Below, one piece after another: positions 1 through 64,000 of a stretch of 64,000 nucleotides of DNA (position 1 is the stretch's first letter; each line of letters opens with the position of its first letter). This DNA comes from Pseudochryseolinea flava (GTDB taxonomy: Bacteria > Bacteroidota > Bacteroidia > Cytophagales > Cyclobacteriaceae): NCBI RefSeq assembly GCF_003286915.1, contig NZ_QMFY01000014.1, positions 62,001 to 126,000 on the forward strand, read 5' to 3'. The position numbers and the translations under genes were made by a program. The notes beneath the pieces were generated by a model that was not told the DNA's origin, did no database searches, and saw only the letters and a list, made by a program, of their open reading frames with translations.

Positions 1-1256
1 CTGCGGTGTCTGCGGGATGGCGTATTAGCGAAGAATCATTTTTGGCGAGTAATGAACTCATCAGCGATTTGAAATTACGCGCGAGTTATGGCGTTACCGG
101 AAATAATTCCAGCGGCGACTATGGATGGATATCCACCATCTCTGGTAACCAGGTTTATCAGTTCGATAGATCTGGTGGTACAGCGTCTTCAGGTTATACC
201 ATTCGAGCACTGGCAAATTCGAAGCTCAAGTGGGAAACAACGCACATGGCCAATGTCGGCTTAGATCTAGGTGTTCTTGATAACCAGATTACACTCTCAC
301 TTGAATACTTTAACAACAAGACCAAAGACATGATTATCCAACGCCCGATTCCGTTATCGTTCGGATACGATGTTGCTCCTTTTGATAATGCAGGCGAAGT
401 TGAAAATAAAGGTGTTGAAGTTGAAATCAGCTACGCGAAGTCAACAGGAAACTTAACGTTTAATGCATCAGGAAACATATCGATTGTTAAGAACGAGGTA
501 ATAAGTCTCGGTGGCGAAGGTATTACAATCGCACAAGCGGATTGGTATGGAGACAACCTAACACTTACCAAAGTGGGTGAGCCGATCGGACATTTTTATG
601 GATATGTTGTCGATGGATTGTTCCAGGAAGGCGACTCAAGAGCACTTCAACCGAAGGCACGTCCTGGCGATATTCGATTCAAGGATGTAACCGGCGACGG
701 TGTGTTGGACAGTAAAGACAAAGTTAACATTGGTCACTTCCTTCCAGACTTTTCTTATGGCGTAAACTTTTCAGCAAACTGGAAAGGGTTTGATGCGTCA
801 CTGTTCTTGCAAGGTGTTTCCGGAAATCAGATCTATAGTATAGTTAAGTATGACTTGGAAGGCATGACCAGGTTGTTCAATTCAGGTACTGCCGTGTTAG
901 ACAGATGGACACCTGAGAATACTAACACAAATGTTCCTAGAGCGATATCTGGTGATCCTAATCAAAACGCGCGAGCTTCTGACCGTTTCGTCGAAGATGG
1001 TTCATACTTCAGGGTGAAGAACCTCACACTCGGTTACAATTTCACTTCGATATCAAATTTGACTAAGAACGCATTGACAAGACTACGGGTTTATACAACA
1101 ATGCAAAATTTGCTGACGCTTACAAAGTACAAGGGCGGATATGATCCAGAAATTGGTAACCGCAATGCCGGAACAAACGGACTCACGCAAGGGATCGATT
1201 ACGGTCAATTTCCTCAGGCGCGCAGTATTACTGTAGGAGTGCAAGTCGGTTTTTAG
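1..1256 (+). CDS. SusC/RagA-family TonB-dependent transporter, C-terminal part
   Basis: This is the 3' end of an outer-membrane TonB-linked transporter that imports oligosaccharides with its SusD partner. The frame is open from base 3, so the gene continues to the left of the window; the GTG at base 6 is internal. About 418 residues of beta-barrel are present, with typical SusC barrel segments (a TGDGVLDSKDK-type turn, a DRWTPENTNT stretch, and FVEDGSYFRVKNLTLGYNF near the end). It closes with an aromatic final strand (VGVQVGF). The carboxypeptidase-regulatory-like domain, TonB box and plug are missing only because of the edge. The SusD partner starts 26 bases downstream on the same strand. 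Family call is secure; substrate is inferred from neighbours. Confidence 0.95.
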   Translation, partial: AVSAGWRISEESFLASNELISDLKLRASYGVTGNNSSGDYGWISTISGNQVYQFDRSGGTASSGYTIRALANSKLKWETTHMANVGLDLGVLDNQITLSLEYFNNKTKDMIIQRPIPLSFGYDVAPFDNAGEVENKGVEVEISYAKSTGNLTFNASGNISIVKNEVISLGGEGITIAQADWYGDNLTLTKVGEPIGHFYGYVVDGLFQEGDSRALQPKARPGDIRFKDVTGDGVLDSKDKVNIGHFLPDFSYGVNFSANWKGFDASLFLQGVSGNQIYSIVKYDLEGMTRLFNSGTAVLDRWTPENTNTNVPRAISGDPNQNARASDRFVEDGSYFRVKNLTLGYNFTSISNLTKNALTRLRVYTTMQNLLTLTKYKGGYDPEIGNRNAGTNGLTQGIDYGQFPQARSITVGVQVGF

Positions 1257-1282
1257 TAGTCGAATCATTAAAAAGTTTTCCA

Positions 1283-2794
1283 ATGAAAAGAAAATTAATA
1301 TTAGCATTGATGGCGACGGTAGTATTCACCGTGTCATGTAACGAGGATCTTCTGGACAGAGATAATCCAAATGAGTTTACACCGGAATCGTTTTATAAAA
1401 ACGGTGATCAAATTGTCGGAGCGGTGAACGCTGCTTATACGAGCATGCAAAGTTTGGATCTCTTTTGTCGCGAGTATTTCTTTCTGCATGATATGAGAGG
1501 TGATGACGTCGTGTCGGGTGGAGGCCAACTTGAAACGCATCGCGACCAATTGTTGACAGGTAACCACGACGCTTCCAATGGTGTAGTGATGCAAGTTTGG
1601 CGTGGATGGTACCGACTGATTCATCAGACAAACCAGGTAATAGAAAATGCACCGAAAGCAACGGAAAACGTGACTGACGAATTGAAAGCACGTGTTATCG
1701 CGGAGGCGAAATTTCTGAGAGCTTTGGCTTACTTCGATCTTGTTACGATATGGGGCGGCGTTCCTTTGATGGAAACCTATGCTAAAAAAATCGGTGAAGA
1801 TTTACCGCGTGCGTCTGAAGATGCTGTTTATGCGTTGATCATATCTGATCTCGAGAACGCTGTTGCAAATCTTCCTGTTAAGGCTTCATACAACGCGAGC
1901 AACATCGCCAGAGCAAATAAAGAGGCAGCGCAAAATCTGTTGGCGCGTGTGTACATGCAGCGCGGAGAGTATAACAAAGCAGAACCACTGCTGGCATCTA
2001 TTATCGACGGCGGCGCTTTCAATGGTTGGAAAACTATTCCATACCTCGACAACTTCAGAGAGGAAAATGAATTCAATGCCGAGTCATTATTTGAGGTGGC
2101 ATTCACCGAAGCATTTGGCGGATCGATTTGGGACAACACGGCACAAGGCACAACGGCGGAAGTAACCTTTCGCGGCCAGGAGTATGGTCCGAATGCGTGG
2201 CGAAACTTGATACCATCACCATCATTGATGAATGAATACGAAAAAGAAGCAAAGGGTGACGACAAGGATGATCCACGGTATAATGATTCATTTTATTTCA
2301 TTGGCGATCTGTATAACGAAGGCACCGATACCCTGGAAAATTGGGGATGGAAAAAATATCAAAAAATATATAAGGCCCCAGCCGAGGATGTTCGATCAGG
2401 TATCAATATGCGTGTGATGCGTTACACCGAAGTGTTGCTGAACATGGCGGAGGTGCAAAACGCGTTGGGTAATGACGACGACGCGATTGACTATCTAAAC
2501 GAGGTAAGATCGAGAGTCGGCGTTGAAATGCCACCATATCCAACAGCGAACTATCCTGTGAATTCTTCTGATGAAGTTTTCAGAGCGATTGTTCATGAGA
2601 GAAGAGTCGAACTCGCCGGTGAACAGATACGCAATAGAGATATTCTGCGCTGGAGAAAATTAGGCAAAATATCCACTGTCATTCCGGAGCCAATTGTTTA
2701 TATGGACACAAAACACTTGCTGGCACCAATACCTCAAATGGAAATTAACAGCAATGCGCTGTTGACAGAAGACGACCAAAATCCTGGATGGTAA
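1283..2794 (+). CDS. SusD/RagB-family starch-binding-like lipoprotein
   Basis: This is the surface glycan-binding partner of the preceding SusC. It has 503 residues with a lipoprotein signal ending in a TVSC lipobox, so Cys19 would be lipidated. The N-terminal SusD domain includes the AEAKFLRALAYFDLVTIWGGVP motif region and helical TPR-like repeats. The C-terminal RagB/SusD segment has the usual NEVRSRVG and HERRVELAGE motifs and ends in DDQNPGW, the usual SusD terminus. It follows SusC by 26 bases and is followed by a strong hairpin terminator at 2819, so this pair seems to close an operon that begins outside the window. Confidence 0.96.
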   Translation: MKRKLILALMATVVFTVSCNEDLLDRDNPNEFTPESFYKNGDQIVGAVNAAYTSMQSLDLFCREYFFLHDMRGDDVVSGGGQLETHRDQLLTGNHDASNGVVMQVWRGWYRLIHQTNQVIENAPKATENVTDELKARVIAEAKFLRALAYFDLVTIWGGVPLMETYAKKIGEDLPRASEDAVYALIISDLENAVANLPVKASYNASNIARANKEAAQNLLARVYMQRGEYNKAEPLLASIIDGGAFNGWKTIPYLDNFREENEFNAESLFEVAFTEAFGGSIWDNTAQGTTAEVTFRGQEYGPNAWRNLIPSPSLMNEYEKEAKGDDKDDPRYNDSFYFIGDLYNEGTDTLENWGWKKYQKIYKAPAEDVRSGINMRVMRYTEVLLNMAEVQNALGNDDDAIDYLNEVRSRVGVEMPPYPTANYPVNSSDEVFRAIVHERRVELAGEQIRNRDILRWRKLGKISTVIPEPIVYMDTKHLLAPIPQMEINSNALLTEDDQNPGW

Positions 2795-2818
2795 CAAGCT
2801 GATCATTGGTAATGTAAA

Positions 2819-2846
2819 GGAGCGAGCGCGATCTCGCTCCTTTCTT
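2819..2846 (+). terminator. Rho-independent terminator after SusD
   Basis: A perfect 8-bp stem GGAGCGAG (2819-2826) and CTCGCTCC (2833-2840) with a six-base loop is followed by TTTCTTATT. It lies 24 bases after the SusD stop and separates this SusCD pair from the GH9 gene. The rest of 2795-2977 shows no gene. Confidence 0.8.
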
Positions 2847-2977
2847 ATTGCAATCCCAGCCATATTCTTCATTCAGACGTGTTGTGTGATTCTACAGCAC
2901 GCTACAAGCACGTTGGATATGAAACATGCCCCAATCGAGATCAACAACATCAACCCCGCAAAATAATAAACTAACGT

Positions 2978-5527
2978 ATGGAGCTGAGAAAATTCCTTTT
3001 TATAGCAACAAAGTCAATCGCCCTAACACTTACTCTTCTTCTTTCGTACGACGAATCGTTTACGCAAGATTTTAAAATAAATGAACAAGATTATTTCGAG
3101 ACAAGGGGCGCAAATATTCTCGTCTTCAGCAATGAATACAACGGCATGTTTTTCGATGAAAAAACTGCGGGTATTGAATTTATTCATCACGGCGTACGCA
3201 ATGTAACAGGCGGGGCTGTCAGACTTCAAAACACTCCCGAGCAATGGGATCTTGTTCCCAAGCTGGTTCAACGGAAAGTTGATAAAAAGAATAACAGTAT
3301 TGATGTAGAGCTCCGATACAACGAATTTGATTTTAATTCAAAAGTGAAAGTCAAAGCTGAGAATGGTGGTATCGTCGTAAGTGTTTTTCTGGACAAGATG
3401 ATTCCTGAAAATCTTGAAGGGCAAGCGGGTTTTAATCTTGAATTGATTCCGTCTCCTTATTTTGAAAAAACTTATTTGATGGATGGCCGCCCTGGCATAT
3501 TTCCACTGTATCCGGCAGCCAACACACGTGTTTTACCTGCCAGCAAAAAAATCTCGCAATTCGCTGGGCACAAAACATTCGACGATAGAGGAAAAGATGA
3601 ATTTATCTCCGCTGATGCGTTAGCCACAGGACGTCGTATCGTGATAAGTCCAGAGGATATTGAAAGACAAATATCAATTCAATCGGACCAACAAGATCTC
3701 ATGCTTTTTGACGGAAGAAACTTAGCACAAAACGGCTGTTTTATTATTCGTAGTCTGTTGCCGTCAAAAAAAGTGGGCGAGGTGTTGCGCTGGTTTATAA
3801 AGCTGAATGTCATCGCGGATTGGAAACGGTCTCCGGTGATAGGCCTCAGTCAGGTTGGGTATCACCCGAATCAGGAAAAGGTGTCAATCATAGAGCTTGA
3901 TGAGCATGATGCACAGCAGCAAAATGCCACATTGTTTCAAGTCATGGACGATGGGAAAGCAGTGAAGAAATTTACTGGACAGTTGAAGTCTTGGGGAAAA
4001 TATCTCCGCTATAACTACGTGAAGTTTGACTTTAGTTCGGTTAAAGATCCAGGCGTATATTTTATTGAATATGGTGCGTCGAAGTCAAATACGTTTATCA
4101 TAGACGTGGATGTTTATAAAGATACCTGGGCTCCAACCCTTGATGTTTGGTTCCCTGTGCAGATGGATCATATGCAAGTGAATGAAGGTTATCGTGTATG
4201 GCATGGCGTTCCGTATTTGGATGATGCTTTGCAGGCACCACCTAATCACGAACATTTTGATGGCTATAACATGTCATCGACTACGGACACGAAGTTTAAA
4301 CCGCTTGAAAGAATTCCGGGACTAGCTGTAGGAGGTTGGTTTGATGCTGGCGACTTCGATATTCAAACCTTGTCGCATTGTAGCGCGATTCTGAGCTTTG
4401 TTAATACTTGGGAAAACTTTAAACTCGACCGCGATCAGACTTACATAGATCAAGCAACACGTTTTGTTGACATTCACCGTCCGGATGGTAAAGCAGACAT
4501 CCTCCAACAAATCGAGCACGGTACGTTAAACATTGTCGCTCAAATAAAGAGCATTGGTCATCCAGTTCGCGGTATCATCGTTCCGAATTTGCATCAATAT
4601 CATCATCTCGGTGACGCATCAACAGAGACAGATAATCTTCCTTATAATCCATCACTCAAACCTTTTCAGTCCGACGGAAGATCAAGTGGTACGATGGACG
4701 ATCGATGGGTATTTACAAATAGGATGCCTTTCCTAGATTATTATTCGGCCGCGACGTTAGCGGCAGCACATCGTGCGCTGAATCAGTACAACAAAGCGCT
4801 TGCTGATGAATCACTGACTTTCGCCAAAAAACTTTGGGATGAGGCTCGGGCAATGCCTAATACCGACACGCTTCGCGGGCCATCATTTTTTCGAAAAAAT
4901 GCTGAAATGAACGCGGCGCTGCAGTTATTCATCACAACGAAAGATGAGAAATATGGCAACCGGTTTAAAGAGCTTATCTGGTCTTCACTCGACGGTGGTT
5001 TACAGTTTAGTATTTCAATTGCGCTGCAAGCGTGTCCGTATATGGATTCGAAATACAAACAGAAATTGCGCGAGTATGTGCTGACTTATAAAAAATCTAT
5101 TGACGACCTCGCGAAAGAGAATCCATACGGCGTTCCGATGACCGCGCGCGGATGGGGCGGTAACTTCACGATTGTCAACTGGGCATTGACGAATTATCGT
5201 GCGCATCAAGCTTTCCCGGATATCATCAGTGCTGAAACTGTGTACACAGGATTGAGCTACATTTTCGGATGTCACCCGTACTCGAATCTTTCTTTTGTTT
5301 CTGCTGTCGGTGTAAAGTCGAAGCGCGTCACGTATGGCAGTAACAGGGCTGACTTTAGTTACATCGCAGGCGGTGTAGTGCCTGGGTTACTGATCTTGAA
5401 ACCAGACTTTCCAGAAAACAAAGAAGACTGGCCTTTCTTGTGGGGTGAAAATGAAGTGGTGATCGACATTTGCGCCGCTTATATTTTTCTCTCTCGTGCG
5501 GTACACGCGCTGGCAACACAAAAGTAA
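2978..5527 (+). CDS. GH9 family glycoside hydrolase (endo-beta-glucanase type)
   Basis: Secreted inverting glycosidase of 849 residues, expected to cut beta-1,4 glucan or a mixed-linkage or xyloglucan backbone. A hydrophobic N-terminal stretch (residues 10-25) is the likely signal peptide. Residues about 30-280 form a region I cannot assign. Residues about 285-375 look like the Ig-like CelD N-terminal module (VIGLSQVGYHPNQ). The (alpha/alpha)6 catalytic domain follows. The GGWFDAGDFD motif holds the base aspartates D456 and D459, and WGENEV near the C-terminus supplies the likely acid E826. It is longer than simple GH9 enzymes because of the N-terminal region. It is flanked by an upstream terminator and a 288-base gap, so it may be transcribed alone. 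Family call is firm; exact substrate is not. Confidence 0.9.
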   Translation: MELRKFLFIATKSIALTLTLLLSYDESFTQDFKINEQDYFETRGANILVFSNEYNGMFFDEKTAGIEFIHHGVRNVTGGAVRLQNTPEQWDLVPKLVQRKVDKKNNSIDVELRYNEFDFNSKVKVKAENGGIVVSVFLDKMIPENLEGQAGFNLELIPSPYFEKTYLMDGRPGIFPLYPAANTRVLPASKKISQFAGHKTFDDRGKDEFISADALATGRRIVISPEDIERQISIQSDQQDLMLFDGRNLAQNGCFIIRSLLPSKKVGEVLRWFIKLNVIADWKRSPVIGLSQVGYHPNQEKVSIIELDEHDAQQQNATLFQVMDDGKAVKKFTGQLKSWGKYLRYNYVKFDFSSVKDPGVYFIEYGASKSNTFIIDVDVYKDTWAPTLDVWFPVQMDHMQVNEGYRVWHGVPYLDDALQAPPNHEHFDGYNMSSTTDTKFKPLERIPGLAVGGWFDAGDFDIQTLSHCSAILSFVNTWENFKLDRDQTYIDQATRFVDIHRPDGKADILQQIEHGTLNIVAQIKSIGHPVRGIIVPNLHQYHHLGDASTETDNLPYNPSLKPFQSDGRSSGTMDDRWVFTNRMPFLDYYSAATLAAAHRALNQYNKALADESLTFAKKLWDEARAMPNTDTLRGPSFFRKNAEMNAALQLFITTKDEKYGNRFKELIWSSLDGGLQFSISIALQACPYMDSKYKQKLREYVLTYKKSIDDLAKENPYGVPMTARGWGGNFTIVNWALTNYRAHQAFPDIISAETVYTGLSYIFGCHPYSNLSFVSAVGVKSKRVTYGSNRADFSYIAGGVVPGLLILKPDFPENKEDWPFLWGENEVVIDICAAYIFLSRAVHALATQK

Positions 5528-5680
5528 ATTCATCAGCACGAATGGACTATATCGCTCAAAATGCGCGATTTAAAACGCTTTGTTCAAAATTTTAAAGCGA
5601 ATGTTCAATTGTTGATAGGCATACAGCAGTGCCGTGTTGCAGATTAGCAACGAGGTTACCGCTGAAACAAATGCGAATAG

Positions 5681-7738
<2,058 letters not shown>

Positions 7739-7817
7739 TTTATCCGGTTAACAGAATCTTTAAGTCGAAATTTATAAGCGCGATAACAACGCTGTCGAAA
7801 AATATAACTCATCGGGT

Positions 7818-8612
7818 ATGGCAACATGGCATGAAGCAACATCAAGAAACAGACAATTGATAGGCGCGATGGTCACCCACTTCAATACGCCAATATCTTC
7901 GAATATTCTCAGCGGAGCGGAAATTGCTTCCGGACAATTCGGGTACAGTATGGTGGTGACGCAGTCAATGAACAGAAATGAAAAGCGCATGAATAATCTT
8001 GAGCGGCTATTAGCGCTCGGTGTTGATGGGCTCTTTGTGTCATCCGCATATTCGCAGGAGCGTGCGCTGGTCGCGCACTTGGAAGAGTCGGATATACCGC
8101 GCGTTGTATTTGAAGCGTCATCGCTTATACCGAGCCAGCCTAAGAAGAGGCTTAACGATTTTCAGAACGCATATGAACTTACCAACTATCTGGTTGAGAA
8201 TGGGTGTAAGTCAATAGCACATATTTCATTGCCGATAGGCACACAGCAAAATAATTTTTTGTCCGGTTATAAAGAAGCCCTGCGTCTTAACGATTTACTT
8301 AAAATGCAACAGGCCGATGAGGATACGCACACGAATGATTCATGGTTAGATGTGCCTGAAATGCTGTTGTCCATGCCTCAGCTTGACGGAATTTTATTTT
8401 CCAGTCATTTGATTACTGCTGTTGCATGGAATGCGTCCATGGGTGCAGCAAGTCACAGCAATGAATGGCGGATCACAGGCAAGAAAGGAAGTATTGATAC
8501 GCGTAATGAAAAAATTGTTGAGGTGGGTAAGCTTGCTGCGACATTATTGATTTCGCTTTGCCGAAGAAAGTCTTCGATTGACAAATTGAAACTGTGTAGC
8601 GCTGTGGGATGA
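7818..8612 (+). pseudogene. Truncated LacI-family regulator remnant
   Basis: The 264-residue frame matches the sugar-binding core of LacI/GalR repressors: RQLIGAMVTHFNTPISSNIL, LLALGVDGLFVSSA, and YELTNYLVENGCKSIAHISLP. The roughly 60-residue N-terminal helix-turn-helix that should precede it is absent; upstream the same frame reaches a TAA about 50 bases before the ATG with nothing DNA-binding-like. The C-terminal half is shortened too: after PQLDGILFSSHLITAVAWNA it jumps to EVGKLAATLLIS, losing the usual VGFSN and VDQP segments. It therefore looks like a decaying gene with both a 5' loss and an internal deletion. It sits between the esterase and a GH43, where a local regulator would be expected. 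A ligand-binding protein without DNA-binding is the less likely alternative. Confidence 0.75.
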
Positions 8613-8673
8613 AAATTGGAGCGACACCAAGATCGGTCTTGGAAAATGTAATCAAAGAATAATAATTATAAAC

Positions 8674-10428
8674 ATGCGAAGGATACCATTTATCTTCATG
8701 GCTTGTACGATCATATTCAATATCATTGGGTTTGAAGTCAAGAGTCAATCAAAACGAAAAACATCAGGGAATGCCCCGATTTTTTCAAATGTATTATACC
8801 AGGGAAATGATCAAGTGTACAAGGACCATCCGCTTGCGGAAAATGAATTTTATAATCCCATTTTACAAGGGTGTTATCCCGATCCTGCAATCACACGGAA
8901 AGGCGACGACTACTACATGGTGTGTTCATCGTTTGCCATGTTTCCTGGCGTGCCTATTTTTCATTCAAGGGATTTGGTTAACTGGAAGCAGATAGGACAT
9001 GTGCTCGACCGTACTTCACAACTTGATGTACATGATACTGGAATAAGCGCGGGTGTCTATGCTCCGTCTATCACATACAACGCTGGTAACGATACGTTTT
9101 ATATGATCACGACGGCTTTCGCCGGTGGCCTGGGAAATTTCATCGTTAAGACCAAAGACCCATTGAACGGCTGGAGTGATCCAATTAAACTTGGTTTTGA
9201 TGGTATTGATCCTTCGCTTTTTTTCGATGATAACGGGAAGGCGTATGTCGTTCATAATGACGCACCCGACGCGGGCAAGGAAATTTATAAAGGGCATCGC
9301 GTAATTAAGATTTGGGAGTATGATGTAGCCAGTGATAAAATTATTGCTGGCAGCGACAAGATCATTGTTGACGGAGGCGTGGACATTTCTAAGAAACCAA
9401 TCTGGATCGAAGCGCCTCATATCTATAAAAAGGGCGGACGTTATTATCTGATGTGCGCAGAAGGTGGCACGGGTGGATGGCATAGTGAAGTCATTTTCGT
9501 AAGCGATTCGCCAAAGGGTCCTTTTAAACCTGCACCAAATAATCCAATACTCACGCAACGATATTTTGCTAATGAGCGCACCAATAAGGTTGCATGGGCG
9601 GGGCATGCCGATTTGGTATTGGGGCCAGACAATAAATACTACGGGGTATTCCTAGCCATCAGACCCAACGAAAAAGATCGCGTGAACATTGGCCGCGAAA
9701 CATTCATCTTGCCTGTAGACTGGTCGGGTGAGTTTCCAGTTTTTGAAAATGGGTTAGTACCGCTTGCACCCAAATTGAAAACACCAGCAGGTATAAAAAA
9801 TAGAACAGGACAAGATGGTTTTATTCCCAATGGTAATTTTTCATTTGCGGAAGATTTCTCCTCTGAAAAAATCGATTATCGATGGATCGCATTGCGAGGT
9901 CCGCGAGAAGCCTTCATAGAAAGAACGAAAGGAGGATTGCGAATAACACCATTCGAATCCAACATCAAACAAATGAAACCTACCGCAACGCTTTTCTATC
10001 GTCAGCAACACAATAGTTTTTCATTTACCACAACCATGCAGTACAAACCGAATTCAGAGAAGGATCTTGCTGGACTTGTATGTCTTCAGAGCGAGCATTT
10101 TAATTACGTGTTCGGTATCACTAAAAAGGATGACGAATATTTCCTCATTTTGCAGAAGAACAGTCGCAAGAACAATGGCACTGAAGTAGTGTCTACGGTA
10201 GTGGCGAATTGTAAGGTTGATATTTCAAATCCTGTTCAGTTGAAGGTGGAGTCGAAGGGTGATGAGTATTCTTTCAGTTACAATACCGGCGCAAATGGTT
10301 TTGTTAACGTCGGTGGCGTCGTATCGGGCGATATACTTTCGACAAACGTTGCTGGGGGATTTACTGGTTCGTTGATTGGTTTATACGCGACATCGGGAAA
10401 TGACGCCACGGTAAGTAATCTGCAATAG
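8674..10428 (+). CDS. GH43 glycoside hydrolase with C-terminal beta-sandwich (beta-xylosidase/arabinofuranosidase type)
   Basis: A 584-residue protein with a hydrophobic N-terminus (residues 4-20) that probably directs export. The five-bladed GH43 propeller spans about 58-370. Its three expected carboxylates are visible: base D70 in CYPDPAI, pKa-tuning D179 in IDPSLFFDD, and acid E246 in IEAPHIYK. Residues about 385-584 form the concanavalin-like C-terminal module common in GH43 xylosidases (FAEDFSSEKIDYRW, LAGLVCLQSEHFNYVFGI). It would release terminal xylose or arabinose from xylo-oligosaccharides. It follows the LacI remnant and precedes the zinc dehydrogenase by 47 bases. Confidence 0.92.
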   Translation: MRRIPFIFMACTIIFNIIGFEVKSQSKRKTSGNAPIFSNVLYQGNDQVYKDHPLAENEFYNPILQGCYPDPAITRKGDDYYMVCSSFAMFPGVPIFHSRDLVNWKQIGHVLDRTSQLDVHDTGISAGVYAPSITYNAGNDTFYMITTAFAGGLGNFIVKTKDPLNGWSDPIKLGFDGIDPSLFFDDNGKAYVVHNDAPDAGKEIYKGHRVIKIWEYDVASDKIIAGSDKIIVDGGVDISKKPIWIEAPHIYKKGGRYYLMCAEGGTGGWHSEVIFVSDSPKGPFKPAPNNPILTQRYFANERTNKVAWAGHADLVLGPDNKYYGVFLAIRPNEKDRVNIGRETFILPVDWSGEFPVFENGLVPLAPKLKTPAGIKNRTGQDGFIPNGNFSFAEDFSSEKIDYRWIALRGPREAFIERTKGGLRITPFESNIKQMKPTATLFYRQQHNSFSFTTTMQYKPNSEKDLAGLVCLQSEHFNYVFGITKKDDEYFLILQKNSRKNNGTEVVSTVVANCKVDISNPVQLKVESKGDEYSFSYNTGANGFVNVGGVVSGDILSTNVAGGFTGSLIGLYATSGNDATVSNLQ

Positions 10429-10475
10429 ATGCCTTCGGTCATGACGAATGAATTTGATTTTAGCATTACTTCGTT

Positions 10476-11492
10476 ATGAAAACATTAGTCTGTGTGAAGC
10501 CGGGAGAATTGCAATACGCTACTGCAGATCAACCACAGCCTAGTCGCGGAATGTCTATCATCAAAGTAAAGCGTGTCGGAATTTGTGGAACTGACCTTCA
10601 TGCATTTGACGGTACGCAACCTTACTTTAACTACCCGCGCATTTTAGGGCATGAGCTTGCTGGTGAGCTCGTATATGTGGACGGCGCACAGGAGTTTTCT
10701 AGTGGCGACGCCGTGACATTCATTCCATACATTTCTTGTGGACAATGTATCGCATGTAGGCGTGGAATAACCAATGCGTGTGTGCGAATAAGCGTATGCG
10801 GTGTGCATTGTGATGGTGGGATGGCTGAGTATTATACCGTACCATCATCATTACTTGTTCATGGTGATGGATTGAGTTTGGATACGTTGGCATTAATTGA
10901 ACCGTTGGCCATCGGTGCGCACGCGGTGAGTAGAGCAGGTATTACGCCGGGAGAGCATGTGTTGATTATCGGTGCTGGACCAATCGGCCTTGGCGCGATG
11001 GAAATTGTTCGTAGCGTCGGGGGGAAAGTAATCATGCTTGATGTCAATAATGAAAGACTGCGCTTTTGTAAAGAACAGCTCGACGTAGCGTATACGATAA
11101 ACGGAAACGATGATCATGTTCAAGAGTACCTTGAAGCGATAACCAATGGCGAGATGCCGACTGTTATCATGGATGCCACCGGAAACCTTAACGCAATCAA
11201 CAATGCCTTTCGTTATATGGCGCACGGCGCAAGATATATTTTAGTGGGGTTGCAAAAAGGTGATATTTCGTTCAATCATCCGGAGTTTCATAAAAGAGAA
11301 GCGACGCTAATGAGTAGTCGGAATGCCACCCGATCAGATTTTGAACATGTGGTGGCGTTGGTGAAACGAAAGAAATTTAATCCTGTGAAATTGATCACAC
11401 ATCGTGTTCGCTTCGAGGAAGTAAAGGATCGATTTCATGAGTGGTTAAATCCGACTTCGGGCGCTATCAAGGTGATGGTTGAGTTTGGTTAA
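10476..11492 (+). CDS. Zinc-dependent medium-chain alcohol/polyol dehydrogenase
   Basis: A 338-residue cytoplasmic oxidoreductase of the medium-chain superfamily, closest in layout to sorbitol, L-idonate or L-galactonate 5-dehydrogenases. The catalytic zinc ligands are in GICGTD and GHELAG. The structural zinc site is SCGQCIACRRGITNAC. The NAD(P) Rossmann motif is IIGAGPIGLGA, followed by the acidic end of beta2 in MLDVNN, which favours NAD. It sits between GH43 and GH95 and is spaced for co-transcription. It may oxidise a sugar or sugar acid released by these enzymes (for example L-fucose, L-galactose or a pentose). The substrate is inference only. Confidence 0.85.
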   Translation: MKTLVCVKPGELQYATADQPQPSRGMSIIKVKRVGICGTDLHAFDGTQPYFNYPRILGHELAGELVYVDGAQEFSSGDAVTFIPYISCGQCIACRRGITNACVRISVCGVHCDGGMAEYYTVPSSLLVHGDGLSLDTLALIEPLAIGAHAVSRAGITPGEHVLIIGAGPIGLGAMEIVRSVGGKVIMLDVNNERLRFCKEQLDVAYTINGNDDHVQEYLEAITNGEMPTVIMDATGNLNAINNAFRYMAHGARYILVGLQKGDISFNHPEFHKREATLMSSRNATRSDFEHVVALVKRKKFNPVKLITHRVRFEEVKDRFHEWLNPTSGAIKVMVEFG

Positions 11493-11717
11493 AATGTTGA
11501 ACTTTGATGTTGCAATTAATCGCATTCGCATTCTTCATCGCCCTTTTGGCAACACTCCATGTGCAGTTACAGCGCATGTATGAAATGAAGTCAACTTTTA
11601 AGACGGTAATTGACGATCCATCAGCAACAAATAAGAAGTTCCGAACTGTTGAGGGCGAATGTGGGTGGGTCACTGTTATTTATGTAATTTGATGAACGCA
11701 TTGCAGTTTTAAACGAG
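11493..11717. other. Intergenic gap without recognisable gene
   Basis: The 225 bases between the zinc dehydrogenase and GH95 contain only a 62-codon frame (11504-11692) with a hydrophobic start and no recognised family. I do not support it as a gene. No clear terminator is visible. Confidence 0.4.
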
Positions 11718-14174
11718 ATGAAAACAAAGTACCAAGAATTTTTGAGCGTAACGTGCGTTGCCTTTATGCTTCTGTTGTTGCAGGTGATATGCGCTACGCA
11801 ACAGGCTTTTTGCCAAAAAAAAATGTCGTTGTGGTATGATGAGCCCGCGCAATATTTTGAAGAGTCTCTTGTTCTTGGTAATGGAAAACATGGTGCTACG
11901 GTATTTGGCGGCGTAAGTTCCGATAAAATATATTTGAACGACGCAACATTGTGGTCTGGAGAACCGGTAGCTGCAAACATGAATCCAGATGCGTATAAGA
12001 ACATTGCTACAATTCGTGCGGCGTTGGCACGTGAAGATTATCAGCAAGCTGAAGAGCTTAACCGAAATGTGCAAGGAAAATTTTCGCAGTCGTATGCTCC
12101 GTTAGGAACGATGTATTTGGATTTCAAACATCAGGCCGCTTACAAAAATTACAAACGGGAGCTTGACATCAGTAAGGCCGTTGCTACTGTCGATTATGAA
12201 GTGGATGGCGTCGCTTATCATCGGGAGTATTTTGTTTCTAATCCTGATCAGGTCATGGTTGTGAGATTATCCAGTAGCAAAAAGGGCGCACTTAATTTTG
12301 AGCTCAGATTCGAAAGCTTATTGACGTACGCAACTTCTAAGGGCAAGGATATGTTGAGAATCGAAGGGTATGCTCCTTATCATACTGAGCCAAGCTATCG
12401 CGGCAACATGCCGAATGCAATTTTATTTGATGAGAAACGAGGGATGCGTTTTTCGACGTTGGCAAGCGTAAAGAATAAAGGTGGTAAGGTCATCATTTCA
12501 GATAGCACCATTCAAGTTACGAAAGCAGACGAGGCAATCGTGTATGTATCGATGGCTACAAGCTTCAACGGGTTTGATAAAAATCCTGTGACCGATGGCG
12601 CAGACCATAAAGCAATAGCCAATAAGCAACTCGTTTCTTCAATAGCCAAAGGTTACGAAAAAAATTATGCGGATCATGTGAATGATTATCATTTTCTATT
12701 TGATCGGGTTAACCTTGATCTTAACGATAACACAACAGCGACATTGCCAACGGATGAGCGTTTGCGCAAGTACAACGAGGGAGTCGTCGATCGTAATCTT
12801 GAGATACTTTACTTTCAATATGGAAGATATTTGCTCATCTCCAGTTCGCGAACACTAGGTGTGCCAGCGAATCTCCAGGGAATCTGGAATCCTTACATCA
12901 GACCGCCGTGGAGCAGCAACTATACGATGAATATCAACGTGGAAGAAAACTATTGGCTGGCAGAATGTGCAAACTTGTCTGAAATGCATAAGCCTTTTCT
13001 AACGTTCATTGGAAATCTTTCGCAGACAGGAAAAGTAACGGCGAAAACATTTTATGGTGTCCACAACGGTTGGGCTGCTTGTCACAACTCGGATATTTGG
13101 GCGATGACTAACCCGGTGGGCGATTTTGGTAAAGGGGAACCTGTGTGGGCATGCTGGAATATGGGAGGCGCATGGGCGGTTACGCATTTATGGGATCACT
13201 ACCTTTACACGCGCGAGAAAAAGTTCTTGAGCGACTATGCCTATCCGTTGATGAAAGGTGCTGCTGCATTTTGTCTTGAGTGGCTCATCACAGATAAAAA
13301 TGGGTACCTGGTTACGTCACCATCAACTTCACCTGAAAATAAATATCTAACACCAAATGGCTTCAAAGGAGCTACCCTTTATGGTGCTACGTCAGATCTG
13401 GCAATGATCAGAGAGTGTTTCATGCAAACAATCAAAGCTTCGGAGATTCTTGAAATTGATGATTCGTTCAGAGCGCAATTGAAAACTGCACTGGAGAAAT
13501 TATACCCTTATCAAATTGGTGGCAAAGGTCATTTGCAGGAGTGGTATCATGATTGGGAGGATCCGGAACCGCAGCATCGTCATCAAAGTCATTTGTTCGG
13601 ACTTTATCCTGGCCATCATATTACGCCACTCAAGACAAAGCAACTCGCCCTCGCGTGCAGGAAGACACTCGATATACGAGGAGATGAAACAACAGGATGG
13701 TCAAAGGGATGGCGAATCAACCTTTGGGCGCGACTTCATGATGGCGATCGTGCCTATAAATTATTTCGGGAATTGCTCAGGTATGTCGAACCCGATGGCT
13801 TAAAGGTAAACTACGGGGGAGGCGGTGGAACGTATCCAAATTTGTTCGACGCTCATCCGCCATTTCAAATTGACGGAAATTTTGGCGGTGCTGCAGGTGT
13901 AATCGAAATGCTAATGCAGTCGAATGACGACAAAATTCATTTGTTGCCCGCGTTGCCTGGCGCGTGGAAAGACGGCACGATTTCCGGAATCTGCGCAAGA
14001 GGTGGTTTCGAAGTGTCCCTGCGGTGGAAGGAGGGCAAGCTTGTTGACGTTAAGATTCTTTCTAAAGCCGGCGAAAAATGTTCACTTTACTACAATGGTA
14101 ACGTGACGACATTTTCAACAAAAAAAGAACAATCGTATCATTTTGATGGAGCATTGACGCGCTTGGATAATTAA
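11718..14174 (+). CDS. GH95 family alpha-L-fucosidase / alpha-L-galactosidase
   Basis: An 818-residue secreted enzyme whose N-terminal hydrophobic segment (about 10-31) is a plausible signal peptide ending near AFCQ. The GH95 beta-sandwich opens with WYDEPAQYFEESLVLGNGKHGATVFGG and IYLNDATLWSGEP, the family hallmark. The (alpha/alpha)6 catalytic region contains GVPANLQGIWNPYIRPPWSSNYTMNINVEENYW, HNSDIWAMTNP, and WEDPEPQHRHQSHLFGLYPG. The end has GGGGTYPNLFDAHPPFQIDGNFGG. GH95 members remove alpha-1,2-L-fucose or, in several xylan loci, alpha-L-galactose from decorated arabinoxylan. The GH115 and GH43 neighbours make the second role attractive here, but sequence alone does not decide it. Confidence 0.93.
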   Translation: MKTKYQEFLSVTCVAFMLLLLQVICATQQAFCQKKMSLWYDEPAQYFEESLVLGNGKHGATVFGGVSSDKIYLNDATLWSGEPVAANMNPDAYKNIATIRAALAREDYQQAEELNRNVQGKFSQSYAPLGTMYLDFKHQAAYKNYKRELDISKAVATVDYEVDGVAYHREYFVSNPDQVMVVRLSSSKKGALNFELRFESLLTYATSKGKDMLRIEGYAPYHTEPSYRGNMPNAILFDEKRGMRFSTLASVKNKGGKVIISDSTIQVTKADEAIVYVSMATSFNGFDKNPVTDGADHKAIANKQLVSSIAKGYEKNYADHVNDYHFLFDRVNLDLNDNTTATLPTDERLRKYNEGVVDRNLEILYFQYGRYLLISSSRTLGVPANLQGIWNPYIRPPWSSNYTMNINVEENYWLAECANLSEMHKPFLTFIGNLSQTGKVTAKTFYGVHNGWAACHNSDIWAMTNPVGDFGKGEPVWACWNMGGAWAVTHLWDHYLYTREKKFLSDYAYPLMKGAAAFCLEWLITDKNGYLVTSPSTSPENKYLTPNGFKGATLYGATSDLAMIRECFMQTIKASEILEIDDSFRAQLKTALEKLYPYQIGGKGHLQEWYHDWEDPEPQHRHQSHLFGLYPGHHITPLKTKQLALACRKTLDIRGDETTGWSKGWRINLWARLHDGDRAYKLFRELLRYVEPDGLKVNYGGGGGTYPNLFDAHPPFQIDGNFGGAAGVIEMLMQSNDDKIHLLPALPGAWKDGTISGICARGGFEVSLRWKEGKLVDVKILSKAGEKCSLYYNGNVTTFSTKKEQSYHFDGALTRLDN

Positions 14175-14204
14175 ATAAACAACTCGTGAGTCGGACCTCA
14201 CTCA

Positions 14205-14718
14205 CTAAACAAATTTTGTAATGGTTATAATCGTACCTTCTTGTACTGAACTAACCAACGAAAAATTATCTGATAACTTTTTCGCGCCCGATAACCCTAT
14301 CCCAAGGGTTTTACCCGTCGAGAACCCCGGTGCAATTGCTAAATCGATGTCGGCCATGCCAGCCTTTATCCCGAAACGTAACTGCGATGCGTTTCTTTTC
14401 CTCGATGCGAACAACTACTTCACCACCGCCACCGTATCTGGTCATGTTGTTCAGCAGCTCACTCGTCGCTATCAACAGCTGCGTACGTTTAGTGTTGTTC
14501 ATTTTAATGACTTTTGAAATCATAACCTTCTAAAACTTATATCGAACATCCGGATGTTTGGAAATGAAGTCAGACTCCCTACAACCATCCAATAATTTGA
14601 ATAGCAGGCGCGTATAAATGTTTATTTTTTTCAGTCTAAGCAGAAGTATGATATGCCCAATCGCAAAACTTGAATTCTTTACAACCTGTGAATCCTTTGA
14701 TATTGGAAACGTTTGCAT
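14205..14718 (-). pseudogene. Frameshifted RsbT-like anti-sigma-factor kinase (HATPase)
   Basis: On the - strand two overlapping frames rebuild most of one RsbT-type serine kinase/anti-sigma regulator. Frame one (14523 down to 14311) gives TSELLNNMTRYGGGGEVVVR and then VTFRDKG. Frame two continues with GMADIDLAIAPGFSTGKTLG, IGLSGAKKLSDNFSLVSSVQ and EGTIITITKFV, ending at 14205. The expected DKGPGMADID junction is broken at about 14358-14361, where four bases stand in place of six. A third frame starting at 14718 (MQTFPISKDSQVV) resembles the usual N-terminus of this family and suggests a second frameshift or deletion near 14530. No intact copy or RsbRS partners are visible nearby. It lies antisense in the gap before the hybrid sensor, so it looks like a decaying passenger gene. 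Confidence 0.8.
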
Positions 14719-14731
14719 TATAATTGTATTG

Positions 14732-14749
14732 ATGACATTTAATTGTCAT
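14732..14749. promoter_or_regulatory. Palindrome upstream of hybrid sensor
   Basis: ATGACA (14732-14737) and TGTCAT (14744-14749) form a perfect inverted repeat around TTTAAT, ending 32 bases before the sensor ATG. A near-identical 16-base copy (TGACATTTGATCGTCA) lies at 60163-60178. The position suits an operator over the promoter of the sensor gene. Confidence 0.5.
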
Positions 14750-14781
14750 TAACCAATCGTAGAATCTGTTCTCGACATGCC

Positions 14782-17700
14782 ATGCAAGGTTTGACAAGTT
14801 GCATCCGATTATTCAAAACGCGACGTTGTATTCAACATTGCTGTCAGTTGTTATTAGGCCTTTTATTATTTTGTTCAGCGTCGCTCTTCGGGCAGCAAGC
14901 TAACGTACTTACGCCTTTAGCACCGGAGACACTATCGAATACATTTGTCAGATGTTTTTATAAAGACAGCCGCGGTCTTCTTTGGATCGGTACTGCTGAT
15001 GGGTTAGTACGTTTTGATGGAACCAATACGCACCGATATGAACATGAATCTCAATTAAAAAACAGTTTATGCCACAATAACATCAACGCTATCGTCGAAG
15101 ATAAAAATCATCGCTTGTGGATAGGAACAGCACAAGGCATTTCTATTTATACTCCGCAGGCCGATAGCTTTACAACACTTGATTCACTTCCTGGTCTTCA
15201 GAATTATTTGAACAACCGTTATATAACAGCATTAGCATTTGATCAACACGGTTCACTTTGGATTGGCACGCATGAAGGCGGCATCAATGTTTTTAATCCG
15301 GAGAAACTCCATTTTACCTATTTACTAGAACACAATAATGATAAGAATTTTGCCGGTGCGAATTATGTCAACGCGTTGTTGTGTGTAGATGACATGATGT
15401 GGTGCGGTACGAAGGGCGGCTTAAGAATTTATAACACACGAGAAATTCGTCCAGCGCCAATTTCTTTCCGCGATGATCAATTACCTGCCGGACAAATAAC
15501 AACATTGGTCGCCGATAACATGGGTAATGTCTGGATGACAAACGTCAATGGAGATGTGATGAAGGTTACACCCCGGCATGGATATTATACACTCGACAAA
15601 GTAGTGGCCGGCGAACTTTCTCATGGAACAGGGAATACAACGCTGACGCTGGCAAGAGATCTTCATGGTAATTTTTGGTTTGGCGGTGAGAAGTCCGGGC
15701 TTAATTATCTCGACGTTAAAACCAGGAAAGTTTCCAAATGGGCGGCTCGCGATAGAAGTAGTGATCAATTGTTGACGAGTTCTATTCGTGCTGTGTATGT
15801 CGACGATAAAGGACTTGTTTGGATCGGAACATTCAACAAAGGAGCATACCTGATCAAGGGCGACAGCAAAAAGTTTTTGCGAAATTCTTTTAACGGATCG
15901 GAAAATAATTTTGCGGGTAAGCAAGTCAGAGGTTTTGCAGAAGATGGTGATGGAAATATTTGGATCGTCGCAGATGAGATTGGCGTGGGGAAAGTAGATG
16001 CTAAAACAAACACACTATCGAAAGTAAACGGGATAAACTCAAAGCTGCCGAACAAATACCTTAATGCCATTATCTGCGACAGGCATGGCGACATCTGGAT
16101 TGGCTCTGCTGGAAATGGTGTATACCGTGTGGATCCCACGACCTTTCAAATGGTGAATTTTACATTAAAATCAGAAAGTTTTGGTGACAACAAAGTGTCT
16201 TGTCTTTACGAAGATAAAAGCGGAACGATTTGGGCAGGCACACTCGGTAGTGGACTTTTTTATTACGACCAACAAGCGCAGGCTTTTAAAGTCTTGTACG
16301 AAGCCGATAAGGCCAATCATCTTAATAAGACAACCTACGTGAGTTCTATTCTTGAAGACTCTTACGGGTTGCTCTGGATTGGCACCGCGTATGGTTTATA
16401 CAGTTTGGAGAATACGCATGGGAAAAATATAAACTATACCTTACATCTTCCGGCAGGCACATCACAAAGTATCAGTAGTTCTGGAATTCAGTGCTTGCAT
16501 GAAGACAAGCGTAAAAATTTATGGATCGGAACAGCCGATAATGGGGTAACCATAAGAATGGCAAGTGATTCACAGATTTACGTGTTTCGGAAAAGCGATG
16601 GCCTTGGGGCCAACAACGTACGTGCCATCACCAGCGACGCATCAGGCGTAGTGTGGGTCAGCGGAAACTCCGGACTTTCAAAGTTTAATCAAGAAAAAAG
16701 AACATTCATAACTTATTCATACGCCGATGGTTTAAGTTCCGAAAACTTTTATGGTAACGCTTGTCTGCGAAGCAGTAGTGGCCAGATTTTTTTTGGAAGC
16801 AACGACGGGTTTGTTGCTTTTTATCCTGACAGCATTCGTCATCAATCGGATCGTCCCGTGGTGCACTTAACAGATTTAAGAATCAACAATCGATCTGTTC
16901 CGATCGGAACAACAGACTCTCCGCTGAAACAACATATAGGTTTTACAAAGTCGATAGTACTTTCTTCCGATCAGCGATCGTTTGTGATTGATTTTGCTAC
17001 CATCGACATTTCTCAATCTTTGAAACGAAAATATTGTTACAAGCTTGAAGGTTTTGATAAGGGCTGGAACTGCATTGATGGCACATCGAGCGCGACGTAT
17101 ACGAATATGGATCCAGGCGATTACGTTTTCAATGTGAGGGCTTCGGACGGCGACGGTGGATGGAGCGATGAGATAACACGGCTTGAGATTACCGTTAGAC
17201 CCGTCATCTGGAAAACTTGGTGGGCGTTTCTTTTGTATTGTGTTGTCCTTGCGATAGTATTATTGCTAATCATCCGCGTGAGGAAGGAGCGCGTAAAAAT
17301 GAAACAGCAGCTCACACGCGAAAGAATGGCAAGAGAAAGGGAGCATACGCTAAGTGAATCAAAGGCGCAGTTCTTTAATAACATATCGCACGAGTTCAGA
17401 ACGCCACTAAGCCTGATGCTTATTCCGTTGGAAAGTTTAATGGATCAAGAGAATCTTCCAGTAACAGCCCGCAATAAAGTTGCTTCTGCATACCGCTCGG
17501 CAAACAAGATGATGAAACTTGTAAATGAATTGATGGATTTCAATAAAATTGAAAGTGGCAATTTAAAACTCTACCTGCAATTTGGAGAAATCATCAGTGT
17601 TATTGGCGAGGTAACTTCGGCGTTCGATGACGTCGCACAAAAAAGAAATATTCTATACTCAGTTAATGCAGCTGAACCAATAGTAAATGCGTGGTTTGAT

Positions 17701-18945
17701 CATGATAAGCTTGATAAAATTTTGCTGAATGTACTTTCCAATGCATTTAAGTTTACCCGCGATGGAGGAAGAATCTCCGTAGATGTGAGCGTAAATGTCG
17801 TAGCTGTTGGGGAGGAGAAGAAAATGATGCGTTGTCTGGAGATCGTAGTGCTCGATAACGGACTTGGGATAGCGGCCTCAGAACTGCCGCATATTTTCGA
17901 TAAGTTTTACCAGGCAAAATCAGCCTCGCGTGTGGCCAATCCTGGAACTGGCATCGGTCTGTCATGGACGAAAGCTTTGGTCGAGTTGCATCACGGGTTT
18001 ATCAATGTTGAAAGTATTCCTGATCAGGAAACGAAGTTCCGCTTGGTCATTCCCATCGACGCGGCAGCATTTCAGTTGGAAATCGCGGAGAATTTATACG
18101 GACAAGAAATCGGCTTCGGCAAGAACGCCACGTCAAGCGACTTGAAAATTGCACGAATGAATTCCGAGGCGCATCATGAAGAACAAAAGAGAGCTGACGT
18201 ACTGGTGGTGGAAGATAATGACGATCTCAGGGAATCGCTCGTTGCCGAATTGCAGCGTGACTTCAATGTATTGCAGGCTCGCGACGGTGTTGAAGGATTG
18301 CATCTGGCGCTCGAAAAGATTCCCGATATAATTATTAGTGATATTCTGATGCCCAATAAAACGGGAATCGAATTGTGCGCTACCGTGAAGGCTGATATCA
18401 AGACCAGTCATATTCCGTTTATATTGTTGACGGCCAAAGCTACCGTGCAAGATCAGATTTATGGTATCGACACGGGTGCAGACGTGTATCTGACCAAGCC
18501 TTTTAGTATACGACTTTTGTTAGCGCATGTGCAAGGTCTGATTGCGTCCCGTGAAAAATTGTATTCACTTTTTAGTCAGGATGTGTATTTGCTTCCCGCC
18601 AGGAGCACATCTGATGAGCTCGATAAAATGTTTCTTCAGCGCGTCGTGGATTATATTGTGGAGCATCTCCAAGATAGCCAATTAGGAGTTGATGCACTTG
18701 CCGATGCCTTTAACTTAAGCCGTGTTCAGGTGTACAGGAAGGTGAAAGCGTTGACAGGAAAAACAGCAGTTGAGTTTATTCGCAACGTCCGCTTAAAGCA
18801 AGCAATCAAACTGATGGAGACTAAAAAATATACGCTCTCGGAGATTTCTTATCAAACTGGTTTCAGTTCTGCATCGTACTTCACCAAGTGTTTCAAGGAA
18901 GCGTATGGAAAGGCGCCGTCTGAATTTCTTGCTGCATCGGCTTGA
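14782..18945 (+). CDS. Hybrid two-component system sensor/regulator (HTCS)
   Basis: A 1387-residue one-protein signalling system of the type that controls Bacteroidota polysaccharide loci. ATG 14782 gives a signal region (LLLGLLLFCSASLFGQQ); the TTG at 14743 would only extend it. The periplasmic sensor is a double propeller built of LWIGT-type blades (about residues 45-700), followed by a Y_Y_Y Ig-like domain (about 725-800). One transmembrane helix follows (about 810-832). The histidine kinase has phospho-acceptor H870 in NNISHEFRTPLS and an ATPase domain with NVLSNAFKF and GTGIGLS. The receiver carries phospho-acceptor D1187 in SDILMP. The AraC-type HTH (about 1285-1385) ends in SSASYFTKCFKEAYGKAPSEF. 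All catalytic elements are intact. It would sense a released oligosaccharide in the periplasm and activate the neighbouring susC operons. Confidence 0.96.
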   Translation: MQGLTSCIRLFKTRRCIQHCCQLLLGLLLFCSASLFGQQANVLTPLAPETLSNTFVRCFYKDSRGLLWIGTADGLVRFDGTNTHRYEHESQLKNSLCHNNINAIVEDKNHRLWIGTAQGISIYTPQADSFTTLDSLPGLQNYLNNRYITALAFDQHGSLWIGTHEGGINVFNPEKLHFTYLLEHNNDKNFAGANYVNALLCVDDMMWCGTKGGLRIYNTREIRPAPISFRDDQLPAGQITTLVADNMGNVWMTNVNGDVMKVTPRHGYYTLDKVVAGELSHGTGNTTLTLARDLHGNFWFGGEKSGLNYLDVKTRKVSKWAARDRSSDQLLTSSIRAVYVDDKGLVWIGTFNKGAYLIKGDSKKFLRNSFNGSENNFAGKQVRGFAEDGDGNIWIVADEIGVGKVDAKTNTLSKVNGINSKLPNKYLNAIICDRHGDIWIGSAGNGVYRVDPTTFQMVNFTLKSESFGDNKVSCLYEDKSGTIWAGTLGSGLFYYDQQAQAFKVLYEADKANHLNKTTYVSSILEDSYGLLWIGTAYGLYSLENTHGKNINYTLHLPAGTSQSISSSGIQCLHEDKRKNLWIGTADNGVTIRMASDSQIYVFRKSDGLGANNVRAITSDASGVVWVSGNSGLSKFNQEKRTFITYSYADGLSSENFYGNACLRSSSGQIFFGSNDGFVAFYPDSIRHQSDRPVVHLTDLRINNRSVPIGTTDSPLKQHIGFTKSIVLSSDQRSFVIDFATIDISQSLKRKYCYKLEGFDKGWNCIDGTSSATYTNMDPGDYVFNVRASDGDGGWSDEITRLEITVRPVIWKTWWAFLLYCVVLAIVLLLIIRVRKERVKMKQQLTRERMAREREHTLSESKAQFFNNISHEFRTPLSLMLIPLESLMDQENLPVTARNKVASAYRSANKMMKLVNELMDFNKIESGNLKLYLQFGEIISVIGEVTSAFDDVAQKRNILYSVNAAEPIVNAWFDHDKLDKILLNVLSNAFKFTRDGGRISVDVSVNVVAVGEEKKMMRCLEIVVLDNGLGIAASELPHIFDKFYQAKSASRVANPGTGIGLSWTKALVELHHGFINVESIPDQETKFRLVIPIDAAAFQLEIAENLYGQEIGFGKNATSSDLKIARMNSEAHHEEQKRADVLVVEDNDDLRESLVAELQRDFNVLQARDGVEGLHLALEKIPDIIISDILMPNKTGIELCATVKADIKTSHIPFILLTAKATVQDQIYGIDTGADVYLTKPFSIRLLLAHVQGLIASREKLYSLFSQDVYLLPARSTSDELDKMFLQRVVDYIVEHLQDSQLGVDALADAFNLSRVQVYRKVKALTGKTAVEFIRNVRLKQAIKLMETKKYTLSEISYQTGFSSASYFTKCFKEAYGKAPSEFLAASA

Positions 18946-19076
18946 TAAATGAACGGCCCTCGTGTAACCCCGCTTTATTATGCAAAGAGTATGATTCAAA
19001 TGTAACAGCCTATGTTTAATTTGTAGTAGCTCGCCCAATTGATAAAGTTGCATTTTTACATCGCTCGGAAGCTGGG

Positions 19077-19093
19077 TTGTTTAAAATCCACCG
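19077..19093 (+). promoter_or_regulatory. Shared 17-base motif upstream of GH115
   Basis: TTGTTTAAAATCCACCG lies 110 bases upstream of the GH115 ATG. It matches 15 of 17 bases of the copy at 52274-52290 upstream of the esterase/GH43 pair, and closely matches the - strand copy at 49690-49706 upstream of the GH3 operon. The remainder of gap 18946-19202 shows no gene or terminator. Confidence 0.45.
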
Positions 19094-19202
19094 CATGCAA
19101 TTCTTAGAAGTTTTTTATGCGCTAAATGAATTAATTTATTGGTGCTACTTGTCGGCAACTCTTGTCTGTTGATCTATTTAGTAGCGAAGTGTATTATAAA
19201 TC

Positions 19203-22187
19203 ATGATTGCAACATTTAAATTTTTAGTAAGCGAATTATCTGTGCGCGTGACGGTAGTAAGATCGTTGGTGCTGTTGATCATAACACTTCAGCAGGGTCA
19301 ATGCCAGGTAAATCAGACCGACCAGCAAAAAGCGTTTGATCACGTGAATGTGGTCATAACAAATAAGCCGTTTCCACCGTCGTCTTTTCTAACGACAACG
19401 GAAACGGAAGGTAAGTTTACGTTAATCGAAAATGGTGTACCATCAGGTATTGTGGTAAGTCCATCAGATCATGCTGGTGTTTTGAAGGTTGCCAGGCTTT
19501 TTCAAAAGGATTTGAGTTATGTATCAGGCAGCACAGCTTCGCTATCAATTTCTGATCAAACGGCGGAAAAAAATATCATCATTGTCGGCACTGTAGGTCA
19601 AAGCAAATTAATTGACCGTTTAGTAACTGAGCGTAAAATCAACGGCTCGCTACTCAAAAACAAGTTGGAGCAATTCATGATTTTTTCGCTGAAGAAACCA
19701 ATGGATGGGGTTGATCACGCGCTATTGATCGTTGGTAGTGATAAGCGGGGAACAATCTTTGGGATGTTTGAACTATCGGCAAAGATGGGAGTATCGCCAT
19801 GGCATTGGTGGGCAGATGCGCCGATACAATCACGCAAGAATATTTATGTAAAGGCAGGCACCTATACGATAGGAGAGCCGACGGTGCAGTATCGCGGCAT
19901 ATTTATCAACGACGAAGATCCTGCACTGTTGGGCTGGGCGCGCGAAAAATTTGGAGGGTTCAATCATCTTTTTTACGAGCGTGTTTTTGAATTGATTCTT
20001 CGCATGAAAGGGAATTACCTGTGGCCCGCGATGTGGGGCAAATCGTTATGGGATGATGATTCGTTGAGCGCGCCTTTAGCACATGAGCTCGGCGTCGTGC
20101 TATCGACATCACATCACGAGCCCATGATGCGTGCACATGTGGAATGGGATCGCTATGGAAAAGGTTTGTGGAACTATGACAAGAATAAAGATGCGCTTCA
20201 GAAATTCTGGCGCGAGGGAATGCTGCGGTCACAAGGCTACGAAAAAGTTGTTACACTGGCCATGCGCGGCGATGGAGATGAAGCCATGGGTGAGTCTACC
20301 AACATTGCGTTACTCGAGAAGATCGTTAGCGATCAACGTCAAATCATAGCAGAAGTCACAGGCACACCGCCCGAAGCAACGCCTCAGGTATGGGCTCTCT
20401 ACAAAGAGGTGCAAGACTACTATGATAAGGGCATGCGTGTACCCGATGATGTAACGTTGTTGTTTTGTGATGATAATTGGGGACAAGTACGAATACTTCC
20501 TTCAATGACAGATCGTGATCGGAAAGGAGGATATGGAATGTATTATCATTTTGATTTCGTTGGCGGCCCAAGAAGTTACAAATGGCTTAACACTGTTCAG
20601 ATAGAAAGAGTATGGGAACAGATGCGTCTTACTGATGCGTATGGTGTACACAAAATATGGTTAACCAATGTCGGCGACATAAAGCCAATGGAACTTCCTA
20701 TAAATTTCTTTTTGGATTTTGCTTGGAATCCAGATCTGATTAAGGTACAAGATCTTCCCGAGTATTACCGAAAGTGGTCGGATGCACAATTTGGAGGAAC
20801 ATTTGCGAAAGAGATTGGAAACATTTTGGCGCGCTACACAAAATACAACGCTCGACGGAAGCCTGAACTTCTTGAAACAGGAACATACAGCCTGAATAAT
20901 TTTAATGAAGCGGAAAATGTTGTAAACGAGTATAGGACGTTACTGGCAGAAGCAAAGGAACTCAGAAATAAGTTGCCCAAAGAATCACAGGACGCTTACT
21001 ATCAACTCGTATTATTTCCAGTGGAGGCGTGTGCTAACGTAAACGAAATGTATCTCGCAGCGGCGAAAAATAAATTATATCGCAGTCAGGACCGAGCGTC
21101 AACGAACTTTTACGCCGACAAAGCAAAGGCACTTTTCTTTAAAGATGCAGAACTCACCGCCCATTATCATGATCTAGCTGATGGCAAATGGAATCACATG
21201 GTGAATCAAACGCATATGGGACATGTAAGCTGGAGCGATCCGGCTGTTAATAAAATGCCGGAGGTGTCTTATATCCAGACGAAAACAGGTGCGGGTTTGG
21301 GCTATGTTTTGGAGAGCGCTGTCAAATCGCGCAATGGCCGTCCGGGGATGCTTAGTAAAAGTTTTACACCATTCGATCCGATCAATAATCAAACCTATGG
21401 GATTGAAATATACAATACAGGAACGGATACACTTCACTACTCACTGACAACGAAGAATGAATGGATCCAACTCTCTTCAAAAAAAGGCGCAGTGCAATTT
21501 GAGGACAAAGTTTTTGTAAGCATTGATTGGCATAAAGTTCCGGCTGAACAAAATGAAGGTGAAATTGTAATCGCTGGCTCGGGAAGAGAATTCGTTGTCA
21601 AAGTTCCACTTCAAAAGTTCTCTGGTGTAACGCCGTCGGGATTCATTGAGAACAATGGTATTGTCAGTATTGATGCTGTTAATTTTCAGAAGGCCGTTCC
21701 CACAAAAAATGTTTCATGGGAGGTTATTCCGAATCTAGGCTATACAGGTGATGCATTAACAACAATACCCGTTACTGCACCAACACAAATCCCCGGACCA
21801 ACAGGCGCTCATGTGGCGTATAAAATCTTTCTACTCGACTCCGGGCGCTTTAACGTAGACGCATGGTTTTCTCCAACATTGAATTTTCAACGGGGTGAAG
21901 GATTGATTTATGCGATCTCTATCGATGACGGACAACCTATTCGAATGAATCTTCATGAATCGGCAAAGGCTCCAGACTGGACTTATCCGAAGTGGTGGAA
22001 CGATGCAGTTACAAGCAACATGATGAAACAGCGATTACCTTCTACTTTTCAGTTGTCAGCTGGATCACATACGATTAAATATTGGATGGCATCGCCTGGT
22101 CTCGTCCTTCAAAAGGTGATCCTCACGAAAGAGAATGTAGATGCACAATGCTATTTAGGTCCGCCGCAAAGTAAATTCATAAAGTAA
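19203..22187 (+). CDS. GH115 xylan alpha-1,2-(4-O-methyl)glucuronidase
   Basis: A 994-residue exported enzyme that removes (4-O-methyl-)glucuronic acid from intact glucuronoxylan. An N-terminal hydrophobic region (about 14-35) serves as signal. The N-terminal domain is followed by the catalytic barrel with GH115 signatures: SPWHWWADAPI, YRGIFINDEDPALLGWAREKFGG, LRMKGNYLWPAMWGKSLWDDD, STSHHEPMMRAHVEWDR and TLAMRGDGDEAMGES. A further VTLLFCDDNWGQVRILP segment lies in the barrel. The helical and C-terminal beta-sandwich regions (about 540-990) match the full-length family architecture. The SGNH esterase gene begins 22 bases downstream, so the pair is probably co-transcribed. This is the strongest single indication that the locus targets glucuronoxylan. 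Confidence 0.95.
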   Translation: MIATFKFLVSELSVRVTVVRSLVLLIITLQQGQCQVNQTDQQKAFDHVNVVITNKPFPPSSFLTTTETEGKFTLIENGVPSGIVVSPSDHAGVLKVARLFQKDLSYVSGSTASLSISDQTAEKNIIIVGTVGQSKLIDRLVTERKINGSLLKNKLEQFMIFSLKKPMDGVDHALLIVGSDKRGTIFGMFELSAKMGVSPWHWWADAPIQSRKNIYVKAGTYTIGEPTVQYRGIFINDEDPALLGWAREKFGGFNHLFYERVFELILRMKGNYLWPAMWGKSLWDDDSLSAPLAHELGVVLSTSHHEPMMRAHVEWDRYGKGLWNYDKNKDALQKFWREGMLRSQGYEKVVTLAMRGDGDEAMGESTNIALLEKIVSDQRQIIAEVTGTPPEATPQVWALYKEVQDYYDKGMRVPDDVTLLFCDDNWGQVRILPSMTDRDRKGGYGMYYHFDFVGGPRSYKWLNTVQIERVWEQMRLTDAYGVHKIWLTNVGDIKPMELPINFFLDFAWNPDLIKVQDLPEYYRKWSDAQFGGTFAKEIGNILARYTKYNARRKPELLETGTYSLNNFNEAENVVNEYRTLLAEAKELRNKLPKESQDAYYQLVLFPVEACANVNEMYLAAAKNKLYRSQDRASTNFYADKAKALFFKDAELTAHYHDLADGKWNHMVNQTHMGHVSWSDPAVNKMPEVSYIQTKTGAGLGYVLESAVKSRNGRPGMLSKSFTPFDPINNQTYGIEIYNTGTDTLHYSLTTKNEWIQLSSKKGAVQFEDKVFVSIDWHKVPAEQNEGEIVIAGSGREFVVKVPLQKFSGVTPSGFIENNGIVSIDAVNFQKAVPTKNVSWEVIPNLGYTGDALTTIPVTAPTQIPGPTGAHVAYKIFLLDSGRFNVDAWFSPTLNFQRGEGLIYAISIDDGQPIRMNLHESAKAPDWTYPKWWNDAVTSNMMKQRLPSTFQLSAGSHTIKYWMASPGLVLQKVILTKENVDAQCYLGPPQSKFIK

Positions 22188-22209
22188 TCCACGATTGATT
22201 TTTTTTCTG

Positions 22210-24168
22210 ATGTTTAAGCAATCAACACTACGCCGCTACATTTTTATTGCTCTGTTTTTGAAACTCGTGGCAGTGCCAGGGTTCTGTCAGGTGAAGTTAC
22301 CGCATTTATTCAGTGATGGGGTGGTATTACAGCGTGGTACCAATATCGTGTTATGGGGATGGGCATCTCCGGGCGAAGTCGTCACGGCCGTGTTCGATGG
22401 GAAGCAACGTAAAACCAAAGCAACACAACAAGGAACGTGGAAACTTCTGTTCCCGAGCATGAACGCTGGTGGTCCCTACACGATGAAGGTAAAAGGGAAA
22501 AATGAAATCATTGTGAAAGACGTACTCGTCGGTGATGTTTGGCTTTGTGCTGGACAGTCGAATATGGTTCATCAGATGGATATTCACGATGTCACTTATG
22601 CCGACGAAATTGCCACTGCGAACTATCCACACATCAGGCAGTTTAAAGTTCCTACGCAGACCGCGCTGAGCGGTGTGAGCGAAGACGTTAAATCGGGTTC
22701 GTGGCAGCTTGCTGTGGGAGAACAGGTGCGACCTTTTTCCGCGGTGGCATATTTCTTTGCTAAGAAGATATACGAAAAATATCGCGTGCCCATCGGATTG
22801 ATTAATTCCAGTGTTGGAGGTACGCCAATAGAATCATGGATAAATGAAGAAGGATTCAAAGAGTTTCCAGCGATACTAAAAGTGATTTCGGAAAACAAGG
22901 ATACCACATTTGTAATAGACGCAATAAAAGGAGCTGCAGGTAATCGTGGTTCATCGCAATCTAATGATAAAGGTCTAACGGCAGAAGATCCTTGGTATGC
23001 AGTGAATTTTCATCCAGCAGGATGGCGTAACATTAACATTCCTGGTTATTGGGAAGATCAAGGCATAAGAGATCTTAACGGCGTGGTGTGGTATAGGAAA
23101 GAAATTGATCTGCCAGCATCAATGCAGGGGCACAAGGCCAAAGTACTTCTCGGAAGAATTATCGACGCAGACAAACTCTACATCAACGGGAAAGAAGTAG
23201 GGAGTACATCTTACCAATACCCACAGCGACGATACAACATACCGGATGACGTTCTTAAAGCTGGTAAAAATATTTTTGTGATACGCGTTGTCAATCACTT
23301 CGGTAAAGGAGGTTTTGTTCCTGATAAGCCCTATTACATTTTTTCCGGACGGGACACAGTCGAGTTGATGGGAACATGGCAGTATAAGGTAGGTGAAGTT
23401 TTTGACCCACAACCGATGACGTCTCCAGAGAAAAAGGAAGGAAGGAAAATTTTTAGTTTACAAAATGAGCCCACGGCTTTGTATAACGGAATGGTTGGCC
23501 CCTATAAAGACTTCCCGTTAAAAGGTGTGTTGTGGTATCAAGGAGAAAGTAATATTTCAAATGCGGACCGCTATGAAAACTTGCTCCGTGCGTTGGTTAA
23601 TGGATGGCGTATTGCTTTTCAGAAAAATGATTTACCTGTCGTTTATGCACAGCTTCCCAACTTTGGTGATGTATCCTACACGCCGGTCGAAAGTAGCTGG
23701 GCTATATTAAGAGCAGCACAGCTTAACGGTTTGAGTATGCATAACACAGCCATGACGGTTAATATCGATTTGGGCGAGTGGAATGATATTCATCCGGATA
23801 ACAAAAAAAGTGTCGGAGAACGCATGGCATTGGCGGCGCAGAAGATTGCGTATAGGGAAGACGTTGTGTATTCGGGACCCTTGTATGCGAGTCACAAAAT
23901 CGCTGGGAATAAAATTGTCATTTCGTTTTCACACGTAGGCGGCGGTCTTATCACTAACGATGGCGACGAATTGAGTGAGTTTGCGATTGCGGCAAGTGAT
24001 AAAAAATTTGTAAGGGCTCAGGCGAAAATCGATGGTGATCAAGTGATTGTTTGGAGTGAGGTTGTTGCGGAGCCAAAGTATGTTCGGTACGGTTGGTCTG
24101 ACAATCCAGACAATCCCAACCTGTATAATCAGGAAGGCCTTCCAGCGTCGCCATTCGAAACAAAATAA
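22210..24168 (+). CDS. SGNH acetylesterase with inserted jelly-roll domain (sialate O-acetylesterase-like, CE20-like)
   Basis: A 652-residue secreted acetylesterase. ATG 22210 leads into a signal peptide (YIFIALFLKLVAVPGFCQ); the TTG at 22195 only adds five residues. The SGNH fold is split. Block I is LCAGQSN with nucleophile S117. Then a beta-sandwich resembling a galactosidase jelly roll is inserted (about 255-385, GVVWYRKEIDLPASMQGHKA to IRVVNHFGKGG). The fold resumes with the VLWYQGESN block. The terminal Asp-His pair is D526 and H528 in NDIHPDN. This split arrangement matches sialic-acid-esterase-annotated proteins and the acetylxylan esterase family CE20. Next to GH115 the natural role is xylan deacetylation; sialic acid is unlikely in this context. 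Confidence 0.88.
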   Translation: MFKQSTLRRYIFIALFLKLVAVPGFCQVKLPHLFSDGVVLQRGTNIVLWGWASPGEVVTAVFDGKQRKTKATQQGTWKLLFPSMNAGGPYTMKVKGKNEIIVKDVLVGDVWLCAGQSNMVHQMDIHDVTYADEIATANYPHIRQFKVPTQTALSGVSEDVKSGSWQLAVGEQVRPFSAVAYFFAKKIYEKYRVPIGLINSSVGGTPIESWINEEGFKEFPAILKVISENKDTTFVIDAIKGAAGNRGSSQSNDKGLTAEDPWYAVNFHPAGWRNINIPGYWEDQGIRDLNGVVWYRKEIDLPASMQGHKAKVLLGRIIDADKLYINGKEVGSTSYQYPQRRYNIPDDVLKAGKNIFVIRVVNHFGKGGFVPDKPYYIFSGRDTVELMGTWQYKVGEVFDPQPMTSPEKKEGRKIFSLQNEPTALYNGMVGPYKDFPLKGVLWYQGESNISNADRYENLLRALVNGWRIAFQKNDLPVVYAQLPNFGDVSYTPVESSWAILRAAQLNGLSMHNTAMTVNIDLGEWNDIHPDNKKSVGERMALAAQKIAYREDVVYSGPLYASHKIAGNKIVISFSHVGGGLITNDGDELSEFAIAASDKKFVRAQAKIDGDQVIVWSEVVAEPKYVRYGWSDNPDNPNLYNQEGLPASPFETK

Positions 24169-24601
24169 CGCAACGTAGTGGTCGAATAAATGCAGCTTAC
24201 CAGCCCCAGGCTGCATTGTGTGCTGTCGTGACGGCGAAGTGGATCCATGTCAATTCTTTCCACATTTCCTGACTTTCAATTTTTTTTAACAGTGTGACGA
24301 AATGTAAAAAACGAGTATCACATTTGATATCGAAAAGCGCTCGTCGCGTTCAAGAAATGCCTATTTCAGGCTGTTTTTCCATCATGTATGAAATTTACAA
24401 GCCGATGTCTGATTTGTGGTAGGCGTCAAAGAGTATAAAAAAGCACATTCGTGCAACCGTTTGCGGTCTGGCCGGCCAAATTTTCCGCGGTGGTAAATAG
24501 TGAAGTCTGTAAATCTGAGAAAATCTAAAATCGCGTCATCATGCGATGTGGCAATGCTCTGTTTACAGTGCACGAAATCCAGAAACCAAACCAATAATCC
24601 T
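24169..24601. other. 433-base gap with hairpin; probable susCD promoter region
   Basis: AATGCAGC (24189-24196) and GCTGCATT (24210-24217) form a perfect 8-bp hairpin shortly after the esterase stop, but no T-run follows. Further on, AAATGT (24300-24305) and ACATTT (24320-24325) are inverted around a 14-base spacer. No gene is visible; the in-frame extension upstream of the SusC ATG (from 24500) has no signal-peptide character. The region most likely carries the promoter and leader of the susCD operon. Confidence 0.5.
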
Positions 24602-27600
24602 ATGAAAAGATTAATTCTACTATTTCTTTTCCGATGTTTTCCCCGACACCTCGCTTTCACACTTTCGATAGTTTTAACGTTTGCTACCATCACTGCAGCA
24701 TTTGCTCAGTTAGTTGTAACGGGTAAAGTTGTCGATGAAACGGGTGCCGGATTACCCGGCGCAAGTGTGCTTATTAAAGGAACCCTAACGGGAACAACTA
24801 CTGACGCTGATGGTCGCTATTCGCTTGAAGTTTCAAATTCGTCATCTGTGCTCGTGTATTCATTCATCGGGTATTCTGTGGTCGAAATCACCGTTGGTGA
24901 TCGCACTGTCATCGATGTAGATTTAGTCCCCAATATTCAGTCACTGAATGAAGTAATTGTCGTGGGCTACGGAACGCAACGACAAGAGGCCGTTACGGGC
25001 GCTGTTGCTTCCGTGAAAGGTGATGTCATTCGAGAGATTCCTGCGTCTAATATTTCGCAGGCACTGCAAGGAAGGGTTGCCGGCGTAGAGATGGGACAAA
25101 CGTCCACCAAACCTGGCGCCCCGATGCAAATACGTGTACGTGGATCGCGCTCACTGTTGGCAAGCAATGACCCTTTAATCGTACTGGATGGTATTCCCTT
25201 TGCAGGTTCCATGAATGACATTGATCCAAACAGTATCAAGAGCGTTGATATTTTAAAGGATGCATCTGCTACGGCAATCTATGGTTCTCGTGGCGCGAAT
25301 GGTGTACTTTTAATTACAACACATCAAGGTCAGAAGGGGCAGAAAGCGCAAATCACATACAATGGATACTATGGTGTAGAAACGATCTTCGCCAAATATC
25401 CGATGATGAATGGACAAGAGTTTTCCGCCCTTCGTGCGGCGAGTGCTCAGAAGTTTACCAATACTATTGATGAAGCCGATGGCACGGACACCGATTGGCA
25501 AGATCTTATCTTCGAGAAAGGAATGATTACCAGCCACGATCTAGGTGTTGCAGGCGGAACAGAAAAAGGTAGATACTATTTCGGCGCAGGATATTTTCGT
25601 GAAGAAGCTGTTGTTCCATTGCAGAATTTTTCGCGGTATTCAATACGTGCGTCCATCGATCAGGAAATCAATAATTATATCAAGATCGGATTTAATTCTA
25701 CGTCAAACTTTTCTATAACCAATGGAAATAACTCTCCGGCAGTAGGCATGGCGTTGTCAAGAACTCCGATTACAAATCCTTACAATCCTGATGGTAGCAT
25801 GAAAGAAATTGTGCAAGAGGCAACTTCCGGCGCGCAATGGGTACCAACGAACAAAAGATTCAGAGACCTTAATGATAAATACATCGATCAGACACGCGCC
25901 TATGGATCTTACAATACGATTTTTAGTGAAGTTAAAATTCCACGCGTGGATGGTCTGAAGTACAGAATGAATCTTGGTCTGAACTTTAGACAAAGCAATT
26001 CAGGTAGTTACACTGGCCAAGGTGTGTTCAGCGGTGTTCCCACAACAGTTTCTACTGCTGCAACAGGTAATTCACTCACAACAAACTGGGCTGTCGAAAA
26101 TCTCATCATGTACGATCGTACTTTTGCAGATAAACACGAAGTAAGTGCGGTGTTGCTATACTCTGCCCAACAAGAAAAATTTAACTCTTCTAGGGTAACC
26201 GCCAGAGATATTCCTTCGGACGCTTTTCAGTTTTATAACCTCGGTCGTGCTGATGGTGTGATTACAGTCAATCCATCCGAACAAGGTTATAATCAGTGGG
26301 GACTTGTATCATACATGGGACGCGTAATGTACGCCTATGATGAACGCTACATGATCAGTGCCACTTTCCGAACAGATGGTTCCTCAAGACTTGCACCAGG
26401 CCATAAGTGGCATTCCTATCCTGCGATATCCGTAGGTTGGAATATCGCGAAGGAGCAATTCATGAGTACTGTTGGTCAGATCAACCAATTAAAATTGAGA
26501 GTAGGGTACGGAGAAACTTCGAATCAGTCGGTGAATCCATATCAAACGTTGGGACTTCTGTCAACACGTCCATATAACTTCGGCGACGCAACGTATTCTA
26601 CTGGCTTCTATGTATCGCAGCTTCCCAATCCTTCATTGGGATGGGAGTATTCTAAAACATTCAATTACGGTTTGGATTTCAGAGTTTTCAATAATCGCCT
26701 GAGTGGTACGATTGAATACTATGTTCAAAATACAAAGAATGTATTGCTACCCGTTGGATTGCCAACAACGTCAGGTGTGAGTAGCATTATTGCGAACATG
26801 GGTGAAACACAAAATAAAGGAATTGAGTTGTCGCTTAATGGTCTCATTCTTGACGACCAGGATGGTTGGACGTGGGATATAGGATTTAACCTTTACGCCA
26901 ATCGTAACGAGCTTGTTTCACTTGCATCAGGTCAAACGCGTGACGAAGGAAACTGGTGGTTTGTTGGTCACCCGATCGATGTAATATTCGACTATGAGAA
27001 CATCGGTCTTTGGCAGCAGGACGATCCCCACTTAAGTATTCTTGAGCCCGGAACTGCAAGTAAACCTGGTATGATCAAAGTAAAATATACCGGAACGTAT
27101 AACGCCGATGGTACACCAACCAGAGCCATTACCGCTGCGGATCGTCAGATTATGTCGATGCAGTCCAACTTTCAGGGAGGTTTTAATACACGCGTTGCCT
27201 ATAAAGGAATTGACTTAAGTATTGTGGGGATTTTCAAAAGTGGTGGATTGCTGAATAGCACATTGTACGGATCGTCAGGTTACCTCAACAATCTTAATTC
27301 CAGAGCAGGAAACAATGTTCGTGTTGATTACTGGACGCCCGAGAATACGGATGCACGTTATCCTGCACCTGGTGGAGTAGGTGGAGATAATCCTAAATAT
27401 GGCAGCACACTTGGATATTTCGATGCATCATATCTGAAGATTAGAACGATCACACTCGGATATAATTTTAAGAGAAGTCTACTCGATAAGATGGGCATAA
27501 CCAATATGCGCGTGTACACGACAGTTCAAAATCCTTTCGTGATGTTCTCACCTTATCATAAAGAATCAGGAATGGATCCGGAAACAAATTCCTATGGAAA

Positions 27601-27709
27601 TGAAAATGCTGCAGTGCCATTATCCCAAAACCTGCGACGCATTTTGACCATCGGAACGAACACGCCGTCGACACGCAATTATTTGATAGGTCTCAACCTA
27701 ACATTCTAA
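24602..27709 (+). CDS. SusC/RagA-family TonB-dependent oligosaccharide transporter
   Basis: A complete 1035-residue outer-membrane transporter. ATG 24602 is chosen because it starts the signal peptide (MKRLILLFLF, cleavage near AAFAQ). The N-terminal carboxypeptidase-regulatory-like domain (about 37-115) has GAGLPGASVLIKGT and TTDADGRYSLEV. Next come the SusC box region VIVVGYGTQ and the plug (about 125-250) with RVAGVEMGQ, IRVRGSRSLLASNDPLIVLDG and ATAIYGSRGANGVLLITT. The barrel ends in LIGLNLTF. The SusD partner starts four bases after the stop. As the first SusC after the hybrid sensor and GH115, it is the likely main importer of xylan oligosaccharides. Confidence 0.96.
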   Translation: MKRLILLFLFRCFPRHLAFTLSIVLTFATITAAFAQLVVTGKVVDETGAGLPGASVLIKGTLTGTTTDADGRYSLEVSNSSSVLVYSFIGYSVVEITVGDRTVIDVDLVPNIQSLNEVIVVGYGTQRQEAVTGAVASVKGDVIREIPASNISQALQGRVAGVEMGQTSTKPGAPMQIRVRGSRSLLASNDPLIVLDGIPFAGSMNDIDPNSIKSVDILKDASATAIYGSRGANGVLLITTHQGQKGQKAQITYNGYYGVETIFAKYPMMNGQEFSALRAASAQKFTNTIDEADGTDTDWQDLIFEKGMITSHDLGVAGGTEKGRYYFGAGYFREEAVVPLQNFSRYSIRASIDQEINNYIKIGFNSTSNFSITNGNNSPAVGMALSRTPITNPYNPDGSMKEIVQEATSGAQWVPTNKRFRDLNDKYIDQTRAYGSYNTIFSEVKIPRVDGLKYRMNLGLNFRQSNSGSYTGQGVFSGVPTTVSTAATGNSLTTNWAVENLIMYDRTFADKHEVSAVLLYSAQQEKFNSSRVTARDIPSDAFQFYNLGRADGVITVNPSEQGYNQWGLVSYMGRVMYAYDERYMISATFRTDGSSRLAPGHKWHSYPAISVGWNIAKEQFMSTVGQINQLKLRVGYGETSNQSVNPYQTLGLLSTRPYNFGDATYSTGFYVSQLPNPSLGWEYSKTFNYGLDFRVFNNRLSGTIEYYVQNTKNVLLPVGLPTTSGVSSIIANMGETQNKGIELSLNGLILDDQDGWTWDIGFNLYANRNELVSLASGQTRDEGNWWFVGHPIDVIFDYENIGLWQQDDPHLSILEPGTASKPGMIKVKYTGTYNADGTPTRAITAADRQIMSMQSNFQGGFNTRVAYKGIDLSIVGIFKSGGLLNSTLYGSSGYLNNLNSRAGNNVRVDYWTPENTDARYPAPGGVGGDNPKYGSTLGYFDASYLKIRTITLGYNFKRSLLDKMGITNMRVYTTVQNPFVMFSPYHKESGMDPETNSYGNENAAVPLSQNLRRILTIGTNTPSTRNYLIGLNLTF

Positions 27710-27713
27710 AAAC

Positions 27714-29678
27714 ATGAAAACTATACACAAGATATTTTTCAGCGGAACAGCATGTCTGCTGCTCTTCCTTGCAGGATGTAATAGTATCCTTGATGAACAG
27801 CCTCGCAGTATCTACACGCCGGACTATTTCAAAACGGAAAAAGGTGTACATGGTGGATTAACAGGAATGTACGCCCATTTGCGATACATCTTTGGCAACG
27901 CCTATTTCTACAATTCAACACTCACAGGAACAGATGAAGCAACATGGGGTGCGAGTGGTTCCGGTGGCGGATTTCAGATCTTTGATTTGTCAGGTGCAGG
28001 TTTGATTACAGCGTCAAACAGCGATGCAAGCAATTTATGGTTCAATACGTTTCCCAACATCAACACCGCTAATGGTGTTATCGAAAATGCAAGCGCTGTG
28101 GGTGTATCGGATGCGCTCATCGCTGAAGCGAGATTCTTTCGCGCATTCGACTACTTCATGCTCGTTCAAACTTTCGGCGGTGTTCCACTTGATCTTGGCG
28201 CGGGCGAATTGAAATTCAATACTTCGGTGGCGCGAAATTCTGTTCGTAATACGGTGCCCGAAGTATATACGCGCGCAATATTTCCAGACTTGCTACAGGC
28301 TGTTGCAAACTTGCCAGAGACTGGTCGCGTCACTGGTGGTGTCACCAAAACTTTAGCGCGTCTCTACCTGGCGAAAGCTTATCTGACTTATGCATGGTGG
28401 TTGGAAAATCCGAATAACATTCCAACGTATCCGGAGACCGACCGTACAGACCCGGACGGACATAATGCACAATGGTACTTTCAACAAGCCTATGATATTG
28501 CAACAACGGCCATTGACAACCCTGGTCCGTTTGGGTTGGTAGCGACCTACTATGATCTTCATGTAGGAACCAATGATCGCAACAAAGAGCTTCTGCTATA
28601 TGCAGATCACACGCAAACCAGCGAACTATATAATGGTTCAAGTTTGTCGTTCGGAAGTGGTGGTGATGCCGACAACTTTGCTGTCTGGATGTTAACGTGG
28701 AATTACACGGCACTCCAGAGTTCGAAGACATCATGGGCATCGCCTCAAACTGTTAATTCAGTACAGCGCGAAGCTGCACAAGGACTAGGCAGACCATGGG
28801 TTCGTATGGCGCCTCCACACGGCGTATTTGAAAATACTTTTGCAGACAAAGAGAATGACGCCCGTTATGATGGAACGTTTTCGACGTCTTACAGAGGTAA
28901 CTGGCCGAAAGCAGGTGTAACCAATAGTTTTCTCTACAATGCGAATGACCTTACCGTTGAGCCCGGCGATGCAATCTTAACCTTCCTCGATGAAGTGCCG
29001 GCAGATGCTATTGATTATTCCAACAGTGTTTACAAGAGTAACGTAGGCGCAGGTGTACTACCGGGCCGTGCAGATTATGTTATTGCACCCAATGCGTTTA
29101 GTCGACTCGTGTATCCAGGCCTATGGAAGCTTGGTACATATCGCACAGATAATGCCGGCGGACTTGGACAACCGAATGCTGCGAACACGAGACCGTTCAA
29201 CATCGCTAAGTTTTCTGAGCTTTATTTTGTCGCAGCAGAGGCTGCCGTGAAAGGCGCTGCAACATTGCCCGGAAAAAGTGCTTATGATCTTATCAATGTA
29301 ATTCGTGCGCGCGCTGGTAAATGGCGCTGGAGCAACAAGGAAAATGTTGAGAAGATAGAAGATCATAGCGCAGATGTTGTAGCCGAAACACCTGCTACCA
29401 TCGACATCAATTATATTCTGGCAGAACGTTCACGCGAGTACTACGGTGAAGGATATCGCTGGTACGATCTTGTGCGAACTCAGAAATGGGAAGAGATTGC
29501 TGGTAGCTATACCATCTGTGGCACAGCAGTAGGCGATCGCACACCGGTCACAGTCACGCGTCAAATTCAAATTACAAACTACTTGAGGCCGGTCCCTCAG
29601 GGACAACTCGATAACATGAATGTCTCCATCGCTGAGAAAGATGATTATCAAAATCCTGGCTACAGGGTGAACGAGTAA
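27714..29678 (+). CDS. SusD/RagB-family glycan-binding lipoprotein
   Basis: A 654-residue SusD, rather long for the family, with lipobox LAGC placing the lipidated residue at Cys22. The N-terminal SusD domain shows the AEARFFRAFDYFMLVQTFGGVPLD signature. The C-terminal part has KFSELYFVAAEAAVKGA, VIRARAGKWRW and ILAERSREYYGEGYRWYDLVRTQKW, and ends in DDYQNPGYRVNE. It begins four bases after the SusC stop and is translationally coupled to it. The extra length lies in the central region (about 230-450), which could shape the glycan-binding face. A terminator follows at 29756. Confidence 0.95.
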   Translation: MKTIHKIFFSGTACLLLFLAGCNSILDEQPRSIYTPDYFKTEKGVHGGLTGMYAHLRYIFGNAYFYNSTLTGTDEATWGASGSGGGFQIFDLSGAGLITASNSDASNLWFNTFPNINTANGVIENASAVGVSDALIAEARFFRAFDYFMLVQTFGGVPLDLGAGELKFNTSVARNSVRNTVPEVYTRAIFPDLLQAVANLPETGRVTGGVTKTLARLYLAKAYLTYAWWLENPNNIPTYPETDRTDPDGHNAQWYFQQAYDIATTAIDNPGPFGLVATYYDLHVGTNDRNKELLLYADHTQTSELYNGSSLSFGSGGDADNFAVWMLTWNYTALQSSKTSWASPQTVNSVQREAAQGLGRPWVRMAPPHGVFENTFADKENDARYDGTFSTSYRGNWPKAGVTNSFLYNANDLTVEPGDAILTFLDEVPADAIDYSNSVYKSNVGAGVLPGRADYVIAPNAFSRLVYPGLWKLGTYRTDNAGGLGQPNAANTRPFNIAKFSELYFVAAEAAVKGAATLPGKSAYDLINVIRARAGKWRWSNKENVEKIEDHSADVVAETPATIDINYILAERSREYYGEGYRWYDLVRTQKWEEIAGSYTICGTAVGDRTPVTVTRQIQITNYLRPVPQGQLDNMNVSIAEKDDYQNPGYRVNE

Positions 29679-29755
29679 AAGAACTTAAGAAAGCAATCTA
29701 AAAGCTCCCAGTATTGGTTTGCTGGTATCGAAATCGGGATTGCTTCTTGAGCACT

Positions 29756-29789
29756 GGGTTGCCCAGCAATGGGTGACCCTTTTTCTTTT
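29756..29789 (+). terminator. Rho-independent terminator between SusD and GH43
   Basis: GGGTTGCCCA (29756-29765) pairs with TGGGTGACCC (29770-29779), ten pairs with two G-T wobbles and a GCAA tetraloop. It is followed by TTTTTCTTTTC. It would end or attenuate the susCD transcript before the GH43 gene at 29826. Confidence 0.8.
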
Positions 29790-29825
29790 CCTACTGTCGT
29801 AGTATGTTTATAATAAACGAAACTG

Positions 29826-31421
29826 ATGATGCAGCTTATGGATTGTATGTTGAAAATGAAAATTGTGATTGTCTTATTATGGTTTGTAACGGTTCCAGTT
29901 TACGCCCAATCGATCGCGGCGCGCAATCCAATTATATTTGCTGATGTTCCTGATGCTTCGATTATCCGCGTAAAGAATACCTACTACATGAGCAGCACAA
30001 CAATGCACATGAATCCTGGTGTGCCGATCATGAAGTCAGATGACCTTGTCAATTGGCGACTGATCAACTACGCGTATGATACACTTGCAAGTACAGCTGA
30101 ATTAAATCTCGAACATGGGAAGAATACCTATGGAAGAGGATCATGGGCAAGTTCACTCCGTTTCCACAAGGGATTTTTTTACGTTACGACATTCGCGCAA
30201 ACCACAGGCAAGACGTATATTTTTTCAACACGTGATATCGAGCGGGGGCCATGGAAACAATTGTCTTTCAGTCCGGCGTATCACGACCATTCTCTTTTCT
30301 TTGACGACGATGGTAGAGTATACATGATCTATGGTGCCGGCACGTTGAGGTTGATTGAACTGAAAAGTGATTTATCTGGTGTGAAGCAAGATGTCTCAGA
30401 AAAGGTAATTATTGAAAATGCAAGTGCTCCCGCTGGAGTAGACATCGGATTGAAAGCGGAAGGCTCACAACTGTTTAAGATCAATGGCAAGTATTATCTT
30501 TTTAATATCACCTGGCCCAAAGGAGGTATGCGCACCGTTGTCGTACATCGTGCAGATAAGATCAGCGGACCTTATGAAGGTCGTTTATCCTTGCAGGATC
30601 TTGGTGTGGCGCAGGGAGGCCTGATTGATACCCCAGATGGAAATTGGTATGCATATCTTTTCAGAGATTATGGTGCGGTAGGAAGAATACCTTATTTGGT
30701 TCCTGTAAAATGGATTGATGGATGGCCCGTACTCGGTGTTCAAGGAAAGGTACCTGAAGTACTTCCGCTATCAGCAAACAAAAGTTTGATTCCAGGAATC
30801 GTCAACTCCGACGAGTTCGAAAGGTTAGAAAAAAAATATTCACTTCCATTGGTGTGGCAATGGAATCATAATCCCGACAATCGTTGCTGGTCATTGTCTG
30901 CGCGCAAAGGCTTTCTTCGTTTAACAACCGGAAGAATTGACAGCAGCTTTTTACAAGCGAGGAATACCTTAACACAGCGTACCGTTGGGCCGCAATGCTC
31001 AGGTATAATCAAATTGGATGTTAGTGGAATGAAGTCAGGAGATTTTGCAGGCTTGTCGCTACTTCAACGTCGATACGGATTGATAGGTGTTAAGGTGAGT
31101 GATGAAGATAAATCTATTGTCATGATCAGTGCCGAGTCTGACAATCCGCAAGAGCTGCAGCGAATTCCATTGCACGAGAACATCGTTTTCTTAAAAGTAG
31201 AATGTGATTTCAGGTCGATGACAGACAACGCTTATTTCTACTATAGTGTTGATGGCACGCACTGGAATCCAATTGGTGAAAAAATAAAAATGAAATACAC
31301 CCTTCCGCATTTCATGGGTTATCGTTTTGGTTTGTTCAATTATGCAACGAAAAATGTCGGAGGATATGCCGACTATGATTATTTCAGAATAGAGGAGCGA
31401 ATCACATCAACGAAGCCATAA
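29826..31421 (+). CDS. GH43 glycoside hydrolase with C-terminal beta-sandwich
   Basis: A 531-residue exported GH43. Several in-frame ATGs lie at the start (residues 1, 2, 5, 8 and 11), and no clear ribosome site decides between them. The signal peptide is MKIVIVLLWFVTVPVYAQ from residue 11. The propeller (about 33-320) shows base D43 in ADVPDASI, D154 in YHDHSLFFDDDG and acid E212 in LKAEGSQLFKINGKYY. The C-terminal module (about 340-527) is concanavalin-like (CSGIIKLDVSGMKSGDFAGL, YFYYSVDGTHW). It differs from the 8674 GH43 in motif detail, so it probably has a different linkage preference, as arabinofuranosidase or xylosidase. It stands between terminator 29756 and the next SusC promoter region. 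Confidence 0.92.
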   Translation: MMQLMDCMLKMKIVIVLLWFVTVPVYAQSIAARNPIIFADVPDASIIRVKNTYYMSSTTMHMNPGVPIMKSDDLVNWRLINYAYDTLASTAELNLEHGKNTYGRGSWASSLRFHKGFFYVTTFAQTTGKTYIFSTRDIERGPWKQLSFSPAYHDHSLFFDDDGRVYMIYGAGTLRLIELKSDLSGVKQDVSEKVIIENASAPAGVDIGLKAEGSQLFKINGKYYLFNITWPKGGMRTVVVHRADKISGPYEGRLSLQDLGVAQGGLIDTPDGNWYAYLFRDYGAVGRIPYLVPVKWIDGWPVLGVQGKVPEVLPLSANKSLIPGIVNSDEFERLEKKYSLPLVWQWNHNPDNRCWSLSARKGFLRLTTGRIDSSFLQARNTLTQRTVGPQCSGIIKLDVSGMKSGDFAGLSLLQRRYGLIGVKVSDEDKSIVMISAESDNPQELQRIPLHENIVFLKVECDFRSMTDNAYFYYSVDGTHWNPIGEKIKMKYTLPHFMGYRFGLFNYATKNVGGYADYDYFRIEERITSTKP

Positions 31422-31736
31422 ATTTTGGCTGCAGTCGAAATTGTAAGCATCGATTTCAGTTTCAGGTTATTTCCAGCTTCCTGATCCGATAGGTTGTTGG
31501 GGCATACTTGACCAACGCTGTTCAGCAAATCCCATAGATCATTTTTAAGCAATAGCCCTTACGCGATATCCAGTCAGGTTGTCGAGTTTCTAATAGTGCA
31601 AACGTGTGCAAAATTCCTCGGCGGCTTTAATTGGAAGTTCCTCGGTGATCGAATAGCCAATTTCGATTACTTAATTGTCACATGAACACTTAACTAAAGT
31701 GTCACGTGAATGCATTATCACCTAACGAAACACTCT
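31422..31736. other. 315-base gap, promoter region of third SusC
   Basis: No gene seen. GTGTGCAAAATTCCTCG (31604-31620) is a weak 13-of-17 match to the shared motif found at 49690, 52274 and 19077. The last 60 bases hold direct and inverted repeats that are listed separately. Confidence 0.45.
31676..31710. promoter_or_regulatory. Direct and inverted repeats upstream of SusC
   Basis: TGTCACATGAA (31676-31686) is repeated as TGTCACGTGAA (31700-31710), start-to-start spacing 24 bases. Between them ACACTT (31686-31691) and AAGTGT (31697-31702) are inverted around AACTA. The array ends 26 bases before the SusC ATG, a fitting place for a dimeric activator or repressor. CTTAACTGTCACGTTAATGA at 49811-49830, over the AraC gene start, shares the CTTAACT and TGTCACGT elements. 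Confidence 0.45.
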
Positions 31737-34700
31737 ATGAGAAAACTTTATGCACTGTTAATCAGTATGCTTTTCTTTCTAGCATGCGAAGATGCGTGGG
31801 CGGGGAGCGGTGAACGGGTCATGATCACCAACATTCAACAGCAAGCCATTACTGGACAAGTGTTGGATGAAAGCAGCACACCCTTGCCAGGTGTGAATGT
31901 TCTTGTTCGAGGTTCTACAGGCGGAACGGTCACCGACGCTGAAGGAAACTTTTCATTAACCGGTGTGAGTGCCGATGCTGTACTGGTATTTTCTTTCATT
32001 GGCTTCAAAACAAAAGAAGTTAGTGTAAATGGGCAGACTGTTATTAATGTATCCCTTGACGCTGATGTGTTGTCATTAGACGAAGTTGTTGTTACGGCGT
32101 TAGGCGTGCAAAAGGAGTCAAAGAAACTTGGCTATGCAGTCACATCAGTAAAAACAGATGAACTGATCAATAACAGAACAACGAACGTGATGGAGTCGCT
32201 CGAGGGTAAAGTAGCGGGCTTGAATATTTCTCCACCGGCAGCCGGTGCGGGCGCAAGTATGCAGATACGTTTGCGCGGACAAGCTGCATTCGCGGGCGCC
32301 AACAATGCGCCACTCATTGTGATCAACGGTTTACCAATGGATCAAGGTGCGAGAAGTGCGAACGGAAATGGTGCGGTAAATCAGCGTGATCGTGGTGATA
32401 ATTTACAAAACATAAATCCCGATGACATTGAAAGTTTGACGGTTCTAAAAGGGTCAACAGCGGCGGCCATCTATGGTGCACGCGCGGCGAATGGTGCGAT
32501 CATTATCACAACGAAGTCAGGAGGCAAAGATCAAGGCATCGGAATAGATTTCACATCGAGTTACACCAGCTCTCATGCGTTGAATTTTCTTGATGAGATC
32601 ACGCAAACAGAATATGGCGCAGGAAGAGGCGGTGTGAGACCTCAGACACTAGGTGACGCACAGTCTAATGGTCAGTTTGGTTTTGGCGAACGATTAGACG
32701 GTAAGTTAACCATGAACTTCGATGGTGTAGAACGACCCTATTCTGCATATAAGGATAGACTTTTCGATTTTTTGCAAACCGGATCGAACTTCACGAACAC
32801 GTTAGGAATTTCAGGCAGCGGCGCCAACGGGAGTTTTCGCGTATCATTTTCAAATACTGATGCAAAAGGTATCGTTCCAATGAACGAATACAAGAAGCGC
32901 ATTTTCAATGTTGGTATCAATCACAATCTCACCAGCAAGTTGAGCCTGCAGCTTAATGTAAATTATGCTGCAGAACAAAACATTAACCCACCTCAAATCG
33001 GAACGCAAGGCGATGGTGCCATCAACTTCTTTACCCGTATGTCGATATCGACACCACTCATAGCTTTTGAGCAAAGCGCAATTAATCCGGATACCGATGC
33101 TGAATTTCGCACAAGCTCTTTCCTTGGTACTGTTAATAATCCATATTTTCCTATTCAGAAACGTCAGTTCTTCAATGATGATAGGAACCGCTTGCTGGCA
33201 ACAGCGACATTACGCTATAAGCTAACCGAATGGTTATACATTCAGGGGCGATATAATTTTGATCGCGGTTCGAACTTCATGGAGTGGAATCAACTCAATG
33301 GATCGGGAGCGCCATCAATTGTTGATGAATTTGGTAAGTTCCGAGGACGCTATGATATTCAACAAGACCAAACACAAGACATCAATGCTGACTTCCTCGT
33401 TGGCGGTAATAAAGAATTTGGAAAATTTTCGGTCGACGCTAGCGTCGGTGGTAACACATGGCGAACAAAATTCCAACAGCACTCGCAATATTCAAGAAGT
33501 TTTACAGTAGCCGATCTTTACACACTCAAGAATGGTACTATCACCTGGCTTAATGAGCCCGACGTTAATCTTCAAAACTATGCACCATACGTCTTTAATA
33601 GAACGCGCATCAACTCGCTCTATGGTTGGGCTGAATTTGGATACAACGGTTTAGCGTATATCAATTTTACGGGTCGACAAGATTGGTTCTCTGTATTAAA
33701 CCCTGATGATAACAGTGTGTTCTATCCTTCGGTGTCTGGTAGTTTCATCTTCTCTGAATTACTTGAAGAGCAAAACTGGTTGTCTTATGGTAAGTTCCGA
33801 GCCTCATGGGCAAAAGTTGGAAGCGCTAATGGTGTAAATCCCTACGACGGTATACTGAACTATATTATTAATCCGCCCTTTAGTAATCAGGCAACAGCTG
33901 GTTTGTCAGGCACACTCGCGCCAAATCCTTTGCTGCGACCGTTCACTGTCGTAGAGAAAGAAGTTGGCGTGGAGATGAGATTGTTCAACAACAGATTGCT
34001 CCTCGATATTGGTGCCTTTGATAAAGTAACCACAGACCAAATATTGGAAGTAGCCATTTCAAGTGCATCGGGTTTCAACAACACCAAACAGAATAAGGCT
34101 TCTCTACAAAATCGTGGTTTAGAAACATTGATTGAAGCAACACCGATTCAAGGGCGAGATTTTTCATGGACAACCTCTTGGAATAATGCTTACTTAAAAA
34201 CCGAGGTGCTCGATGTCGGTAACGAAAGCGGTACGATGTTGGTACTGTACTTCAACGGTACTGGAAACGAGTTCCTTGGCGAATTACGATACACCGAGGG
34301 ATTGGCGATGAATCAACTATATACAAGAACATACCGACGCAATGCAAATGGACAAGTTGTAGTTGATGCTAATGGGCGATTGTTGGAAACTACACCATCT
34401 ACGCCGGGTGCCGAAAAGACAAACGGGTTTCTTCCGGTTGGTAGTTCAATCCCTAAACACGTAGGGGGTTGGAATAACACTTTGCGCTATAAAAATCTTT
34501 CGCTCGGCATTCACATCGATTATAAATTCGGAGGTACTGTTCTTTCATCAACGCATTTAAATATGCTAAGACAAGGACATTCGAAACTCTCCTTGCAGGG
34601 ACGTCGCGAGGGAGAGAATGGAATTGTTTTCCCTGCCGTGTATGAGGCATCTGGTGAGCCCAACACAACTGCTGTAACAGACCTTCAAGGGTTCTATGCA

Positions 34701-34997
34701 GATTATCGCAATAAGCAAATTGGCGACCCTTTTGTCTTCAAGTCAGACTTTATTAAGCTTCGAAATATTTCCATTTCGTACAACTTCACAACCGCACTTC
34801 GAAAGGTTTCAGCTTTGAACTTTATCAAGGCACTTACACTTACGGCAGGTTGTCGCAATGTAGCGATTCTCTATAAAGACCTTCCTGGACTAGACCCTGA
34901 ATCAGTCCAGTCATCCGGCGATTTCCGAGCTGGTTACGAAAACGCAGCACTACCCACCACGCGTAATTACAACCTTACCTTAAACGCTAGATTTTAA
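31737..34997 (+). CDS. SusC/RagA-family TonB-dependent oligosaccharide transporter
   Basis: A complete 1086-residue transporter. ATG 31737 is preferred over 31710 because it directly begins the signal peptide (MRKLYALLISMLFFLACEDAWA). The regulatory-like domain (about 37-110) has TPLPGVNVLVRGS and TVTDAEGNFSLTG. The plug (about 120-255) has VVVTALGVQKESKKLGYAVTSVK and TAAAIYGARAANGAIIITT. The barrel finishes with NYNLTLNARF. The VVVTALG form of the SusC box marks it as a different SusC subgroup from the 24602 gene (VIVVGYG), so it likely imports a different glycan fragment. SusD begins four bases after the stop. Confidence 0.96.
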   Translation: MRKLYALLISMLFFLACEDAWAGSGERVMITNIQQQAITGQVLDESSTPLPGVNVLVRGSTGGTVTDAEGNFSLTGVSADAVLVFSFIGFKTKEVSVNGQTVINVSLDADVLSLDEVVVTALGVQKESKKLGYAVTSVKTDELINNRTTNVMESLEGKVAGLNISPPAAGAGASMQIRLRGQAAFAGANNAPLIVINGLPMDQGARSANGNGAVNQRDRGDNLQNINPDDIESLTVLKGSTAAAIYGARAANGAIIITTKSGGKDQGIGIDFTSSYTSSHALNFLDEITQTEYGAGRGGVRPQTLGDAQSNGQFGFGERLDGKLTMNFDGVERPYSAYKDRLFDFLQTGSNFTNTLGISGSGANGSFRVSFSNTDAKGIVPMNEYKKRIFNVGINHNLTSKLSLQLNVNYAAEQNINPPQIGTQGDGAINFFTRMSISTPLIAFEQSAINPDTDAEFRTSSFLGTVNNPYFPIQKRQFFNDDRNRLLATATLRYKLTEWLYIQGRYNFDRGSNFMEWNQLNGSGAPSIVDEFGKFRGRYDIQQDQTQDINADFLVGGNKEFGKFSVDASVGGNTWRTKFQQHSQYSRSFTVADLYTLKNGTITWLNEPDVNLQNYAPYVFNRTRINSLYGWAEFGYNGLAYINFTGRQDWFSVLNPDDNSVFYPSVSGSFIFSELLEEQNWLSYGKFRASWAKVGSANGVNPYDGILNYIINPPFSNQATAGLSGTLAPNPLLRPFTVVEKEVGVEMRLFNNRLLLDIGAFDKVTTDQILEVAISSASGFNNTKQNKASLQNRGLETLIEATPIQGRDFSWTTSWNNAYLKTEVLDVGNESGTMLVLYFNGTGNEFLGELRYTEGLAMNQLYTRTYRRNANGQVVVDANGRLLETTPSTPGAEKTNGFLPVGSSIPKHVGGWNNTLRYKNLSLGIHIDYKFGGTVLSSTHLNMLRQGHSKLSLQGRREGENGIVFPAVYEASGEPNTTAVTDLQGFYADYRNKQIGDPFVFKSDFIKLRNISISYNFTTALRKVSALNFIKALTLTAGCRNVAILYKDLPGLDPESVQSSGDFRAGYENAALPTTRNYNLTLNARF

Positions 34998-35001
34998 TAT
35001 C

Positions 35002-36549
35002 ATGAAAACCATAAAGAACTGCATAATATTGGGCCTCGCACTTTCACTCACCACGGGGTGTGACAAAGATTTCGTCGAGGTGAACACGAATCCATACGCC
35101 GTTTTAGATGTAGATCCGGCGCTCCTTTTTGCGGGTGCACAACGCACGCACTTGGGCACTTGGACGGCGGAACACACGATCGTTCAACACTTTGTTTGTC
35201 CGTACAATACCGGTGCAAATGTTGGCTTCAACTTCAATGAAGACATCGACTTAATTAACAATCCCAAGTGGGATCAGTCGTATCCCACAGCCATTCGCAA
35301 CTTGGTGCATGCAATAGATCTCTTGGGTGAAGAAACTAACCGGGTCAATTTGTTGAGCATGATTCGAATATGGAAAGCACAAGTTTTTATGGGTGTCGTC
35401 GATGAATACGGCGATGTTCCTTACTTCGATGCCGGTAAAGCATTGGACTTTGTATACTTTCCTACATACGACGACGACGCGGAAATTTATGAACATTTGT
35501 ATAATGAGTTAAAGGGAGCCATGGCAGCTTTTAATCCTGAAGCCGACTTCGTTCCGGAGGATTTGTTTTACGGTAAAAACAGTCCAAATCCGGCAGCAGA
35601 TGAAGCAGCACAAATTGAAAAATGGAGAAAACTTGGCAATTCACTTTTACTAAGATTAGGCATGCGTTATTCGAAGCTGGATCCTGATAAGGCTGAAAGT
35701 ATTGTGAAGGAAGCTATCGCAGGTGGCGTGATGACGTCCAATGCAGATAATGCCTACGTGAAGTATGGTAGTGGCGCTGTACATGCTGACAATAATAACT
35801 TGCGAAATTTTTCTCAGTTCAATTATGCAGCGGAGCCTTTCGTCGACCGATTGAAAGCAACCAACGATCCAAGAGCAAAATATATCCTCGCTACCTTCGA
35901 CGATCCGGGCGCTGTTGTCAATGACACAGACCCTGATACAGAATTAGAAAATCAGTTCGGTGTTCCAATTGGCGTGACCAGTGTCGATCTAGTTAATCCC
36001 GCATTACCATACCGCGGCGCAAGAGGAGCAGGTGTGAATTATTCACAAATGAACATATGGACCATCGCTTCGCCATCTGCGCCTGAATTTTTTGTCACCT
36101 ATGCACAAACATCATTGTTGTTAGCAGAGGCCGCATTTCGGGGATGGATCGATGGTGACGCTCAGGAGTTTTATGAGAATGCAATTATCGCTGATATGGA
36201 AACATATACATTGTATCCTCAAACAAAACCTATCACACAAAATGAGATCGAAGATTATCTCGCGGAGCCCGGCGTTGCTTACAACGAAACCGACGCGCTT
36301 GAACTCATCAACACGGAATATTGGGTGGTTAACTTACGGAACGGAACAGAAGCCTATGCGAATTTTAGGCGAAGTGGTTTTCCAGAGCTAAGTCCAAATC
36401 TGTTTAATACTAAACTCAATGGCGGCTTTGCCAGACGGATGTCGTACCCTGACCGGGAAGCATCGGCTAATGGCGATAGTTATGCTGAAGGCGCGAGCGC
36501 CATTGGTGGTGATAACTTGTTATCTCGTGTTTTTTGGGATGTCGAATAA
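35002..36549 (+). CDS. SusD/RagB-family lipoprotein (SusD_2-like)
   Basis: A 515-residue lipoprotein with lipobox LTTGC (Cys20) followed by DKDF. The N-terminus FVEVNTNPYAVLDVDPALLFAGAQ is characteristic of the SusD-like subgroup often annotated SusD/RagB-like 2. Internal motifs include RIWKAQVFMGVVDEYGDVPYFDA, GNSLLLRLGMRYSKLDP and TSLLLAEAAFRGW. It ends with DNLLSRVFWDVE rather than the common NPGW. It is coupled to the preceding SusC (four-base gap) and followed by terminator 36583. It would bind the oligosaccharide at the cell surface for that SusC. Confidence 0.94.
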   Translation: MKTIKNCIILGLALSLTTGCDKDFVEVNTNPYAVLDVDPALLFAGAQRTHLGTWTAEHTIVQHFVCPYNTGANVGFNFNEDIDLINNPKWDQSYPTAIRNLVHAIDLLGEETNRVNLLSMIRIWKAQVFMGVVDEYGDVPYFDAGKALDFVYFPTYDDDAEIYEHLYNELKGAMAAFNPEADFVPEDLFYGKNSPNPAADEAAQIEKWRKLGNSLLLRLGMRYSKLDPDKAESIVKEAIAGGVMTSNADNAYVKYGSGAVHADNNNLRNFSQFNYAAEPFVDRLKATNDPRAKYILATFDDPGAVVNDTDPDTELENQFGVPIGVTSVDLVNPALPYRGARGAGVNYSQMNIWTIASPSAPEFFVTYAQTSLLLAEAAFRGWIDGDAQEFYENAIIADMETYTLYPQTKPITQNEIEDYLAEPGVAYNETDALELINTEYWVVNLRNGTEAYANFRRSGFPELSPNLFNTKLNGGFARRMSYPDREASANGDSYAEGASAIGGDNLLSRVFWDVE

Positions 36550-36582
36550 ATTTTCTCTCTTCTGGGTTTTGAAGTTTGGTTA

Positions 36583-36626
36583 AAAGGCGACTGATTTTTT
36601 TCAGTTGCCTTTGCTTCTTCCTTTTC
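36583..36626 (+). terminator. Rho-independent terminator after SusD
   Basis: AAAGGCGACTGA (36583-36594) pairs with TCAGTTGCCTTT (36601-36612) through one G-T wobble, with a TTTTTT loop, then GCTTCTTCCTTTTC. It lies 33 bases after the SusD stop and could work in both directions because of the A-run before it. Confidence 0.7.
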
Positions 36627-36683
36627 AAAGGACAATCTCTGTCCTTATACGATTGCTTTGTCTTTACATTAACCACTGATGCT

Positions 36684-37700
36684 ATGAAAAAAACTACCCT
36701 CTTCACTATCGCGTTTGTATTTTTTTGCTTGTTGATACTCTCTTGCGCCGATGATGATGATTCAAGTCAAGAAGAAGTAAGTCAAGGGCTAATTGCCACT
36801 GATGCGCAGCTTGTCAATTTTGGATCGGGATATTCCTTCACGGAAGGTCCTGCTGTCGATAAAAATGGAAATGTTTTCTTTACCGATCAGCCCAATGATA
36901 TCATATACAAATGGGAAGCAAGTAGCGGAACAATCTCGCCGTTCTTAGAAGAAACAGGACGTGCCAATGGAATGGCTTTCGATAAGGATGGTAACCTGAT
37001 TGTATGTGCAGACATGCACGGAGAGATCTGGAAGATTATGCCCAATGGCACACATCAGGTTCTCATCGAAGACTACCAAGGCAAACTTTTAAATGGACCT
37101 AACGACGTTTGGATTAATCCTGTTACCGGCGGCATGTATATCACAGATCCAATGTTTCCGCGTGGTTATTGGAACGATGAAGATCCACGAAAATCGAATA
37201 ATCCAAATTGGCCACCCACTTATTCGCAACAGGCAGATGAAGGTAAAGGAGGTCACGTTTATTTTCTTGCGCCTGGTGCTGATGAATTGACACGTGTGAC
37301 AACACAAGCAGGGTGGGATGCTGACGCTTGGCCCAATGGCGTTGTAGGAACAGCGGATGGAAAAAAACTTTATGTGAACAAATGGGCAGGCGATAACATG
37401 GGCGGTACATGGGTTTTCGACATCAACGCAGACGGAACTCTTTCCAATATGAAGAAGTTCGCAGACATGGGTGGTGATGGTATGTCGATGGACGAACGTG
37501 GAAATATTTATATCAGCAATGGATTTGGTGTTGTGGTATTTGATCCGTCGGGTAAAGAGCTGGTAAGAATATTTACGGGTGGCGGCGCTACAAACAACGT
37601 CTTTGGTGGAAGCGACGGGAAAACATTATTCATAACCGGGCCAATCGACAAAGTAAATGGATTGAAAATGAATGTTAAGGGCATTGAAAAATTTGAGTAA
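36684..37700 (+). CDS. SMP-30/gluconolactonase-family lipoprotein
   Basis: A 338-residue six-bladed propeller lactonase, predicted to open aldono- or uronolactones to the acids. ATG 36684 starts a lipoprotein signal (FCLLILSC, Cys21); the longer frame from 36576 would run through the terminator and is rejected. Cys21 is followed by ADDDDSSQEE, an acidic stretch resembling the surface-export signal of Bacteroidota lipoproteins. Metal ligands typical of the family are visible as Glu in SFTEGPAVD, Asn in NGPNDVWINP and Asp in GGDGMSMDERG. It lies directly upstream of the transporter, RraA-like and dehydratase genes. A lactonase step fits both the sugar-acid module here and the pentonate route on the opposite strand. 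Confidence 0.88.
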   Translation: MKKTTLFTIAFVFFCLLILSCADDDDSSQEEVSQGLIATDAQLVNFGSGYSFTEGPAVDKNGNVFFTDQPNDIIYKWEASSGTISPFLEETGRANGMAFDKDGNLIVCADMHGEIWKIMPNGTHQVLIEDYQGKLLNGPNDVWINPVTGGMYITDPMFPRGYWNDEDPRKSNNPNWPPTYSQQADEGKGGHVYFLAPGADELTRVTTQAGWDADAWPNGVVGTADGKKLYVNKWAGDNMGGTWVFDINADGTLSNMKKFADMGGDGMSMDERGNIYISNGFGVVVFDPSGKELVRIFTGGGATNNVFGGSDGKTLFITGPIDKVNGLKMNVKGIEKFE

Positions 37701-37892
37701 ACATGTCTTTGTTTAAAATCTTTCACTGTGCATTAATGGAAGTATAAATGGTTTGATCAATCGTTCTTTCAAGTAAATAAGCATACCGCGGATTTGGGAA
37801 ACCAGTATGCTTCCAATGGTAGATCGAATCGGTCAATACATTCGCTCTGTGTTGATCTTGTTTCTTCGCCAATGGGTTACTGTGGTAGAAAA

Positions 37893-37931
37893 GGAATTTG
37901 AGTAGTTCTCGGACTACTCAGTTCCGTTTTT
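37893..37931 (+). terminator. Rho-independent terminator after lactonase
   Basis: TGAGTAGT (37899-37906) and ACTACTCA (37913-37920) form the core stem, extended by GGAA (37893-37896) with TTCC (37922-37925), then GTTTTTACC. The rest of the 309-base gap 37701-38009 shows no gene. It contains TTGTTTAAAATC (37709-37720), a partial copy of the shared motif. Confidence 0.65.
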
Positions 37932-38009
37932 ACCGGATTATTCAACGGGTATCGCTCCTTGTTAATTGATCTTTCGTTTTTATGGGAGAAATTTAATTCC
38001 GAAGTATTC

Positions 38010-39149
38010 ATGCCTACGCTCAATCGTTCACTGATCATTGCCTGTGTCTTCTTTGCGCTCTGTTTCATACTGGCAACGTCGTTGAATGCTCATCTTTATG
38101 CGGGGTGGTTGCTGATGATGTTTTTTGTTTCACTTGCCTTTTTTCTGCGACGTTATGAAATGTTGAAAGGTTATTCATTTACCGTGATGATTCTCGCGGC
38201 AGTGAGTTTAGCGATGTACTATCCGCAATATTTTGTTTCTGTCGGCGAAGTGAAGTTATCGATCTTGATTGTACCACTGATGCAATTAATCATGTTCGGT
38301 ATGGGCACTGGTTTGAGTATTGATGATTTTTTAGCCGTTGTGAAAATGCCGAAAGGGGTGATTGCCGGCGTTGGCTGTCATTACCTCATTATGCCCTTGG
38401 TGGCATTTCTCATTACACGTCTATTTTCATTTCATGATGAAGTCGCAGCCGGAATTATTCTGATCGGAAGTTGTCCCAACGGACTAGCGTCGAACGTGAT
38501 GACTTATTTAGCGCGTGCAAATCTCGCGCTGTCTGTAACGCTAACGGCGATATCAACATTCATCTCTCCACTCGTCACACCACTATTTATGCAGTTGTTC
38601 GCTGGGGAATATGTTCACATAGATTTTTGGGCGATGGTATGGGATATCACGAAGATTGTTATCCTGCCGGTATGCGCGGGTCTTGTCTTCAATAGATTTT
38701 TCCATGGTCGGTCCAGATTACTTGATAACATTATGCCTGCCATTTCAATGATCGGTATAGGTCTGATCATCGTCGTCATTACGGCAGCAGGTCGTGATTC
38801 GTTACTTGTTGTCGGTGGTTATTTAATTCTGGCGGTGATCATTCATAATATCAGCGGTTATTTTTTTGGTTATTGGTCTGCACGCATGTTGCGTATGGAG
38901 GAAAAAGACTGTCGTACAATTGCCATTGAAGTGGGTTTACAAAACGCCGGACTTGGATCAAGCCTGGCATTGGCCATGGGCAAATTGTCGACGGTTGGAC
39001 TTGCACCAGCAATATTTGCACCCGTCATGAACATCACGGGATCGTCGTTGGCGCTGTGGTGGCGTGGGCGACCGTTGCAGAATGCCGAAGAAAGTATCGA
39101 TTCACCCAACGCCGACGAACCTATCACCTCACTTCGAAATCATGAATAG
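38010..39149 (+). CDS. BASS-family (bile acid:sodium symporter-like) transporter
   Basis: A 379-residue inner-membrane protein with about ten transmembrane helices. ATG 38010 precedes the first helix directly; the TTG at 37959 adds 17 polar residues. BASS family features are MFGMGTGLSIDDF, the ILIGSCPNGLASNVMTYLARANLALSV sodium-site region, and EVGLQNAGLGSSLAL in the second half. Members carry organic anions with sodium, including keto acids and sugar-acid-like compounds. The gene overlaps the RraA-like gene by eight bases, so it is coupled to the sugar-acid enzymes. Import or export of an acid from this module is the likely role; the substrate is inferred from context only. Confidence 0.88.
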   Translation: MPTLNRSLIIACVFFALCFILATSLNAHLYAGWLLMMFFVSLAFFLRRYEMLKGYSFTVMILAAVSLAMYYPQYFVSVGEVKLSILIVPLMQLIMFGMGTGLSIDDFLAVVKMPKGVIAGVGCHYLIMPLVAFLITRLFSFHDEVAAGIILIGSCPNGLASNVMTYLARANLALSVTLTAISTFISPLVTPLFMQLFAGEYVHIDFWAMVWDITKIVILPVCAGLVFNRFFHGRSRLLDNIMPAISMIGIGLIIVVITAAGRDSLLVVGGYLILAVIIHNISGYFFGYWSARMLRMEEKDCRTIAIEVGLQNAGLGSSLALAMGKLSTVGLAPAIFAPVMNITGSSLALWWRGRPLQNAEESIDSPNADEPITSLRNHE

Positions 39150-40101
39150 AATATTCGAATTAAAAAGATCGTTAACCGTGATAACGATCATGGTACAATC
39201 GATCTGCGCTGTAGGGCAACAGATCTCGAAAGAGGAGCTCATCTTTCTCACACCAGAGTGGCATGGCGAACGCTTTGCAGATGGTAGACCGAAAGTTCCT
39301 GACGCAATACTTGATCGCATGAAACAGGTCACGCTCGAAGAAGCATGGGCTGTATTGCGTAACGAAAATTTTAAACATCAATTTGATGGTGACTGGATGA
39401 CCATTAATCCTGACAGCGTATTGGTCGGTAGAGCAGTGACCGCCACATTCATGCCGGGGCGCCCTGATATTCATCGCGTGATTGACGATCGTGGACATAC
39501 ACGCGACAAAAGAGTGAAGTCTCAAAACTCGTGGCCAATCGATTTGCTAACAAGACGCGATGTGTATGTCGTTGATCAATTTGGCGCGCATGAAGATGGA
39601 CCAACCATAGGGGATAATTTAGGAAACTCAATTTTTACCAAGACAGGAAACGGTATTGTCTACAACGGAGCCGTGCGCGATATCAATGGATTGAAAGCGA
39701 TCGGATCTTTTACTTCCTTCTTTCGCAGCTATCATCCGTCTCATCATCTCAACGATCCAAAAGGTCAATTGAATACGACTTTAGTAGGTATCAATACGCC
39801 AACGCGAATTGGTAATGCGACAGTAATGCCAGGAGATGTTGTGCTTGGGCGTAATGGCGGTGTGATTTTTATTCCAGCGCATTTGGCTGAAAAGGTAGTC
39901 AAGATTTCAGAAGTGGTTCGCCTTCGTGATATGTTCGGCCATCAGCGACTTCGTGAACAGAAATATACACCTGGGCAAATTGACACACGGTGGTCTGATG
40001 ATATTGAAAAAGATTTTTTACAATGGCTTCGATCCAATGCGGAAAAACTTCCCGTGCCCAAAGAGCAGATTCAAGAATTGTTAAAGCAACGAACCTGGTA
40101 G
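39142..40101 (+). CDS. RraA-fold (HMG/CHA aldolase-like) protein with signal peptide
   Basis: A 319-residue member of the RraA / class II pyruvate-aldolase-like fold. ATG 39142 overlaps the transporter stop by eight bases and gives a signal-like N-terminus (SLTVITIMVQSICAVGQQ). The RraA core spans about 75-270, with VLVGRAVTATFMPG, DVYVVDQFG, the active-site loop GPTIGDNLGNSIFTKTGNGI, and VYNGAVRDINGL (family pattern G-x-x-x-D-R, here with RD). NATVMPGDVVLGRNGGVIFIPA closes the fold. It is longer than stand-alone RraA (about 160 residues), with N- and C-terminal extensions. Aldol cleavage of a 2-keto-3-deoxy or related acid fits its place beside a sugar-acid dehydratase. An export signal on such a protein is unusual. 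Confidence 0.85.
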   Translation: MNRIFELKRSLTVITIMVQSICAVGQQISKEELIFLTPEWHGERFADGRPKVPDAILDRMKQVTLEEAWAVLRNENFKHQFDGDWMTINPDSVLVGRAVTATFMPGRPDIHRVIDDRGHTRDKRVKSQNSWPIDLLTRRDVYVVDQFGAHEDGPTIGDNLGNSIFTKTGNGIVYNGAVRDINGLKAIGSFTSFFRSYHPSHHLNDPKGQLNTTLVGINTPTRIGNATVMPGDVVLGRNGGVIFIPAHLAEKVVKISEVVRLRDMFGHQRLREQKYTPGQIDTRWSDDIEKDFLQWLRSNAEKLPVPKEQIQELLKQRTW

Positions 40102-40122
40102 GTAAAACTAAATCATACGAAG

Positions 40123-41406
40123 ATGTCAAGTTCAAAATCTAGACGCGCGTTTTTTAAAAGTGCTATGGCCGCAGGCGCTATGCTCGCACCGTTGAGTACA
40201 ACGTTTGGTAACAGTCTTATTCAGGCGGTCGATAGAAGTAATACAAACTCAAAACCGGCTGACTTAAAGATAACAGAAGTTCATTGTGCTTTTATAAAAT
40301 ATGGCAGTAGTCTTTTTGTAAAAATTCATACCGATCAGGGCATCTATGGATGTGGTGAAGGTGTTGATGCTGTCGCGGGCACATATCATTTTGTGAAGGC
40401 GTTAGAGTTTCGTCTCAAGGGAAAAAATCCGTTAAATGTTCATCGAATATTTGACGATCTGCGAAAGTCTGGAATTTTTCAAGGAGCTCAGGCTGGGATG
40501 TATATCGCTGTACTCTCTGCAATAGAAACTGCTTTGTGGGACATTGCTGGGAAGGCACTTGGTGTGCCGGTATATCAGTTGCTTGGCGGAAAGTTTAGAG
40601 ATAAAATAAGAGTGTATTGCGACACCGCCTTATATCAAAGAAATCTTCCAACGCCGGCAGATTTTGCTAAGTCAGCACTTGAAGCAAAGAAGATGGGATT
40701 TACAGCGATCAAGTTCGACCTTGATCAACGAAATGATCCAACCAAGTACGATAGCTACAATTGGACTGCAAGTCCTGGTGAATTAAAACGTATGGTCGAT
40801 CAGGTAACTGCGGCACGCGAGGCAGTAGGTCCTGATATTGATATCTGTTGTGATATGCACGGACGATACGATGCAGTAACAGGACAGCAAATTGCAAAAC
40901 GTCTTGAGCATCTTAATTTGATGTGGCTGGAAGAACCTATTCCTGCGGAAAATGCAGAGGCATACAAAATCATTTCAGATTCGACAACGACCCCGATCTG
41001 TGCAGGCGAGAATTTGTATCTGGCATATGGCTTTCGCCGATTGCTAGAGCTTGGCGCCGTAGACATCATTATGCCTGATCTTCAAAAAGCTGGTGGGCTG
41101 GGAGAGGGACAGCGTATTGCCAACCTCGCAAGCCTGTATTATGTCCCTTTTGCGCCGCACATGGTAGCTTCATTTCTAGGCGCGATGGCGTCTTGCCACG
41201 TATGCGCGTCCGTTCCAAATTTTATGATCCTCGAGTGGCAAATGTATTTTCATACCGATCCAATGTATAAAGACATTGTAACCTACGATGGCACCATGGT
41301 TGAGAACGGATTCATTACGCTTTCAGAAAAACCTGGTATTGGCGTGGATATTAATGAAGAAGGAATGAAAAAGTATGCAGCACCAGGTTATCCCTTCTTT
41401 AAATAG
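40123..41406 (+). CDS. Enolase-superfamily sugar-acid dehydratase (galactonate/mannonate dehydratase-like) with Tat-like signal
   Basis: A 427-residue mandelate-racemase-type enzyme that should dehydrate an aldonate or uronate-derived acid to a 2-keto-3-deoxy acid. The N-terminus SRRAFFKSAMAAGAML is a twin-arginine signal. The capping domain spans about 50-165, then the barrel follows. Visible residues: metal ligand D244 and catalytic-type H246 in CCDMHGR, metal ligands E270 (WLEEP) and E296 (CAGEN), and H346 in APHM. The DxH plus later His pattern matches galactonate and mannonate dehydratase subgroups rather than racemases. The C-terminus (LEWQMYFHTDP, LSEKPGIGVDIN) is also of that type. 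It lies 21 bases after the RraA-like gene. Substrate is not decidable. Confidence 0.9.
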   Translation: MSSSKSRRAFFKSAMAAGAMLAPLSTTFGNSLIQAVDRSNTNSKPADLKITEVHCAFIKYGSSLFVKIHTDQGIYGCGEGVDAVAGTYHFVKALEFRLKGKNPLNVHRIFDDLRKSGIFQGAQAGMYIAVLSAIETALWDIAGKALGVPVYQLLGGKFRDKIRVYCDTALYQRNLPTPADFAKSALEAKKMGFTAIKFDLDQRNDPTKYDSYNWTASPGELKRMVDQVTAAREAVGPDIDICCDMHGRYDAVTGQQIAKRLEHLNLMWLEEPIPAENAEAYKIISDSTTTPICAGENLYLAYGFRRLLELGAVDIIMPDLQKAGGLGEGQRIANLASLYYVPFAPHMVASFLGAMASCHVCASVPNFMILEWQMYFHTDPMYKDIVTYDGTMVENGFITLSEKPGIGVDINEEGMKKYAAPGYPFFK

Positions 41407-41443
41407 GCGCATGCATGTAAACTTTGACGAAGCGATCGTCACA

Positions 41444-42760
41444 CTATTGTATGATGTAATCTAGCGCTAATACGCCAATGAGGCCGATGATCGAAACGAT
41501 GGTTTCCATTATCGTCCAGGAACGAAACGTGTCTTTGATGGTGAGTCCGAAGTATTCTTTGAATAACCAAAATGCTGTGTCGTTCACGTGTGAGCAAAAT
41601 AAACTTCCCGCACCAATGGAAAGCACCAGCAGGTTGGGGTCAATGTTCATATGTTGCGTCAATGGGTAAACAACACCAGCAGCAGTAAGTCCTGCGATGG
41701 TAGCCGATCCCAATGCCAAACGTAATACGGCTGTGACAACCCATGCGAGCACGAGTGGAGGCCAGTCTAGCAATTTAAATGCATCTGCAATCTCATCGCT
41801 AACGCCGCTGTCGAAGAGAATTTGTTTTAATATCCCAGCGCTTCCGATGATTAAGAGGATCATGGCAATGTCCTTGACGGCCTCAGCGTAGATCATCATA
41901 ATGGACGATAATTTCTTTCCTGTGCGAATGCCGAGCGTGTACGTAACGATGACGATGGTTAGTAACATCGCTTGATTCGGCTCAGCAATAAAAAGAAGTG
42001 CCTGTTCCGCGTGTTGATTTCCTGCAAAAATTTTTGACAGCAATGTCGTGAGTCCAATGAGTACGACTGGAAGCAGTGAAGAAATGAGACTGTTAACGGT
42101 GCCCGGCAATGTATCATGTGGTCTGTCGGCGCATAGGGATAACGTTGGTGGTTTTGTTTGTATAGATGCTACGGTGCGCGCAAATAATGGACCGGCGATA
42201 ATGATTGCAGGAATTGCAATGATGATACCATATCCAAACGTGGTTGTAATGTCAGCATTGAATTGTGTTACCAATGCAAGTGGAGAAGGATGCGGTGGAA
42301 GAAATCCATGCATCACCGATAGCGATGCTAGCATCGGAAGCCCTACATAGATTAATGGAAGTTTGTATTGATAGGCCACAGAGAATATGATGGGGATCAT
42401 CAAGACGAACCCAACATTATAGTAGAGCGGAATACCGACTAAAAAACCTGTTAAACTCATTGCCCACACCAAATGACGCGCGCCAAAGAATTGTTGCATC
42501 GTCAATGTGATGCGCTGTGCTGCGCCACTTTCGGCAACGAGCTTTCCAAGCATGGCGCCTAATGCTATGACAATGACAAGTGATCCAAGGGTGTCTCCAA
42601 TTCCTTTGTTCACCGATTTTGAGATATCATCAAGCGGCATTCCCAATAGCAATGCCGCGAGCGTTCCAACAATCAGAAAGGCTAGAAACGGATTTAACTT
42701 AACCCACGTGATGAGTAGTACAAGGCAAGTAATACAAGCTGCAAGAAGTATAAATGTCAT
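41444..42760 (-). CDS. GntP-family gluconate/sugar-acid permease
   Basis: A 438-residue inner-membrane permease with about 12 hydrophobic segments. Family hallmarks are GIPLYYNVGFVLMIPI, SVMHGFLPPHPSPLAL, ALGSATIAGLTAAGVV and GSLFCSHVNDTAFWLFKEYF. GntP proteins import gluconate and related aldonates with protons. It is the last gene of the - strand operon, 13 bases after the pentonate dehydratase, so it most likely brings in the aldonic acid that the dehydratase consumes. It converges on the enolase-superfamily gene with only 37 bases between stops. Confidence 0.93.
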   Translation of the reverse strand: MTFILLAACITCLVLLITWVKLNPFLAFLIVGTLAALLLGMPLDDISKSVNKGIGDTLGSLVIVIALGAMLGKLVAESGAAQRITLTMQQFFGARHLVWAMSLTGFLVGIPLYYNVGFVLMIPIIFSVAYQYKLPLIYVGLPMLASLSVMHGFLPPHPSPLALVTQFNADITTTFGYGIIIAIPAIIIAGPLFARTVASIQTKPPTLSLCADRPHDTLPGTVNSLISSLLPVVLIGLTTLLSKIFAGNQHAEQALLFIAEPNQAMLLTIVIVTYTLGIRTGKKLSSIMMIYAEAVKDIAMILLIIGSAGILKQILFDSGVSDEIADAFKLLDWPPLVLAWVVTAVLRLALGSATIAGLTAAGVVYPLTQHMNIDPNLLVLSIGAGSLFCSHVNDTAFWLFKEYFGLTIKDTFRSWTIMETIVSIIGLIGVLALDYIIQ

Positions 42761-42773
42761 CTCAATAGAAGCG

Positions 42774-44486
42774 TCAGTGGGAATCGCGTGCTACCTTTGA
42801 TCCGGATTTACCTACCAGGAAATTGAGGTCTGCACCTTTATCTGCTTGCTGAACATGATTCACATATAAATTCACATAACCACGATCCGCAATTGCATCG
42901 GGCTTTTTCCAACGCGTACGCCGGACTGCAAGTTCTTCGTCAGATACGTGGAGATGGATAAGACGTGCCTCAACATCTAACTCAATGATGTCTCCATTTT
43001 CCACCAATGCTAGGTTTCCGCCGATAGCAGATTCGGGTGATATGTGAAGCACTACTGTTCCGTATGCTGTTCCACTCATGCGTCCGTCAGAGATGCGAAC
43101 CATGTCAGTAATTCCTTTGTCGAGTATTTTTTTTGGTAGTGGCATGTTGCCAACTTCAGGCATTCCTGGATACCCAACAGGACCAACACTTTTCAAAACC
43201 ATGACACACGTTTCATCGATGTCGAGGTTGGGATCATCTACCCGCTCATGGTAGTCTTCAATATTTTCGAAAACCACTGCGCGTCCTTTATGTTTCATCA
43301 GCGAAGGTGTTGCTGCAGAAGGTTTAATGACTGCCCCATTGAGCGCAAGATTTCCTTTAACAACAACGATCCCTGCTTCTTTGATGATCGGATTTTCATA
43401 GCTCGCAATCACGTCGCTATTGTAGCAAGTCACCTTACTGTGAATGTTTTCTCCATGCGTTTTTCCATTCACTGTCATGGTGTTCATATGCAAGACAGCG
43501 GCTAGCTCTTTCATGATGACCGGAAGACCACCCGCGTAGTAAAAATCCTCCATCAAGAATTTACCAGAAGGCATCAGATTCAATAGTAATGGAATTTGGC
43601 TTCCAATTTTGTCAAAGTCATCGAGATTGAGGTCAACGCCAATTCGTCCTGCAATCGCCGTGAGGTGAATAATAAAGTTTGAAGAACCACCGACTGCGGC
43701 ATTTACCTTGATCGCGTTTTCAAAAGCTTCACGTGTTAAGATTTTTGAAATCTTAAGATCTTCTTTTACCATTTCTACGATTCGTCTTCCCGATAGCTGA
43801 GCAAGTACTTTCTTGCGTGAATCTACCGCAGGAATAGCCGCAGCGCCTGGCAGGGTCATTCCCAACGACTCGACCATACAAGCCATCGTTGACGCTGTGC
43901 CCATCGTCATGCAATGACCTGGACTACGAGACATACAACTCTCCGCGTGAGAGAATTCATCATAGGTCATCTTTCCGGTCTTCAGATCGTCAGTAAATTT
44001 CCAAACAACCGTGCCTGATCCAATATCTTTTCCTTGGTGCTTGCCATTAAGCATCGGACCTCCCGGGACTACGAGTGTTGGCAAGTCTACACTGGCAGCG
44101 CCCATCATTGTTGAGGGCGTCGTTTTATCACATCCTGTAAGTAGTACCACACCGTCGAGCGGATTACCTCGAATAGATTCTTCAGCATCCATGCTCGCAA
44201 GATTGCGGAACAACATCGCGGTTGGTTTTAATAGTGTTTCTCCAAGCGACATAATGGGAAACTCGAGTGGAAATCCACCAGCTTCGTAGACTCCACGCTT
44301 TACATATTCCGCGATATCGCGAAGGTGTGCGTTGCATGGTGTGAGCTCAGACCATGTATTGCAAATGCCAATCACAGGACGACCATCAAAAAGATCTTCA
44401 GGAAAGCCTTGGTTTTTCATCCAACTTCTGTAGATGAATCCCATCTTATCTTTTTTTCCAAACCATTCGGCGCTTCTATACTTCAT
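42774..44486 (-). CDS. IlvD/Edd-family pentonate (L-arabinonate/D-xylonate) dehydratase
   Basis: A 570-residue iron-sulfur dehydratase converting a pentonate to the 2-keto-3-deoxypentonate. ATG 44486 is used; TTG 44492 would add two residues. The likely [2Fe-2S] cysteines are C51 (SELTPCN), C119 (LLTGCDKTTPS) and C192 (SPGHCMTMGTASTM). Their spacing equals that of the characterised rhizobial L-arabinonate dehydratase as I recall it (59/127/200). SDGRMSGTAYGTVVLHISPE carries the conserved serine region. The length and NTWSEL start separate it from amino-acid-pathway IlvD. It lies downstream of the aldehyde dehydrogenase (80-base gap) and upstream of GntP. Confidence 0.92.
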   Translation of the reverse strand: MKYRSAEWFGKKDKMGFIYRSWMKNQGFPEDLFDGRPVIGICNTWSELTPCNAHLRDIAEYVKRGVYEAGGFPLEFPIMSLGETLLKPTAMLFRNLASMDAEESIRGNPLDGVVLLTGCDKTTPSTMMGAASVDLPTLVVPGGPMLNGKHQGKDIGSGTVVWKFTDDLKTGKMTYDEFSHAESCMSRSPGHCMTMGTASTMACMVESLGMTLPGAAAIPAVDSRKKVLAQLSGRRIVEMVKEDLKISKILTREAFENAIKVNAAVGGSSNFIIHLTAIAGRIGVDLNLDDFDKIGSQIPLLLNLMPSGKFLMEDFYYAGGLPVIMKELAAVLHMNTMTVNGKTHGENIHSKVTCYNSDVIASYENPIIKEAGIVVVKGNLALNGAVIKPSAATPSLMKHKGRAVVFENIEDYHERVDDPNLDIDETCVMVLKSVGPVGYPGMPEVGNMPLPKKILDKGITDMVRISDGRMSGTAYGTVVLHISPESAIGGNLALVENGDIIELDVEARLIHLHVSDEELAVRRTRWKKPDAIADRGYVNLYVNHVQQADKGADLNFLVGKSGSKVARDSH

Positions 44487-44566
44487 ATTCAAAATACTTA
44501 GAGATGTAAATTGTTTTTGGGCTAGCGCTAGGTGGGGAAACTAACGCTGTCGTTAAATATTTGCGT

Positions 44567-46159
44567 TTACTTGATTGCTTCTTTTGTTCGCACGCCGTTG
44601 ATGAGGCGCCAGATCGCGAGTGGATTTTCGTCTTTCAGTTCTGCTGGCAACATTTGCTGCGGCATATTTTGAAACGACACAGCACGTGTAAAACGGAAGA
44701 TAGATGCTGTACCCACAGAAGTACTACGACCATCCGTTGTCGCAGGGAAAGGACCACCGTGTACCATCGCGCTGCAAACCTCTACACCCGTGGGAAATCC
44801 GTTAATGATAATCCTACCAACTTTTTGTGTCAAAATATCCAACAGATCTTCGTGCGCCAACAAGTCCTCTTCAGTGCCGTGAATGGTCGCTGTTAAATGA
44901 CCAGAAAGATTACGCGCCGCCGAAAGCATCTCATCTTTAGTTTGCATCTCAACGAGTATACTGGTAGGGCCAAAAATTTCTTCGGCTAAATCTGGGTGAT
45001 CAGATAATACATGCGATGTTGTTTTGAAAAGCATTGGATGGGCGCTGTTATTTTCGCCAGTTCGTTTTCCTTGCGCTAATACATCTATTTGATCGATTGC
45101 CTGATGCCGTGCGATACCGGTGGTGTAGGCGTTGAAAATACCATCCGTTAACATTGCACCACCCGAAGTATTTTCGAATGCTGCTTTAAGATTCTGCAGG
45201 AAAATCTCAGATGAAGTATCCTTTCGATACAACATCATTCCTGGGTTCGTACAGAATTGGCCGACACCGAGTGTTACCGAAGCAGCAAAACCTTTTGCAA
45301 GTTCTTCAGGATTTTTTCTCAATGCTCCCGGGAGTACGAACACAGGATTCGTACTACCCATTTCGGCATATACTGGAATGGGGTGCTCGCGTTGTGCTGC
45401 CGCATCGAAGAGCGCTTTACCTGCAGCGAATGAGCCGGTTAGCCCTACTGCTTTGATTTGGCTGTGCTTCACCAACTGCATGCCGACAACATTTCCATCA
45501 CCATGTAGGAGTGAGAAAACACCGTCGGGCATTTGTGTTTGTTTTGCTGCCGAAAGAATCGCTTTGGCAACAAGTTCTGATGTTGCAGGATGCGCCGAAT
45601 GTGCCTTAAAGACAACAGGACAACCTGCGGCGAGTGCAGAGGCTGTATCACCTCCCGCTACAGAAAATGCAAGCGGAAAATTACTTGCTCCAAAAACAAC
45701 AACCGGCCCCAAACCGACATGAAGATAACGCATGTCCGGTTTAGGTAACGGTTTACGGAGAGGGTCTGCCGTTTCTATTCGCGCATCTAACCAAGAACCT
45801 TCACGAAGCATCGACGCGAACATCAATAATTGGTTCTTGGTGCGATTCCTTTCACTCTCGATTCTAGTTTTTGGTAACGCTGTTTCTTGAGAACAAATGT
45901 CGATGAGCTGCTCACCAAGTTCTTCAATTTCCATTGCAATCGTCTCGAGAAAATATGCTTTTTCTATCCCTGTTTTCTTTCGGTACGTTTGGAATGCAGT
46001 GCCCGCTTTTTCACAAGCCAACGCTACCTCATCGCGTGTTGCCTTGGAGAATGTATACTGAAGTTTATCACCTGTTGATGCATTTGTCGATCGCAATGTT
46101 TTTGCACCCTCGGCATGATCAGTAAAACCAATGAGCTGTTTACCTTCAATCTGTATCAT
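44567..46159 (-). CDS. Alpha-ketoglutaric semialdehyde dehydrogenase (2,5-dioxovalerate dehydrogenase)
   Basis: A 530-residue aldehyde dehydrogenase of the KGSADH type, which oxidises 2,5-dioxopentanoate to 2-oxoglutarate with NAD(P). The catalytic Cys303 is in GVGQFCTNPG and Glu266 in YAEMGSTNPVFV. The cofactor region shows VFGASNFPLAFSVAGGDTASALAAGCPVVFKAH, which is typical of this subgroup rather than of succinate-semialdehyde or betaine enzymes. It starts nine bases after the FAH-family stop and is followed by the pentonate dehydratase, giving the complete lower oxidative pentose route in one operon. Confidence 0.92.
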   Translation of the reverse strand: MIQIEGKQLIGFTDHAEGAKTLRSTNASTGDKLQYTFSKATRDEVALACEKAGTAFQTYRKKTGIEKAYFLETIAMEIEELGEQLIDICSQETALPKTRIESERNRTKNQLLMFASMLREGSWLDARIETADPLRKPLPKPDMRYLHVGLGPVVVFGASNFPLAFSVAGGDTASALAAGCPVVFKAHSAHPATSELVAKAILSAAKQTQMPDGVFSLLHGDGNVVGMQLVKHSQIKAVGLTGSFAAGKALFDAAAQREHPIPVYAEMGSTNPVFVLPGALRKNPEELAKGFAASVTLGVGQFCTNPGMMLYRKDTSSEIFLQNLKAAFENTSGGAMLTDGIFNAYTTGIARHQAIDQIDVLAQGKRTGENNSAHPMLFKTTSHVLSDHPDLAEEIFGPTSILVEMQTKDEMLSAARNLSGHLTATIHGTEEDLLAHEDLLDILTQKVGRIIINGFPTGVEVCSAMVHGGPFPATTDGRSTSVGTASIFRFTRAVSFQNMPQQMLPAELKDENPLAIWRLINGVRTKEAIK

Positions 46160-46168
46160 GATATGTGG

Positions 46169-47005
46169 TTATGCAACTGTGTTTTCAAGTGTACCAATAT
46201 GTTCAATCGTGATTTTTATCACATCGCCTTCTCGTAAGGTGAAGGTGTCCGGTGGAACAATGCCTGTGCCTGTCATGAGAAAAGCACCATGTGGAAAGCT
46301 TAGCTCTTGAAAAAGATATTCTGCTAATTCTGTCTGCGTGCGTTTCATTCGATCGATCGATATTTCTCCATAGAAAACTGATTCATGGCTGCGGTCAATA
46401 GAAATACGGATCATAGCCTTAGGATCAATCGCTTGCTCAGGAACGTATAAGCACGGACCAATGGCAGCGGATCCGTCATAGCATTTTGCTTGTGGCAGGT
46501 ATAGCGGATTTTCTCCTTCAATATCTCGCGATGACATATCGTTACCTATCGTATATCCTTCAATAGATCCCGACGAACAAATAAACAGCACAAGCTCTGG
46601 CTCTGGTACATTCCACTTCGAGTCTTTTCTTATCCGGACAGTTCCACCCGTTCCGATAACGCGGTGAGGCGCGGCTTTAAAAAACAACTCAGGTCGTTTC
46701 GCTTCATACACGCGAGCATAAAAATCTCCACCACCGGCGTCTTTTGATTCTTCCATTCTTGCTTCGCGACTTCTTAAGTATGTAACACCAGAAGCCCACA
46801 CTTCTTGTTTCGAAATAGGAGCCAGTATGTCCCTGCGTGGTTGTCCCGAGAGAGATGGTTCTGGATCAAGCGTATGAATCTCTTCCAGCACTTTCCGAAA
46901 TAAGCCAGACCGATTAACAAAAACATCCCAGTCAGATTCTGGTGAAAGAAAATATTCGTTTAAATGTTCGATTACTATTCCGCGTTTCGTGTTGTATATC
47001 TTCAT
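46169..47005 (-). CDS. FAH-family enzyme, probable 2-keto-3-deoxypentonate dehydratase
   Basis: A 278-residue fumarylacetoacetate-hydrolase-fold protein. ATG 47005 is chosen; it lies six bases after the GH3 stop, and a TTG at 47011 is less likely. Metal ligands of the fold are visible in [12 protein letters not shown] (two Glu) and [11 protein letters not shown] (Asp). [18 protein letters not shown] and [20 protein letters not shown] complete the pattern. In Weimberg-type pathways a FAH-fold enzyme dehydrates 2-keto-3-deoxypentonate to alpha-ketoglutaric semialdehyde. The neighbours are exactly the preceding and following enzymes of that route. Other FAH activities (hydrolase, isomerase) cannot be excluded from sequence alone. 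Confidence 0.87.
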
Positions 47006-47011
47006 GTTCAA

Positions 47012-49624
47012 TTATTGTAATGAAAAAGTTGTCGTTAAAAAATTTGACGTTGCGTCTGGTGACATTATCGGTTGACCACCACCAATAGAAATCTCGCACG
47101 CGTTCAAAAAACCTTTCGGTATCTTGATTTGCATACCAATGTTAAGCGATTCTCTTGCGCGCAAATGAATGCGTTTGAATCCGACCAAAGATCGAATGGG
47201 CGTTTTCTTGCTGTTGCTGTTTTTTTGAGAAGCATATACTTGAACTACTTCTTCTCCATCACGATCTCCGGTGTTTGTGATTGCTGCTGTAATGCGAAGC
47301 GAGTCGTTGGCGATCTTTTGCACAACAAGTTTATCGTAAACAAACTTCGTATAGCTTAGCCCGTAGCCGAATGGATAGAGCGGCGTTCCCTTGAAGTAAC
47401 GGTAGGTTTGCGTGGTAATTTCGTAGTCATCAAAAGATGGAAGCTGCGAAGTCGATTTGTAGAAAGTCACAGGAAGCCTACCTGCCGGATTATAATCACC
47501 GAACAATACGTCTGCGATTGCTTCGCCGGCAGCTTGCCCTGGGTACCACGCTTCAATGATGCCGTCTAAATGTTCATCTTCCCAATTCACGGAAAGCGCG
47601 CTGCCATTTAATAGTACCAGTATCACAGGCTTACCAAGTGCATGAATTTCTTTGATCAATTCTTGCTGTGCCGCCGGAAGATCAATGCTAGTCCTGTCAC
47701 CTCCGCGAAATCCATCTATTTGCACATCCATTTCTTCACCCTCCATATTGGGGGTTAGTCCCATCACCATCACAACAGCATCTGCTTGTCGTGCAACTTC
47801 GAGTGCCTTTTGTTTTAGATCGGGCTTCGGCGCTGCCCACACAAGTTGAACTTGCGCATCGGCAAATGTCTCGATGGCTTCAACTACAATTTTGTATTTC
47901 TTCCCAGCCTCGAGCTTCAGGGGAATTGATTTACGAAGTCTTGGATCGCCGTATTCGTCGCGAAAGTGATAAACAGTTTTAGCGATGACACTATCATTTA
48001 AATATAACTTGGTATTGCAGGTTGATATAATCCCTAAGCGATAAGTACCTGATTGTGTAGGTCTAACTTCACCGCTCCAACGAACGCTGAAATTATCATC
48101 ATCCATTCCTTGGCGAGGCGCTTTATCAAACCAATTCGCATCGAGTGTGGGTGTAATTTCAGAAAATAGTGGCGGTCCGGTAAGTGAGCTGTTGTCAAAA
48201 AACTCAGCCTTAATTCCAGGTTGTCCTTCACTTGTTAGGAGGACTTCCTTGGGGATCGGATAATACATGGGCATACCTTCCGCTAACTCTGATCCTTGCG
48301 CGAAAAGTACTTTCGTATTTGCGGATACTTTTTGTTTTATTCCAGCAAGGGGTGTGATCGTTTTTGACGGAACGCCATTGTAGTTACCCAGGAGCATGAG
48401 CCATTGATCGGCATTAGGACCAATCACGGCGATCGTGCTGAGATTTTTTTTCAGTGGCAGAATACCACCTTTGTTTTTTAATAGTACGATCGATTTGCGT
48501 GCCGCTTCAACCGCTAGGTTTTGATGTTCTTTGCTATCTACAACAGCATACGGTATCTGCGCAAATTTTACTTTTTCTTTTGGATCGAACATACCAAGCT
48601 TGAAGCGTGCAGTGAATAGTCTCTTCACGGCCACGTCGATGTCAGCTTCGCTGATGAGGTTTTTATTGACTGCATCCTTCAAAGTTTGAAATACCTTCCC
48701 ACATTCAAGATCAGTTCCCGCTTTCACGGCAATGCTTGCAGCCTCTTCTGGTGTCTCAACGATCTTATGAAATTTGTAAATGTCTGTGATCGCTTCGCAG
48801 TCTGAGACAATAAAGCCATTAAAACCCCATTCATTTCTGAGCACATCGCTGAGCAGGCGTGGACTTCCACAGCAGGCCTCGCCATTGTAGCGGTTGTATG
48901 CACACATCACGGAATACGGCTTTCCATTTTTGATCGCCATCTCGAAATGCGGCAGGTATGTGTCGTGCAAATCTTCTTCACTGGTTGTGGCGTTGAAAGA
49001 ATGACGTTCTGGTTCAGGACCACTATGAACTGCAAAATGTTTTACTGTGGCGATCGTTTTAAAATAGGTAGTGTCATTGCCCTGTAAACCCTTAATGAAT
49101 TCAGTTGCTAACGTTCCTGTCAGGTAGGGATCCTCGCCATACGTTTCTTGACCGCGTCCCCAACGTGGGTCCCTGAACAGATTGATGTTGGGCGACCACA
49201 GTGTGAGGCCTTGATAAATGAACCGCTTATCTTTTTCAACGAAGTTATGATGTTTTGCGCGGGCCTCGTCGGCAATTGCCGTGGAGACACGATTCATTAA
49301 GTCGTCATCCCACGTGGCGCCTAATCCGATTGCCTGCGGAAAAACAGTCGCTAGCCCTGCACGTGCTACGCCATGTAATCCTTCCGACCACCAATTATAG
49401 CGTGGTATCCCCAGGCGTTCAATGGCAGGTGCGTCGTTCATCATTTGACTGATCTTTTCTTCGAGTGTTAAGCGAGATACAAGATCATCAACGCGTTTGT
49501 CAATAGAGAGTGATACATTTCTGAAAGGAACGAGGTCCGACGATTCAGGCTGTTTACAGTCTGTCGCTAGTAAGCATGACAAGAGTGTTATAGTAACAGC
49601 GTGCTTTTGATAGAGGCGACTCAC
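47012..49624 (-). CDS. GH3 beta-glycosidase (xylosidase-type) with PA14 insertion, lipoprotein-like
   Basis: An 870-residue retaining glycosidase that would release terminal xylose, arabinose or glucose. It starts at GTG 49624, the only sensible start before the signal; LLSC (Cys17) is a possible lipobox. The barrel domain has WWSEGLHGVARAG, FRDPRWGRGQETYGEDPYL and KHFAVHSGPE, with nucleophile D275 in GFIVSDCEAI. The second GH3 domain is split by a PA14 module (about 445-605, IKAEFFDNSSLTGPPLF to VQLVWAAPK). GYGLSYTKF precedes the C-terminal Fn3-like domain. This layout is typical of bacterial GH3 xylosidase/glucosidases. It heads the operon that continues into the oxidative pentose genes. 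Confidence 0.94.
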   Translation of the reverse strand: MSRLYQKHAVTITLLSCLLATDCKQPESSDLVPFRNVSLSIDKRVDDLVSRLTLEEKISQMMNDAPAIERLGIPRYNWWSEGLHGVARAGLATVFPQAIGLGATWDDDLMNRVSTAIADEARAKHHNFVEKDKRFIYQGLTLWSPNINLFRDPRWGRGQETYGEDPYLTGTLATEFIKGLQGNDTTYFKTIATVKHFAVHSGPEPERHSFNATTSEEDLHDTYLPHFEMAIKNGKPYSVMCAYNRYNGEACCGSPRLLSDVLRNEWGFNGFIVSDCEAITDIYKFHKIVETPEEAASIAVKAGTDLECGKVFQTLKDAVNKNLISEADIDVAVKRLFTARFKLGMFDPKEKVKFAQIPYAVVDSKEHQNLAVEAARKSIVLLKNKGGILPLKKNLSTIAVIGPNADQWLMLLGNYNGVPSKTITPLAGIKQKVSANTKVLFAQGSELAEGMPMYYPIPKEVLLTSEGQPGIKAEFFDNSSLTGPPLFSEITPTLDANWFDKAPRQGMDDDNFSVRWSGEVRPTQSGTYRLGIISTCNTKLYLNDSVIAKTVYHFRDEYGDPRLRKSIPLKLEAGKKYKIVVEAIETFADAQVQLVWAAPKPDLKQKALEVARQADAVVMVMGLTPNMEGEEMDVQIDGFRGGDRTSIDLPAAQQELIKEIHALGKPVILVLLNGSALSVNWEDEHLDGIIEAWYPGQAAGEAIADVLFGDYNPAGRLPVTFYKSTSQLPSFDDYEITTQTYRYFKGTPLYPFGYGLSYTKFVYDKLVVQKIANDSLRITAAITNTGDRDGEEVVQVYASQKNSNSKKTPIRSLVGFKRIHLRARESLNIGMQIKIPKGFLNACEISIGGGQPIMSPDATSNFLTTTFSLQ

Positions 49625-49689
49625 AGGTTGGCTGGCTTAGTCATGCAAACTGTTAATTAAGCAGGGCGCAAACTTCCAATATTCGCCAG

Positions 49690-49706
49690 CGTTGAATTTT
49701 AAACAC
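49690..49706 (-). promoter_or_regulatory. Shared 17-base motif in GH3/AraC divergent region
   Basis: On the - strand this reads GTGTTTAAAATTCAACG, 65 bases upstream of the GH3 GTG. It matches 16 of 17 bases of the + copy at 52274-52290. The 202-base divergent gap 49625-49826 also holds CTTAACTGTCACGT (49811-49824) just before the AraC ATG, similar to repeats at 31676-31710. No other gene is visible there. Confidence 0.5.
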
Positions 49707-49826
49707 ATTCGATAATAAACTTTAAAAATTTCGGACAACGGATGCTTGTTAAGCGCAATGTTTTTTTAAGATTTGTTGTGTGGCCTTTCATGAACTACCG
49801 AAAAGCAACGCTTAACTGTCACGTTA

Positions 49827-50705
49827 ATGAACCAGTTTTATCTGCATCAAGGACATTCTTCAGAGCTTACTGGTTTTCCACACATCAGCGAAATCGCTAT
49901 TCGAAAAAACACCAGTATCCAACTTGATTCGTTGGTCTCATCGATCGTGAATGAGATCAGAATATATTATATCCTTGACGGTAAATTTGATTGGAGTATT
50001 AATGAGCGCGCTTATGTACTCTACCCAGGAGACCTGGCGATTATCCTTCCTGGACAAAAATTCGGTGGCACGAAAGGCTGTATGGATATCGGTACGGTAT
50101 GTTGGTTGTCTATTGGTGTTGAACGTGTCGAGCAGCAGAGGAAGATAATATTCGGGACATGGAGCGGACTATCGGAGACGGAGAGTCTTACAATCGGTAA
50201 CATCCTGCAGCTTAACAACACATCGGTATTGGTTAGAATGAAGGATGCGTTTACGATCATTCAAACCATCAAAGATGAATTGTCACAACAGGAAATAGGA
50301 TACGCAACACGTGTGAATCACCTCATCGATGAACTGCTGATTTTAGTTGTACGGCAATCAACGCACCAGATGAATTTGCGTAGAGACTTTCCACAAACAT
50401 TTACTAAGCTAGAGCAAACGCTACGGCAAAACCTCGCGCATCAATGGACGGTTGAAGAGATGGCCGCGTTGATTGGCTTAGGAACGACTGCGTTTTCAGA
50501 GAAGGTTAAGAATTACACAGGATTCTCGCCCTTAAACTACTTGATTAACATTCGTATTTCCGAGGCAACCAGGTTGTTAAAACAACAAGAGATGAATATG
50601 ACAGAAATCGCTCTGGAAACTGGCTTTTACTCCTCGCAACATTTTTCGACAACTTTTAAGAAGCTTACTGGATATACACCTGTGGAATTTAGAAAGAAGA
50701 AATGA
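49827..50705 (+). CDS. AraC-family transcriptional regulator
   Basis: A 292-residue regulator with an N-terminal cupin-like ligand domain (about 20-110, IYYILDGKFDWSINERAYVLYPGDLAIILPGQ) and a C-terminal double HTH (about 190-290, WTVEEMAALIGLGTTAFSEKVKNYTGFSPLNYLINIRISEATRLLKQ and IALETGFYSSQHFSTTFKKLTGYTPVEFRKKK). It is transcribed divergently from the GH3/pentonate operon. Its stop overlaps the FGGY kinase start as ATGA, so it probably controls both directions. The ligand is likely a pentose, hexose or aldonate. A longer frame from 49742 has no support. Confidence 0.92.
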   Translation: MNQFYLHQGHSSELTGFPHISEIAIRKNTSIQLDSLVSSIVNEIRIYYILDGKFDWSINERAYVLYPGDLAIILPGQKFGGTKGCMDIGTVCWLSIGVERVEQQRKIIFGTWSGLSETESLTIGNILQLNNTSVLVRMKDAFTIIQTIKDELSQQEIGYATRVNHLIDELLILVVRQSTHQMNLRRDFPQTFTKLEQTLRQNLAHQWTVEEMAALIGLGTTAFSEKVKNYTGFSPLNYLINIRISEATRLLKQQEMNMTEIALETGFYSSQHFSTTFKKLTGYTPVEFRKKK

Positions 50706-52249
50706 TAACAATTAATCGAAGGAATATGGAATGCATCATTACGATTGAACTTGGAACAAATGCTGTACGTGTATTTGCGTTTGATCTCGCGGGAAATGTC
50801 GTAGCCTCCTCGAAGGGTTCATATCCAACATTTCATAGCCAGCCAGATTATAGTGAACAGGATCCTGAACAGATCTTTATCACCATGCTGTATGTACTCA
50901 AGAATTTGATCACAGAAAAGTTGCATCCGAAAAGATACGATGTCCGTTCAATTTGTTTCCTGGCTTCGATGCACAGTCTACTCGCCATCGACAAGCATGG
51001 TGTGCCTCTGGGTAATCTCATTACCTGGGCGGACAATAGGGGTAAGAAGGAGGCGAACGAATTGAAACATTCGGACTTAGGTAAACTGATTTATAATGCA
51101 ACAGGCACGCCGATCCATCCCATGTCGCCGTTGGTAAAGATCGCGTGGGTGAAGAATCATGACCCTGAGCGTTTTAATAAAACGTTTAAGTTTCTGTCAA
51201 TGAAAAGTTATATCCTTCAACAGCTTACAGGCGAGTATGTGATCGATTATAGTTTAGCTTCTGCAACGGGACTATTAAACATTCACACCATTGGTTGGGA
51301 ATCTAAGTCGCTCGACTTTGCCGGTATTAACTCTGAACGCTTGCCTGAATTAACCTCTGTGTTTAGTTCTCCTGGTAAACTTCGTAAGGAGTTTCAAACG
51401 TCATTGGGTTTATCGCCGGACACACGTATAATGATTGGTTCAAGCGACGGTTGCATGGCAACATTGGGAGCAGGTGTTTGGCGTGAAGATAAAGCAACAG
51501 TGACGATCGAAGACAGTGGCGCGGTGAGAATTGTGGGCAAGGAAGTTTTGAAAGACGAAAAGCAGCGATTCTTTAATTACCTGATCACTAAAAATTGTTA
51601 TGTCTCGGGCGGACCCACCAATAACGGTGGCGTTGTGTTCGAGTGGTTTGCGAAACAATTTGGCGATTTTAGTGTCCCTTTCGATACGGAGCAGATCATG
51701 GAAGGTTTAATACGAGACGCGGCGAATGTCAACGCGGGATCTGACGGACTAGTGTATTTACCGTATCTCCTTGGCGAACGGGCTCCACTTTGGAATGCGA
51801 ATGCACGCGGGTCTTATTTTGGAATCAATATTAAACACGAACGATCTCACTTCATCCGCGCAACAATCGAAGGTATCTTATACGAGGTATACAGCATTGG
51901 AAAAATACTCCAAGAACATCGAGCGATCAATAGCCTGTCCGTTAACGGTAGCTTTGCAACGATTCCCTTTTGTACTCAGCTAATGGCGGATATATTTAAC
52001 AAGCCTGTTCATACTGTGGCGAACTTCAGCAGCGCCGCGAGAGGAGCGTTTCTGCTCAATGCGATCGACATGGGCATATACACCGACCTTGAAGCTGCCG
52101 CTGGAAGTACACCTTTCCAGGAAACCATTTATCCAAGACAGCACGATCATGCTACCTATGCAAAGTACTTCAAGATTTTTGAAAAGCTTAGTGTCAAACT
52201 TGAAGAAGAATTTGAAGAGATTGCCAATTTGCAACAGGGTGGTGAGTAG
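50702..52249 (+). CDS. FGGY-family carbohydrate kinase, gluconokinase-like
   Basis: A 515-residue sugar kinase. The ATG at 50702 overlaps the AraC stop as ATGA; an alternative ATG at 50726 (MECIITIELGTNAVRVFAFD) begins exactly at the nucleotide-binding strand. The N-domain has the substrate motif LITWADNRGKKEA. Further on, KNCYVSGGPTNNGGVVFEWF and LPYLLGERAPLWNANARGSYFGI are close to gluconokinase-type FGGY proteins. The ATP site region is SVNGSFATIPFCTQLMADIFNKPV. In GSF the usual G-G is changed to G-S. With GntP nearby, aldonate phosphorylation fits, giving a second outlet next to the non-phosphorylating route. Xylulose is the alternative. Confidence 0.87.
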   Translation: MITINRRNMECIITIELGTNAVRVFAFDLAGNVVASSKGSYPTFHSQPDYSEQDPEQIFITMLYVLKNLITEKLHPKRYDVRSICFLASMHSLLAIDKHGVPLGNLITWADNRGKKEANELKHSDLGKLIYNATGTPIHPMSPLVKIAWVKNHDPERFNKTFKFLSMKSYILQQLTGEYVIDYSLASATGLLNIHTIGWESKSLDFAGINSERLPELTSVFSSPGKLRKEFQTSLGLSPDTRIMIGSSDGCMATLGAGVWREDKATVTIEDSGAVRIVGKEVLKDEKQRFFNYLITKNCYVSGGPTNNGGVVFEWFAKQFGDFSVPFDTEQIMEGLIRDAANVNAGSDGLVYLPYLLGERAPLWNANARGSYFGINIKHERSHFIRATIEGILYEVYSIGKILQEHRAINSLSVNGSFATIPFCTQLMADIFNKPVHTVANFSSAARGAFLLNAIDMGIYTDLEAAAGSTPFQETIYPRQHDHATYAKYFKIFEKLSVKLEEEFEEIANLQQGGE

Positions 52250-52273
52250 TGGTCATCTTGTTATCGTAACTTT

Positions 52274-52290
52274 TTGTTTAAAATTCAACG
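52274..52290 (+). promoter_or_regulatory. Shared 17-base motif upstream of esterase/GH43 pair
   Basis: TTGTTTAAAATTCAACG lies 163 bases upstream of the esterase ATG (52454). It is preceded by TAACTTTT (52267-52274), a 7-of-8 match to the Bacteroidota TAnnTTTG promoter box. It is the reference copy for the matches at 49690-49706 (-) and 19077-19093 (+). The gap 52250-52453 has no gene. Confidence 0.5.
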
Positions 52291-52453
52291 GCGTTGATTT
52301 TTGGTATTCGATCTGTGCAGAAGTACGCAGTTTAACGGTTCCGCAAATTTGTGTCGCTGTGAATGCTATCGTGATCACTTTCCTCATATGATTAAGAGTG
52401 TTTAATCGATCTGCGTTCAACATCACAATTTGCCAACCCGTAAAATATCAAAC

Positions 52454-53410
52454 ATGTTAACACAATTCTCCTTACTCGAAAAAGGTAAAGCATTGCTATT
52501 TGCTTTATCACTATCCGTCACAACAGTTGCCTACGCGCAAGATGGTACGATATATCCATTGGAAACGCCTGCGGAGCCAAACGCAATTCTACTAGGCACT
52601 GGAAAAGTTGATGGCCAAACCTCACCTGAAACATGGTTTCGCCAATGGGGTGATCCTATGGCAAGAAATATCTCGACAGCGACATTGACACCTTTTCTGC
52701 CGAAGCCCGGAAAAGGAAACGGTGCGGCCGTGATTGTAGCACCTGGTGGCGGCTTCAGATGGCTATCCCTAAGCAATGAAGGTTGGGAAGTAGCACAAGC
52801 ATTGGCAGATCGCGGTATAGCTGCCTTTGTTCTCAAGTATAGGTTACATCCAACACCAGCTTCGCTCGATGGTTTTAAGGAATCCATGAACAGAACATTC
52901 GCATCCGCAGCGGCGCGCCCTGCTGATGCACCAAAAACTGAAACACCAACAGCACCTCGCTTTGATCTTTCAAACCAACTTAAAGATGCGGAGGCAGCGT
53001 ATGCGATGATTATCAAGAGATCGAAAGAATGGGGTGTAGACACCGCGCGATTAGGGATGATTGGATTCTCTGCAGGCGCAGGTTTAACAATGCATTGCAC
53101 GTTAAACTCCAAAGCGATGGAGCTGGATTTCATCGGACCAATCTATGGTGGTATGGGGGCCGTTGAAGTTCCCAAAAATGCACCACCAATGTTTAACGTC
53201 ATTGCTACAGACGATTTTTTGTTTCGTGGACAGTTCGGTGTTATCGATTCTTGGTACAAGGCAGGAAAGCCGGTTGAGTTTCATTTGTATCAAAACGGCG
53301 GACATGGCTTTGGTCTCGGAAATCCAGATCGCACAAGCAATCGCTGGTTTGATGCATTTATTCATTGGTTAGATGTCAATGACTTTTTAGCAGCACAAGG
53401 CGTGAACTGA
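52454..53410 (+). CDS. Secreted alpha/beta-hydrolase esterase (acetylxylan-esterase-like)
   Basis: A 318-residue exported esterase. ATG 52454 begins a signal peptide (KALLFALSLSVTTVAYAQ); the TTG at 52430 is rejected. The fold is alpha/beta hydrolase of the BD-FAE/esterase-lipase type: oxyanion loop APGGGFRWLS, nucleophile in IGFSAGAGLT, acid in VIATDDFL, and His in NGGHGFGLG. A proline/alanine-rich stretch (about 140-160) is inserted before the nucleophile. It would remove acetyl groups from xylo-oligosaccharides and is followed after 86 bases by a GH43 lipoprotein, with which it is likely co-transcribed. Confidence 0.88.
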   Translation: MLTQFSLLEKGKALLFALSLSVTTVAYAQDGTIYPLETPAEPNAILLGTGKVDGQTSPETWFRQWGDPMARNISTATLTPFLPKPGKGNGAAVIVAPGGGFRWLSLSNEGWEVAQALADRGIAAFVLKYRLHPTPASLDGFKESMNRTFASAAARPADAPKTETPTAPRFDLSNQLKDAEAAYAMIIKRSKEWGVDTARLGMIGFSAGAGLTMHCTLNSKAMELDFIGPIYGGMGAVEVPKNAPPMFNVIATDDFLFRGQFGVIDSWYKAGKPVEFHLYQNGGHGFGLGNPDRTSNRWFDAFIHWLDVNDFLAAQGVN

Positions 53411-53496
53411 TCACACTTGCGCCCGAGTCTACAGCGCGACCGTTAAAACGACTCATCAGTTTAACTTAAATTATTCATTCATATTAAACCTAGTTC

Positions 53497-54615
53497 ATGG
53501 TAAACAACGTTCCTGAGAAAATAAAAGTCTCAAATACGCTCTTACCGTTTTTAGTTGTGGCAACTGTGTTGAGCTGCGGCAAAAAGGATAGTCATGATAC
53601 GGAAACAGTAGCGTCTCAAGCTGATTCTGTAGCGAGTAAAAAACACGCACCGATATCTCAACCCTTGGTGAGTCATATTTTCACAGCAGATCCTTCAGCA
53701 CATGTTTTCAACGGAAGAATTTATGTATACCCGTCGCATGATATTGATGCTGGAACTCCCGAGAATGACAATGGAGATCATTTTGATATGCGCGATTACC
53801 ACGTTCTCTCGATGGATTCCATCGGGGGCAAAGTCACAGATCATGGCGTGGCACTATCCGTGAATGATATTCCATGGGCAGGTAGGCAACTATGGGCACC
53901 CGATGCGATGTTTGTCAATGGTACTTATTATCTCTACTTCCCAGTAAAAGATAAGCAAGATATTTTTCGAATAGGTGTAGCGACGAGCAAAAGCCCTGAG
54001 GGACCTTTTGTAGCAGAGCCACAGCCAATACCAGGAACCTATAGTATTGACCCCACAGTTTTTAAAGATGATGATGGTTCGTGCTACTTATATTTCGGTG
54101 GAATTTGGGGAGGGCAATTGCAATTGTGGGACAACAACAAATTCAACGAGAAAGGACAACTGCGTAAACCTGAGCAACAGGCGATACTTCCCCGCGTAGG
54201 CAAACTGGCCGCAAATATGAAACAGCTAGACGGCGAAGTAAAAGAAATTAAGATTGTAGACGATCAAGGGAAAACATTTTTAGAAGGTCAGAATGATAAG
54301 CGCTTTTTCGAAGCAGCGTGGTTGCATAAGTACAATGGAAAATACTATTTCTCTTATTCAACGGGAGATACGCATTTTATCAACTACGCGATAGGCGATT
54401 CACCGTATGGACCATTTACGTATAAGGGCGTAGTCTTAAACCCCGTTGACGGTTGGACGAATCACCATTCAATTGTAGAAGTAAATGGCAAATGGTACAT
54501 TTTTTATCATGATGTGCAGTTATCTGGTAAAACACACTTACGCAACGTTAAAGTTGCTGAGCTCAAGTACAATAGTGATGGTACTATTCAGCCGCTAACA
54601 GCTTATAGTAATTGA
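53497..54615 (+). CDS. GH43 lipoprotein (arabinofuranosidase/xylosidase type)
   Basis: A 372-residue single-domain GH43 with a lipoprotein signal ending VLSC (Cys27), followed by a charged linker (about 28-55). The propeller (about 56-370) shows base D65 in FTADPSAHVFNGRIYVYPSHD, D185 in SIDPTVFKDDDG and acid E272 in FFEAAWLHKYNGKYYFSYS. No C-terminal sandwich is present, unlike the two larger GH43 enzymes in this window. Family relatives act as arabinofuranosidases or xylosidases at or near the cell surface. It ends the esterase/GH43 unit. Confidence 0.93.
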   Translation: MVNNVPEKIKVSNTLLPFLVVATVLSCGKKDSHDTETVASQADSVASKKHAPISQPLVSHIFTADPSAHVFNGRIYVYPSHDIDAGTPENDNGDHFDMRDYHVLSMDSIGGKVTDHGVALSVNDIPWAGRQLWAPDAMFVNGTYYLYFPVKDKQDIFRIGVATSKSPEGPFVAEPQPIPGTYSIDPTVFKDDDGSCYLYFGGIWGGQLQLWDNNKFNEKGQLRKPEQQAILPRVGKLAANMKQLDGEVKEIKIVDDQGKTFLEGQNDKRFFEAAWLHKYNGKYYFSYSTGDTHFINYAIGDSPYGPFTYKGVVLNPVDGWTNHHSIVEVNGKWYIFYHDVQLSGKTHLRNVKVAELKYNSDGTIQPLTAYSN

Positions 54616-54960
54616 GCAGGGTAATGTTATTCGGTAAGAAAGAAATAACCACAATCGATGATGTATCAGGTAGAAATTTGTTTTTCATGGCGTCGTACTG
54701 ATGGGTAGCATCGTCGATTGTGATGCGATGTGCTCATTCGAGTAGCCCATCGCATGACCGAACAACAAACTTTAATTGAGGCACTCTTCGCGATCCAAAA
54801 GTTTGAGCGTACACGCGAAAGCATGAGTGAGTTTACGGGCATGTCGCTGGCATTCGGGCCCGAAAAATTGGCAGTTTGTCTAGGTATACATTCTGACTAT
54901 TTTTCATTTTTTTTCGTAAGGCATACCGTTTGTTTGTCGCGTTTAAAAATATCATTGGCA
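54616..54960. other. 345-base gap with two inverted repeats
   Basis: CACAATCGATGATG (54650-54663) and CATCGTCGATTGTG (54709-54722) are inverted with one G-T position and a 45-base loop. Directly after, ATGCGATG (54723-54730) and CATCGCAT (54748-54755) form a second hairpin. An open frame from GTG 54730 runs into the XRE gene, but its first 77 residues resemble no known domain. A transcript end structure or a small mobile-element remnant is possible. Confidence 0.45.
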
Positions 54961-55263
54961 ATGAAACGCTCAACAGACAACGACAGTTCTTTCGTCGAGA
55001 TTCTTGAAATGATAGGAGAGAATCTAAGACATTTTCGTAAAGAGAAAGGTTTTAGAAGTCATGCTGATTTTGCTGCTAAATATAAGCTTCCATCCATTCA
55101 TTACTGGCGCATGGAGAAAGGGAGAACCAACATGACGCTAAAATCGCTTCACCGCGTTCTCAGTATCCACAGCCTTACATTAGGCGATCTTTTCAGTAAA
55201 CGTATGGCTAGAGCTCATCAGATCTCCGATGTGGCAAGTAGAAGAAAGCGTCGTGGTAGATGA
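54961..55263 (+). CDS. Small XRE/Cro-type helix-turn-helix regulator
   Basis: A 100-residue DNA-binding protein. ATG 54961 is used because homology-like sequence begins just after it. The HTH spans about 18-72: MIGENLRHFRKEKGFRSHADFAAKYKLPSIHYWRMEKGRTNMTLKSLHRVL. The motif resembles small single-domain XRE proteins that Bacteroidota carry as solitary regulators. The tail is strongly basic (RRKRRGR). It stands alone between the GH43 and the nuclease gene. A target cannot be named. Confidence 0.85.
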   Translation: MKRSTDNDSSFVEILEMIGENLRHFRKEKGFRSHADFAAKYKLPSIHYWRMEKGRTNMTLKSLHRVLSIHSLTLGDLFSKRMARAHQISDVASRRKRRGR

Positions 55264-55341
55264 TATGACTTTCATGTTTATTCAACACCTGTGTTTTTCT
55301 AAAAGCACTATATTGCGCCGCATTATAGTCTGCTAAGTCAA

Positions 55342-55821
55342 GTGATCCGTACATTTTTTTGCATTATCCTCTTTCAATTATTTATAGTCATAGGCTACGC
55401 CCAAATCAAGGGTAAGGTCGTTAAGATATCCGATGGTGATACGTTCACGGTGTTGACGGCAAGTAATGAAACAGTTAAGGTAAGATTACATGGAATCGAT
55501 TGTCCGGAGAAATCGCAAGACTTCGGACAAGTAGCGAAGCAACATCTGTCGAACCTTATCTTTAACCGCCAGGTGAAGATCATCAAAAAAAATGTCGATC
55601 GATATGGCCGTGTAGTGGGCGTTGTATTTGCGGATACGATCAACGTAAACGAGCATCTCTTATCGTCTGGGTTAGCATGGCATTTCAAGAAATACGATAC
55701 CAATCCGGTTTGGGCAAAACTGGAGACGAATGCAAAGTCTAAACGTCTCGGCCTATGGTCGATGAGCAATTCCGTTCCGCCCTGGATGTTCCGGAAGAAC
55801 AAAACGAAAAGCATCAAGTAG
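55342..55821 (+). CDS. Secreted thermonuclease-family (SNase-like) nuclease
   Basis: A 159-residue exported calcium-dependent-type nuclease. It starts at GTG 55342, which opens a signal peptide (FFCIILFQLFIVIGYAQ). The OB-fold has IKGKVVKISDGDTFTV, catalytic R48 and E56 in VRLHGIDCPEK, and R90 in VDRYGRVVG. The spacing of the first two equals that in staphylococcal nuclease. The C-terminus (GLAWHFKKYD, AKSKRLGLWS, PPWMFRK) is the usual SNase-like ending. It is unrelated to the carbohydrate genes and probably degrades extracellular nucleic acid. Confidence 0.92.
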   Translation: MIRTFFCIILFQLFIVIGYAQIKGKVVKISDGDTFTVLTASNETVKVRLHGIDCPEKSQDFGQVAKQHLSNLIFNRQVKIIKKNVDRYGRVVGVVFADTINVNEHLLSSGLAWHFKKYDTNPVWAKLETNAKSKRLGLWSMSNSVPPWMFRKNKTKSIK

Positions 55822-55948
55822 ACTTCGCTTCGGAGAGATTCTGCTCCTCAATGCATGCCTGTGATTTGCATACAACCTTCAGGGGTTTGCATACATCGTT
55901 CAATTTCGTGCTGATGATCTTTGTATCGTTAATTTTTAATTGATCGAT

Positions 55949-56947
55949 ATGAAAACAACAACATTAGGGCGTCAGGGTTTGAATGTTCCCGTTATCGGCT
56001 TAGGATGTATGGGTATGACAGGTTTTGAGGAAGGCAATATGTACGGGCCGTCTGATGAGCAAGAGGCTATCGCAACGATACATCGGTCGCAAGAACTCGG
56101 GGGAAATTTCTTGGACACCGCTGACCTTTATGGCCCTTTAAAAAATGAGCAGCTGATTGCGAAAGCGATCAAAGGAAATCGCTCGCAATACATCCTCGCC
56201 ACGAAATTTGGATGGGAGATCAATGATGCAGGGAAAGTTACATGGGCAATCAACGGCAAGAGGGAATATGTTAAGAAGTCGGTAGAACGCTCTCTTAAAA
56301 ATCTTAATACAGATTACATCGATCTTTATTATTTGCATCGATTGGACAAAGATACACCCATTGAAGAAACAGTAGGCGCGATGAGTGAGTTGGTTAAAGA
56401 AGGCAAGGTTGGATATTTAGGATTATCGGAAGTTTCTTCTGAGACGATTATCCGCGCACACAACGTTTACCCGATTACGGCGGTGCAGAGTGAATACTCT
56501 TTATTCGAGCGCACCGTGGAAGAGCGGGGTATTTTGAAAACACTTCAAACACTTGGTATTGGTTTCGTTCCCTATTCACCGCTAGGTCGTGGATTTTTAA
56601 CGGGGCAGATACGGAGCATTGACGATTTGCCGAAAGATGATTTCCGAAGAGGAATTCCGCGATTTCAAGAGGCACATTTTTATAAGAATATTGATTTGGT
56701 TAAAGCCATTGAGTCGATGGCGTCAGAAAAAGGTATTACGTCGTCGCAGTTAGCATTGGCGTGGAGTGTAAGCAAAGGATTTGTGCCCATTCCGGGAACC
56801 AAGCGTAGAAAATATTTGGAACAAAATATCGCTGCTGCCGCCGTGCAACTCAGTGAGGCCGATCTCGCAACGTTGGAGCGCATTGTACCACTTGGAACGG
56901 ATACAGGCAATCCATATGATGCGTTTAGTATGAACCTGATCGATTAA
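55949..56947 (+). CDS. Aldo/keto reductase
   Basis: A 332-residue NADPH-dependent aldo/keto reductase of the AKR13-like group. ATG 55949 is chosen over TTG 55940. The catalytic tetrad is D56 and Y61 in FLDTADLYG, K86 in ATKFGW and H130 in YYLHR. The cofactor site is near PIPGTKRRKYLEQN. The AraC gene 37 bases downstream on the same strand is probably its co-transcribed regulator; such pairs are common in this phylum. A role in reactive carbonyl reduction is likely; a sugar role is not supported. Confidence 0.93.
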   Translation: MKTTTLGRQGLNVPVIGLGCMGMTGFEEGNMYGPSDEQEAIATIHRSQELGGNFLDTADLYGPLKNEQLIAKAIKGNRSQYILATKFGWEINDAGKVTWAINGKREYVKKSVERSLKNLNTDYIDLYYLHRLDKDTPIEETVGAMSELVKEGKVGYLGLSEVSSETIIRAHNVYPITAVQSEYSLFERTVEERGILKTLQTLGIGFVPYSPLGRGFLTGQIRSIDDLPKDDFRRGIPRFQEAHFYKNIDLVKAIESMASEKGITSSQLALAWSVSKGFVPIPGTKRRKYLEQNIAAAAVQLSEADLATLERIVPLGTDTGNPYDAFSMNLID

Positions 56948-56984
56948 ATATTGGTTGTGAAGTAAGAAGCCGAAAAACGAAACC

Positions 56985-57881
56985 ATGAATACCATTCGTA
57001 CCGTGTCAGAATTTCACAGGTTGCTCAGTTTACCAGCGCCACGACATCCGTTGGTGAGTGTGATTAACTTAACGGAAAGTGTTTTTTTAGAAGACGATGT
57101 TTGGAAAGGTTTTGTGAACCAGTTTTACTGTGTTGCCCTGAAGCGTGATGCCAAGGGTAAGATTAAGTATGGCCAACAACATTACGATTATGATAAAGGC
57201 GTTTTAAGCTTTACGGCACCCAATCAGGTTCAATATCTCGATCTGCAGACGATAGAATGCGGATCGGGATATCTGTTGATTTTTCATCCCGACTTTCTGC
57301 TCTCTCACACACTTGCCAATACCATAAGTCGTTATAGTTTTTTTTCATACGCCGTAAATGAGGCGCTTCATCTTTCGGCGGAAGAAGAGGAAAATCTCAT
57401 TACGATACTCAATCGAATCGATAGCGAGTGCAGACACATCGACAAACACACGCAGGAGATCATTCTGTCACAAATTGAGTTATTGCTCAATTACTCAAAT
57501 CGGTTTTATGAACGCCAGTTTATTACGCGGAAGAATAATAATCATCAGCTGCTGGTGAAACTTGAGCAAATCGTTAAACAATACTTCGATTCGGATATGT
57601 CGGCCAAGCGTGGACTACTAACAGTGCATTATCTGGCAGAGCAAATGAATTTGTCTCCCAACTACCTTGGTGATTTGCTACGTTTTCACACAGGACAAAA
57701 TGCGCAGCAACACATTCATGAAAAGCTAATTGAGAAGGCAAAGGAAAAACTTACGACAACAACATTGTCTGTTGGTGAGATTGCGTTCCTGCTTGGTTTC
57801 GAGCATCCGCAATCGTTTAGTACGTTATTCAAGAAAAAGACCAGCTTGTCACCGATTCAATTTCGGGAGTCGTTTAACTGA
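56985..57881 (+). CDS. AraC-family transcriptional regulator
   Basis: A 298-residue regulator with an N-terminal sensor region (about 1-170, including YCVALKRDAKGKIKYGQQHYDYDKGVLSFTAPNQ) and a C-terminal HTH (about 195-297, LTVHYLAEQMNLSPNYLGDLLRFHTG and IAFLLGFEHPQSFSTLFKKKTSLSPIQFR). It follows the aldo/keto reductase by 37 bases and likely responds to the same electrophilic or aldehyde signal. It converges on the ABC transporter gene. Confidence 0.92.
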   Translation: MNTIRTVSEFHRLLSLPAPRHPLVSVINLTESVFLEDDVWKGFVNQFYCVALKRDAKGKIKYGQQHYDYDKGVLSFTAPNQVQYLDLQTIECGSGYLLIFHPDFLLSHTLANTISRYSFFSYAVNEALHLSAEEEENLITILNRIDSECRHIDKHTQEIILSQIELLLNYSNRFYERQFITRKNNNHQLLVKLEQIVKQYFDSDMSAKRGLLTVHYLAEQMNLSPNYLGDLLRFHTGQNAQQHIHEKLIEKAKEKLTTTTLSVGEIAFLLGFEHPQSFSTLFKKKTSLSPIQFRESFN

Positions 57882-57972
57882 ATTCAGCCGCTGTTCGAAA
57901 GTTGTGTACCGGGCCATCTTTCGTAAGGCGCTGATTTTCTGATCCAATATTCGGGAATTCACTTTTTTGTTT

Positions 57973-58049
57973 TACTTTTGTTCAAGGCTTCCTTGTGTTG
58001 GAGAGAACCAATGACTGCCTCGGACAGGATCACTTCCTGTCTTTTTTTT
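57973..58049 (+). ncRNA. Candidate small structured RNA with own promoter box and terminator
   Basis: In the 214-base gap between two convergent genes, TACTTTTG (57973-57980) matches the Bacteroidota TAnnTTTG box exactly. Starting a few bases later a compact fold is possible. An outer stem AGGC (57985-57988) pairs with GCCT (58017-58020). An inner stem TGTTGG (57996-58001) pairs with CCAATG (58008-58013) around AGAGAA. A terminator GACAGGA (58023-58029) pairs with TCCTGTC (58035-58041) and is followed by eight T. The transcript would be about 60 bases. No -33 box is clear and I do not recognise the family. The hairpin could instead simply terminate the AraC transcript. Confidence 0.5.
58023..58049 (+). 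terminator. Strong Rho-independent terminator
   Basis: A perfect 7-bp stem GACAGGA/TCCTGTC with loop TCACT and an eight-T tail. It serves the + strand transcript, either from the AraC gene or from the candidate small RNA, and protects the convergent ABC transporter gene. Confidence 0.85.
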
Positions 58050-58095
58050 GTCCGCCATCGACTGCGAGCATCGAGTCCGACTTCAATGCATTCAC

Positions 58096-59886
58096 TTATC
58101 GTGCAACGTTTAAAGATGCAGGTGTTTTATCTTCTTCAGTTTGGTGTTGCATCATCTCCTGTAGTACTAAGCTGTAGCGTGTTAAGTCAGCGAATGTTCC
58201 TTCATCGATAATGTTGCCATTTTTTAAGATGTAAATGTAGTCGAAGTATGGAAGGAGATGTAGGCGATGCAAGGAAGAGACTACGGCTTTGTCTGCGAAT
58301 CGTTCGAATAGGTTTTGATAGAGTAACCTTTCTGTTTTGGGGTCAACACTACTCGTAGGTTCGTCCATGAGGATGATGTCGCTGCTCTGAGCCGCAAGAA
58401 TGCCTCGCGCCAATGCAAGCCTTTGACGTTGTCCTCCCGATAAGTTTGCACCTTTCTCATGTAAGAACGTGTCGAGTCCGTTGGGCAGTTTGTGAAGTAC
58501 GTCGAGTAATTGGGCGTTCTCACATGCCTTGAGAATGACTTCTTCGGAAAACGGTAGCCCAAGCGTTATGTTATAGCGAACGGTGTTCTCAAAAATCTCA
58601 GGTTCCTGCGGAAACAGCATTACCGCAGAGGCAATGTCGCTAAATGGAATGTCGCCGTAATTATTGATCACGACGTGCGATCCTGGTAATGGCTCATGCA
58701 AGCCACGCAGTAAGCTCAGCAATGTACTCTTACCACTTCCGCTTTCGCCGATCAGCGCTATCTTTTGTCCTTTTTCGATCCGCATATCAAGTGCATGAAT
58801 ACCAGTGCCTGTTCTTTCGCCAGCGTTCTCACGTACAAAATTCAAGTTTGAAATCGACATTTCCTTCCAGAGATCAGGTAGGCGATTATCCGACGTCTTG
58901 AGAGGATACCTCATCGATGCTTCTTCGAGGTCTCTTGCATTTTGAACATCAGTGTCGAATTTTACAATTTGCGTGTATTGCGCCGCGATGTCATTAAAGA
59001 CACTCGTGAATTGATTGACATACCCAAGCAAAATAATAAGTCCACCAATCATAAAGGTCTCTCCGGGTACTGCGTGTTGGTAAATGTACCCGACGGTTAT
59101 CACCGCATAGATTAGTCCAACCATCATTTGGGCAACGAACCACTTCCACTCATTGATCACGACATTCCGCCTAAAAGGAGGATAGACGTTTTTCACTTTC
59201 GACATGAATCCCGTTTTCATGCTCTTCTCAAGTCGTAAAGTGATTACCGTAAGAATGTTTGAAAGGCTGTCAAAAAGCGTCGACGATACCTCGTTTTCTT
59301 TCTTGTTAACTTCTTTCAATGATTTAATAAACTGTACATCGAATTTCATGATGATAAACACCGTGATGATTCCAAGTAAAACACCAATAGATCCAAACAA
59401 GGGCGAGAAGTAGAGCATGGCGCCAAACGAGAATACAAATTTGCCAATGGAGTATAAGTATATGAAGCCGTTTTGGAAGAATTCACGCAATGCTTCATGC
59501 GCTTTGCGGAGTTTGCTGATCGTAGCGCCGCTGTGATTTTCTTGATGCCATTTCATTGGCAGGTGCAGCACCTTCGTGTAAAGACTCTCGAGATAGTTTT
59601 TTGAAATGTTAAACGCGAGCTTTCGTTCCATCACACGCGCCGGACCATGGAAAGCCCATTCAATAAGCCGTAGGCCAAGAAAAGAGGCTGCGTAGATCCA
59701 TCCTGTCGAAAGTGCGTCTGCGCCATGTTGCTGTATGTCGTTCACAAACCAGCCGTATAGAATCGGATTAAGCGCAACGATGATATTGGCAACAACGAAC
59801 ATCGTGTAGATGAAAATAAACCGGCCTTTCTGATCTGATGTGTATTGCCAAGCCGTTTTTAAGAGAGCGAAATATGGGTTGCGCAT
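58096..59886 (-). CDS. ABC exporter, fused transmembrane and ATPase domains
   Basis: A 596-residue half-transporter. ATG 59886 is preferred; the upstream extension to 60087 has no helix or recognisable sequence. Six transmembrane helices lie in about 20-315 (FIYTMFVVANIIVALNPILYGWFVN begins the set). The ATPase domain has Walker A GESGSGKST (about 380), Q-loop region LFPQEPEIFENTV, signature LSGGQRQRLALARG, Walker B DIILMDEPTS and H-loop SSLHRLH. It probably works as a homodimer exporting a lipid, drug or peptide. No partner gene is adjacent. Confidence 0.92.
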   Translation of the reverse strand: MRNPYFALLKTAWQYTSDQKGRFIFIYTMFVVANIIVALNPILYGWFVNDIQQHGADALSTGWIYAASFLGLRLIEWAFHGPARVMERKLAFNISKNYLESLYTKVLHLPMKWHQENHSGATISKLRKAHEALREFFQNGFIYLYSIGKFVFSFGAMLYFSPLFGSIGVLLGIITVFIIMKFDVQFIKSLKEVNKKENEVSSTLFDSLSNILTVITLRLEKSMKTGFMSKVKNVYPPFRRNVVINEWKWFVAQMMVGLIYAVITVGYIYQHAVPGETFMIGGLIILLGYVNQFTSVFNDIAAQYTQIVKFDTDVQNARDLEEASMRYPLKTSDNRLPDLWKEMSISNLNFVRENAGERTGTGIHALDMRIEKGQKIALIGESGSGKSTLLSLLRGLHEPLPGSHVVINNYGDIPFSDIASAVMLFPQEPEIFENTVRYNITLGLPFSEEVILKACENAQLLDVLHKLPNGLDTFLHEKGANLSGGQRQRLALARGILAAQSSDIILMDEPTSSVDPKTERLLYQNLFERFADKAVVSSLHRLHLLPYFDYIYILKNGNIIDEGTFADLTRYSLVLQEMMQHQTEEDKTPASLNVAR

Positions 59887-60342
59887 GACCGTACTTTCTG
59901 AGGATACAAATTTCTGGTTAATCGATGGGAAATGAAGTTTAACTTCTGCGCTATTATTACATTCATCGATAAAAGCAAGCTGATTGAAGCCTAGCCTCTT
60001 TGAGATTTTTTGTTCACTGCAAATACTGACCCTTTGAGGATAGGGAAGTTGTTTTATTGGATGATCACCCTGGTGGTGCCGAAGCAATAGAATGGATTTG
60101 AGTCAAAAGAGGTGTAAGCGCATGTTCACTGCTTTCGATTGCATGATGTTGGAATGGCAAATTGACATTTGATCGTCACCGGATTAAGGATCAATGACAC
60201 GTTATCACCGTACTACGCGTGAAATGGTCGTCCGGCGTTCGATAGAAAAAGATGAAAAGTATTCGAGAAAGTTTAGCAACTGAAATATTGCAGAAACTTG
60301 GCGGCGTGACGAAATATTACATCGATAGTTCTAACGATATCG
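59887..60342. other. 456-base gap with second copy of the palindrome
   Basis: TGACATTTGATCGTCA (60163-60178) differs from the palindrome core upstream of the hybrid sensor (14733-14748) at two of 16 bases. A 45-codon frame at 60252-60389 (+) overlaps the end of the DinB gene and has no recognisable family. Otherwise no gene is visible. Confidence 0.4.
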
Positions 60343-60876
60343 CTATACGCTTTCCTGTATTTCAAGCAACGGCATGTAACGTTCTTTAATCACGTTAAAG
60401 TGCCAGCGTTGGTGGCCCGCGATAATGTAGCCGACGATGCGAACAGAGTAGGGGCCTTTGAATCCGATTCCGACGCGCTCCAACATGACGTCGTCAAAGC
60501 TATTGAACATTTTGATGGTGGCTTTTCTGACCAAGAGCGCTTCTTCTAAAAGGTCTTCAAGACTTCGCTTGCTGGCGTTGGCATTTCTTCCGTACAGCTC
60601 CTCATCAAAAGGGAGCGCATTTTGTTCACCGCGTGCAAAAGACAAGGCGCGATAACAGAAAACTCTTTCCGTGTCGATCACGTGTTGCAAGATGTCATGA
60701 AGGGTCCACTTCCCTTCGGCATACACGCGCTTTCCGAGCGCATGCCATGTTGATAGTGGCAAATTTTCCAGTTCCGTTAAACTCTGTTCAAGCGCCGTTT
60801 TCAAGCTCACGTCATCAGTAAGATTGACGTAACGGTCGAAATATTCTGGAAGGGTAAGCTGGGAACGTGTGATCAT
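60343..60876 (-). CDS. DinB-like four-helix metal-binding protein
   Basis: A 177-residue DinB_2-family protein. The expected metal-binding histidines are H60 or H65 in WTLHDILQHVIDTE, and H155 and H159 in GHQRWHFNVIKE. A four-helix bundle is consistent with the remaining sequence. Members act in thiol-dependent or stress-linked chemistry, mostly uncharacterised. The gene lies 83 bases downstream of the DJ-1/AraC regulator on the same strand and may share its transcript. Confidence 0.87.
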   Translation of the reverse strand: MITRSQLTLPEYFDRYVNLTDDVSLKTALEQSLTELENLPLSTWHALGKRVYAEGKWTLHDILQHVIDTERVFCYRALSFARGEQNALPFDEELYGRNANASKRSLEDLLEEALLVRKATIKMFNSFDDVMLERVGIGFKGPYSVRIVGYIIAGHQRWHFNVIKERYMPLLEIQESV

Positions 60877-60959
60877 GGTTGCGAATGCGTTTGTAAATAA
60901 TAACGTAAGACAAAGTAACAGGACTTCAATTGCCGAAGTCGGTCAACTTGCGGACATTT

Positions 60960-61883
60960 TCAGCCAACGGATTTCAGTAGCCGCGTAACCTGTTTTTCGC
61001 TTTGAAGTCCCACACGATTAGCAATTTGTTTTCGCGACAAGTCGGGACTTTTGATCAGCGATTTGATTTTTTCCAGGCGGACATTGGTGATAAATTGATT
61101 TACCGTAACACCGGTTTCTTTCTTAAAAAGTCTGGAGAAGTTTCGCTCACTCATGTTGGCGCGTGCGGCAAGATCAATCAAATAATGTTTTCGATCGAGA
61201 TTCTCAATCAGATAGTCTTGTACTTTGTGGATGCCGTGATGGAAGTGATCACGATACTGGAAGTATACGCTTTGCTGGGAGTGCAGCCCATCACGACGTT
61301 TATAAACGACAAGCTCGCGCGCGACCCTATGGGCAAAGTTTCCGTCTGTGTTTTTTTCTAGAATATGCAACATCAGATCAATACCAGAAGCAATGCCGGC
61401 GCTCGTGTAGATGTTGTTGTCGAATGTATATAGTACATTCTCCTGTACGCGCGCGTTTGGAAAATTAGTTTGAAGTTTTTCGGTCACGTCAAAATGGGTC
61501 GTGCATTCGATACGGTTGAGCAGTCCGGATTCCCCCAAAACAAACGCGCCGACACAAATACTGACCAAGAAAACATTTGCCTCGTGAACATCGCGTAGCC
61601 ATTGAAACAATGCTTTGTTTGTTTTAAACGCCCGCGATTGAAGATGCTTGACTCGCGATCCAGGAATAATGAGGTAGTCGCCTTTTTTAAGTTTTATCTT
61701 AGAAAAATGGGTGAGATTGTTGATGCCCAATCCGGCCGAAGATGACACGGCCTCGTCTATGCCACAGTATTCGATCTGGAAATCAGCACCCAGATCAATC
61801 GCTTCGCCAATAACCTGGTTAGGTCCGGCGAGATCCAGTAAATGAACTTCTGGTAAGATCAGAAATGTGAATTTCTTAGGCAT
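60960..61883 (-). CDS. GlxA-type transcriptional regulator (DJ-1/PfpI domain plus AraC HTH)
   Basis: A 307-residue regulator. The DJ-1/PfpI-like domain (about 1-170) opens with KFTFLILPEVHLLDLAGPNQVI and carries the cysteine elbow in VSICVGAFVLGESGLL. The AraC HTH (about 210-305) has LIDLAARANMSERNFSRLFKKETGVTVNQFITNVRLEKI and IANRVGLQSEKQVTRLLKSVG. The second HTH is short of the usual 8-10 C-terminal residues. It follows the methyltransferase by 19 bases and is probably co-transcribed. The signal it senses is unknown. Confidence 0.92.
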   Translation of the reverse strand: MPKKFTFLILPEVHLLDLAGPNQVIGEAIDLGADFQIEYCGIDEAVSSSAGLGINNLTHFSKIKLKKGDYLIIPGSRVKHLQSRAFKTNKALFQWLRDVHEANVFLVSICVGAFVLGESGLLNRIECTTHFDVTEKLQTNFPNARVQENVLYTFDNNIYTSAGIASGIDLMLHILEKNTDGNFAHRVARELVVYKRRDGLHSQQSVYFQYRDHFHHGIHKVQDYLIENLDRKHYLIDLAARANMSERNFSRLFKKETGVTVNQFITNVRLEKIKSLIKSPDLSRKQIANRVGLQSEKQVTRLLKSVG

Positions 61884-61902
61884 GGTAAAACATTATGGTC
61901 GT

Positions 61903-62478
61903 TTATTTCAATTGATAGATCCTGACGTCCCAGGTTATTTTCGCGTCCTGATGTTTTCCAATGATGGTGACTTCGTCAAGCGATTGAAACAAGGTAGCGG
62001 TTGTTCGCCAAAGTTTTGCAACCTGCCGCCGTTCGGAAATCTCTGGAATACGATACATCGAGATGATGATCAGTCCATTTGGTTTGAGAAAGTCTTTGTA
62101 TCGTTGAAGTGTCTGTTGGTAATCCAGATAATATAGAACTTCATTGAAGATGATGACATCGAATTTCTCATCGGTGGTGAAATCTTCGGCACTCACGGCA
62201 ATCGCGCGGATGTTCTTTTTTTGCTTTGCTCGCGCAACCGCGACAGCGCTAATGTCAATTCCGAGATAGTTCGATTGTTGTTCTGTACTCAGCACTTGGA
62301 ATAGCGTACCGGTTCCGCATCCAACATCGAGTATTTGTCCTTGGGGCCGCAGGTGAGCACAATACATGGCTATAACAGCCGATCGATTTTTCTCAATTGG
62401 TTCTTCGATAAAATTCCAATCGCCGGCTTCATAACCGGCTTCCCATGATTCTTTTGTGCTGTCGAAAATAATGCTCAT
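61903..62478 (-). CDS. SAM-dependent class I methyltransferase
   Basis: A 191-residue methyltransferase with motif I ILDVGCGTGTLFQVL, the acidic residue after strand 2 in YLGIDISAVAVARAKQ, SAEDFTTDEKFDVIIFNEVLYYL as motifs for strand 4, and LKPNGLIIISMY for strand 5. Substrate is unknown; the N-terminus SWEAGYEAGDWNF resembles small-molecule methyltransferases. It is the first gene of a probable unit with the GlxA-type regulator. Confidence 0.9.
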   Translation of the reverse strand: MSIIFDSTKESWEAGYEAGDWNFIEEPIEKNRSAVIAMYCAHLRPQGQILDVGCGTGTLFQVLSTEQQSNYLGIDISAVAVARAKQKKNIRAIAVSAEDFTTDEKFDVIIFNEVLYYLDYQQTLQRYKDFLKPNGLIIISMYRIPEISERRQVAKLWRTTATLFQSLDEVTIIGKHQDAKITWDVRIYQLK

Positions 62479-62585
62479 GTTCTCGTGCCTCGATAGTGTT
62501 CCCTAAGTCGCAAGGTAACAAGTAATAGGATGATTTGTATCAAGGCGGTAAACGTGATACGGTAGGTGAGGAGGGATGTGATATT

Positions 62586-62612
62586 AAAAAAGGTCCCCCG
62601 AAGAGGACCTTT
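62586..62612 (-). terminator. Rho-independent terminator of clan GH-A glycosidase gene
   Basis: AAAGGTCC (62589-62596) and GGACCTTT (62605-62612) pair around an eight-base loop. On the - strand the stem is followed by TTTTTAAT, 20 bases after the glycosidase stop. It separates that gene from the methyltransferase. Confidence 0.85.
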
Positions 62613-62632
62613 CGCTAGATGACAAACCCAAA

Positions 62633-63742
62633 TTATTTGCCCGTAGTCTTTGTTGATGTGATGTTTTTGATGAAGTCTACTTCGTATTGATGATACGGTG
62701 TTCCATCCGTACGGAAGATATCGTGGAACCACAGCGGTGGCTCGCTCACGTATTTTTTCTCCCAGCTATCCCAAGGATAAATCGTTTGTGATTTACCGCT
62801 AACAAATCCCCAATTGTACGCGCCCACAGCATGTTTCTTAGCAACGGGTAACACACCCTGAAATGTGCTGTTGTTTCCGCGCGCCATGTATTCTGTACAA
62901 AGGATTGGTCGGTTATACTTCTTCAAGAATGCAACTTCCTGTTCGAAGTTCGTTTCATCAGAATAGTTGTGAAATGATATGATGTCGGAATTGTCGAGTT
63001 GAATCTTCTCGATTGGTTTTAATTCTTTATTCCCATTGAATTCGAGTACCCAGACACCACATGTAAGCGGTTGAATAGGTTTTTGACTTCTTACCCATTC
63101 GAAAACTTTTGGTAACAGCGCGATAACCAAATCAACTTTTCTTGGTGATTCAACGCGTTCATAGGAAGTACCCGTCATGTTATCAGGTTCGTTCCAAACG
63201 TCCCAACCTAAAATGCGGATGTCATTCGCAAAACGTTTCGTAACCGCTTTTACATAAGCTTCGAGTCGCGGATATTGTGTCGGATCTTCCAGTGCTTTTC
63301 TTCCAGGGCTTTGTACCCAGCCCGAGTTGTGTACATGTGGCATTGGGTCGCGTTGTTTACCTAGCTCCGGATACGGATTCCAAACTGAGTCGAAGAATAC
63401 AAAGAGAATTTTGATGTGATGTTTATCCGCAACAGCGAGGAACTCATCGATACGTTGTAGGAATGCCGTCGCATTTTGTTGGTATAATAAATCGTGAAGG
63501 AATACACGCATCGTGTTCATGCCGATACTTTCAGCTAACGCGAATTCTTTGTCTATCGCTTTAAGGTCGAATGTTTCCGCTTGCCACATCTCTAATTGAT
63601 TGATCGCATAGGCAGGGGCGTAGTTTGCACCAACAGGCCATTGAACTTTTTTATACCAATCATTGGCTTGTTGCTCTGTCCATCGCTGTCCAAAGCAAAG
63701 TGATGTGACGAAGGTTAAGATTAATACAAGTTTTATTTTCAT
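62633..63742 (-). CDS. Clan GH-A (GH5-like) secreted glycoside hydrolase
   Basis: A 369-residue TIM-barrel glycosidase with a signal peptide (IKLVLILTFVTSLCFGQ). Barrel features are GMNTMRVFLHDLLY, IKILFVFFDSVWNPYP, the acid/base Glu in ILGWDVWNEPDN, and the likely nucleophile Glu in RPILCTEYMAR. WNWGF-like AYNWGFVSGKSQTIYPWDSW closes the barrel. Database annotation of such proteins varies between cellulase and 1,4-beta-xylanase; the true substrate is not decidable here. It is transcribed after the GH43 at the edge (61-base gap), so both belong to a further carbohydrate operon. Confidence 0.85.
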   Translation of the reverse strand: MKIKLVLILTFVTSLCFGQRWTEQQANDWYKKVQWPVGANYAPAYAINQLEMWQAETFDLKAIDKEFALAESIGMNTMRVFLHDLLYQQNATAFLQRIDEFLAVADKHHIKILFVFFDSVWNPYPELGKQRDPMPHVHNSGWVQSPGRKALEDPTQYPRLEAYVKAVTKRFANDIRILGWDVWNEPDNMTGTSYERVESPRKVDLVIALLPKVFEWVRSQKPIQPLTCGVWVLEFNGNKELKPIEKIQLDNSDIISFHNYSDETNFEQEVAFLKKYNRPILCTEYMARGNNSTFQGVLPVAKKHAVGAYNWGFVSGKSQTIYPWDSWEKKYVSEPPLWFHDIFRTDGTPYHQYEVDFIKNITSTKTTGK

Positions 63743-63803
63743 GAACGTTAAATTTTCAAAGGTTGCAATTGCGTGTACTATATTTTGTGTTACAATTGGT
63801 GTA

Positions 63804-64000
63804 CTATTCTCCTGATGGTACTGGTTGCGGGCTGTTTACGTGCACTGGTGTTCCGAAATTCGGTGTGCCGTCATTGTTCCAAGTAAAGCGTTGCGCGCGC
63901 ACATTGCGCTTCGGACTACAACCGTCTCCGCTATTGGTGTTGGCGTGGTAAATAATCCAGTCTTCTTTGTCATCGACAGATTTAAAGAATGCATTGTGTC
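63804..64000 (-). CDS. GH43 family glycosidase, C-terminal part
   Basis: The - strand frame entering from the right edge ends at TAG 63804 and reads HNAFFKSVDDKEDWIIYHAN, then RAQRFTWNNDGTPNFGTPV. This is the last propeller blade of arabinofuranosidase-type GH43 enzymes, where His in GHN and the YHA motif near the active site are conserved. Only about 65 residues are inside the window and the start lies beyond it. The downstream neighbour on the same strand is the clan GH-A glycosidase. Confidence 0.85.
   Translation of the reverse strand, partial: HNAFFKSVDDKEDWIIYHANTNSGDGCSPKRNVRAQRFTWNNDGTPNFGTPVHVNSPQPVPSGE

Follow-up and report, generated by a model that had tools for sequence, protein, structure and literature searches.

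Export signals on a conserved dehydratase-RraA gene pair suggest periplasmic sugar-acid breakdown in Bacteroidota

Why do a sugar-acid dehydratase and an RraA-fold protein, a usually intracellular enzyme pair, carry export signals in a xylan locus of Pseudochryseolinea flava? We analysed this locus in a window of 64,000 nucleotides (contig NZ_QMFY01000014.1, positions 62,001 to 126,000). A preliminary description had proposed that a lactonase, a BASS transporter, an RraA-fold protein and a dehydratase form a module that processes a sugar acid outside the cytoplasm. The conservation of the export signals suggests that breakdown begins between the two membranes and that keto acids are then imported. 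We favour, at a probability of about 0.6, the reading that a widespread Bacteroidota module carries out the opening reactions of sugar-acid breakdown in the periplasm, the window holding one form of it. Direct observation covers the families, the folds, the conserved export signals, the conserved gene pairing and the Tat genes of this genome; we infer the location, the substrate, the order of the reactions and the cargo of the BASS transporter.

The locus and its conserved core

The four genes lie where the preliminary description had placed them, and in a profile search of the module proteins every family (SGL, SBF, RraA-like, MR_MLE N- and C-terminal) scored above its Pfam cut-off. None of the four proteins passed an NCBIfam equivalog in our attempt to assign a substrate. 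The features of the window are as follows.

19203-22187, + strand: GH115 alpha-glucuronidase belonging to this xylan locus (Pfam GH115, 487 bits)
31710-34997, + strand: SusC-type TonB-dependent outer-membrane transporter, encoded ahead of the module genes (TIGR04056, 598 bits, passing the cut-off)
35002-36549, + strand: SusD-like lipoprotein (PF12771, SusD-like_2, 233.5 bits)
36684-37700, + strand: SMP-30/gluconolactonase-type beta-propeller, lipoprotein (SGL, 80.9 bits); accessory, not core
38010-39149, + strand: BASS-family sodium symporter, predicted inner membrane (Pfam SBF, 143 bits)
39142-40101, + strand: RraA-fold protein with Sec-type leader, proposed periplasmic 2-keto-3-deoxy-acid aldolase
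40123-41406, + strand: enolase-superfamily (MR/MLE, DgoD-like) sugar-acid dehydratase (MR_MLE_C) with twin-arginine leader SRRAFFK
41444-42760, - strand: GntP-type gluconate/aldonate permease (TIGR00791, 487 bits, above cut-off)
42774-44492, - strand: IlvD/EDD-type aldonate dehydratase (L-arabinonate dehydratase-like), leaderless (PRK06131, 924 bits, above cut-off)
44567-46159, - strand: aldehyde dehydrogenase, possibly of 2,5-dioxopentanoate type (Aldedh, 165 bits)
46169-47011, - strand: FAH-family protein, possibly 2-keto-3-deoxy-pentonate dehydratase (FAA_hydrolase, 77.7 bits)
49827-52249, + strand: AraC regulator and FGGY kinase; the kinase resembles gluconokinase but scores under the cut-off of that model, and both recur near the module in other loci

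Profile searches of the window place SusC and SusD next to each other (31710-36549). On the opposite strand, the IlvD/EDD, FAH and aldehyde dehydrogenase genes together form a putative Weimberg-type set (42774-47011); the IlvD/EDD protein scored 858 bits against PRK13016 (cut-off 882), and the aldehyde dehydrogenase merely 102 of 750 bits against the dioxovalerate model.

Of the 93 other distinct loci, 87 have the RraA and dehydratase genes side by side. The dehydratase is not the next ORF in L103, L136, L145, L150 and L151 (contig ends) and in L157 (6/93); in L136, L145 and L157 it is the next gene, on the opposite strand. Over the whole stretch available per locus, some stretches being short, BASS was present in 41 of the 93 loci and missing from 52, and the SusC and SusD pair was present in 39 and missing from 54. 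RraA2 and a third dehydratase class were found within four ORFs upstream or downstream in 29/93 loci, and AraC and FGGY within 10 kb in 15/93 each, the neighbour counts for RraA2, third dehydratase, FecR, FGGY and AraC being defined within 10 kb. What is conserved at the core is the pair of RraA and dehydratase, to which SusC/SusD and BASS are often joined. The same four-gene order with the lactonase, for which a survey of neighbourhoods had been suggested, was not conserved: a lactonase precedes BASS in just two of the 93 loci, L062 and L063, where the whole order SusC-SusD-lactonase-BASS-RraA-dehydratase recurs. A lactonase-centred four-gene unit was therefore rejected as the conserved system.

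Genomes matching at 1e-60 numbered 24 of 395 across the phylum, the window's own included, so the module is patchy. The named relatives are the best 80 of 387 from the named-genome scan, a set therefore biased to close relatives. Identical RraA ends were merged, and related species are counted repeatedly in the 93 loci. Our ORF calling relied on a simple script that took the longest open frame and removed overlaps greedily. This cost at least one genuine RraA gene (L080), hidden beneath a longer false frame and standing outside the 93; neighbour counts are too low where loci end at contig ends.

Export signals and predicted functions

The Sec-like signal noticed on the RraA-fold protein corresponds to a short leader of residues 1-25, which ends CAVG-QQIS, the mature part beginning at QQIS. 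Mean pairwise identity is 0.19 for this variable leader, as compared with 0.77 for the conserved residues 26-319. Among the RraA homologues of the neighbourhood loci, 118 of 136 have a strongly hydrophobic leader, and 127 do so at a looser cut-off. Of the nine ORFs below the looser rule, L089 is a split gene, the starts of L081 and L167 are doubtful, and the other six (L072, L090, L132, L133, L119, L168) still show a leader by eye. None of the 56 IlvD, aldehyde dehydrogenase, FAH, FGGY and AraC proteins from these loci has a hydrophobic leader. All 17 distant RraA loci (<57% identity) have a leader, as judged by eye; their flanks of ~1.5 kb contain a dehydratase in seven, BASS in six and neither in four.

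The dehydratase starts at 40123 with the N-terminus MSSSKSRRAFFKSAMAAG. Tat signals carry a motif of the form S-RR-x-F-x-K close to the N-terminus, and the twin-arginine motif SRRAFFK recognized earlier proved to be under strong conservation, with R7, R8 and F10 kept in 26/26 aligned orthologues. Averaged over sequence pairs, identity is 0.31 in residues 2-6, rises to 0.86 in 7-10, and is 0.36 in 11-42 and 0.75 in 45-427. In the neighbourhood loci, RRx[FLIM][FLIMV] occurs within the first 75 residues of 143/144 distinct dehydratase homologues vs 33/1208 other ORFs; the sole homologue without it, from L138, shares 26% identity and is a different kind of protein. Three further enolase-fold proteins were identified in the P. 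flava genome, none with a comparable leader. Moreover, the L108 genome encodes two proteins scoring above the galactonate dehydratase cut-off, both leaderless, so the twin-arginine leader is not general to such enzymes. The Pfam TAT_signal profile gave the window dehydratase 15.3 bits (cut-off 22.7) and reported none of the seven further dehydratase N-termini submitted, and the NCBIfam TIGR01409 cut-off was passed by five of the eight N-termini submitted, the window's own scoring below it. No obvious AxA cleavage site was seen in the dehydratase leader. TatC was found in 30 of 31 genomes; that of P. flava is among them, and the TatA family is also present in it. RR near the N-terminus is also seen in a PLP ammonia-lyase and a RidA-like protein of some genomes.

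The preliminary description had allowed that homologues might lack the signals or that the true starts might lie further downstream. The conservation analysis did not refute the reading as exported leaders, and chance or misannotated starts were rejected on the contrast between leader and mature part, the family controls and the own-genome control.

In the dehydratase, PF13378 scored 205.2 bits (cut-off 29.4) and PF02746 43.1 (cut-off 22), and the nearest solved structure is 2qq6. D244, H246, E270, E296, H346 and E371 are invariant in the 26 aligned rows and are the same residues in the 2qq6 alignment; we take this set to be the DgoD-type metal ligands and His acid/base residues. No NCBIfam model naming a dehydratase activity is passed, the nearest being the galactonate dehydratase model PRK14017 (263.8 of 311 bits).

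The RraA protein matches the RraA-like family in both profile and fold. Its AlphaFold model was built from a 60-row alignment (pLDDT 90; a 26-row alignment gave pLDDT 53 and was unused), and a solved-structure search with the single sequence gave two weak matches. Across the 60 rows, G157, R179 and D180 do not vary and D158 hardly does. R179-D180 aligns with the RD of the HMG/CHA aldolase 3noj, and the G-D pair with its counterpart there; the R-D pair of this family presumably binds the keto acid and metal. The chemistry of RraA is uncertain, because specific aldolase models scored far below cut-off (PRK09262, 45.5 of 179 bits; TIGR02798, 43.9 of 304.5).

The BASS gene starts at ATG 38010, TTG 37959 being possible, and ends at 39149, so that the eight-base overlap reported with RraA (ATG 39142) is real. 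By sequence it matches the ASBT-type structures 4n7w and 3zuy; against the PanS equivalog model it scores 250.2 bits, below the cut-off of 400. From the gene order, we propose that it imports the keto-acid product of the pathway.

The lactonase gene runs from ATG 36684 to 37700, and its closest PDB entries are the gluconolactonases 3e5z and 3dr2. The lipobox followed by CADDDDSSQ was correctly noted: the leader ends LLILSC, and ADDDDSSQ follows. The acidic run directly after the lipid-bearing Cys (C-ADDDD in the window, C-SDDD in L062 and L063) resembles the surface-lipoprotein export signal of Bacteroidetes, consensus SDDDD (PMC5080379), and the lactonase is therefore probably exposed on the cell surface rather than periplasmic.

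Substrate, proposed route and alternatives

Over the whole stretch per locus, aldonate-type genes (FAH, aldehyde dehydrogenase, IlvD, GntP or FGGY) occur in 27 of the 93 loci, as compared with 10 for GH67, UxuA, UxaC, GH115 or glucuronoyl esterase. The gene content thus argues for aldonates more broadly than for glucuronate. Two draft genomes have genes for FAH and aldehyde dehydrogenase inside the module gene run, and all the dehydratase-like MR/MLE proteins found there, in a survey that left out the UxuA, UxaA and GarD families, carry RR. This exclusion argument comes from just two of five FAH/ALDH loci, since an IlvD of the window type lies elsewhere in the genomes of L099 and L123, and L108 has the leaderless proteins.

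In the route that we favour, the SusC/SusD pair would carry a sugar acid over the outer membrane, and in the window the surface lactonase may open lactones beforehand. In the periplasm, the Tat-exported enolase-superfamily enzyme would dehydrate the acid to a 2-keto-3-deoxy acid, which the Sec-exported RraA-fold enzyme may split into pyruvate and a short aldehyde. The BASS symporter would import the resulting keto acid with sodium, and completion in the cytoplasm would fall to FAH and aldehyde dehydrogenase, with a DapA-like aldolase as the alternative elsewhere. Cleavage by RraA would compete with FAH if the latter uses the 2-keto-3-deoxy acid uncut. Of the extracytoplasmic route first envisaged, the conserved pair with export signals beside uptake genes stands, and the lactonase is not part of the core. 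A broader version is tentative: throughout the phylum, Tat dehydratases of several stereospecificities might, in the periplasm, convert many sugar acids to 2-keto-3-deoxy acids for splitting by secreted RraA proteins, with pyruvate or other keto acids, not sugars, taken up through BASS. This would amount to a non-phosphorylative Entner-Doudoroff stage in central carbon catabolism, located outside the cytoplasm. On the same tentative footing, the PLP ammonia-lyase and the RidA-like protein would join this stage in some genomes.

That these are cytoplasmic enzymes whose N-termini merely look like signals is very improbable: the Tat profile scores of the window dehydratase are below threshold, but RR-F is fixed inside a variable leader, the motif is nearly confined to the dehydratase homologues, and leaderless relatives occur in the same genomes. 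A closer rival, which we consider doubtful, accepts export but makes RraA a binding or accessory protein, so that the dehydratase alone does the periplasmic step. The RraA fold does include a non-enzymatic RNase E regulator, the aldolase models fall far short, and an FAH in the same gene run would require uncut 2-keto-3-deoxy acid. However, the conserved glycine, arginine and aspartates align with HMG/CHA aldolase, and RraA and dehydratase are duplicated together in the 29 loci mentioned above.

Glucuronate freed by GH115, the substrate first suggested, is still alive as a candidate: in seven Spirosoma-type loci (L073, L137, L142, L153, L156, L171, L172), which appear to point that way, UxuA follows the pair, with GH67 in six of them, and L156 has the order RraA-dehydratase-GH115-UxaC-MFS-UxuA-GH67. 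The pair would then handle (4-O-methyl)glucuronate released by GH115/GH67 from glucuronoxylan, the dehydratase acting on the uronate end with loss of the 4-O-substituent, and RraA and others following. A GH115 is also present in the window. Nevertheless, we regard this as unlikely, as aldonate-type genes are commoner and the Spirosoma link may come from the shared xylan locus only. Free glucuronate is already handled in the cytoplasm by UxaC and UxuA, and to our knowledge the substrates of enolase-superfamily dehydratases are aldonates and aldarates.

If periplasmic breakdown as favoured here is true, part of sugar-acid catabolism precedes the crossing of the inner membrane in many soil, freshwater and marine Bacteroidota, and plant and algal polysaccharide loci would be read differently, for example where a DgoD-type dehydratase is put in the cytoplasm (PMC5613140). 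A BASS subgroup and the exported RraA proteins would also gain a likely role, and the arrangement a testable rationale, namely that many acids are funnelled into few keto acids that one transporter carries.

Comparison with known systems

What appears to be new is the conserved pairing of a dehydratase and an RraA protein, both with predicted export signals, next to uptake genes. The preliminary description knew of no system of this form, and likewise our literature searches, judged partly from titles and abstract openings among the matches listed, gave no published description of an exported dehydratase-RraA module. The Weimberg, or L-arabinonate non-phosphorylative, pathway comprises the same chemical steps, all normally after uptake, and the opposite strand of the window holds IlvD, FAH, aldehyde dehydrogenase and GntP; the window adds a second dehydratase and an aldolase-like protein, both with export signals. 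Enolase and FAH families have been placed in a non-phosphorylative pathway context (PMC9795676).

In Zobellia galactanivorans, the polysaccharide-induced ZGAL_587-589 are a periplasmic gluconolactonase, GntT1 and DgoD (PMC5613140). Common to this unit and the window are the Bacteroidota host, an extracytoplasmic lactonase, a gluconate permease and a DgoD-type dehydratase. However, the Zobellia dehydratase is called cytoplasmic, with import before dehydration, and the passages of that paper on the unit name neither RraA nor BASS, in contrast to the predicted exported pair here. For the transporter, the comparison set is PanS, ASBT and plant BASS2/5/6 (PMC10645422); the window BASS belongs to the same family by sequence to the ASBT structures and scores below the PanS cut-off.

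The window RraA has the fold, R-D pair and G-D pair of HMG/CHA aldolase (3noj) and RraA proteins, but differs in its leader, in ~50 extra C-terminal residues and in an identity of roughly 17-21% to the closest folds. Similarly, the dehydratase matches DgoD-like MR/MLE enzymes (2qq6) in domain architecture and in acid-base and metal-type residues, and differs by a twin-arginine leader of about 44 residues. Chemistry at the monosaccharide level before uptake is known from periplasmic sugar oxidation in Pseudomonas and Gluconobacter and from exported Bacteroides oxidoreductases that cleave 3-keto-glycosides. Those cases involve oxidation by other enzyme families, whereas dehydration and aldol cleavage are proposed here.

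Gene content and conservation of the module

The module lies in a window whose remainder is a xylan locus (GH3, GH43, GH9, GH95, GH115 and esterases by profile search). The features that concern it are the following.

14743-18945, hybrid two-component system (sensor, receiver, AraC-type output), 1400 residues
31710-36549, directly upstream of the lactonase-BASS-RraA-dehydratase genes, SusC/SusD pair (profile search)
36684-41406, + strand, SMP-30/gluconolactonase-family lipoprotein, BASS transporter, RraA-fold protein and enolase-superfamily (MR/MLE) protein (sequence and profile search)
41444-47011, - strand, GntP permease, IlvD-type dehydratase near L-arabinonate dehydratase, aldehyde dehydrogenase (ALDH) and FAH-family protein (profile search)

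Hybrid two-component systems are the usual regulators of such loci. The SusD at 35002-36549 is of the PF12771 (SusD-like_2) type, as against the SusD_RagB type at 1283-2794; its homologues recur within 10 kb of the module in 40 of the 93 other distinct RraA loci, and this SusD type may be a sign of small acidic ligands. The minus-strand genes, which we take to be parts of a non-phosphorylative pentonate route, form a leaderless aldonate route facing the exported module; the genome would then encode two dehydratases for related acids, one cytoplasmic and one exported. The enolase and FAH families have been placed in the non-phosphorylative route (PMC9795676).

RraA was detected in 40 (E 1e-20) and the dehydratase in 33 (E 1e-60) of 118 genomes, a set that contains the window's own; in a scan of named genomes that gave 387 relatives, the best 80 were all titled as Bacteroidota or Rhodothermia. 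The dehydratase is the next same-strand ORF after RraA in 87/93 loci, at no more than 300 bases in 86. BASS is present in 41/93 and SusC together with a PF12771-type SusD in 39/93, while a second RraA (RraA2; 36/93), a third dehydratase class (dehydratase3; 38/93), FecR (20/93), FGGY (15/93) and AraC (15/93) occur within 10 kb. One locus (L081) reads FecI-FecR-SusC-SusD-RraA-dehydratase-RraA2-dehydratase3-BASS, and two others (L120, L127) read AraC-FGGY-RraA2-dehydratase3-BASS-RraA-dehydratase with SusC opposite. In three flavobacteria (L136, L145, L157) the dehydratase is convergent with RraA and is followed by BASS, a small protein cluster (DUF4440-like in locus L144), RraA2, the third dehydratase, SusD and SusC. 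Genome G071 has an RraA gene split in two (L089, L188), one piece containing an in-frame stop, next to an intact dehydratase gene.

Export signals of the module proteins

The signals were assessed by evolutionary conservation, comparing leader with mature-part identity and motif counts with those of other ORFs. Across an alignment of 26 dehydratases, R7, R8 and F10 are invariant, whereas pairwise identity is 31% over residues 2-6, 36% over residues 11-42 and 75% in the mature part. The 26 aligned RraA proteins share 19% of their first 25 residues against 77% of the remainder, and keep a hydrophobic stretch ahead of a conserved Gln. Features that stay fixed while the letters vary are the pattern of true leader evolution. 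The RR motif occurs in 143 of 144 distinct dehydratase homologues of the neighbourhood loci versus 33 of 1208 other ORFs, part of which are Tat proteins by eye. None of the 56 IlvD, ALDH, FAH, FGGY and AraC proteins from these loci has an RR motif or a hydrophobic leader. The window's genome gave three further enolase-fold proteins, all leaderless, and two proteins of the L108 genome that exceed the galactonate dehydratase cut-off are leaderless too. A search for TatC was positive in 30 of 31 genomes, the remaining one being 89% complete. On the other side, Pfam TAT_signal scored 15.3 bits on the window dehydratase, below its cut-off of 22.7, and gave no row for seven other dehydratases; TIGR01409 was above cut-off in 5 of these 8 N-termini, the window's own falling below; and no clear AxA site is visible in the dehydratase leader. 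Taken together, the export signals of the pair are very probably real. The twin-arginine and Sec-like signals proposed in the preliminary description are supported by their conservation, its concern that homologues might lack them did not materialize, and the eight-base overlap of BASS and RraA is confirmed (39142-39149).

The lactonase leader ends in LLILSC followed by ADDDD, and its two nearest relatives have CSDDD. Since this acidic run resembles the SDDDD signal that routes Bacteroidetes lipoproteins to the cell surface (PMC5080379), a surface location is more likely for the lactonase than a periplasmic one. It lies upstream of BASS in just 2/93 other loci, both of the same genus, and so is an accessory. 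The lipoprotein signal first described holds; the four-gene order with the lactonase is not the conserved unit.

Proposed periplasmic dehydration and keto-acid import

We propose that the sugar acid would be dehydrated in the periplasm and the keto acid then imported. The flanking uptake genes, SusCD for the outer membrane and BASS for the inner, point to this order; known BASS cargo includes pyruvate, glycolate, chain-elongated 2-keto acids and pantoate (PMC10645422). So do five loci (L099, L108, L123, L134, L154) in which FAH and ALDH, the presumed next enzymes for the 2-keto-3-deoxy acid and its product, share one gene run with the pair without IlvD, and two (L128, L144) with a DapA-like aldolase, FGGY kinase and class II aldolase inside the run, likely cytoplasmic consumers of 2-keto-3-deoxy acids.

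Which enzyme feeds FAH can be argued from L134 and L154 alone, because window-type IlvD is present elsewhere in the L099 and L123 genomes, and that of L108 encodes two leaderless proteins scoring 694.7 and 338.9 bits with the galactonate dehydratase model, above its cut-off of 311. The draft genomes of L134 and L154 gave no match to the window IlvD at 1e-50, and the single IlvD-family gene of each is above the cut-off for dihydroxy-acid dehydratase (1043 bits; cut-off 710), an amino-acid enzyme. Of their 15 MR/MLE-profile proteins, kinship or score assigns seven to the dehydratase type (L209, L210, L216, L218 and L219 by kinship; L215 and L220). Each of the seven carries an RR leader, that of L220 reading RR then EAM and standing outside the RR-motif count. 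The others are L222 and L223, with RR; L212 and L213, without RR and with an epimerase-like best score below cut-off; L224 and L226, above the o-succinylbenzoate synthase cut-off; and the enolase-like L228 and L229. Over the IlvD and MR/MLE families covered in these drafts, an exported enzyme best explains what feeds FAH there, although absence from draft genomes carries little weight.

We put the probability that periplasmic dehydration is the function of the module at roughly 0.7; the whole flow as proposed is somewhat less secure, though still probable. Its least certain step is RraA, which would split the 2-keto-3-deoxy acid into pyruvate and an aldehyde. In 17 more distant RraA loci (<57% identity), the gene beside RraA, within about 560 bases, is BASS in 6 and the dehydratase in 7, with neither in 4, a pattern consistent with BASS importing the product of RraA. 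Where present, however, FAH would compete with RraA. We lean slightly towards RraA being an aldolase in this place.

Behind the RraA/dehydratase genes, L154 (14765-17744) and L134 (14762-17730) encode two proteins with RR close to the N-terminus, one RidA-like and the other a DgaE-like PLP ammonia-lyase, as well as an amidohydrolase whose leader is hydrophobic; these look like further exported enzymes of sugar-acid type. L215, L216, L220, L222 and L223 are further RR-leader MR/MLE proteins, L220 being nearest to the D-mannonate dehydratase model (below cut-off), and Tat export of enolase-superfamily enzymes may extend beyond this module.

Substrate and comparison with known systems

The conserved signals and uptake genes support the part of the preliminary description that placed sugar-acid processing outside the cytoplasm; its tentative choice of (4-O-methyl)glucuronate fares less well. 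Aldonate-type genes (FAH, ALDH, IlvD, GntP, FGGY) occur in 27/93 loci, compared with 10/93 for glucuronate-type genes (GH67, UxuA, UxaC, GH115, glucuronoyl esterase), and we favour aldonates, with pentonates likely in the window because IlvD, FAH and ALDH are present there. Methylglucuronate, the main rival, draws its support from seven loci with UxuA in the run of the pair (five titled Spirosoma, one Larkinella), ordered RraA-dehydratase-(GH115-UxaC)-MFS-(esterase)-UxuA-GH67-(SDR) with parts absent in some.

In line with the preliminary description, no account of an exported RraA-dehydratase pair was found in the mainly open-access literature searched. The nearest published case found is Zobellia ZGAL_587-589, with a periplasmic gluconolactonase, a gluconate permease and a dehydratase called cytoplasmic (PMC5613140). 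The enzymes belong to known superfamilies; what is new is their proposed compartment and coupling.
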